Positions 1 through 32,151 of a stretch of DNA of 32,151 bases are shown piece after piece. The position numbers and the translations under genes are program-made. The DNA is from Myxococcales bacterium (lineage in GTDB: Bacteria > Myxococcota_A > Polyangia > Polyangiales > Polyangiaceae). Numbering within the stretch: position 1 is the first letter of the stretch; every line of letters begins with the position of its first letter. Where the stretch lies: contig JANXMC010000179.1 of NCBI GenBank assembly GCA_025354825.1, positions 1 through 32,151 of the forward strand, written 5' to 3'. The notes under the pieces are model-generated. The model was given only the letters and a program-made list of their open reading frames with translations. It was not told where the DNA came from and searched no databases.

Positions 1-845
1 ACCTGCTTGTCCGTCATGTGCTCGCCCCCCTCGTCGTGGGCAGCCAAGAGTAGACTCAAGAGGTCACGCTTTTCGAGCCCCGCGGCGCGTCTCGTCGCGA
101 TCATCCGCTCGACATGACGGTTGATGGTGGCGAGCGCTTTACGCAATTCGCGCGACTCTTTTCCCGGCCATTGAATCGGCTCGATCAACGCGTCGGCCAT
201 CGACAGCCCGCGCGCGCGGTACGTGTCGGGCAGTCCAGGCAGGCGCTCGGCAGCGTCTTGAACAGCGGCCGATACTTGCAATTGCAAAGCGTAGGACACT
301 TCGCCGGATCGGATGTTGGCCCAGCTCAGTGCGACGGTGAGCGCTTCGCCTATTTCTTCGGCCTCTTCGGCCGTCTCCGCATCGAGCAGCGCACGGCCCG
401 CGACGCGCATCGCCACGTGGGTCGTGAGCCGCGCGGCGTCGATCGTCTCCCCCTCGCGCAGCGTATCGGCCGCTTCTTCCGCGCACGACGCCATCGTGTC
501 GGCGTATCCGGCAATCATCGAATGGGTAAACAGCGGCGCCATCAGCCGGCGCTGCCGCTTCCACAGCTCGCCCTCGCTCGTGAAGAGCCCTTGGCCCGCC
601 AGCGGTCGCAACGCGCCGCGAAGCGCCGGCGACTTCGTGAAACTCTTTGCCTTTTCAACGAAAACGTCGCGCAGAAGATTGGGGGAATTGGCAAATAGCA
701 AGTATTTCCCCATTGCCCGAATACGCGCGATGTCACCGCACTCTCGATTCAATCGATGGAAAAACGCGAACCTGTCGTTCTGAATCTCCTCGAGATGACC
801 GAACCGCGTTTCCCCGGACATGAGGCGAATGTCGTCGAAGTGCAT
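1..845 (-). CDS. Cytochrome P450, N-terminal part (cut by window edge)
   Basis: About 281 codons run leftward from an ATG at 845 and continue past base 1. The translation reads as the N-terminal and middle part of a bacterial cytochrome P450. The helix-C motif WKRQR (pattern WxxxR, heme propionate contact) follows GELWK, and a segment DLLSLLLAAHDEGG just before the edge matches the run-up to the I-helix. The I-helix itself, the ExxR motif and the heme-binding cysteine lie outside the window, so catalytic completeness cannot be judged. There is no signal peptide, so it should be cytosolic. No strong ribosome binding site precedes the ATG. An internal Met nine codons in is an alternative start. 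The gene is divergent from an Rrf2-type regulator about 210 bp away, a common arrangement for local regulation. The substrate cannot be predicted. Confidence 0.85.
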   Translation of the reverse strand, partial: MHFDDIRLMSGETRFGHLEEIQNDRFAFFHRLNRECGDIARIRAMGKYLLFANSPNLLRDVFVEKAKSFTKSPALRGALRPLAGQGLFTSEGELWKRQRRLMAPLFTHSMIAGYADTMASCAEEAADTLREGETIDAARLTTHVAMRVAGRALLDAETAEEAEEIGEALTVALSWANIRSGEVSYALQLQVSAAVQDAAERLPGLPDTYRARGLSMADALIEPIQWPGKESRELRKALATINRHVERMIATRRAAGLEKRDLLSLLLAAHDEGGEHMTDKQ

Positions 846-941
846 GGCGCACCGCAGTGTAGCCGGCGGCTCGCTCGCGCACGCCAGAGACTCGGCGGCG
901 GACGGAGCGGCCCCCCCGCCCGCGAGCGTTATGTTGCTTCA

Positions 942-1029
942 GGGCATACATAATAAAGCTGCGACAAATGCGAAAATGTGCCGCGAACTCCGGTGAAGTT
1001 CTTCATTCGTTTCTTTAGGGGATACATAC
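942..1029. promoter_or_regulatory. Direct-repeat pair in the P450/Rrf2 divergent intergenic region
   Basis: The spacer between the two divergent genes contains two similar 12-mers in the same orientation, GGGCATACATAA at 942-953 and GGGGATACATAC at 1018-1029, identical at 10 of 12 positions. The region is AT-rich compared with its surroundings. The repeats could be operator half sites for the neighbouring regulator, but that is inference. No convincing -35/-10 pair was identified. Confidence 0.3.
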
Positions 1030-1056
1030 ACGCGCGAGTGATAGGGTCCCCCCACG

Positions 1057-1479
1057 ATGCTCGATCTTCAATTCGCGACCGGGTTGCAGATCGTGTTGAC
1101 GCTGGCGGACGCCGAGCGCAACGGCGTCGCCAAGATGTCGTCCGCCGCCCTCGGAAAGGCGATGGGGGCAAATCCGTCACATATTCGAAGAGTGGTATCG
1201 TTGCTGGTCGAGGGGCGCGTGCTTGCGACCACGAAAGGGCCGAAGGGCGGCATTCGACTCGCGCGCCCCGCGGCGGAAGTCAGTGTGGGTGACGTGTTCG
1301 GCGCATTCCAGGTCGAGCGCGGTCTCTTCTCGTGGAGGTACCGCGGAGTAGACGTCGGCGACCGCGTTGCGCGGCGCATGCACACCGCCATGACCACGGT
1401 CTCCGCGTACGCGGGCGAGGCGATCTACGGGAGATTGCAGGAGCTCAGTGTGAACGAGCTCCTCGAATCTATTTACTAA
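1057..1479 (+). CDS. Rrf2-family winged-helix transcriptional regulator, cysteine-free
   Basis: This 140-residue protein has the size and order of the Rrf2 family. An N-terminal helix (LDLQFATGLQIVLTLA) is followed by a helix-turn-helix at about residues 27-50 (SSAALGKAMGANPSHIRRVV) and a wing with KGPKGGIRLARP at about 60-71. A C-terminal dimerisation helix ends the protein. IscR, NsrR and RsrR bind an Fe-S cluster through cysteines in the C-terminal half, but this protein has no cysteine at all, so it cannot be that kind of Fe-S sensor. It resembles the cluster-free YwnA/CymR-type branch. It is divergent from the P450, which is the obvious candidate target together with its own promoter. 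Its 3' end overlaps the convergent hydrolase gene by 11 bp. Confidence 0.85.
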   Translation: MLDLQFATGLQIVLTLADAERNGVAKMSSAALGKAMGANPSHIRRVVSLLVEGRVLATTKGPKGGIRLARPAAEVSVGDVFGAFQVERGLFSWRYRGVDVGDRVARRMHTAMTTVSAYAGEAIYGRLQELSVNELLESIY

Positions 1480-2500
1480 CGATAGTCGCGAGGCCCGGTA
1501 CTTCGTATTTGGTATGAGCGTCGGTGCCGATGAGCCATGCGTCGTAGCGAACGTCCGCCCGCAGCCGGCGCTCGAAGAACGAAACGGCATACGCATGGGC
1601 CAGGTTCAACACATTCGCCGAAGATGCCGTCGCGGGCCTGCAGAAGAGACAGGCGAGTCCGCAAAGGGGCTGCGCTTCGAGAAAGCTCATATGGTTCGCG
1701 CCGCGCACGGTCACCGAGACCGAAGGCGTGCGGGCCGACCCGTAGAAGGTCGTGAAGTTGTCGGCGCCGGGTGCGCACGCCGCGCCGAAGCTGAAGATCG
1801 TCCCCGTCGAATCGAGCGTTTCACCAACGAAAAGACTTGGAATCGCAAGGGACGCCATCGCATCGCTCGCATCGGGGCACTCGGTCACGGCGTCGCACGT
1901 GCCGAATGGCGGTTTCGAGTCGACGGGGTCGAGGCCGAAGACCGCGCGAAAGCGCGGATCGCGGGCGGCGGCGAGCACAGCGGCCTTTCCACCACGCGAG
2001 TGCCCCATCACCCCGGCGCGGCTGCCGTCGGCCCGCCCCGCGAGCTCCGGCGCGCCGAGGGCCCAATCGAGCGCGCCCGAGAGATCTTGGGCGTCGTGAA
2101 CGTTGTTTGGAGTACCCAAGAGCGACGTGGGGTAATCGGCTGTCAGCGCCACGTAACCGAAGGTCGCGAGACGTCGGGCGTATCCATAATATTGCGACGA
2201 CGCGAGCTGGAAGCCGTGGGCAATGACGACGACGGGATAGGGGCCTGCGGTCGGGCCGGACGACGGATACGCGACGTGAATCGGCACGGTGTCGCCCGTC
2301 GCGATGACCTTCGTCGAAGCGTCTTTTTCCGTGATTGCGTAGGGCCCGTCGGCATTCGGATCGGGCGCAGGGGCGGTGAGGGCCGAGCCGAGGCTCTCGT
2401 CGTCCTCGGACGACGCGCCGCTACAGCCCACAAATAGAATCCCAAGTACGACGACAGTCGCAAAATTCCACTTCGCCATTGATCGTAGTTGCATATGCAT
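1469..2500 (-). CDS. Exported alpha/beta-hydrolase lipoprotein (chlorophyllase / PAF-acetylhydrolase / cutinase-like)
   Basis: This 343-residue protein starts with a type II signal peptide ending in the lipobox LFVGC (Cys26). A short acidic/Ser-rich linker follows. The rest is an alpha/beta-hydrolase: an oxyanion-hole HGF at 95-97, the nucleophile elbow GHSRGG with Ser148, a candidate acid at Asp171 or Asp174, and a catalytic His at about 260 in GANHM. Together these suggest a carboxylester hydrolase anchored to the envelope. The layout fits the dienelactone-hydrolase/chlorophyllase/polyester-hydrolase group, and the substrate is unknown. Several cysteines near residues 270-287 may form disulfides, which fits export. 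The ATG at 2500 has GAGGTGG upstream; an in-frame ATG two codons on is also possible. The gene lies downstream of the lipase-foldase pair on the same strand, with about 150 bp between them. Confidence 0.85.
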   Translation of the reverse strand: MHMQLRSMAKWNFATVVVLGILFVGCSGASSEDDESLGSALTAPAPDPNADGPYAITEKDASTKVIATGDTVPIHVAYPSSGPTAGPYPVVVIAHGFQLASSQYYGYARRLATFGYVALTADYPTSLLGTPNNVHDAQDLSGALDWALGAPELAGRADGSRAGVMGHSRGGKAAVLAAARDPRFRAVFGLDPVDSKPPFGTCDAVTECPDASDAMASLAIPSLFVGETLDSTGTIFSFGAACAPGADNFTTFYGSARTPSVSVTVRGANHMSFLEAQPLCGLACLFCRPATASSANVLNLAHAYAVSFFERRLRADVRYDAWLIGTDAHTKYEVPGLATIVSK

Positions 2501-2649
2501 TGGCCACCTCGTTGAAAGCGATTGAGCGAGGAGGACACTTGGCGCCGACTACCATCCGGTAGAAAGTCAATTCGCAGTCTCACGAACAGGTCTGGGGCGA
2601 GCACCTTCCCGAAGTTCGTCTCATCGTCTCCGAGCGAGCGCGCCTCGGG

Positions 2650-3657
2650 TTAGTGGCGATGGCTCGCAGCCTCGATTCGGTCGAGCGCTTCGATGCGAAT
2701 GCGCTCTTCGGGCGCAAAAATCCTCGCACGCAGCAGCTCGAGGTCGTTCGCGGAGACGTCGCCGCCGTCGGCGCTCGCGAACGCGTCTCGTGAGCTTCGG
2801 TACTTAGCGACTTTCGCGGTCCAGGCGTCGTCTTCCGCATCGAGCGTCGCGAGCCGTGCCGCGGATTCGGCCCCGAGGGATTCGGTGCGTGCGTGGTTGC
2901 GGGCATCCTTTGGGAGCGCGCGCCACGTGGCGTCTTGCGCGACGAGCTGCGCGGGTGATTCGGCGAGAGGCGGCGACGCGGGCGCAGGCGACGCGTTCGA
3001 GGAGGCCGCGATCTGCGCGTGGATGCGCTGTGCGTCTTCGAGCTGCTCGTCGTCTGCAAAGAAAGCAGTGGCGTCTGCCTCGCCGAACACGCGGCGCCGG
3101 AGCGCTCGAAGAGCGAAGACACGCGCCTCGTAATCGGCATTCGTCGCCTGCATCGGTGCAACGACGCTTCGCGCGTCGTCACGAAACCGAACGTAACGAT
3201 CGAAGAGCATGAGGGCCTCTGAGAGCGCGAGAGCGCCGACGTGTCCCCGTGCGGACCCTTCGACGCGGCGACGAATCGCGGCGCTGGTCTCCTGGCCCGA
3301 CGCCACGAAGAAGTAATCGAAGAAGCGCTTCGTCCGCGACGAGACGACGAGATGCCCCGCACCGCCGGTCTGTAGGTCGCCGTCGGGGCGCGTCCCCTCG
3401 AGCGAGGAAGGGAGCCGAGCGTTCGCCGAAACGTCCTCTGCAGTCGCCGCCGTGGCGGGCTCGGCCTTCATATTCGCCGGCGGATCTATCTTCGCTGGGT
3501 CAACCGCCGCGCCGGTGCGATCGCGCACGGACGCCCCGTCGGCGTTGGCGGACGGGACGCGCGAGCGCAGCAACGCGAAGAGCGCAGTGCCGCCGACGAT
3601 AGCGGCCGCGGCTGCGCCCAACCCTGCACGAACGCGGGCTGCGACCACGCGCTCCAC
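2650..3657 (-). CDS. lifO: Lipase-specific foldase (lipase chaperone, LifO/LimA family)
   Basis: This 335-residue protein has one N-terminal membrane segment (residues about 11-30, Ala/Gly rich) and an Ala/Pro-rich linker. The first foldase mini-domain begins with LPSSLEGTRPDG (about 82-93) and holds the family signature at 110-117, KRFFDYFF, where RxxFDY is usual. The rest is a long charged helical region, as in known foldases of about 340 residues. Lif proteins are inner-membrane-anchored steric chaperones that fold the cognate secreted lipase in the periplasm. The start is a GTG at 3657, two bases after the TGA of the lipase, so translation is probably coupled. The first motif position is Lys110 rather than Arg, a conservative deviation worth noting. 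The lipase immediately upstream makes the assignment firm. Confidence 0.9.
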   Translation of the reverse strand: MERVVAARVRAGLGAAAAAIVGGTALFALLRSRVPSANADGASVRDRTGAAVDPAKIDPPANMKAEPATAATAEDVSANARLPSSLEGTRPDGDLQTGGAGHLVVSSRTKRFFDYFFVASGQETSAAIRRRVEGSARGHVGALALSEALMLFDRYVRFRDDARSVVAPMQATNADYEARVFALRALRRRVFGEADATAFFADDEQLEDAQRIHAQIAASSNASPAPASPPLAESPAQLVAQDATWRALPKDARNHARTESLGAESAARLATLDAEDDAWTAKVAKYRSSRDAFASADGGDVSANDLELLRARIFAPEERIRIEALDRIEAASHRH

Positions 3658-3659
3658 GC

Positions 3660-4607
3660 TCAGAGGGAGGCGTTTTGCAGTCGGTTGGCGTGCGTGCGGA
3701 ATACCGACGACGGGCTGGTCGCGAAGATGTTCACCGCGCCGAGCACTTGGTTGATCTCATCGCCATGATTGAACGTGTAGTCGTCCCGGATCACGGTTCC
3801 GAAGTGGGTGCTACACCGCTCTACGAGGCCGTCGCTCTCGCCATTTGCAAAGAGCGAGGCGACACCGAATGCATAGTCGGTGGGGTCGAGGGGATTCGTG
3901 AACGGCGACGTTCCGCCCCATGAATAGAGCTTCACGCCTTGAAAGTCGGCAGCGCCCGAACCGCAGCGTTGCGAAGGGAGGCCCGCGGGAAGGCGCCCGT
4001 TCACCTCCCCGGCGTGGGCCGAAGAGAGCGCGATCAGCATCTGCTCGGAGTCTTGAGGGCGCGGCGATCCGCCAATCAGGTTGAGAAGCGCACCGAGGCC
4101 GTCGACGACGGTCGTCCCCACGGAGCGTAGGAATCCGGTCGACGTCGTATTGGCCACGATGAAATCGGCCACGCCCGTTCCGGTGTGCGGTGAGCCTACG
4201 GTCGTCAGCGACGCGAAGAGATCGGGCCTCGCCGCGAGCGCGTAGCGCGCGTCGACGCCGCCTTGGCTGTGGCCAATCACGTTGAGCTTGGTCGACCCCG
4301 AGACCGCCGAGATATACCGAAGTTGCTGGAGCAGCTGCTCGGAGCGAACGTCTGGCGAATCGAACGCGCTGAGGTCGACGACGTAAACCGTTGCGCCGGA
4401 ATCGCGAAGCGAACCTGGTATTCCGTAAAAGTACTCGATACTGCCAAAGAGCTTGTTGAAGCCGAGCACGCCGGGAACGAGCACGATGGGATATCGCGTT
4501 TTCGTGTAGTTGCGGCTCTGCCCCCAGCTGGCGGACGAAACCCCTGATGAGAGCATGAGGGCGAGCGCAAGCGCGCACGCCACGGCCGTCTGTCGACGTC
4601 GCTCCAT
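3660..4607 (-). CDS. lipA: Secreted triacylglycerol lipase, subfamily I.1/I.2
   Basis: This 315-residue precursor carries a Sec signal peptide (MERRR..., hydrophobic to about residue 25, cleavage near SSA). The mature part begins with YTKTRYPIVLVPG, typical of Pseudomonas/Burkholderia lipases. The catalytic triad is visible: Ser114 in GHSQGG, Asp259 in NGESDGLV and His281 in FNHGDEINQ. Cys215 and Cys265 match the conserved disulfide pair. Asp283, Gln287 and a DPTD segment near 241 fit the calcium site. The protein should fold in the periplasm with the foldase encoded 2 bp downstream and then leave through type II secretion. A GGAGG lies 5 bases before the ATG. An inverted repeat sits about 45 bp upstream. 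The length matches the family, and nothing is truncated. Confidence 0.93.
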   Translation of the reverse strand: MERRRQTAVACALALALMLSSGVSSASWGQSRNYTKTRYPIVLVPGVLGFNKLFGSIEYFYGIPGSLRDSGATVYVVDLSAFDSPDVRSEQLLQQLRYISAVSGSTKLNVIGHSQGGVDARYALAARPDLFASLTTVGSPHTGTGVADFIVANTTSTGFLRSVGTTVVDGLGALLNLIGGSPRPQDSEQMLIALSSAHAGEVNGRLPAGLPSQRCGSGAADFQGVKLYSWGGTSPFTNPLDPTDYAFGVASLFANGESDGLVERCSTHFGTVIRDDYTFNHGDEINQVLGAVNIFATSPSSVFRTHANRLQNASL

Positions 4608-4649
4608 GATGACCTCCGGTGGGGCGGCGAGCTCGTCGTCGACGCTCCG

Positions 4650-4671
4650 ATAGGTCGGAATGAATACCTAT
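4650..4671. promoter_or_regulatory. Inverted repeat upstream of the lipase gene
   Basis: ATAGGT at 4650-4655 and ACCTAT at 4666-4671 form a perfect 6-bp dyad with a 10-base spacer. It lies 43-64 bp upstream of the lipase ATG, in an AT-richer stretch. It could be an operator for lipase-foldase control or a hairpin in the leader; the sequence alone does not decide. Confidence 0.3.
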
Positions 4672-4770
4672 TCGTCACACTGCGGAAACGCACCAAACGC
4701 GTCTCCGACACCCGATTAACTTCGATTGAGAACGAGGAAGTGGGCAGCCGCGTACATCGTGGGGTATCAA

Positions 4771-5721
4771 TTAGCGGGGCGCGGGCTTCAGCTCGAGCGT
4801 GGTCGTGAAGAGGATATTCGACCCCCAGACGTGCCTTTCCGCCGAGAAAAAATCGAGCGGGTAGTCGTGGCCGATCGTTAACCCGAGCGTATCGATTTGA
4901 ACGTCTGCCGACTCGGGACCGTGAATACCGCCTACGTCGATGACGAGCTTGCCGTCGATGTAGACGAAGACGTCGTCATCGCCCCGAAACTTGAAGAACT
5001 CGCCGCCGCGGTAGGTGAACGTGGTGCGAATCTCCATCGTGAACGAGAAGTTGTGCGGCGAGCTCTGGTTGCCGAAGGCCGTCGAATAGGGGGTTCCGTC
5101 GTCGATGGGGAGGAACATCTCTTTGCCGTCCGTGGTCGAGAACGGCGTTCCCGACGTTTCGCTGTCGTATTCGAACGCTCCCTCTTTCGTCCGCGAAAGC
5201 GGAAGTGGGTATTCGACGCGAATATTGCGATTGGGCGTATCGTGAAACCAAAGGTCGAAGTTCTCTTTCCCGTGGGTCGTCAGCGTCGTGCCCGTGGCGT
5301 TCTTGTAAACGGGAGCGCGGTCGGCGCCGAGGGCGTCGGTCACGATTCCGCGGTCGTCCCAGGGGCCGGTGTAGCTCTGGCTCGGCGCGCCGTTTTGATC
5401 GGTATGTGGTACATTTTCAAAGTCGGGGACCGTCGTGGCATTGGCGGGATCGTAGACACGAAAGTCGCGAATCACGGCCGCGAGCACAGCGCTCGGCGCG
5501 GCACCGTCCGACGTCCCCGCGTCCCCGAATCCGCTGCCGAACGGGTCGGGCGAGCCGTCGGCCGTCGCACCGGTTTCCGCGATCGCGCCTGAATCGCCGT
5601 CGCGAAAGACGGCCGTGTCGCGGCTATCGCTCGTCGCGCACGCCGCCGTGGCCGCAACGGCACCCGCCATAAGACAGACCACGATCGATCGCGTCGTGCT
5701 GCGTTGCTTGCATTGCGTCAT
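4771..5721 (-). CDS. Fibro-slime domain lipoprotein (PA14-like)
   Basis: This is a 316-residue lipoprotein from the ATG at 5721. I chose that start because GGAGGGG lies five bases upstream; an upstream ATG at 5748 lacks this. A type II signal peptide ends in ATAAC (Cys28). A Gly/Asp/Ser-rich linker runs to about residue 80. The C-terminal two thirds reads as a fibro-slime domain, a relative of PA14. The core FFKFRGDDDVFVYIDGKLV is followed by DVGGIHGPE and a final FFSAERHVWGSNILFTTTL. Such domains occur in slime-mould spore/fibre proteins and in Fibrobacter and myxobacterial surface proteins, and are thought to bind carbohydrate or calcium. The acidic GDDD-type loop fits metal-assisted binding. 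The protein is probably surface exposed and adhesive. It is an independent gene between the lipase and the phosphoesterase. Confidence 0.88.
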   Translation of the reverse strand: MTQCKQRSTTRSIVVCLMAGAVAATAACATSDSRDTAVFRDGDSGAIAETGATADGSPDPFGSGFGDAGTSDGAAPSAVLAAVIRDFRVYDPANATTVPDFENVPHTDQNGAPSQSYTGPWDDRGIVTDALGADRAPVYKNATGTTLTTHGKENFDLWFHDTPNRNIRVEYPLPLSRTKEGAFEYDSETSGTPFSTTDGKEMFLPIDDGTPYSTAFGNQSSPHNFSFTMEIRTTFTYRGGEFFKFRGDDDVFVYIDGKLVIDVGGIHGPESADVQIDTLGLTIGHDYPLDFFSAERHVWGSNILFTTTLELKPAPR

Positions 5722-5843
5722 TCGCCCCTCCAAATCGAATTTGTGCACACGCCGTAATGTCCCGGGGGCGGCGAGGGATCACGAATTCGACTGGGAGGGC
5801 GGCGCTTGCGACCTGGGCGCCCGGCGCGACGCTTGCGCGCGAC

Positions 5844-7205
5844 CTACTTTTCGGGGACGGGCGTGGTGAGCTTTGAAGGATCGAGCAGGCTTCCGATGTT
5901 GTTCGCGACCGTATCGCGCGCGCCGAGCTGGCCGGTCGCCCCCGTGAAGTTCCATTCGAGGAACTTCACGATGGACGCGTGCTCCATCGTCACGTGGGAG
6001 ACGAAGTTCTGCCGTGCAAAAGGGCCGACCGCGATCATCGGTATTCGCGTTCCATAGGGTTTCCCATCGATCGCGCTCACCGCGGGCGGGGTCACGTGGT
6101 CGAAGTAGCCGCCCCCTTCGTCCCACGCGAGGAGGACGAGAGTGTTGTCTTTGTACTTCGACCCCCCGAGCACCGAGGAGACGACCTCACCAACGAACGT
6201 CACGCCATCGGACAGCGTCGTGCCGTAGCCAGGGTGCTCGGTGCGGAAGCCGTAGGCCTTCACGAACGCGACGTCGGGCAGCGACCCCGCCGCGACGTCG
6301 GATGCGAGTTGCGTATAGTCGCGCATGAACGCGGGATCGTCCGCGTGCTGGGCGTAATAGAGAAAAGGGATATCGCTCGGATCGAATACGCAGGGGTAGA
6401 TGCCGAGTTGAAGGGGGCAGGCGCTCGCGGGTGTGGCGCAAACGGCGCCTGCCCTCTTCGCCTCGTCCCACCCCTCGGCGTAAAACTTGATGGAGTGGTT
6501 CGCCTCGGTCATCACGTCGGCCACGGTTTTCTGCCCGGTGTATTTCACGATCGGCGTCGCGCTGCACGCTTTGCCGGGCGAATCGGGTGAAAGCTCGTTG
6601 TCGGAGAATACGAACTTCGCGACGGCCAAATACATGTCGTTGGCAGACGACTGGCCGACGAGGGGTTGAAAGTAACGGTCGGCGAGAGCGTACTGTTTCG
6701 CGTAGTTGGCGTAGGCCGTCATCGTCGTCGGTGAGGCGACGGCGAAGTTCTCGGCGCGAGAGCAGGCGGCGCCGCTCACGAAGCGATCCATTGCGCCGCC
6801 GTTGAGCTCGGTAATCTCGCACCCGTAACTGTGGTCGGGGTCGAAATTGGCATTCGCGGCGTCGTCGAGGGCGATAGGGGCGGCCCCCGAGGGTTCGGTG
6901 GCGGGGGCCGCTTCGCAGCAGGCGGGGCCGTCGGTGCACGTCGGGTTCGAGCCGGTGGGGGCCGTGCAATAGGTCCCGAAGTAGTTGTCGAATGTGTGGT
7001 TTTCTTGCACCACGATGACAACGTGCTCGATGGCGCGGGGCGTGGTCGCGCCCGTGTTTCGCACGGACGCGTCGACATCGTTGATGTGCGCGCTGGTCGC
7101 GGGGTTGCTCGTCGAGCAGCCGAGAGCACCTACTGCGCCCAGCAGGAGTAGAGCCGTTCCGAAACGCGCCCGAGACTTAGAATGAGGTGAAATTCGCTGC
7201 TTCAT
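5844..7205 (-). CDS. Phosphoesterase-family lipoprotein (phospholipase C / acid phosphatase type)
   Basis: Starting at the ATG at 7205, this 453-residue protein has a type II signal peptide with the lipobox GALGC (Cys30). An ATG at 7307 is rejected as start because it would put 34 unrelated residues before the signal. The mature protein belongs to the alkaline-phosphatase-like phosphoesterase family that includes non-hemolytic phospholipase C and AcpA. HVVIVVQENHTFDNYFG (61-77) contains the metal-binding Glu/Asn pair, ALADRYFQP follows, and WDEGGGYFDHVTPP lies in the C-terminal half. A role in releasing phosphate from phospholipids or phosphomonoesters at the cell surface follows from the family; the substrate is open. 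Many cysteines in the N-terminal half suggest disulfides outside the cytoplasm. The 5' end overlaps the tail of the glucanase-like remnant by 29 bp. Confidence 0.88.
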   Translation of the reverse strand: MKQRISPHSKSRARFGTALLLLGAVGALGCSTSNPATSAHINDVDASVRNTGATTPRAIEHVVIVVQENHTFDNYFGTYCTAPTGSNPTCTDGPACCEAAPATEPSGAAPIALDDAANANFDPDHSYGCEITELNGGAMDRFVSGAACSRAENFAVASPTTMTAYANYAKQYALADRYFQPLVGQSSANDMYLAVAKFVFSDNELSPDSPGKACSATPIVKYTGQKTVADVMTEANHSIKFYAEGWDEAKRAGAVCATPASACPLQLGIYPCVFDPSDIPFLYYAQHADDPAFMRDYTQLASDVAAGSLPDVAFVKAYGFRTEHPGYGTTLSDGVTFVGEVVSSVLGGSKYKDNTLVLLAWDEGGGYFDHVTPPAVSAIDGKPYGTRIPMIAVGPFARQNFVSHVTMEHASIVKFLEWNFTGATGQLGARDTVANNIGSLLDPSKLTTPVPEK

Positions 7206-7479
7206 CGTCGCAGGAAGATGCCACGTGGAGGCCCCGTGCGCCCTCCCAACCGGTGGCGACCAGCATGTATTGCAGCCCCGAATGGCTGACGTAACTCGAA
7301 TACGCACCTACGTCGTCGTAGGGGAATCCGTGGATCTGCCGTCGAGCCCGCGGGTTCGGATAGGCGGCCAAGCCGTCGCTGTTGGGACCGGGCATTGGGA
7401 TCGTGAGCCCATTGTTTGCCCAGATCGCGTCGACGTATGCGTTGTGTACGCCTCGTGCCTCCCCGCCCGCGATTTCGCC
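7177..7479 (-). pseudogene. Remnant resembling the C-terminus of a secreted beta-1,3-glucanase-like protein
   Basis: From a TGA at 7482-7480 to a TAA at 7179-7177, one minus-strand frame reads as good protein for about 100 codons. Recognisable pieces are GVHNAYVDAIWANNGL, MPGPNSDGLAAYPNP, HGFPYDDVGAYSSYVSH and LQYMLVATGW. The PYDDVG..SSYVSH..PQ-type ending is what I remember from the C-terminal part of GH64/thaumatin-like beta-1,3-glucanases; I could not confirm it by search. Only the tail remains. The frame is closed by a stop upstream, no continuation was found in the other two frames up to 7577, and there is no signal peptide. The only ATG (7395) lies inside the conserved stretch. I therefore read it as a 5'-truncated gene. 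Alternatively it could be a 72-residue small protein from 7395. It fills most of the space between two divergent genes. Confidence 0.5.
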
Positions 7480-7576
7480 TCAGGAGGATGAGGCCCTGCG
7501 CAATTCGGCGCGAGCACACGCGCGCTGTCTCGACATGAAGGTGCGCTCTCGGGTTGTCGTCGCGTATAGACGGGCG

Positions 7577-8569
7577 ATGGCGAATCGCGGCTCCCATTCG
7601 GCGAAGGGCGCAGAAAATCTCGTGGCCGCGGCGCGGGATGGCCTGCCGTTTCCGACAACCCGCGAGCTCGTCGCAGCCGCCGACGGAACGCGTATCGCCG
7701 TTCACACGCACCGCCCCGACGGCGCGCACGCAGGAGAGACCTCGGACGCGACCGCACGTTTCCCCTCGGTCGTGTTGACGAACGGATTGAGCACGACGGC
7801 GCGCTTTTGGAAGCACGTCGCGAAGGGGCTCGCGCGTGATCACCGAGTCGTCGACTGGAGCTACCGAGGCCACGGCGAGAGCGACCCTGCGACCTCCGGC
7901 GACTACTCCCTCGCGACCCACGTCGACGATCTCGTTCGCGTGACCGAAGCCGTACGCGATGCCTCCGCCGACGGGCGCGCGCTGCTCCATGTCGCGTTCT
8001 CGATGGGCGTCACCGTCGTCCTCGAGCTCTATCGCCGAAGGCCCGATCTCGTCTCCGGAATGGTTCTCATCGCCGGCGGTGCCGACCATCCGTACGCCTC
8101 TCTTCGGCCGCTCCGAGCGCCCGCCGTGCGCGCCGCTCTCCGCACCGCGTTTCGCGCCATCACGCCTGCGATGCCGCGTGCGCAGCCGCTCCTGCGCCGT
8201 ATCACGGCGATGACGTCCCTCGTGCCGCTCGCCGTCGCCACGGGCGCGATCGGCGCCTCGGCACCACGCGACGACATTGCGCACTTCTTTCAATCCGTCG
8301 GCGCGATGGACCAACGCGCCTATTGGGGGACCCTCACGTCGCTCGTCGATGCGTACGCCTCCGACGTGCTTCCAACCATTCGCGTGCCCGTTCTCGTCAT
8401 CGCGCCCGAGCGCGATGTGATGGCGCTTCGAAGCGATCTCCACGCACTCCGCGACGGAATTCCCGACGCCGAGTGGCTGCTGCTCGGCGGCACCGGCCAC
8501 GCGATTCTCCTCGAGCAGGGGGGCGTTATCGCCGACAAAATACGGGAGCTTTCCGCGCGCCTCACCTGA
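7577..8569 (+). CDS. Alpha/beta-hydrolase fold protein, cytosolic
   Basis: The protein is 330 residues from the ATG at 7577 (344 from an ATG at 7535). Neither start has a clear ribosome binding site, and the longer frame back to 7382 runs into the glucanase-like remnant. It reads as a monofunctional alpha/beta-hydrolase: a first strand with TRIAVHTH, an NGLSTTARFW segment at the oxyanion hole, and a DWSYRGHGESD loop. The nucleophile elbow is VAFSMG (Ser142), the acid lies near VIAPERDVM, and the catalytic His is in GGTGHAILLEQ near the end. The elbow has Ala instead of the first Gly of GxSxG, a tolerated variation. There is no signal peptide. The downstream flavoprotein gene follows after 17 bp, so the two are probably co-transcribed. 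The substrate is unknown; it may be an esterase, lipase-like or perhydrolase-type enzyme. Confidence 0.8.
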   Translation: MANRGSHSAKGAENLVAAARDGLPFPTTRELVAAADGTRIAVHTHRPDGAHAGETSDATARFPSVVLTNGLSTTARFWKHVAKGLARDHRVVDWSYRGHGESDPATSGDYSLATHVDDLVRVTEAVRDASADGRALLHVAFSMGVTVVLELYRRRPDLVSGMVLIAGGADHPYASLRPLRAPAVRAALRTAFRAITPAMPRAQPLLRRITAMTSLVPLAVATGAIGASAPRDDIAHFFQSVGAMDQRAYWGTLTSLVDAYASDVLPTIRVPVLVIAPERDVMALRSDLHALRDGIPDAEWLLLGGTGHAILLEQGGVIADKIRELSARLT

Positions 8570-8586
8570 CGGCTAGGCTCGCGACC

Positions 8587-10131
8587 ATGGTCGTCGCCGT
8601 GGTTCTCGGTCTTCTCGCGCTCTTCCTCACGGTCGTCGCCATTCACGATCGCGTGCAAAAGTCCCATTCGATCGTTCGCAATTTTCCGGTCGTCGGGCAC
8701 TTTCGCTACTGGTTCGAAGCCCTCGGAGGGCCGCTTCGTCAGTACATCGTCACGGGGAACGACGAGGAGCGCCCCTTCAGCCGCGACCAACGCCGATGGG
8801 TCTATGCGTCTTCGAAAAAGGAGAACAATTACTTCGGTTTCGGCACGGACAACGATCTCGAGCAGACGCCGGATTACTTGATTCTCCGCCAGTCGACGTT
8901 CCCCATCACCGCGCCCCACCCCGGCCAACCGAATTACGACCCGCGCTACACCTGCCCGCCGGCGAAAATCCTTGGCGCCCATCGCAATCGCAAAAAGGCA
9001 TTTCGCCCAAGCTCCATCGTGAACACGTCGGCGATGAGCTACGGCTCGCTCAGCGGCCCGGCGGTCGAGGCGATTAATCGCGGAGTCGCGATTGCCGGGG
9101 CAATGCAGAATACAGGTGAGGGCGGTATTTCGGACTACCACCGAAAGGGGGGCGATCTCGTCTGGCAGATCGGCACCGGGTACTTCGGCTGCCGCGATGG
9201 GAACGGCCGCTTTTCAATGGACAAGTTCCTCGAAAGCGTCGCCTCGGCCAACGTTCGCGCCATCGAGATCAAATTGAGCCAGGGGGCGAAACCAGGCCTC
9301 GGCGGCGTGCTGCCGGCCGCAAAGATCACCCCCGAGATCGTGCGGATTCGCCTCGTCCCCCTTGGCCAAGATTGCATAAGCCCCGCGGCGCACGCGGCGT
9401 TCTCCGACTGCTCGTCGATGCTCGACTTCATCGAGCAGCTCGCCGAAGCCACCGGCCTGCCCGTGGGCATCAAGTCGGCGGTGGGCGAGATGGAGTTCTG
9501 GCACGAGCTCGCGCATCTCATCGAAACCACGGGGCGCGCGCCGGATTTCATTACGATCGACGGCGGCGAAGGGGGCACGGGCGCGGCGCCTCTCGTGTTT
9601 TCGGACCACGTCGCCCTGCCGTTCAAGCTCGGATTCACGTCGGTGTACAAGGCCTTCGCCGAGCGCGGTGTTCACGAGAAAGTCGTCTTCATCGGCTCTG
9701 GCAAGTTGGGTTTCCCCGAGCAGGGAATGCTCGCTCTTGCGATGGGGTGCGACATGATCAACGTGGCCCGCGAGGCGATGCTCGCCGTGGGGTGCATCCA
9801 GGCGCAGCAGTGCCATACGGGCCACTGCCCGACCGGCGTCGCCACGCAGACGCCTTGGCTGATGGGCGGCCTCGATCCGACGCTGAAATCCGCACGCCTC
9901 GCGAACTATCTGATGACCCTTCGCAAAGAGCTGATGCAGCTCGCCAACGCCTGCGGCGAGCACCATCCTGCGCTGGTTTCCCTCGACCGATTCGCCATCG
10001 TCGACGGCCTTTCGAGCCGTTCGGCGCGCGACGTGTTCGGGTATGGCAAAGAATGGGGGCTTCCGTCTACCGACGAGCAGGTTACGATCCGCGAGCTTAT
10101 GAAAGTTGGATTCGTAGGTCGCGTGGTGTGA
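8587..10131 (+). CDS. Membrane-anchored glutamate-synthase-like FMN protein (GltB central/FMN domain family)
   Basis: The 514-residue product begins with one transmembrane helix (VVAVVLGLLALFLTVVAI). It then carries only the FMN-binding glutamate synthase domain, without the amidotransferase or GXGXG domains of GltB. Visible family motifs are GEGGISDYH, QIGTGYFGCR, EIKLSQGAKPGLGG, ITIDGGEGGTGAAP and GSGKLGFPEQG. Three cysteines, Cys403, Cys409 and Cys414 in GCIQAQQCHTGHC, match the 3Fe-4S ligand spacing of glutamate synthases. It should bind FMN and a 3Fe-4S cluster and act at the inner membrane. Because no glutaminase domain is present, it probably does not make glutamate from glutamine by itself. 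Members of this short family are of unknown substrate. It is placed in an operon with the hydrolase 17 bp upstream. A longer frame back to 8323 is Arg-rich overlap with that gene and is rejected. Confidence 0.9.
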   Translation: MVVAVVLGLLALFLTVVAIHDRVQKSHSIVRNFPVVGHFRYWFEALGGPLRQYIVTGNDEERPFSRDQRRWVYASSKKENNYFGFGTDNDLEQTPDYLILRQSTFPITAPHPGQPNYDPRYTCPPAKILGAHRNRKKAFRPSSIVNTSAMSYGSLSGPAVEAINRGVAIAGAMQNTGEGGISDYHRKGGDLVWQIGTGYFGCRDGNGRFSMDKFLESVASANVRAIEIKLSQGAKPGLGGVLPAAKITPEIVRIRLVPLGQDCISPAAHAAFSDCSSMLDFIEQLAEATGLPVGIKSAVGEMEFWHELAHLIETTGRAPDFITIDGGEGGTGAAPLVFSDHVALPFKLGFTSVYKAFAERGVHEKVVFIGSGKLGFPEQGMLALAMGCDMINVAREAMLAVGCIQAQQCHTGHCPTGVATQTPWLMGGLDPTLKSARLANYLMTLRKELMQLANACGEHHPALVSLDRFAIVDGLSSRSARDVFGYGKEWGLPSTDEQVTIRELMKVGFVGRVV

Positions 10132-10225
10132 GCCGCCGAGGGGGCTTCGTGCGGGCTCGTGAACAATTCCTGGATATGGGTAAATTGCTCGCGATTCGCA
10201 TTTTTCCGCGGCCAGTGTGCATTTT

Positions 10226-10283
10226 GGATGCATCCCCAGGCGTGTGGATAGCGACAATTCCTATATTGCAAGATCCGTATATT
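10226..10283. promoter_or_regulatory. AT-rich leader with a 10-bp palindrome upstream of the metalloprotease gene
   Basis: The spacer before the metalloprotease gene becomes unusually AT-rich. It holds the perfect palindrome GGATGCATCC at 10226-10235 and two TATATT hexamers, at 10262-10267 and 10278-10283, either of which could be a -10 box. No good -35 was found at the right distance. The layout suggests a regulated promoter, at low confidence. Confidence 0.3.
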
Positions 10284-10352
10284 AAATCATTCGATTTCGT
10301 TTGAACGAGAGTCCGTCCGCAGCGCATGACGGTGCCTGCGAGGTGGCCAATC

Positions 10353-12098
10353 ATGAAGACGAGAATTGCACTCCTACTCCTCGCGTCCGCGGCAGGTGGT
10401 TGCGGCGCGAACGGCCTGTCACCCGATGACAGCCTGATCGTCACCACGAACGGCGCCGACGGCGGCGGCACGAAGGGTGGCGGCGCGACCGGCGGCAGCT
10501 CGTCCTCGGGCGGTCTCGGCGGCAACACCACCGGCGGCAGCAGCAGCACCGCGGGCGGGGGAAACAGCACGACGGGCGGCGGTAGCAGCACGACGGGCGG
10601 CGGCTCGACCACGGGCGGTGGCTCGACCACAGGCGGCGGCACGACCGGCGGCGGCTCGACGACGGGCGGCGGCGGCACGACGGGCGGCGGCGGAGGCACG
10701 ACGGGAGGGACCACTCCACCCGTGAATGCGGTCGGCGTGGCGTCGAACGTCTCGATTTCCGAGATTGCCGTTTACCAGGCCGTGAAAATTCCGATCGTGA
10801 CGAATGGCGCCAGGGTCGCGACGCGCAATGCGCCGGTCGTTGCCAATCGCAGCGCGCTCGTGCGCGTCGCCGTCACCCGCGGATCGGGCTACGGCGGGCA
10901 GTCGATCACCGCCGAGCTCCGCCTGTCGGTCAACGGCGGCACGCCCACGGTCTTCAAAGATGCGAAGGTCGTCCCCACCACGGTTTCCGACGCGACGCTC
11001 GCCTCTACGTACAACTTCGAAGTGCCCGATACCGCACTTCCCGTCGGCACGCAGATCGCCGTCGTCCTCACGGATCCGGCCGCCGCCGCGGGCTCTCAAG
11101 GCACGCCGGGCGCGCAATATCCGGCCGGCGGCACGCCCGAAGCGCTTAATAACTTGAGCACCGGCGATCAGCTCAAGGTCGTGCTCGTCCCTTTCAGGTA
11201 CAACGCCGACGGCTCGGGCCGTGTCGCCGATACGAGCGCCACGCAGATCGAGATGTTCCGAAAGTCGATGTACGAGCTGTACCCGGCGGCGAAAATCACC
11301 ATCACCGTGCACGCGGCCTACGCGTTCTCGGATTCGATTAGCGCCGACGGGACGGGGTTCGACGTTGCCCTCGACGAGATGCAGACGCTTCGGGCTTCGG
11401 ACCACGTCGCGAGCGACGTTTACTATTACGGAATCTTCCAGCCTGCCGCGAGCTTCAACACCTTCTGCGGCAGCGGCTGTGTCGTCGGCCTCAGCGGCCT
11501 CGGCACCACCAAGACGGACGCGAGCGTTCGCGCGAGCGTTGGCGCCGGCTTCACGGGCCAGGTCTCGGGCGATACCGCGGCTCACGAAATCGGCCACGCC
11601 CACGGCCGCAAGCACGCGCCGGGCTGTTCGGCAGCCGGCCCCGATGCGTCTTTCCCGTACGCATCGACGAGCATCGGAACGTGGGGCTACAGCCTCACGT
11701 CGAAGAAGTTTTTCGACCCTGCGAAGACGAAGGACTTCATGGGATACTGCTCGCCGACCTGGATATCCGACTACAACTATAAAGCGCTGTTCGACCGCAT
11801 GGTATTCGTCAACGGCGCGCGGATCATTCAAACGCAGGAGCCGCAGGTCTACCGCCGCATTCACGTCGCGCCCGACGGCACGATGACGATGCGAGGGACG
11901 ATGACGCTCGACTCCGCGCCCTCGGCGGATCCGCGTTCGGTGTCGTACGCCGATGCGACGGGGGCGACGATCGCGACCGTGACCGGTCAGTACTACGAGT
12001 ACGACCACCTCCCCGGCGGCTATCTGCTCGTTCCGGAAGGGCCCGCGGGCTTCGCCTCGGCACGGGTCGCGGGCATGGGCGTCGTGCAGACGCGTTAG
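10353..12098 (+). CDS. Metzincin-type zinc metalloprotease lipoprotein with Gly/Thr/Ser linker
   Basis: The 581-residue protein starts at the ATG at 10353, chosen because AGGTGG lies six bases upstream and the signal peptide then begins directly (MKTRIALLLLASAAGGC, lipid-modified Cys17). A linker of about 85 residues follows, almost only Gly, Thr and Ser (about residues 38-122). After a beta-rich region of about 250 residues comes the zinc site HEIGHAHGRKH: His411, Glu412, His415, Gly418 and His421 fit HExxHxxGxxH. A Met-turn candidate, DFMGYC (Met463), lies about 40 residues on. This is the metzincin pattern; M66/StcE-like or M43-like peptidases are the closest groups I can name. It should be an outer-membrane or surface lipoprotein with the catalytic domain held away from the membrane by the linker. 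Substrates are unknown; degradation of prey or matrix protein is plausible. Confidence 0.85.
   Translation: MKTRIALLLLASAAGGCGANGLSPDDSLIVTTNGADGGGTKGGGATGGSSSSGGLGGNTTGGSSSTAGGGNSTTGGGSSTTGGGSTTGGGSTTGGGTTGGGSTTGGGGTTGGGGGTTGGTTPPVNAVGVASNVSISEIAVYQAVKIPIVTNGARVATRNAPVVANRSALVRVAVTRGSGYGGQSITAELRLSVNGGTPTVFKDAKVVPTTVSDATLASTYNFEVPDTALPVGTQIAVVLTDPAAAAGSQGTPGAQYPAGGTPEALNNLSTGDQLKVVLVPFRYNADGSGRVADTSATQIEMFRKSMYELYPAAKITITVHAAYAFSDSISADGTGFDVALDEMQTLRASDHVASDVYYYGIFQPAASFNTFCGSGCVVGLSGLGTTKTDASVRASVGAGFTGQVSGDTAAHEIGHAHGRKHAPGCSAAGPDASFPYASTSIGTWGYSLTSKKFFDPAKTKDFMGYCSPTWISDYNYKALFDRMVFVNGARIIQTQEPQVYRRIHVAPDGTMTMRGTMTLDSAPSADPRSVSYADATGATIATVTGQYYEYDHLPGGYLLVPEGPAGFASARVAGMGVVQTR
10455..10715 (+). 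repeat. In-frame low-complexity repeat coding for the Gly/Thr/Ser linker
   Basis: This stretch is made of short, imperfect in-frame units such as GGCGGCGGCTCGACCACG and GGCGGCGGCACGACG. All periods are multiples of three, so slippage would change linker length without shifting the frame. Repetition increases toward the 3' end. Confidence 0.8.
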
Positions 12099-12105
12099 CG
12101 TTTCG

Positions 12106-13719
12106 CTACCACGTATCGATGAATCGACGGCGCTCCTGCCGCCCCCGTGGCGCGCAGGAGCGCAGTCCGTTTAAGAGCCAGGCGCGCGTCTCCGCCGGAT
12201 CGATGACGGCGTCGATCTCGAGAAGCGACGCCATGTTGATGGCTTTGCCGCGCTCGTACGACGCTGCCACCATCGCCTGGTAGGCCGCCTCGCGAGCGGC
12301 TGCGTCTTCGATGGCGGCGAGCTCTTTGCGCATTCCGATTCGGACGGCGCCTTCGAGATTCATCCCGCCAAACTCGCCCGTTGGCCACGCGACGGTGAAG
12401 AAGGGCGCGTGAAAATGGCCGCCCGCCATCGCCTGGGCGCCCAGGCCGTACCCCTTTCGCAAGACGATCGTGAAGAACGGAACGTCGAGGCTCGCCGCGG
12501 CGACGAAGAGACGCGAGACGTGCCGCACGAGCGCCGTGGTCTCGGCCTTCGGGCCGACCATGAAGCCCGGTGTGTCGCACAGCGAGACGATGGGGAGGCC
12601 GAAGGCGTCGCACAGCTGAAGAAAACGCGCCCCCTTGTCGGAGGCGTCGGCGTCGAGAGCGCCGCCGAGAAAGTGGCAATCGTTGGCGATGAGCCCAAAC
12701 GGTTTTCCCCCAATACGAACGAGGGCTGTCACGAGGCTGCGCCCAAAGTCGCGCCGAAGCTCGAGGACCTCTCCGGTGTCGGCGATGGTCTCGATGATTG
12801 GCCTTATTTTATAGGCGCGCCGCCGCCGTTCGGGGAGCGCGTCGCGCAACCCCGTCTGGTCGTTGCATGTGAAGTGCGCAGTCGCTCCTTGGAAGTACGA
12901 AAGGTACTTTTTCGCGACCACGACCGCTTCGCGCTCGTCGCGAACATGGATATCGACGACTCCGTTCTTTGTCTGATCGGCAATAGGGCCTATCTCATCG
13001 GGCGTGAAGCTGCCGAGACCGCCCCCTTCGATCATCGCGGGTCCGCCCATTCCGATGTTGCTGCCATCCGTCGCGATGATCACGTCGGCGCACCCGAGGA
13101 GCGCGGCGTTGCCCGCGAAGCATCGCCCCGACGCGATTCCAATCCGCGGGACCAGCCCCGAGAGCGCGGCGAACCGCAAAAAGCTTGGAGTGTCGAGCCC
13201 TGCCACGGTGGGGAGGTCGACGTCGTTGGGCCGGCCGCCGCCGCCTTCGGCGAACAGCACGATGGGCGTGCGCCCCGAGGCCGCGAGGCCGAACATGCGA
13301 TCGAGCTTCCTGTGCCCCACGCCGCCTTGGGTGCCGGCGAACACCGTGTAGTCGTAGACGACGCCCATCGCGCGCGCGCGCTCGCCCTCGAACGTGCCGC
13401 CGTTGATCGTGCCCAATCCGCAGACGACCCCGTCGGCGGGGCTCACGCGGACGAGCTCGTCGATGGCGTGGCGCTGCCTCTGCGCGGCGAGTGCGAGCGC
13501 GCCATATTCAACGAAGCTGCCCGCATCGAAGAGGTCGTCGATATTCTCGCGGGCGGTTCGTTGGCCGGTTTTTCGCCTACGCGCCACGGCTTCGGGGCGC
13601 GCGGCGTCGGTCGTGGCGTGAAGGCGCGCGCGAAGCTCGGAGAGCTCCGGTCGCTCCGTGCTGGAAGTGTCGGCGGCAGCTGCCTCGAGAGAGCTCGCAT
13701 CGCGGTCGTCGTTGCCCAT
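12106..13719 (-). CDS. Acyl-CoA carboxylase carboxyltransferase (beta) subunit
   Basis: The 537-residue protein is a complete two-half carboxyltransferase of the acetyl/propionyl/methylcrotonyl-CoA carboxylase type. The N-terminal half has TARENIDDLFDAGSFVEYG and a FAGTQGGVGHRKLDRMFGLA segment, then NIGMGGPAMIEGGGLGSF at an oxyanion-hole region. The C-terminal half has CDTPGFMVGPKAE and RKGYGLGAQAMAGG, the second oxyanion hole, and ends with IDPAETRAWLLNGL. It transfers the carboxyl group from carboxybiotin to an acyl-CoA. The partner biotin carboxylase and biotin carrier are not encoded in this window, so it must work with subunits from elsewhere. Which acyl-CoA it uses cannot be told. The gene converges on the metalloprotease gene with 7 bp between the stop codons, and the methyltransferase gene 30 bp upstream points the same way. 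Confidence 0.9.
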   Translation of the reverse strand: MGNDDRDASSLEAAAADTSSTERPELSELRARLHATTDAARPEAVARRRKTGQRTARENIDDLFDAGSFVEYGALALAAQRQRHAIDELVRVSPADGVVCGLGTINGGTFEGERARAMGVVYDYTVFAGTQGGVGHRKLDRMFGLAASGRTPIVLFAEGGGGRPNDVDLPTVAGLDTPSFLRFAALSGLVPRIGIASGRCFAGNAALLGCADVIIATDGSNIGMGGPAMIEGGGLGSFTPDEIGPIADQTKNGVVDIHVRDEREAVVVAKKYLSYFQGATAHFTCNDQTGLRDALPERRRRAYKIRPIIETIADTGEVLELRRDFGRSLVTALVRIGGKPFGLIANDCHFLGGALDADASDKGARFLQLCDAFGLPIVSLCDTPGFMVGPKAETTALVRHVSRLFVAAASLDVPFFTIVLRKGYGLGAQAMAGGHFHAPFFTVAWPTGEFGGMNLEGAVRIGMRKELAAIEDAAAREAAYQAMVAASYERGKAINMASLLEIDAVIDPAETRAWLLNGLRSCAPRGRQERRRFIDTW

Positions 13720-13749
13720 CGCGCGACGATACCGCGAGTCGTCTGCCGG

Positions 13750-14421
13750 TCAGTCGTCGTCGCGCGGAGGGCTCCATGCGCCCTCGCCGATGAGCGGGAC
13801 GAAGAGCACCGGGTCCATCACTTCGGCCCGATAGCGGTCGGTGCCGACGCGCGTGACGCGAATGAGATTTTGACGCTCGGTTCGCGCGCCGACGGGAATC
13901 ACGAGGACGCCGCCGAGGGCAAGCTGCGCCTGGAGCGCCTCGGGCACCGTGGGCCCGCCTGCAGCGACGAGAATGGCGTCGTAGGGCGCGCGGAGCTCGT
14001 AGCCGCGAGTCCCGTCGCCGACGACGATCTGCACATTGGCAACTTCGAGCGCACGAAGGCGCGCTTCGGCACCTCGCGCCAGCGCCTCGATGCGCTCAAT
14101 CGTGACGACGCTCCGCGCAAGGCGCGCGAGGATCGCTGCGGCATAGCCCGACCCGGTCCCCACCTCGAGGACGCGACCGCGTGCGGCGTCGCCCGCGACT
14201 TGGATCATACGCGCCACGATGTAAGGCTGCGAAATCGTCTGACCTGAGCCTATTCCTAAAGGAGAATCGTCGAAGGCGTTCCCACGAAGCTCGGGCGCGA
14301 CGAACGCTTCTCGGGGCACGCGCCGAAACGCCTCGAGGACGTCTTCGTCCGTGATTCCCCGCGCCGCGAGCTGGCTTTCGACCATGCTTTGGCGCAATCG
14401 GTGAAGCTCTCGGATCGTCAT
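13750..14421 (-). CDS. pcm: Protein-L-isoaspartate O-methyltransferase
   Basis: The protein is 223 residues from an ATG at 14421, which I prefer to the GTG two codons upstream because GAGGGTGGGG lies just before it. It has the whole Pcm fold. The N-terminal helix RQSMVESQLAARGI and the RVPREAFVAPEL segment are followed by the substrate-loop signature GSGQTISQPYIVARM. The SAM-binding motif is VLEVGTGSGYAAAIL, and DAILVAAGGPTVPEAL is a later strand. It uses S-adenosylmethionine to methylate isoaspartyl residues in aged proteins and so starts their repair, in the cytosol. The length is normal for the family. It lies upstream of the carboxyltransferase gene on the same strand and is divergent from the receiver gene. 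Confidence 0.93.
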   Translation of the reverse strand: MTIRELHRLRQSMVESQLAARGITDEDVLEAFRRVPREAFVAPELRGNAFDDSPLGIGSGQTISQPYIVARMIQVAGDAARGRVLEVGTGSGYAAAILARLARSVVTIERIEALARGAEARLRALEVANVQIVVGDGTRGYELRAPYDAILVAAGGPTVPEALQAQLALGGVLVIPVGARTERQNLIRVTRVGTDRYRAEVMDPVLFVPLIGEGAWSPPRDDD

Positions 14422-14487
14422 CCCCACCCTCGATTCGACGGTCGCGCGAGCGCAGCGGTCACGCGTGCGACACTCTTCGTCGACCTC

Positions 14488-14925
14488 GTGACCGAATCGA
14501 CGCGACCCAAGTTACTGAACATCGCATCTCCCACACTGCGCGGAAAGATTGCTCTCGTCGTCGAGGACGTGGCGCCTCTCCGTCGTCTCGTCGTGCGCGT
14601 TCTCACACTCGCGGGGCTCATCGTTCGCGAGGCCGCCGACGGAATGGACGGGCTCGCCGCCTTTCAAACGGGGCCTGCCGACATCGTCGTGACCGACCTG
14701 CGTATGCCTCGCATGGGCGGCGTCGAGCTGGCGCGCGCGGTCTTGGCGACGAATGCCGACATGCGCATCGTCTTCATCACCGGATATGCAGATGCCACCG
14801 CCGCGCGGGAAATCGAGGAAGAATTTCCAACCTGTTTCGTCCTTAGGAAGCCGTTCGCCGCCAACGACCTTCGCCAAGCGCTCGAACGGGTCTCCGCTGC
14901 CGCGGAGCCGCCAAAAGCCGTGTAG
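14488..14925 (+). CDS. Stand-alone response-regulator receiver domain
   Basis: From a GTG at 14488 the protein is 145 residues: a short lead, one receiver domain and a 10-residue tail with no output domain. The acidic pair is Glu26/Asp27, the phospho-acceptor is Asp70 in VVTDLRMPRMGG, the switch Thr is Thr98 in FITGYAD, and the conserved Lys is Lys121 in LRKPF. All catalytic residues are intact. A TTG at 14389 would add 33 residues but overlap the divergent pcm gene, so it is not used. Like CheY or the stand-alone receivers of myxobacteria, it probably passes a phosphate signal by protein contact. The giant kinase gene begins 11 bp after its stop, so the two are almost certainly one transcript and the kinase may be its partner. 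No cognate histidine kinase is in the window. Confidence 0.88.
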   Translation: MTESTRPKLLNIASPTLRGKIALVVEDVAPLRRLVVRVLTLAGLIVREAADGMDGLAAFQTGPADIVVTDLRMPRMGGVELARAVLATNADMRIVFITGYADATAAREIEEEFPTCFVLRKPFAANDLRQALERVSAAAEPPKAV

Positions 14926-14936
14926 TCTGCAGACGA

Positions 14937-17900
14937 ATGAGGGGCACGTTCGAGGCGACGGAGTCCGAACTCGCGACGGGAGCGCGCGGCCGCTCTGCGC
15001 GAACCGTCGGCCCATACACCCTGCTCGCGCAGATCGGCGAGGGCGGAATGGGCGTCGTCTACCGCGCCTCGCACCCGAAGAGCGGCGTTCACGTCGCGCT
15101 GAAAACCGTGGCGGTTCCCGACGCGAGCCACCTCGCGGGGATGCGCCGCGAGATCGACGCGCTCCGCTGCGTGAACCACCCCGGCATCGTGCGAATCGTC
15201 GATGCGGGCGTCGAGGCGGGCGTCCCCTGGTACGCGATGGAGCTCCTCGACGGGCGAACGCTTCGCGACGTCGCCGACGAGCAGTGGAACCGAACCGGCA
15301 AAATGCCCTCATCGAACGATGCGCCGACGCGCGTCGCGCGCAAACCCGATAGCTCGACGACGCCTCGCCTCGAAAAGCCGATATCGGGCGTCACCAAGGC
15401 ATTACCATCTTCGCGCACACCCGAAATGGCCCGCGCGGCGGGGGGCAACCTGCGCAGCACGCTCACGCTTTTTCGCAAGCTCTGCGAGCCCCTCGCGTTT
15501 CTGCACGGCGAAGGGTTCGTTCATGGGGACTTAAAGCCGAGCAACGTCGTCCTTCGCGAGGATGGCACACCGGTGCTCGTCGACTTCGGCCTCGTCTGGC
15601 GCTTCGCCGGCGCGATGAGCCGCGAGATCATCGACGTCGCGGGGGTGCAGGCGGGAACCGCCGGCTACATGGCGCCCGAGCAGATCGCAGGCGAGCTCGT
15701 CGATGCGCGGGCCGATCTCTACGCCCTCGGGTGCATGCTCTACGAAGCCGTCACCGGCAGGCTCCCCTTCGTCGGCGCTCGCGCCATCGACGTGATTCAG
15801 CAGCATATCGGCGCGTCGCCTATTCCCCCTTCGCACTTGGTCGAAGGGGTTCCGACACGGCTCGAAGAGCTTATTTTAAGGCTTCTCGCGAAACGCCCGC
15901 GCGAACGTATTGGCCACTCCGACGCCGTCGTGACGGCGCTTCACGCCGCGGGCGCCGACATCGCGCCAGCGCGCGGCCCAGCCCCTCGTGCCTATTTGTA
16001 CCGCCCCGAGCTCTCTGGCCGCGACGCCGTCGTCGCCGAGCTTCGTACCCATCTCGTGGCGGCGCGCCGAGGCTCGGGAAGCCTCGCCGTCGTCGAGGGT
16101 GAAAGCGGTATTGGCAAAACGTACGTTGGAATGGAGCTCGCGCGCGTCGCCGCGTCCGACGGGATGCGCGTCATCGCGTGTGCGTGCAGGCCGCTCCGCC
16201 CGTCGCCCGGTCCGCGCGACGCACGCGGCGGCGCGACCACCGGCGACATCACCGACAACGCCAACGGCACGCCGCTCTACCCGTTTCGAACCGTCCTCGA
16301 AGCGGTCGCCGATCGCTGTCTCGAGGAGGGCGAGGCGACCACCGCGCGTCTCCTCGGCGCCCGCGCCACCGTGCTCGCCGAGATTGCGCCCGATCTCGCC
16401 GCTCTCCCCGGCGTGCGGGTGCACGGCTCACCGCCGCCTCTCCCCGCCGCGGCGGCGCAGCACCGGCTTCTCACGTATTTGGGCGATACGCTCACGGCCT
16501 TCGCGGCGGCGCGCCCGCTCTTCATCATCATCGATGATCTGCAATGGGCCGACGAGCTGTCGCTCCGTTTCCTAACGTCGCTCGGCGAGGCGCATTTTCG
16601 GCACGCGGGCGTTTTCTTGCTCGGCACGTGCCGTTCCGAAGAAATGGGGCGCGACGTTCGCGATCTGCTCGCCGCGCCGTTCGTGCACCGCGTCGCGCTT
16701 GGGCGCCTCGATTCGCTCACGGTGCGGCGCCTCACGAGCGACATGCTGGCTCTCGACGATCCGGGCGACGCTTTCATCGAGGCGCTCACGGAGAGCTCCG
16801 GAGGCAATCCGTTCTTCGTTGCCGAATACCTACGAACTGCGCTCGTCGAAGGGCTCCTTTACCGTGACGACGAAAGTCGTTGGCGCGTGCGCGGCACGAC
16901 GGCTTCCGACGCACCGACGCTTGCGCGACTGCCGCTCCCGCAGACGCTTCGGTCGCTCGCGGGCCGCCGTATCGAAGGTCTCTCGGCGACGGCGCGCGTC
17001 GTCGTCGACGTGGCGAGCGTCCTCGGTCGCGAGGTGTTCGGCGAGGCCGCATCCACCCTCGGTCGCCTCGCCGGCGCGCCCGACGAAGTGCTCCTTCCCG
17101 CGATCCAAGAGCTCTGCGCGCAGCAGATTCTCGAGGCGAGCGGCGACGGCTACCGCTTCATTCACGATAAGGTTCGCGAGGCGGCCTACGCGCTCATCGA
17201 CGCGCCGCGGAAGCGTGTTCTTCACAAAGCGGTCGCCCTCGAGATCGAGCGCGAGCTGACGCGCGATGCGCCGGTGGTTGCAACGCTTGCGGCCCCGTTC
17301 GCCGAGCTCGCCCACCACTTCAAGCTGGCCGGCGAGACCGAGAAAGCCGTGCACTACCTCGAGGCCGCAGGCACGCGGGCGCTCAAAAACTCGTCGAACC
17401 GCGAAGCCGTCGCCTATTTCCGCGACGCCCTCGCGTTTGTCGAGAACGACGCCTCCCTCGCCACGTCCGGGCGGCGCGCGTCGTGGGAGCGTCAGATCGG
17501 AGAGGCCTACCTGGGGCTCGGCCTTACGCAGGAGTCGCGCACCCATTTGATTCGCGCGGTGTCGCTCGTCGGGCGCCCGCTCCCGGCGACGAATTCACTC
17601 ATGGCCTTGGGGCTCATGGCCAACGCGCTGCTTCAAGCGGGGCACCGCATCGCGCCCGAGCGCATCACGCCGCGGGCGGCGGACGAGCGCGCGGCGCTTC
17701 TCGAAGCGACCCGCGCCTACGACCTCTTGATGCAAATCGCCTATCAAGACGGCGGCCCTATTCCGGTACTGCACGCAACGCTGTCGGCGTTGAACTTGGC
17801 CGAGCGCGTAGGCCCGTCACCGGAGCTCGCGCTCGCCTACGCCAACGCCCACGGCACGGCGGGCATCATCCCCCTCCACGGCCTCGCGGAGACGTACGCG

Positions 17901-18686
17901 CGCCGCGCGCGGGAGACGCTTCGCGCCGTTCCCGATCGCGCAGTCGAGACGTGGCTCCTCCTTATGAACGGTGTTTACCGCCTCGGCAGCGGCCGCTGGG
18001 AGGAAGCGCGCGAAGCGCTCGAAGAGGCCGCATCGATCGCCGAAGAGCTCGTGTTCAAGCGCCGTTGGGAGGAGGCGATTGGAACCTTGTCGGCATTGCA
18101 CTTCTTGCGCGGCGACTTCGAAAAAGCCCGTCTGGCGTGCGAGTCCTACTACGCGTCCACGCTCCGCGGCGACGCTCAAGGGCAATTTTGGGCGCTGCTG
18201 GGCCTCTCCCAAGCGGAGCACGTTCGCGGCAATCACGAGGCGGCCCTCGCGATCTTGGAGCGGGCCGAGCCGTTCGCCGCCACGCAGCCGGGGCGCCCGG
18301 CGGTTGCGTGGATGCACGCCGAAATGGCAATCAACCACCTACGCCTCGGCGACCTCAGCGCGGCCCGTGGCCGTGTCGATCAGGCGGACGCGCTTCTCCA
18401 AAAAGAGCCCCCCGTCGTCTACTTCGCGATCTACCCCTTGGGGCTCGTTGCGCACATTCACATCGAGCTTCGCCGCCCCGACGAGGCGCGCAAGGCGTGC
18501 GCGGCTCTCGAGCGCTTCTCCCGCATGTCACCGATCGCCAAGCCCCGCGCGCTCCTGAACCGCGGCAGGCTGCTTAGCCTCGAAGGCAAGAAGAGCGATG
18601 CCGCCCGCGCCTACCGTAAGAGCCTCGAGTCCGCACGCGCGCTCTCGATGCCGGTCGACGCCGACCTCGCATCGAAGCTCGTCTGA
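14937..18686 (+). CDS. Large Ser/Thr protein kinase fused to AAA ATPase and TPR region (PknK-like)
   Basis: This 1249-residue cytosolic protein has three parts. Residues 26-340 are a Hanks-type kinase: Gly loop IGEGGMGVVY, Lys56, Glu72, catalytic loop HGDLKPSN (Asp198, Asn203), DFG at 216-218 and GYMAPEQ. About 55 Ser/Thr/Pro-rich residues (about 115-170) are inserted between hinge and catalytic helix. HGD replaces HRD, so it is a non-RD kinase that may not need activation-loop phosphorylation. Residues about 356-800 form an AAA_16/STAND-type ATPase with Walker A GESGIGKT (388-395) and Walker B IIIDDLQWAD (530-539). The remainder is alpha-helical and TPR-like. This architecture is known from bacterial PknK-type and myxobacterial kinases that integrate signals and phosphorylate regulators. 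The small receiver gene just upstream is the likely functional neighbour. No DNA-binding C-terminal domain is visible. Confidence 0.9.
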   Translation: MRGTFEATESELATGARGRSARTVGPYTLLAQIGEGGMGVVYRASHPKSGVHVALKTVAVPDASHLAGMRREIDALRCVNHPGIVRIVDAGVEAGVPWYAMELLDGRTLRDVADEQWNRTGKMPSSNDAPTRVARKPDSSTTPRLEKPISGVTKALPSSRTPEMARAAGGNLRSTLTLFRKLCEPLAFLHGEGFVHGDLKPSNVVLREDGTPVLVDFGLVWRFAGAMSREIIDVAGVQAGTAGYMAPEQIAGELVDARADLYALGCMLYEAVTGRLPFVGARAIDVIQQHIGASPIPPSHLVEGVPTRLEELILRLLAKRPRERIGHSDAVVTALHAAGADIAPARGPAPRAYLYRPELSGRDAVVAELRTHLVAARRGSGSLAVVEGESGIGKTYVGMELARVAASDGMRVIACACRPLRPSPGPRDARGGATTGDITDNANGTPLYPFRTVLEAVADRCLEEGEATTARLLGARATVLAEIAPDLAALPGVRVHGSPPPLPAAAAQHRLLTYLGDTLTAFAAARPLFIIIDDLQWADELSLRFLTSLGEAHFRHAGVFLLGTCRSEEMGRDVRDLLAAPFVHRVALGRLDSLTVRRLTSDMLALDDPGDAFIEALTESSGGNPFFVAEYLRTALVEGLLYRDDESRWRVRGTTASDAPTLARLPLPQTLRSLAGRRIEGLSATARVVVDVASVLGREVFGEAASTLGRLAGAPDEVLLPAIQELCAQQILEASGDGYRFIHDKVREAAYALIDAPRKRVLHKAVALEIERELTRDAPVVATLAAPFAELAHHFKLAGETEKAVHYLEAAGTRALKNSSNREAVAYFRDALAFVENDASLATSGRRASWERQIGEAYLGLGLTQESRTHLIRAVSLVGRPLPATNSLMALGLMANALLQAGHRIAPERITPRAADERAALLEATRAYDLLMQIAYQDGGPIPVLHATLSALNLAERVGPSPELALAYANAHGTAGIIPLHGLAETYARRARETLRAVPDRAVETWLLLMNGVYRLGSGRWEEAREALEEAASIAEELVFKRRWEEAIGTLSALHFLRGDFEKARLACESYYASTLRGDAQGQFWALLGLSQAEHVRGNHEAALAILERAEPFAATQPGRPAVAWMHAEMAINHLRLGDLSAARGRVDQADALLQKEPPVVYFAIYPLGLVAHIHIELRRPDEARKACAALERFSRMSPIAKPRALLNRGRLLSLEGKKSDAARAYRKSLESARALSMPVDADLASKLV

Positions 18687-19068
18687 CTCGCGGATCCCTG
18701 TGCGGTAGATAAACCCCTAAGCGGATTATAAGAGAATAGCCCACATTTCTGCCGACCGCCCCTTGTGTGTAAAGGGCGATTTAGAACGATTGAGCGACCG
18801 TTTGTTAGCGAACCCGTGGCGTCCCAAGCGTCGTGTGGCACGCTAAGTCCGATCGTGGCTAGTTCGATATAGCCCGGCTGTAATCGACATTCGCAAAGTT
18901 ACAACATTTGACGCGGTCTACTTGGATGAGTGCCGTGGGCGCAGGTCTATGTGTGAATCGCACCGCATCCAGCACATTTCCGCATGTCGGCAGTCTCGGT
19001 GCGCCGGTCCGCTATCGGTGTAGGGCGGCGGTGTCGGAAGTGCAATTGTCGATCATAAAGATTCGATT
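18687..19068. other. Non-coding stretch between the two signalling sets
   Basis: About 380 bp without a credible gene, noticeably richer in A+T than its flanks. It contains a hairpin at 18757-18778 (CGCCCCTT and AAGGGCG with one bulged C, loop GTGTGTA). It lies about 70 bp after the kinase stop and is not followed by a T tract, so it is a weak terminator candidate at best. A second loose repeat pairs TTAGCG near 18806 with CGCTAA near 18841. No tRNA or known RNA fold was recognised. A minus-strand frame entering it from the kinase gene is a shadow. Confidence 0.4.
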
Positions 19069-19099
19069 TTGACAGCTCCGATTAAAATGACGTTATATT
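19069..19099 (+). promoter_or_regulatory. Near-consensus sigma-70 type promoter
   Basis: A perfect -35 box TTGACA at 19069-19074 is followed by TTATAT (19093-19098, spacer 18) or TATATT (19094-19099, spacer 19). Such a match is unusual in this GC-rich context. It would start transcription near 19106 and give a leader of about 60 bases before the TTG start at 19170, so it most likely drives the lipoprotein-kinase-TPR unit. Confidence 0.6.
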
Positions 19100-19169
19100 G
19101 ATAACGCTGAGTGCATTGCGCCGCGGGCGCAGATTGCGAATCTTGGCGACCGTTAAAGGGGAATGGCGT

Positions 19170-21239
19170 TTGGCAACGACGACATCTCGAAACCTGATTC
19201 GACTCTCGCTCGGCGCGCTCGCGCTCGTCGGCTGTCAGTCGTTCGCGAAGCTCGACGATCGCACGGCGGACCCACCGCCGCCGGGGTTGTGCGCACTGCC
19301 CACGGCGGGTGACGCTCAGCTGCGAATCGCGAACTTCGTTCCTACGGATGCGACCGTCGACTTCTGCATCAAGCCTGCAGGCGCGGCGAGCTACAGCCAC
19401 CCCGTGCTTCGAAACGCGGGGAGCGAGGCGGCCTGTCAGGACGGCCTCGCGTACAAGAAGGTCACGGCGCCGTTTGCCGTCGCGTCTGGCACGATCGACG
19501 TTAAGGTCGTTGCCGCGGGGGCGGGCGGCTGCGAGCAGACCGCGCTCGCCGAGAGCCTAAGCGTCGTGGTGCCGGCGGGGAGCGTGACGCAGCTCGTTCA
19601 TGCGGGAGGGAACGGCGAGGCCCCGCGCGTCGTGGTGCTCCGCGAAGGGGGCCCCGCGTCGAATCTGAAGGTGCGATTCGTCAATCTCATCGGAGGAATC
19701 GGCCCGCTGAACTTCGGCCTCGCATCGGCGGCTCGTGTGCCGACCACGATGTCCGTCAACGTCGCGGCCGACCCCATCCCCTTCGGAGCCACGCTTCCCG
19801 CGTCGGCCAAGGCCCTCACCGGATCGATCGACGAGCTCTCCTACTTAAGCATTCAGGCGACAGGTCTGTTCTTCGGCGCCTCGAAGGTAGGCGACAAGAA
19901 CGCCGTCGTCGCCATCGGCCCGGGGCGAATCAATGGCAAGTTCGATCTCTACGCCATCGGCGACCCTACCAACATCCGCTTTCCCCCGCGCGCGATGCTC
20001 TGCGACGAGGCCGCCACGGCCTCCCTCTTCGTCACGTGCATCGAGTCCGACCTCCCGTCGATCTCGTTCGAACTCTACGGCACGGCGCTCTATGGCTTGT
20101 ACGCAAAGCGCGCCGCAGAGCGAAGGCCGGTGCTCGCACGCGAGGTTGCAAAGAGCGATACCGACGTTCTCTGTCTCATCGACGTTTGGCGAAAAGAAGA
20201 CCGTCAGCTCTTCAAAGACGAAATCGCGAAGACCGGCCAATTCCCCTACATCGCCACCTTCGACTCGAACGCCGATACGCCCATCTCTGACCCTCGCGAC
20301 AAGGACGGCAAGCTCCCACCGGCGGTGACACCCGTCTCCTCGTGCGGCGACAACGCCGCCCTCGCCAATACGATGATCAACTGCCTGTCGAACAAGTGCA
20401 CGACGTCGAGCACTCCAGGTGACGACGCCGGCGGTCTGAACACGGGCGACTGCGTCTCCAGCGAGTGCATCTCGGAAGTCGTCCCCCTCGCGACGGGCGA
20501 CTTGAAGCAGCAAGGGTGCTTCGCGTGCGTCGTCTTCGATGCGATCGCCTACAAAACCTACGGTGAGGTGAAGGCCGACTGCTTCAACCCGGCGGGCGGC
20601 GGCACGTACTTCGATGGGCAGAATGGCAACATGATCCTCTCGAAGTTCCCCCTCTCGAACGTCGAAGGGTACGTCCTTCCCGCCGTCGGGCAGAAGCGGG
20701 TCATCGTCTCGGCGAGCGTCGAATACGAAGCGGGCAAGTCGATCGATGTGCACTGCGGCGTCCTCGATGGCATCCTCGAATCGCCCTTCAACTACAACGG
20801 CCCGTACAGCACCGCGCACGACCGCCAAGGGTATGCCGACGAGCAGGCACTCCAGGCGCAGCGCGTCACCGAGTGGGTGAAAAAGCGAAGCGGGTCGAAG
20901 CCGGCAATCGTCGCAGTGGGAATCGGATCGAGCATTGCCGACCTCGCGACCGGTATTCAGGATTTGAACCCGGCCACGCCGTCGGCACTTCTCGGATCGT
21001 TCGTCTCGGCGGAAGCGAGCGACTGGACGCCAAAGTGCACCGTCTGCGGCGCAGAGAACAACCTGTGCGACAAATCTCAGAACTACTGGGAGCACCGAAT
21101 CTTCCTCCACAACATCGTGAAGGACGCGGTCGTCTCTTCCGAGCGGCGCTACATGGATCCCATCGTTCCGGTCGCCAATTCGGCGCCCGTGCCGATGTCG
21201 GAGAACTTCGCGTACCGCGTGAAAGTGTTGCGCCAATGA
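19170..21239 (+). CDS. Lipoprotein with DUF4397-like domain and degenerate EEP (endonuclease/exonuclease/phosphatase) domain
   Basis: The 689-residue protein starts at a TTG at 19170: AAAGGGG lies at proper distance and the signal peptide then begins directly, ending in LALVGC (Cys22). The nearby ATG at 19163 is out of frame. The N-terminal third (AQLRIANFVPTDATVDFCI and after) looks like DUF4397, a beta-sandwich repeat of surface proteins. From about residue 330 the sequence follows the EEP fold. SDTDVLCLIDVWRKEDR aligns with the usual DVVCLQEVW, with Asp338 in place of Glu. GNMILSKFPL and an IDVHCGVL strand (His528) follow. The GDFN element reads GIGS (584-587), losing Asp and Asn, and the C-terminal block reads EHRIFL. 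The fold seems kept and the active site damaged, so a binding or sensing role is plausible. Many cysteines fit export. The kinase gene follows after 36 bp. Confidence 0.7.
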   Translation: MATTTSRNLIRLSLGALALVGCQSFAKLDDRTADPPPPGLCALPTAGDAQLRIANFVPTDATVDFCIKPAGAASYSHPVLRNAGSEAACQDGLAYKKVTAPFAVASGTIDVKVVAAGAGGCEQTALAESLSVVVPAGSVTQLVHAGGNGEAPRVVVLREGGPASNLKVRFVNLIGGIGPLNFGLASAARVPTTMSVNVAADPIPFGATLPASAKALTGSIDELSYLSIQATGLFFGASKVGDKNAVVAIGPGRINGKFDLYAIGDPTNIRFPPRAMLCDEAATASLFVTCIESDLPSISFELYGTALYGLYAKRAAERRPVLAREVAKSDTDVLCLIDVWRKEDRQLFKDEIAKTGQFPYIATFDSNADTPISDPRDKDGKLPPAVTPVSSCGDNAALANTMINCLSNKCTTSSTPGDDAGGLNTGDCVSSECISEVVPLATGDLKQQGCFACVVFDAIAYKTYGEVKADCFNPAGGGTYFDGQNGNMILSKFPLSNVEGYVLPAVGQKRVIVSASVEYEAGKSIDVHCGVLDGILESPFNYNGPYSTAHDRQGYADEQALQAQRVTEWVKKRSGSKPAIVAVGIGSSIADLATGIQDLNPATPSALLGSFVSAEASDWTPKCTVCGAENNLCDKSQNYWEHRIFLHNIVKDAVVSSERRYMDPIVPVANSAPVPMSENFAYRVKVLRQ

Positions 21240-21275
21240 CGGCCAACGGGGGGCCCATCCCATGAGCAGAACGTC

Positions 21276-23039
21276 ATGAACGCGCGTAGGTCCGACAGTG
21301 GTGTGGCGAGCGACGAGATACCCGCCTCCGAGGACGTGAGCCTCGATTCGGCTGCGATGAACGTAACGTCCGTGCGGCAAATTCCGCTCGCTCAGGCGGC
21401 TGTCGCGGCTGTCGCGGCTGTCGCGTCCGACGCGGGGCTGAGCGAGTCGATCCTCGGCGCGCACGCAGACGAAGCCAAGGCAGCTCTGGAAACGCTCGGC
21501 GTGGGGACGGTGGTCGATGGCAAGTACCGAATCGACGCGATTCTCGGTCGCGGCGCGATGGGCGTCGTCGTCTCAGCGACGCACCTCGATCTCCGAGAAA
21601 CCGTCGCCCTCAAGTTCTTGAATCTCCGAGTGGGGGCGAAGGGGGACGACTTTCATCTTCGGTTTCGGCGCGAGGCGCAGCTTTGCGCGAAGCTACGGAG
21701 CGAGCACGTGGCCCGCGTGATCGACGTCGGCGTGTGGCAGGAACGCACGCCGTACATGGTCATGGAACACCTCGCCGGCCACGACTTGAGCCAGATCATC
21801 AAGGCGCGTGGCCCGCTCCCGCTCGACGTCGCGCTCGACTACATCGTTCAGGTCTGCGTGGGGCTCGCCGAAGCGCACGGAATAGGCGTCGTCCACCGCG
21901 ATCTCAAACCGTCGAATCTGTTCATCACCCAGCGGAGCGACGGGTCCGACCTCGTGAAGATCCTCGATTTCGGCATTTCGAAATGGAGCGTCGAGGACGA
22001 CATCGGTGAGCTCACGCAGAGTGGCGTGGTGCTCGGCTCGCCGAAGTACATGGCGGTCGAGCAGCTTTTCGGCTCGGCGAACGTCGACTCCCGCGCCGAC
22101 GTTTGGTCGATCGGCGCGATCTTCTACGCGATGCTCTCGGGCAAATCGCCTTACGACTTTCCGACAATCACGCGCCTCTGCGCCGAGCTCGCGACGAACA
22201 ATCCACCGACGAGCCTCCGCGTCACGCGCCCCGAGGTGCCGCCCGCCCTCGATGCTGCGCTGATGCGGTGCTTCGAGCGTGATCGCGAACGCCGCGTCCA
22301 GAACGTGGGCGACCTCGCGGGCGATCTGCTCGATGCCGTCGATGCACCGTTCGCCGCGTCCGTCCGCGACAAGATCGCCGCGTCGCTGGATCCGAAGCGC
22401 GCGCGCGAGCCCGTAGGCCGCTCGAGCACGATGCACTCGCTTGGAACCGGGCAGTACCGCGCGTTGACATCGCTTTCGATGTCGAGCTCGGGCGTGTCCC
22501 AGGTCTCGTCCATGGCGAGAAGCGGCTCGGGCGCCGTCCTCGCGATCACGCCTGACATGGTCTCCACCAGCACGCCGCCCGTATCGAAACGGCGACGGGG
22601 TGTCGCTCTCGCCGGGCTCGCGGCCGGCGTCGTCGTGCTGGCCGCGTTCCTTGCCACCCGTTCGGAGACAGCGCCCTCGGCGGCCACGGTCTCGGCGGCA
22701 GGCGCGCCTCGAGAGACGGTAGCGGCATTGGCAAATACGTCCGTCGTTCTGGCGCTTCCGCAACAGGCCACGAGCTTCGCGGCCGTGGCCGCAGCGGCGG
22801 CGGACGCAGGCTTCGCGAATGCCCCTTTCGTGGCGTCGCCGTCCGACAACAAGCGGGCCGTCGCGCCCACTCGCCCGTCTCCTGCCGCGCACCCAGCTCC
22901 GGCGCCTGCCGTCGCGGCGCGGGCCGTGAATCCGCCCCCCGCCGCCGAGGCGGCCGCGGCGACGCCCGCCGCACCTATTTCTGCGCCCGCGCAAGAAACG
23001 CCCAAGAAGCGCGGTAATCCGTTGGAGGAACGCCAGTGA
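21276..23039 (+). CDS. Transmembrane Ser/Thr protein kinase
   Basis: The protein has 587 residues. After an 80-residue Ala-rich lead comes a Hanks-type kinase domain (about 84-355): Gly loop LGRGAMGVVV, Lys113, Glu133, catalytic loop HRDLKPSN (Asp209, Asn214), DFG at 231-233 and activation segment GSPKYMAVEQ, where the usual APE/PPE is AVE. All catalytic residues are present, so it should be an active RD kinase. A Ser-rich juxtamembrane stretch (about 380-435) is followed by one transmembrane helix (about 443-461). An Ala/Pro-rich tail of about 125 residues lies in the periplasm and has no recognised sensor fold. This kinase-in, low-complexity-out layout is common in myxobacteria. The gene ends in GTGA: its TGA overlaps the GTG start of the next gene by 4 bp, a sign of translational coupling. 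A start at Met28 is possible. Confidence 0.92.
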   Translation: MNARRSDSGVASDEIPASEDVSLDSAAMNVTSVRQIPLAQAAVAAVAAVASDAGLSESILGAHADEAKAALETLGVGTVVDGKYRIDAILGRGAMGVVVSATHLDLRETVALKFLNLRVGAKGDDFHLRFRREAQLCAKLRSEHVARVIDVGVWQERTPYMVMEHLAGHDLSQIIKARGPLPLDVALDYIVQVCVGLAEAHGIGVVHRDLKPSNLFITQRSDGSDLVKILDFGISKWSVEDDIGELTQSGVVLGSPKYMAVEQLFGSANVDSRADVWSIGAIFYAMLSGKSPYDFPTITRLCAELATNNPPTSLRVTRPEVPPALDAALMRCFERDRERRVQNVGDLAGDLLDAVDAPFAASVRDKIAASLDPKRAREPVGRSSTMHSLGTGQYRALTSLSMSSSGVSQVSSMARSGSGAVLAITPDMVSTSTPPVSKRRRGVALAGLAAGVVVLAAFLATRSETAPSAATVSAAGAPRETVAALANTSVVLALPQQATSFAAVAAAAADAGFANAPFVASPSDNKRAVAPTRPSPAAHPAPAPAVAARAVNPPPAAEAAAATPAAPISAPAQETPKKRGNPLEERQ

Positions 23040-24064
23040 AACGTCGTCTCTCTCGCTCCTCGAACCCTTGCTATTTGGTATTCGCGACGCTCATCGCATC
23101 GGTATGTCTCGGCGGCCCAGCGCGCGCCGCCGACACGAAACCCGCGTCCGAAGGCGGCGTGACCACCGACAACCGCGCCCTCGCCGAAGTGCTCTTCTTC
23201 ACGGCCCGCGGCATGATGGAAGCCCACCGCTACCCCGAGGCTTGCCAGAAGCTCGCCGAGAGCTACAGGCTCGATCCAGCCGCAGGAACGTTGCTGAATC
23301 TCGCGGTTTGCCATGAGAAACAGGGGCGAATCGCGAGCGCGTGGGGTGAGTTCACGCAGTCCGCCACGGACGCGAAACATGCCAATCGTCCGGATCGCGA
23401 AGAGCTCGCGCGCGAGCACATCGCGGCCCTCGAGCCCGACCTGCCGATGATGGCGATCGACGTCCCCGCGACGGTGAAAGTGGCGGGCCTCGAGCTCGTA
23501 CGAAACGGCGTCACGCTCTCGGCGGCTGCATGGGACACGGAGCTCCCGGTCGACCCGGGAGAGGTCGAAATCGTTTCACGCGCGCCAGGCTATTTGCCTT
23601 TCACGCTCAAAGTGAAAATCGAAAAGCGGCAACATCTCAAGGTGAGCCTTCAGCCCCTCGAGCTCGCGCCCCTCGCCCCCCAAGACGTGGTCTTCTGGAC
23701 GCCGAAGCGCAAAGTCGGCGCGGCCGTCGGCGTCGTAGGCATTGCCGCCGTCGCGGTCGGCACGGTCGTCGGCCTGGGCGTGCTCGACAATAGGCAAAAG
23801 AGCGACGCTGCGTGCCCCTCCATCGACGGCCACCTCCGCTGCACGAGCGAAGGCGCCGACGCGATGTCGAAAGCGCATACGGGCGCCTGGATTTCCGACA
23901 TCGCCTTTGGCGTGGGCGCAGTCGCCGTCGCGACGAGCGTTTACCTGTTCGTCACGGGCAGCCAAGAGCGCGCCGAGCCCACGCCGCCGAAGAGCACGGC
24001 GTGGACGTTCCGCGTGAACGCGTCGCCCCTCGGCGCGCGCGGCGTGGTCGAAGGGCGCTTTTAG
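23036..24064 (+). CDS. Exported TPR-like protein with PEGA-like domain and membrane helices
   Basis: The 342-residue protein starts at a GTG that overlaps the kinase stop by 4 bp. It has a signal peptide (to about residue 32, ARA|AD) and a TPR-like helical part (about 44-130, with ALAEVLFFTARGMMEAHRYPEAC and GTLLNLAVCHEKQGR). A beta-rich part (about 138-208, VPGEV-like turns and APGYLPF) recalls PEGA domains. Two hydrophobic helices follow (about 228-248 and 288-307), separated by a loop with two cysteines. Proteins of this kind are regularly encoded next to Ser/Thr kinases in myxobacteria, and their function is not established. It may be the periplasmic partner or a substrate of the kinase. 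It ends exactly where the convergent FAD oxidoreductase gene ends, with no base between the stop codons. Confidence 0.8.
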   Translation: MKRRLSRSSNPCYLVFATLIASVCLGGPARAADTKPASEGGVTTDNRALAEVLFFTARGMMEAHRYPEACQKLAESYRLDPAAGTLLNLAVCHEKQGRIASAWGEFTQSATDAKHANRPDREELAREHIAALEPDLPMMAIDVPATVKVAGLELVRNGVTLSAAAWDTELPVDPGEVEIVSRAPGYLPFTLKVKIEKRQHLKVSLQPLELAPLAPQDVVFWTPKRKVGAAVGVVGIAAVAVGTVVGLGVLDNRQKSDAACPSIDGHLRCTSEGADAMSKAHTGAWISDIAFGVGAVAVATSVYLFVTGSQERAEPTPPKSTAWTFRVNASPLGARGVVEGRF

Positions 24065-25768
24065 TCAGCCGCCTAGAGCGCCTTCGACAGCGTTCTTGAT
24101 CTTGTTCAACCAACCGAGCGGCTTCGCGATTTCGTTCGTCCACGGCAGGCCGTTCTCGAAGCGCTCTTTATCCATGAAGCGGAGCGGAATGAGAATGTCC
24201 GGATCGTGGAGTGGGAATATCTTGCAGTAGGGCTGACTCGAATTTTCGGCCGAGAGAATGGCATTCACCGCGCGGCGCGCCGCCTCGTTGGCGGCCTCCA
24301 TGCAGGCCAAATCGGTGTGCGTTCGGATGTAGTCCGACGCCAAGTACAAATTCGAAATAGCCGTGTACGCGTCGGGGCGGAGGTGCCACGAGTCGATGAG
24401 GTTCACGAGCAGCGGCTCGAGATTCACCTCCGTGTGCGGGTTCTTCTTCCCGGGCTCGATGTCCGAATCGATGAACCACGAATGGCGGTTCTCGTCTTTC
24501 AGGAGCACTTTGCCATCGACGTTGAGCCCCTGCTTCAGCTGCTCCCAGACTTCCCAGATGATTTCGTCGCGGGTGCAGTCCTTCGCCGGGCCGTGGCGTA
24601 TCCCGGCGCTCGTCCAGTCGGAGACGTCGACGGAGATCACGCCGCGAACCTTGCCGTCGCCGTAGTTCTTCAAATCGAAGTTCGGCCAAAACTGCTGCTG
24701 CGAGAGCGACGTGAGTGCCCACGGCGATTCGAGGTACATCTCGTGCCCCGCGAGAATCGGCACGTCCTCGAACAGGTAGAACTGGATGCCGTTCATCCAG
24801 TTCACCTGTTCGGCCAGCGGCGCGAGATCGGCGAGCATCGGGTCGGCCGCGATGAGGTCCTTCGTCACGAGCCCCGAGATGACTTCGACCGGGAGCGCGC
24901 AAATATAGTAGTCGCCCGTCACGGTGACGGGGCCAGTGCCGTCGTTGATTACGACGCCGGTGATCGCCTCCTTGGGGCAGAGGATCTGCTCGACCACCGT
25001 CCCAAATCGGTAATCGACCCCCTTCGAACGTAGGTACTCGAGCCAAGGGTTGATCCAGACGTCGTTCGTCGGCCCGTTGAGAATGCGGTCGCTGCTCTCG
25101 CCGATGGTGGCGACGTTGAGCATCAACTGAATGCCGATATCGCCGATGGTCTTCGTGTTCGCGAGCTCCGCTTTGCTCGCCACCAACGTGCGCGTCGCAC
25201 CGATGGCGAGGTACGTCTGGTAGGCCTTCGAGCGGTTCGCCGCGTCGACGAACTCCCACCACCCGACGCGCTCGTATTCGAGGAGGCGGCGCTCCTGGCA
25301 GCTCGTGAGAACTTGCCATATTTTGCTGAAGAAGAACTCGAAGTCGTCCGTCGTGAGGCCGAGCCCTTCGAACTCTTTCGGCATTTCCAAAAGGACTTTG
25401 AGATCGGCCCACGATTGAGGAAATCGTGAGAGCGCGATGAGCGGCGTTCGGGCCGTACGGGCAAACTCTTCGCGCGCGACCGAGACGAGATTGCCCAGCA
25501 CGCCGTTCGGATTCCCTTCGAACGGGATACGCCCCATCGTGTCGGGAAGGTGCTTGTAAAAGCCCGGTACGAAGCGGAATCCGTGCTCTCCCGGCAAGTC
25601 GGGGCGCCCCTCTTTACCGCTGTCCGGCACGGGCATGCTGCGCGCTTTGCCGCCCGCAATGCGCTTGCGCTCGTAGACGACGACGTCGAAGCCACGTTCG
25701 ATGAGCTCGTGCGCGGCGGTCATTCCTGCGACGCCTCCGCCGAGAACGACGACCTTCTTCTTCCCCAT
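24065..25768 (-). CDS. FAD-dependent oxidoreductase, phytoene desaturase / hydroxysqualene dehydroxylase-like
   Basis: The 567-residue protein starts with a Rossmann dinucleotide-binding motif VVVLGGGVAGMTAAHEL and YERKRIAGGKARS. The closing segment LYLASDYIRTHTDLACMEAANEAARRA is the flavin-contact region of the amine-oxidase/phytoene-desaturase superfamily. It has no signal peptide and probably acts at the membrane face on an isoprenoid or similar hydrophobic substrate. Its length is slightly above CrtI and HpnE. No prenyltransferase, squalene/phytoene synthase or cyclase gene lies nearby, so a carotenoid or hopanoid role cannot be assigned. AGGGGGAA lies about 5 bases before the ATG. A palindrome (25788-25799) sits about 20 bp upstream. 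Aside from length, nothing is odd. Confidence 0.85.
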   Translation of the reverse strand: MGKKKVVVLGGGVAGMTAAHELIERGFDVVVYERKRIAGGKARSMPVPDSGKEGRPDLPGEHGFRFVPGFYKHLPDTMGRIPFEGNPNGVLGNLVSVAREEFARTARTPLIALSRFPQSWADLKVLLEMPKEFEGLGLTTDDFEFFFSKIWQVLTSCQERRLLEYERVGWWEFVDAANRSKAYQTYLAIGATRTLVASKAELANTKTIGDIGIQLMLNVATIGESSDRILNGPTNDVWINPWLEYLRSKGVDYRFGTVVEQILCPKEAITGVVINDGTGPVTVTGDYYICALPVEVISGLVTKDLIAADPMLADLAPLAEQVNWMNGIQFYLFEDVPILAGHEMYLESPWALTSLSQQQFWPNFDLKNYGDGKVRGVISVDVSDWTSAGIRHGPAKDCTRDEIIWEVWEQLKQGLNVDGKVLLKDENRHSWFIDSDIEPGKKNPHTEVNLEPLLVNLIDSWHLRPDAYTAISNLYLASDYIRTHTDLACMEAANEAARRAVNAILSAENSSQPYCKIFPLHDPDILIPLRFMDKERFENGLPWTNEIAKPLGWLNKIKNAVEGALGG

Positions 25769-25787
25769 CCGGCTTCCCCCTTTTTGG

Positions 25788-25799
25788 TAGTCGCACGAC
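25788..25799. promoter_or_regulatory. Dyad AGTCG-CA-CGACT upstream of the FAD oxidoreductase gene
   Basis: AGTCG at 25788-25792 and CGACT at 25795-25799 form a perfect 5-bp dyad with a two-base centre, about 20 bp upstream of the oxidoreductase start codon. It could be an operator overlapping the leader. The short length makes chance occurrence possible. Confidence 0.2.
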
Positions 25800-25949
25800 T
25801 CGCGTTCGTCGCCAAAGCGGGCGAACGACGATGAGGCTACCGTCAGAGCCAGGGGGCCAGTCTAGTTGGCACTTGCTTGTGTAAGCGCGATTGCGAGGTG
25901 GATGTCGGGAGGCCGTCCACGTTGGGACGCGAGGGGCGAAGGCCTCAGA

Positions 25950-26477
25950 TTAGGCGGATTTCACCGCAAGAACCTGCGCCGCGAGGAGCGCGCCTACCGA
26001 CTCGCGGGGAAAGGGCCACGCGTAGATGAGCGACAGATGGGGATACTGAAGGCGCAAGGCGGCTATCGCGTCGGGAAGATCGCGCTCGGCGTGAATGCCA
26101 CCTTCCGTCACCATCGTCGTGATGACCGTAATCGCCGTCACACCCGCTTCCGCGAGAGCGCGGACCGCGGCATCGAGAGACGGCGCGCAGAACTCGTTGT
26201 ACGCCGTGTGCACCGCGTGCGTGGGGAGGTCGCGCGCGAGGAGTCGGGCGAGGGCGAGGATCCCCTCGCGGTAGGGGTCGTTCTCCGGCGATCGTGGCCA
26301 ATCGCGAACACGGGTATCGAGCGCGAGCTCCTGGGCGGACGGCGGAGCACCCGTCGCCCGACGCTGCCCCTCGAGGCGCCGCAGCTGCTCGATGAGCGCC
26401 CGCGGCGTATCGCGCGCCGGCACGCCGTGGCCAACGAGGAGAACGGCGGGCTTCGGTGCTGCGGCGGTCGTGGTCAT
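25950..26477 (-). CDS. CbiX/SirB-type sirohydrochlorin chelatase-like protein
   Basis: The 175-residue protein has the marks of the small class II chelatases. VLLVGHG is at the N-terminus with His17, and ITTMVTEGGIHAERDLPDAI holds the second metal/porphyrin-contact His129; YPHLSLIYAWPF follows. CbiX inserts cobalt, and SirB iron, into sirohydrochlorin, on the way to cobalamin or siroheme. The central part (about 35-70) is longer and less typical, and no cobalamin or siroheme gene lies near, so the metal and even the tetrapyrrole substrate are uncertain. It is divergent from the RibD-like reductase gene, with only 59 bp between the start codons that must hold both promoters. Confidence 0.7.
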   Translation of the reverse strand: MTTTAAAPKPAVLLVGHGVPARDTPRALIEQLRRLEGQRRATGAPPSAQELALDTRVRDWPRSPENDPYREGILALARLLARDLPTHAVHTAYNEFCAPSLDAAVRALAEAGVTAITVITTMVTEGGIHAERDLPDAIAALRLQYPHLSLIYAWPFPRESVGALLAAQVLAVKSA

Positions 26478-26536
26478 GGGGCGCGTCGAGATCTAGCATC
26501 TACTGCGACGCGTTCACTCTCCCGACGAGCTTCTCG

Positions 26537-27289
26537 ATGACAATGACAAACCGCGCGCGACCCCGCGTCTTCATCAACATGGCCTCGAGCCTCGATGGGA
26601 AGACCAACCCCACGAAGGCCCTCCGCGCCGACGTCCCTTTTACGATGTCGCGTCACGACGAAGATTCGAAGCGCATGCTCCGTATTCGCGCGACGGCAGG
26701 CGCGATCGTCATCGGGGCAGGAAACCTCAAAGCCGACGACCCCAATCTCGCCGTCGCGCCGGCCGAGCGCGCACGTCGCTCCTCTTTGGGCACGCACGAG
26801 CCCCTTCGCGTGATCGTCACGTCCCACGCCAAAGGGCTTCACGCGGGATATGCCGCGTTCGACCCCACGCGCGGCGGCGAGACGGTGGTGGCGCACGCCG
26901 CGGGCATCTCCGACGAGACGCGCGCCCTGCTCGCCCCCCACGCCACGCTCGTCGAGCTTGGCGACGAATCGGTCGATATCGCACGACTGCTCGATTGGCT
27001 ACTTCGCGAGCGCGACGTCGGAACCGTCCTCTGCGAAGGTGGTGGCATTCTGAATGCCGCATTCTTTGCCGCCCGCGCGGTCGACTCGATGTACCTCACG
27101 CTCGTACCCCGTGTGCTCGGGGGCGGCACCGCAGCGACCGTCGTGGCTGGATCCGGATTCGCGGTAGCGAGCTATCAAGGTCAGATCGTCGCAAATCTCC
27201 AAACGATCCCCGACGCGACCCTCGGAGACGTTGATCGCGCTGGCGATGAGCTCTTCCTTCGATACGATTTCGCCTGGCCCGAGGCGTGA
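26537..27289 (+). CDS. RibD C-terminal / dihydrofolate-reductase-fold reductase
   Basis: The protein has 250 residues from the ATG at 26537. An upstream start at 26456 would overlap the divergent chelatase gene. RVFINMASSLDGKTNP at the N-terminus, AIVIGAGNLKADDPNL (the G-x-D-D-P-x-L substrate/cofactor loop), TVLCEGGGILNAAFFAARAVD and LTLVPRVLGGG are the signatures of the RibD reductase domain. That domain uses NADPH to reduce a ribosylamino-pyrimidine in riboflavin synthesis. The deaminase half of RibD is missing and no other rib gene is present. It may therefore be a stand-alone diaminohydroxyphosphoribosyl-type reductase or an unrelated NADPH reductase of the same fold. It is cytosolic. A nested inverted repeat begins 11 bp after its stop. 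Confidence 0.83.
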   Translation: MTMTNRARPRVFINMASSLDGKTNPTKALRADVPFTMSRHDEDSKRMLRIRATAGAIVIGAGNLKADDPNLAVAPAERARRSSLGTHEPLRVIVTSHAKGLHAGYAAFDPTRGGETVVAHAAGISDETRALLAPHATLVELGDESVDIARLLDWLLRERDVGTVLCEGGGILNAAFFAARAVDSMYLTLVPRVLGGGTAATVVAGSGFAVASYQGQIVANLQTIPDATLGDVDRAGDELFLRYDFAWPEA

Positions 27290-27300
27290 AACCCCTTTGA

Positions 27301-27356
27301 GCACCGACAATCGCACGCTGTAAGCGCGTGTAATCTAACGCGTCGCAGTACGGTGC
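27301..27356. repeat. Nested inverted repeat between the reductase and isomerase genes
   Basis: The outer arms GCACCG (27301-27306) and CGGTGC (27351-27356) enclose inner arms CGCGT (27325-27329) and ACGCG (27338-27342) with loop GTAATCTA. It starts 11 bp after the reductase stop. It could fold in RNA as part of a terminator or leader, although no T tract follows. Confidence 0.35.
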
Positions 27357-27490
27357 CTTGCGGCTGAGCTTTTCCGCTGCTAGCACCCTGTCGCTCTCAC
27401 TGCGACACCGCTGTTCAAACGGTCGTGGCGAGCGGAGTGGCCCGTGCGGCCTTCATCACCGGTTATCTAATTCGATTAAGGGGAGTCTCT

Positions 27491-29947
27491 ATGGTGCGTT
27501 CGCTTCGACGACGCGGCATTACCGCCGCTGCTGCGCTTATGGTGGGTGCGGTCCTCGCGGCCTGTTCGGGCGCTCCGGACGATTCCCAAGATCAGTCGGC
27601 CAGCGCGTCGGCCGTGCCCTACACGTTTTCCATACTCCGTGCCGGCAACCGCTACGGCGCTCTCACGGGCGATTCGTACGTCGATACCGTCCAACCGGTA
27701 CTCGGCAGCCGCTGCGCCGTTTGCCACTCGTGCACGAACGGCCCCTGCCAATTGAACATGACGTCCTACGCGGCCCTCACGCGCGGCATATCGCCCGTGA
27801 ACCCGTACAAGTTCGGCCTTTTTGACGGCAAGTCGACGCGCGTGAGCGACAACCGCACCACGGCCGATTGGCGTAGTCGCGGCTTCACCAGCATTCTCCC
27901 CGACGGCATCGCGTCGCCGCAAGACTCGGTTCTCTACAAGGCGTTGCAGCTGGGCGATTTGAACGTGCCCTCCGCCGACGGCGCGGCCGAAACGGGCGCG
28001 TTCACGACGGCCAAGGCGCGGGCGCTCGCCGCCTCTCACGACGCGGGCGACTACGTCTGTCCCGCCACCGGTCGTGACTATACGGCGCTTAAAAGCAAAT
28101 ACCCCATGGGCGGCATGCCGTGGGCGCTCCCGCGCGTCGAAGGGGCCGAGCGCGGCGTCCTCGAGAGCTGGGTTCTCGCAGGGGCGCAAGGCCCCGCGGC
28201 AAGCGCGCAGACGACGCTCACCACCCCCGAGACGACGCCGCTGACGGCATCGGATCCGGTGGCGATGGTCACGGCGTGGGAAACGTTCTTGAACGGTAGT
28301 AGCAACGAGTCACAGCTCGTTGCCCGGTACATCTACGAGCACGCGTTTCAGGCGAACATCTCGTTCATCGAAAACCCGGGCGAGTACTACCGCATCGTCC
28401 GCTCGCGCACGGCGCCTCCGGCGGCCATCGACCGCATCGTCACCGACACACCGATGGAGTCGCCGGGCGCACTTCGCCCCTATTACAGGCTCGAGAAGAA
28501 CGATCGCCTCATCGAAGGCAAGACCCATATTGCGTGGACGCTCGGTCTCAAGGATTTGGCGCATTTTCAAGCGCTTTTCACGAGCAAGCCGTGGACCGTG
28601 CGCACGATGCCGGGCTACACGACGGGCAATCCGTTCGTCTACTTCGATGCCATTCCGGCGGATATCCGGTCGCAATGGATGATCGAAAACTCGCGAATGG
28701 TTTACCAATCGTTCGCCCGCGGTCCCATCTGCATGATTCAGGCGGCGACCTATGCCGTAGACGAGTACTTCTGGATCTGGTTCCTCCGCCCCGAGTCCGA
28801 CCCGAGCGTTCAGACGCCCCACCTCGGGTTGAGCAGTTACGATTCCTTCTTCAGCAAAGAGGGGAACATCGTCAGCGGCATTCCCGTCCTCGGCGACAAG
28901 TACGGTGAGCCGACCTACCGCGCCGCCTTCGAGGCGACACTTCGCAAGCAGAAGCCCAACGGCATCGGCGTGAGCGACATCTGGACGGGCGAGGGGACGA
29001 ATCCCAACGCATGGCTCACCGTGCATCGCCATCAGGTGAGCACCGACGTGACGACGGGTCTCGAGCGCCCCATCACCGGTATGCCGAGAAGCGTGTGGCT
29101 CATCAGCTATGCCAACTTCGAACGCATGTATTACAACGCCGCCGCAACCTATAAATACTGGGGCTCGCTCCGCCATCAGAACGATACGTTCAACTGGCAA
29201 ACGTACACGCGCACCGAGGCGGAAGACCTCTACGCATCGCTCTTTCCCAAGCAGCAGTACCGCGATTCGCTCCGCGACCGGTTCACGAGCTTCAGCGGGA
29301 AGATCTACAACAAGCTCTTTACCGATTACGCGTGGGGCCGCCCCTCCGTCGACAGCTACCCCAGCGAAGATCTCCTCGGTCGCGCGGTCTACGGCCGCAT
29401 GGGCGCCGGCGTCATCGTCTCGGAAGATCGCCTGAATCACTGGCCGAACGACGCCGCGCCCACGGGAATTCCCGCGAGCGTCGCGTCGGCGGCCGATTTC
29501 GAGGCGGGGCTTCGGACGCTCACTGCGCAGCCGGCGGCGTATGGCAAATTGATGCCGAACGTCGTTCACGTTCGCGTGGCTGGCGAGCACCTTTACACGC
29601 TCCTCGCGAACCGCGGTTACAACGGCGACAAGAACCCGCTCAACGAAGCCGCAGCGCGCGACCGGAACGACGATCAGCTCGTAGCCATTCCGGGCTTCAC
29701 CGGATTCGAGGCGCACCAGTTCTTCGATATCTCCTACGAGCAGGCGGCGCCGTTCCTCCAGGCGATCGGCGCCATGAAGACGGTGGACGATTGGCGCGCC
29801 GTTCGTAAGGCGTACGGAATCGCGCGCACCAGCACGCGCTTTTGGCCCTTCGTCGACTGGCTCCACACGTGGATGGGGCTCCATATGCCGGTGGAAGCGG
29901 GCCTTCTCGAGCTTCGCTTCTACGATAAGGACGAGACGCCGTACTGA
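27491..29947 (+). CDS. cti: Fatty acid cis/trans isomerase (heme-type lipoprotein)
   Basis: The 818-residue protein starts at the ATG at 27491, where AGGGGAG lies five bases upstream. A signal peptide of lipoprotein type ends in VLAAC (Cys25). The heme-c site CAVCH (Cys75, Cys78, His79) is followed by the typical CTNGPCQLNMTSYAALTRG. Further family blocks include SPGALRPYYRLEKNDRLI, MIENSRMVYQSFARGPIC and a C-terminal ELRFYDKDETPY. Cti converts cis- into trans-unsaturated acyl chains of membrane lipids in the periplasm and stiffens the membrane under solvent or heat stress. The known enzymes are a little shorter (about 760-780). A lipobox instead of a plain Sec signal is a notable point: the protein may be anchored next to its lipid substrate. 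A peroxiredoxin gene follows 95 bp downstream. Confidence 0.93.
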   Translation: MVRSLRRRGITAAAALMVGAVLAACSGAPDDSQDQSASASAVPYTFSILRAGNRYGALTGDSYVDTVQPVLGSRCAVCHSCTNGPCQLNMTSYAALTRGISPVNPYKFGLFDGKSTRVSDNRTTADWRSRGFTSILPDGIASPQDSVLYKALQLGDLNVPSADGAAETGAFTTAKARALAASHDAGDYVCPATGRDYTALKSKYPMGGMPWALPRVEGAERGVLESWVLAGAQGPAASAQTTLTTPETTPLTASDPVAMVTAWETFLNGSSNESQLVARYIYEHAFQANISFIENPGEYYRIVRSRTAPPAAIDRIVTDTPMESPGALRPYYRLEKNDRLIEGKTHIAWTLGLKDLAHFQALFTSKPWTVRTMPGYTTGNPFVYFDAIPADIRSQWMIENSRMVYQSFARGPICMIQAATYAVDEYFWIWFLRPESDPSVQTPHLGLSSYDSFFSKEGNIVSGIPVLGDKYGEPTYRAAFEATLRKQKPNGIGVSDIWTGEGTNPNAWLTVHRHQVSTDVTTGLERPITGMPRSVWLISYANFERMYYNAAATYKYWGSLRHQNDTFNWQTYTRTEAEDLYASLFPKQQYRDSLRDRFTSFSGKIYNKLFTDYAWGRPSVDSYPSEDLLGRAVYGRMGAGVIVSEDRLNHWPNDAAPTGIPASVASAADFEAGLRTLTAQPAAYGKLMPNVVHVRVAGEHLYTLLANRGYNGDKNPLNEAAARDRNDDQLVAIPGFTGFEAHQFFDISYEQAAPFLQAIGAMKTVDDWRAVRKAYGIARTSTRFWPFVDWLHTWMGLHMPVEAGLLELRFYDKDETPY

Positions 29948-29965
29948 GCCCACCGAACTTTCGGC

Positions 29966-30026
29966 CGGATGCGTGCTAGGGAAGACGAAGGTCACGTACC
30001 CCACCTTCTCTTACGTTTCGCATCCG
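29966..30026. repeat. Nested inverted repeat between the isomerase and peroxiredoxin genes
   Basis: A perfect 8-bp outer pair, CGGATGCG (29966-29973) and CGCATCCG (30019-30026), encloses an inner 6-bp pair, GAAGGT (29987-29992) and ACCTTC (30003-30008), with a 10-base loop. It fills most of the 95-bp gap. It could be a terminator for the isomerase gene, an RNA leader of the peroxiredoxin gene, or an operator pair. Confidence 0.5.
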
Positions 30027-30042
30027 CCGGGAGACACGGGCT

Positions 30043-30627
30043 ATGAGAATTTCGCGTAACCGACTCCTCACGATTCTCGCGGTATTTGCCCTGCTGGGCG
30101 CGGCCGTGTCGGGCACGTTCGCCATGAACGGCTGCTCGACCCCCAAGCGCCCCGACGGCGGCATTGGCCTCCTTTCGAAGGGGGCGCCCGCGCCCGACCT
30201 CGAAGGGCACGACGCACAAGGGCGCGCCGTGCGCCTCTCGGCGAGCGCCGGGAAACCGCGGATCGTCTATTTTTATCCAAAAGACGGCACGCCGGGCTGT
30301 ACCAAAGAAGCCTGCGCCTTTCGCGACGCCTTCACGCGATTCGAAACCGAAGGCGTCGTCATCTTCGGCGTCTCGCGGGACTCGGAAGAGAGCCACCGGG
30401 CGTTTCGCAAAGAGCACAACTTGCCATTCCCACTCGTGTCCGACGAATCGGGAGTTGCGCAACGCGCCTACGGCGTATCGACGTTCCTCGGAATGCCGTC
30501 GCGCGTCACCTTCCTCGTAAGCCCCGAAGGGACGATCGCGCGCGTCTATCCCGACGTCGATCCCGGCGTGCACGCCGACGAAGTGCTCGCGGACGCCCGC
30601 GCGCTCAAGGTCGCGGCGCACCCGTAG
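30043..30627 (+). CDS. bcp: Bcp/AhpC-TSA-type peroxiredoxin, exported
   Basis: The 194-residue protein has an N-terminal hydrophobic signal (about residues 8-27) ending near MNGC (Cys31). This lipobox is not canonical, so it may be a lipoprotein, a secreted protein or membrane anchored. The thioredoxin-fold part has APAPDLEGHDAQGRAVRLS, VYFYPKDGTPGCTKEACAFRD and FGVSRDSEESHRAFR. Cys86 is the peroxidatic cysteine in the TPGCTKEAC motif, and Cys91 is the resolving cysteine of the Bcp type with four residues between. It reduces peroxides, including lipid hydroperoxides, with thiol donors. Placement outside the cytoplasm beside a membrane-lipid isomerase suggests protection of membrane lipids. 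That link is inference. The gene has its own upstream leader with nested repeats. Confidence 0.85.
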   Translation: MRISRNRLLTILAVFALLGAAVSGTFAMNGCSTPKRPDGGIGLLSKGAPAPDLEGHDAQGRAVRLSASAGKPRIVYFYPKDGTPGCTKEACAFRDAFTRFETEGVVIFGVSRDSEESHRAFRKEHNLPFPLVSDESGVAQRAYGVSTFLGMPSRVTFLVSPEGTIARVYPDVDPGVHADEVLADARALKVAAHP

Positions 30628-30671
30628 CTACACCGACGCGATCGAAGAGGAGAGGGTCGAGAGGAAAGGGA

Positions 30672-30707
30672 GGCGGGGGAGGCGGGGGAGGCGGGGGAGG
30701 CGGGGAG
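30672..30707 (+). repeat. Short GC-rich tandem repeat, GGCGGGGGA x about 4
   Basis: Three exact copies and one shortened copy of the nonamer GGCGGGGGA lie in the intergenic region after the peroxiredoxin gene. The period is not a multiple of a helical turn and no reading frame covers it. Slippage could vary the number of copies between strains. Confidence 0.85.
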
Positions 30708-30869
30708 CGTTGAGGGAGGTGAGATCTTGTGTGCAGAGCGCATGAAACCGGGAATGTGCCTCAGCGCCCTGAAAACCGGGTTCGTCTCGCGTCGATGAAA
30801 GAGGGGATGAGGGCCGTCGTCCGTTCAGGGGACGGGGGGCGGCTCGGAGGGGGCGTGCGCGGGCGGGGC

Positions 30870-30917
30870 TAGGCGCTACAGTGTCGCCTATTACCTTGGG
30901 CCTCGTTTTTGGCCCAA
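30870..30917. promoter_or_regulatory. Two adjacent perfect hairpins in the leader of the membrane protein gene
   Basis: TAGGCG/CGCCTA (30870-30875 and 30885-30890, loop 9) is followed after five bases by TTGGGCC/GGCCCAA (30896-30902 and 30911-30917, loop TCGTTTTT). The second ends 34 bp before the ATG. They may be RNA hairpins in the leader or an incomplete attenuator; the T run lies in a loop rather than after a stem. Confidence 0.45.
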
Positions 30918-30951
30918 TGCCGTTCCCTTCGTCCACGAGGCTACCGCTCCC

Positions 30952-31869
30952 ATGGTTACTGCTGCCCCCGCGGCGTTCATGCCCCGTGTTCGCTGGTCGT
31001 GGCTCTCGAGCCCGAAGGCCGACGTTCTTTGGAATCTAGCGCCGTTCTGGGTTGGCTATTTGATTGCCGCGTTTCTGTGGGGGGCGCGCGACCAAGGCGG
31101 CATTGCCGAGAACGCCGCGCTGAACTTCAGCGTAGGCGGGCGCGCCATTCACTTAGGGCTGTTCGCGTTCATCCTTTACGGCCCGCTCGTCGATGCGCCG
31201 CACCTCTGGGCGACGATCGCGCGGACCTATACTGACCCCGAAGAGTGGGCCGCGCGCCGCCGCCTCTTTTTGGGCTCGCTCGTCTGGTTTCTCATCGGGC
31301 CGGCGGTGATTCTCCTCCCGTATGCCATCACGGCGATTGCCCACTTGCCCGTGGGCGCGGCGTCGATCGGCTGGGTGGCGTGGGGTCACTTCTTTACGTT
31401 TTACGCGCTCTTTCACGTCAATAAGCAGCATTGGGGCTTCGTCGCGCTCTACAAGCGGAAGAATGGCGATCTTGCCAATCCCCTCGAGAACAAAGTCGAC
31501 GAGCTCTTCTTCTACGTCTCGATTTGGATCCCTTACGTTGGTTGGATGACGTCGCCGTGGTTTCGTGACCCCGACGGCTCTCCCCTTTCGTGGGCACAAA
31601 CGGCCATTGGCGGGACGACGATCGGCGGCGTTCTAAACCCGTTTTGCCACGTCGCGTTTTTCGTCGTCTGCGCCGCGTATAGCGGTTTTCAAATCCTGCA
31701 GTGGCGCCGAGGCCTTCCGCGTAATGGGCCGAAGCTGGTTTACCTCGCGACGATCATCCCGCTTCAGTACGTCGCGTTCATGATTCACCCGTTCGTGGCG
31801 GCGTTCTGGATCATCACCAGGCTGCAAGGCATGACCACGCCGATGCCGAGCCCCACGACGAGCATATAG
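30952..31869 (+). CDS. Multi-pass membrane protein of unknown function, probably 3'-truncated
   Basis: The 305-codon frame codes for about seven hydrophobic helices with charged loops. I do not recognise a named family. Notable are GPLVDAPHLWATIARTY and a His/aromatic-rich stretch near residues 145-175 (WGHFFTFYALFHVNKQHWGFVALYKRK), which could bind metal or a cofactor. The RBS-like GAGG is about 12 bases before the ATG. The protein stays plausible up to about FMIHPFVAAFWIIT (near 31818). After that comes the odd tail RLQGMTTPMPSPTTSI, whose coding DNA is the complement of good MFS transporter sequence. I infer that its real C-terminus is missing. It has no obvious functional link to the peroxiredoxin gene upstream. 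Confidence 0.7.
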   Translation: MVTAAPAAFMPRVRWSWLSSPKADVLWNLAPFWVGYLIAAFLWGARDQGGIAENAALNFSVGGRAIHLGLFAFILYGPLVDAPHLWATIARTYTDPEEWAARRRLFLGSLVWFLIGPAVILLPYAITAIAHLPVGAASIGWVAWGHFFTFYALFHVNKQHWGFVALYKRKNGDLANPLENKVDELFFYVSIWIPYVGWMTSPWFRDPDGSPLSWAQTAIGGTTIGGVLNPFCHVAFFVVCAAYSGFQILQWRRGLPRNGPKLVYLATIIPLQYVAFMIHPFVAAFWIITRLQGMTTPMPSPTTSI

Positions 31870-32151
31870 AGCGTGGAAATCAGCGGCGGCGTTGCGGCGT
31901 CGATCGTGGCGAGCATGGCGAAGCCCGCGATCGTGGCGATGATGCCGAGCTGGATCAGGCCTTTCACCCGGCCGAGCTTGCGCGCGATCTGGCCGCCGGT
32001 GAACGCGCCGATGCAGTTGGCGCCGAGATAGGGCACGATGAGCGTGCCGGACAGCGAGGCGTCCGCGCCACGCACGAGTTGGAAGAACAGCGGCAATAGG
32101 AAGGTGGCCCCGAACATGGCGCCGCTGTTGAGCGCCGCGATCAGCACGCCG
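31785..32151 (-). CDS. DHA2-type MFS transporter, internal fragment (edge and apparent C-terminal truncation)
   Basis: The minus-strand frame enters from the right edge and ends at a TGA at 31787-31785, about 121 codons. It reads as four membrane helices of a drug:H+ antiporter of the EmrB/QacA (DHA2) family: FLLPLFFQLVRGADASLSGTL, a GGQIARKLGRVKGL loop (the conserved motif between helices) and GLGIGVVMPCSLVMIQNA. In the family MIQNA is followed by a further stretch and more helices. Here only ATNG and a stop follow. So it lacks both its beginning (outside the window) and its natural end. The lost end coincides with the lost end of the convergent membrane protein gene. It could be an acquired piece or an assembly joint. 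Confidence 0.75.
   Translation of the reverse strand, partial: GVLIAALNSGAMFGATFLLPLFFQLVRGADASLSGTLIVPYLGANCIGAFTGGQIARKLGRVKGLIQLGIIATIAGFAMLATIDAATPPLISTLYMLVVGLGIGVVMPCSLVMIQNAATNG

Follow-up and report, generated by a model that had tools for sequence, protein, structure and literature searches.

The window analyzed here was the whole of contig C276 (32,151 bp), which belongs to a MAG comprising 859 contigs and 8.98 Mb, estimated to be 96.3% complete and 4.59% contaminated. Two convergent ORFs were found at the end of this contig. The plus-strand ORF (positions 30952 to 31869; 305 amino acids [aa], confirmed by the ORF listing) was predicted to encode a membrane protein, and the minus-strand ORF (positions 31785 to 32150; 121 aa), with its 5' end open at the contig end, was annotated as encoding part of a DHA2-family transporter. 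No Rfam families were found between positions 30500 and 32151. A preliminary description of this DNA had proposed that the two proteins lose their C termini at a shared point, and such a break was present within the interval that it gave: both reading frames were broken at 31796/31797, and homology to full-length relatives was lost there for both proteins. The features around this position are listed in Table 1.

Table 1. Features at the end of the contig, with the evidence on which each was delimited
Feature	Positions	Strand	Evidence or remark
Truncated membrane protein gene, genuine part (about 281 residues), lacking the C-terminal part	30952..31796	+	Homolog comparison
End of the minus-strand ORF (TNG and stop), read as artifactual	31785..31796	-	Host sequence in the transporter's frame; the intact copy reads MIQNAAERRDVGS, then continues
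Junction, very probably chimeric	31796..31797	.	Uninterrupted identity to L004 (JANYFG010000012.1) begins at 31797
Tail, read as foreign: 118 codons from inside a DHA2-family MFS transporter gene of Rhodospirillales origin	31797..32151	-	DNA identity and Pfam
3' end of the plus-strand ORF, read as artifactual: antisense of the DHA2 fragment, AAFWIITRLQGMTTPMPSPTTSI	31798..31869	+	Wholly inside the tail

Compared to Pfam, the minus-strand ORF matched MFS_1 (E = 5.7e-11); its match to the NCBIfam DHA2 model TIGR00711 was weak and below the cutoff. A search of species-representative genomes with the 121-aa fragment led to JANYFG010000012.1 (L004), a contig of a Rhodospirillales MAG, and the further matches were to other Rhodospirillales MAGs, at 48 to 68%, and to one distant Microbacterium. 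At the DNA level, the tail was identical to L004 at 355 of 355 bases, up to the last base of the window (E = 5e-183, far beyond chance), and to the left of 31797 identity dropped abruptly to the level of chance (18/60 bases). This comparison directly showed a junction between two unrelated sequences, as the preliminary description had suspected. The matching stretch in L004 sits inside an intact gene encoding a 515-aa DHA2 transporter, where the contig is unbroken, and this transporter aligned with six other Rhodospirillales homologs over nearly the whole protein (56 to 72%). These six were themselves full length, with stop-to-stop frames of 530 to 563 aa, and all other relatives of comparable length came from Rhodospirillales MAGs. 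None of these homologs had the early stop seen in the window, which is therefore not a trait of the family. At the break, the intact copy in L004 reads MIQNAAERRD..., and the minus-strand protein keeps its natural sequence as far as MIQNAA. Odd residues before its stop had been noted earlier and are present, but there are three (TNG) rather than four, and the natural sequence extends one residue beyond the MIQNA previously given. The tail is thus like a DHA2-family MFS efflux transporter (EmrB type, TIGR00711; MFS_1) in that it encodes about 118 residues of one, but it is only an internal fragment, and we read it as not belonging to the window's organism.

The plus-strand membrane protein had no family in Pfam or NCBIfam searches. 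Distant homologs were found in 38 of 183 other genomes of the order, and no close copy was found among 184 order-level genomes, the best matches showing 37 to 43% identity over part of the protein. In full-length alignment, relatives in related genomes ran about 80 to 100 residues past the end of the window protein, and in this additional C-terminal part HYxxDxxIWR was conserved, a motif missing from the window protein. Because the relatives continue to HYxxDxxIWR, the host gene was also cut short at the join. The break in the plus-strand protein exists but does not lie near position 31818, where it had been placed: the protein's own sequence ends at about residue 282 (HPFV), and the sequence from 31798 is antisense to the transporter gene, so that the stretch AAFWIITRLQ... 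is already foreign. The last ~24 residues of this ORF derive from the tail. The homologs share an N-terminal region with a D-x-x-H motif, followed by RTY-x-D and the C-terminal HYxxDxxIWR, and positions 30952 to 31796 may encode a member of an undescribed family, judging from these sequence comparisons.

Apart from the tail, the L004 locus shared little with the window's genome, and the window shared little with the L004 genome. When the 10.4-kb L004 locus was compared with the window's genome, the tail match and only six short hits (69 to 81% identity) were found. A candidate second copy in contig C688 was rejected, as the match was short and weak (52 bp, 81%) and was not a copy. Nothing in window positions 1 to 20000 matched the L004 genome; in positions 20000 to 32151, only the tail and one 65-bp hit at 82% did. 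The tetranucleotide log-ratio per base was +0.091 for the tail, compared with a mean of +0.104 for L004 and a mean of -0.108 and a maximum of +0.022 for the 89 segments of the window body; the tail composition therefore fits the L004 locus and lies outside all 89 body segments, although the profiles were trained on the same body and L004 segments, which flatters the test and makes it supporting evidence only. A carboxylase-type protein encoded in the window body had relatives at 64 to 71% in three family and order genomes. For the tail, the nearest homologs in the 38 other family and order genomes were at 23 to 36% identity.

These results indicate, with a probability of roughly 95%, that the contig is a chimera of metagenome assembly. 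The sequence from 1 to 31796 would be the MAG's own DNA, and the 355 bp from 31797 to 32151 would be a piece from inside a Rhodospirillales DHA2 transporter gene that was wrongly attached at the contig end; most probably, the tail was joined to the contig end of another organism by a mistake of the assembler. The preliminary description had considered a chimera to be as likely as a real recombination event. The junction and the possibility of a chimera were both borne out, but the equal odds were not: a chimera has become much the stronger reading, since the tail matches a gene of another MAG at 100% identity, reaches the contig end after only 355 bp, and has no continuation in the window's genome. 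The contig ends inside the foreign piece, and no other contig of its own genome carries the adjoining foreign sequence.

A real and very recent transfer between distant lineages, in which illegitimate recombination placed part of a Rhodospirillales transporter gene within the membrane protein gene and broke it, would also account for the clean junction, and a true insertion would yield both truncations too. Such an event would, however, need perfect identity between distant lineages, as there are zero differences across the 355 bp, and a contig end falling by chance within 355 bp of the junction. It would also have to accommodate that a genome that is 96% complete lacks the remainder of the transporter gene and the rest of its Rhodospirillales locus, and that the other family and order genomes have no relative of the tail above 36% identity. 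In addition, casual inspection of the last kilobases showed no sign of a mobile element. Horizontal transfer is therefore improbable. Still less credible is the reverse arrangement, in which the transporter fragment would belong natively to the window's genome and the chimeric contig would be the Rhodospirillales one. In its favor, both are MAG contigs, but this reading was contradicted by the intact 515-aa partner gene and its full-length homologs, to which it aligns end to end; in addition, the composition of the tail matches the partner, and homologs in the window's own order are only distant. A search for the exact junction sequence in viral contigs found no occurrence, a result of little weight.

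Short-read assembly of metagenomes often yields chimeric contigs. As an assembly chimera, the window resembles other intergenome chimeric contigs from short-read metagenomes in that two unrelated genomes meet at one join, the foreign tail is short and lies at the end of the contig, and the bin is fragmented; nothing notable differs, and the partner is in a public MAG, so that the join can be pinned to the base. We infer that the join was made by the assembler, and it may have arisen from a chimeric read or fragment or, with a short-read assembler, from paired-end local extension of the contig end. In length, the tail corresponds to about one library fragment, and the name of the partner's record carries a k141 tag, as is typical of MEGAHIT. 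In one benchmark, MEGAHIT produced 22.15 chimeric contigs per genome, versus 2.63 for SPAdes (PMC11261854). The identity at 355 of 355 bases implies that the Rhodospirillales donor very probably lived in the same sample.

The early ends of both proteins are products of the join, and given that the join is chimeric, the two apparently truncated genes are an artifact. The implications are confined to quality control: the last 355 bp should be cut off, so that the contig ends at 31796, and the two truncated proteins should not be annotated or taken as pseudogenes or as gene transfer. No biology is to be inferred from positions 31797 to 32151 or from the end of either ORF. Other contig ends of the same MAG may carry short foreign tails as well.

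Two other features were observed in the window body. An ORF at positions 27425 to 29947 on the plus strand was annotated, from a Pfam match with E = 1.4e-119, as encoding a fatty acid cis/trans isomerase (CTI). CTI was rare in the order, with a homolog (30% identity) in only 1 of the 38 other family and order genomes, and the gene was possibly acquired. Between a gene encoding a peroxiredoxin-like protein and the membrane protein gene, positions 30668 to 30705 contained a perfect short tandem array of 4.2 copies of GGGAGGCGG.
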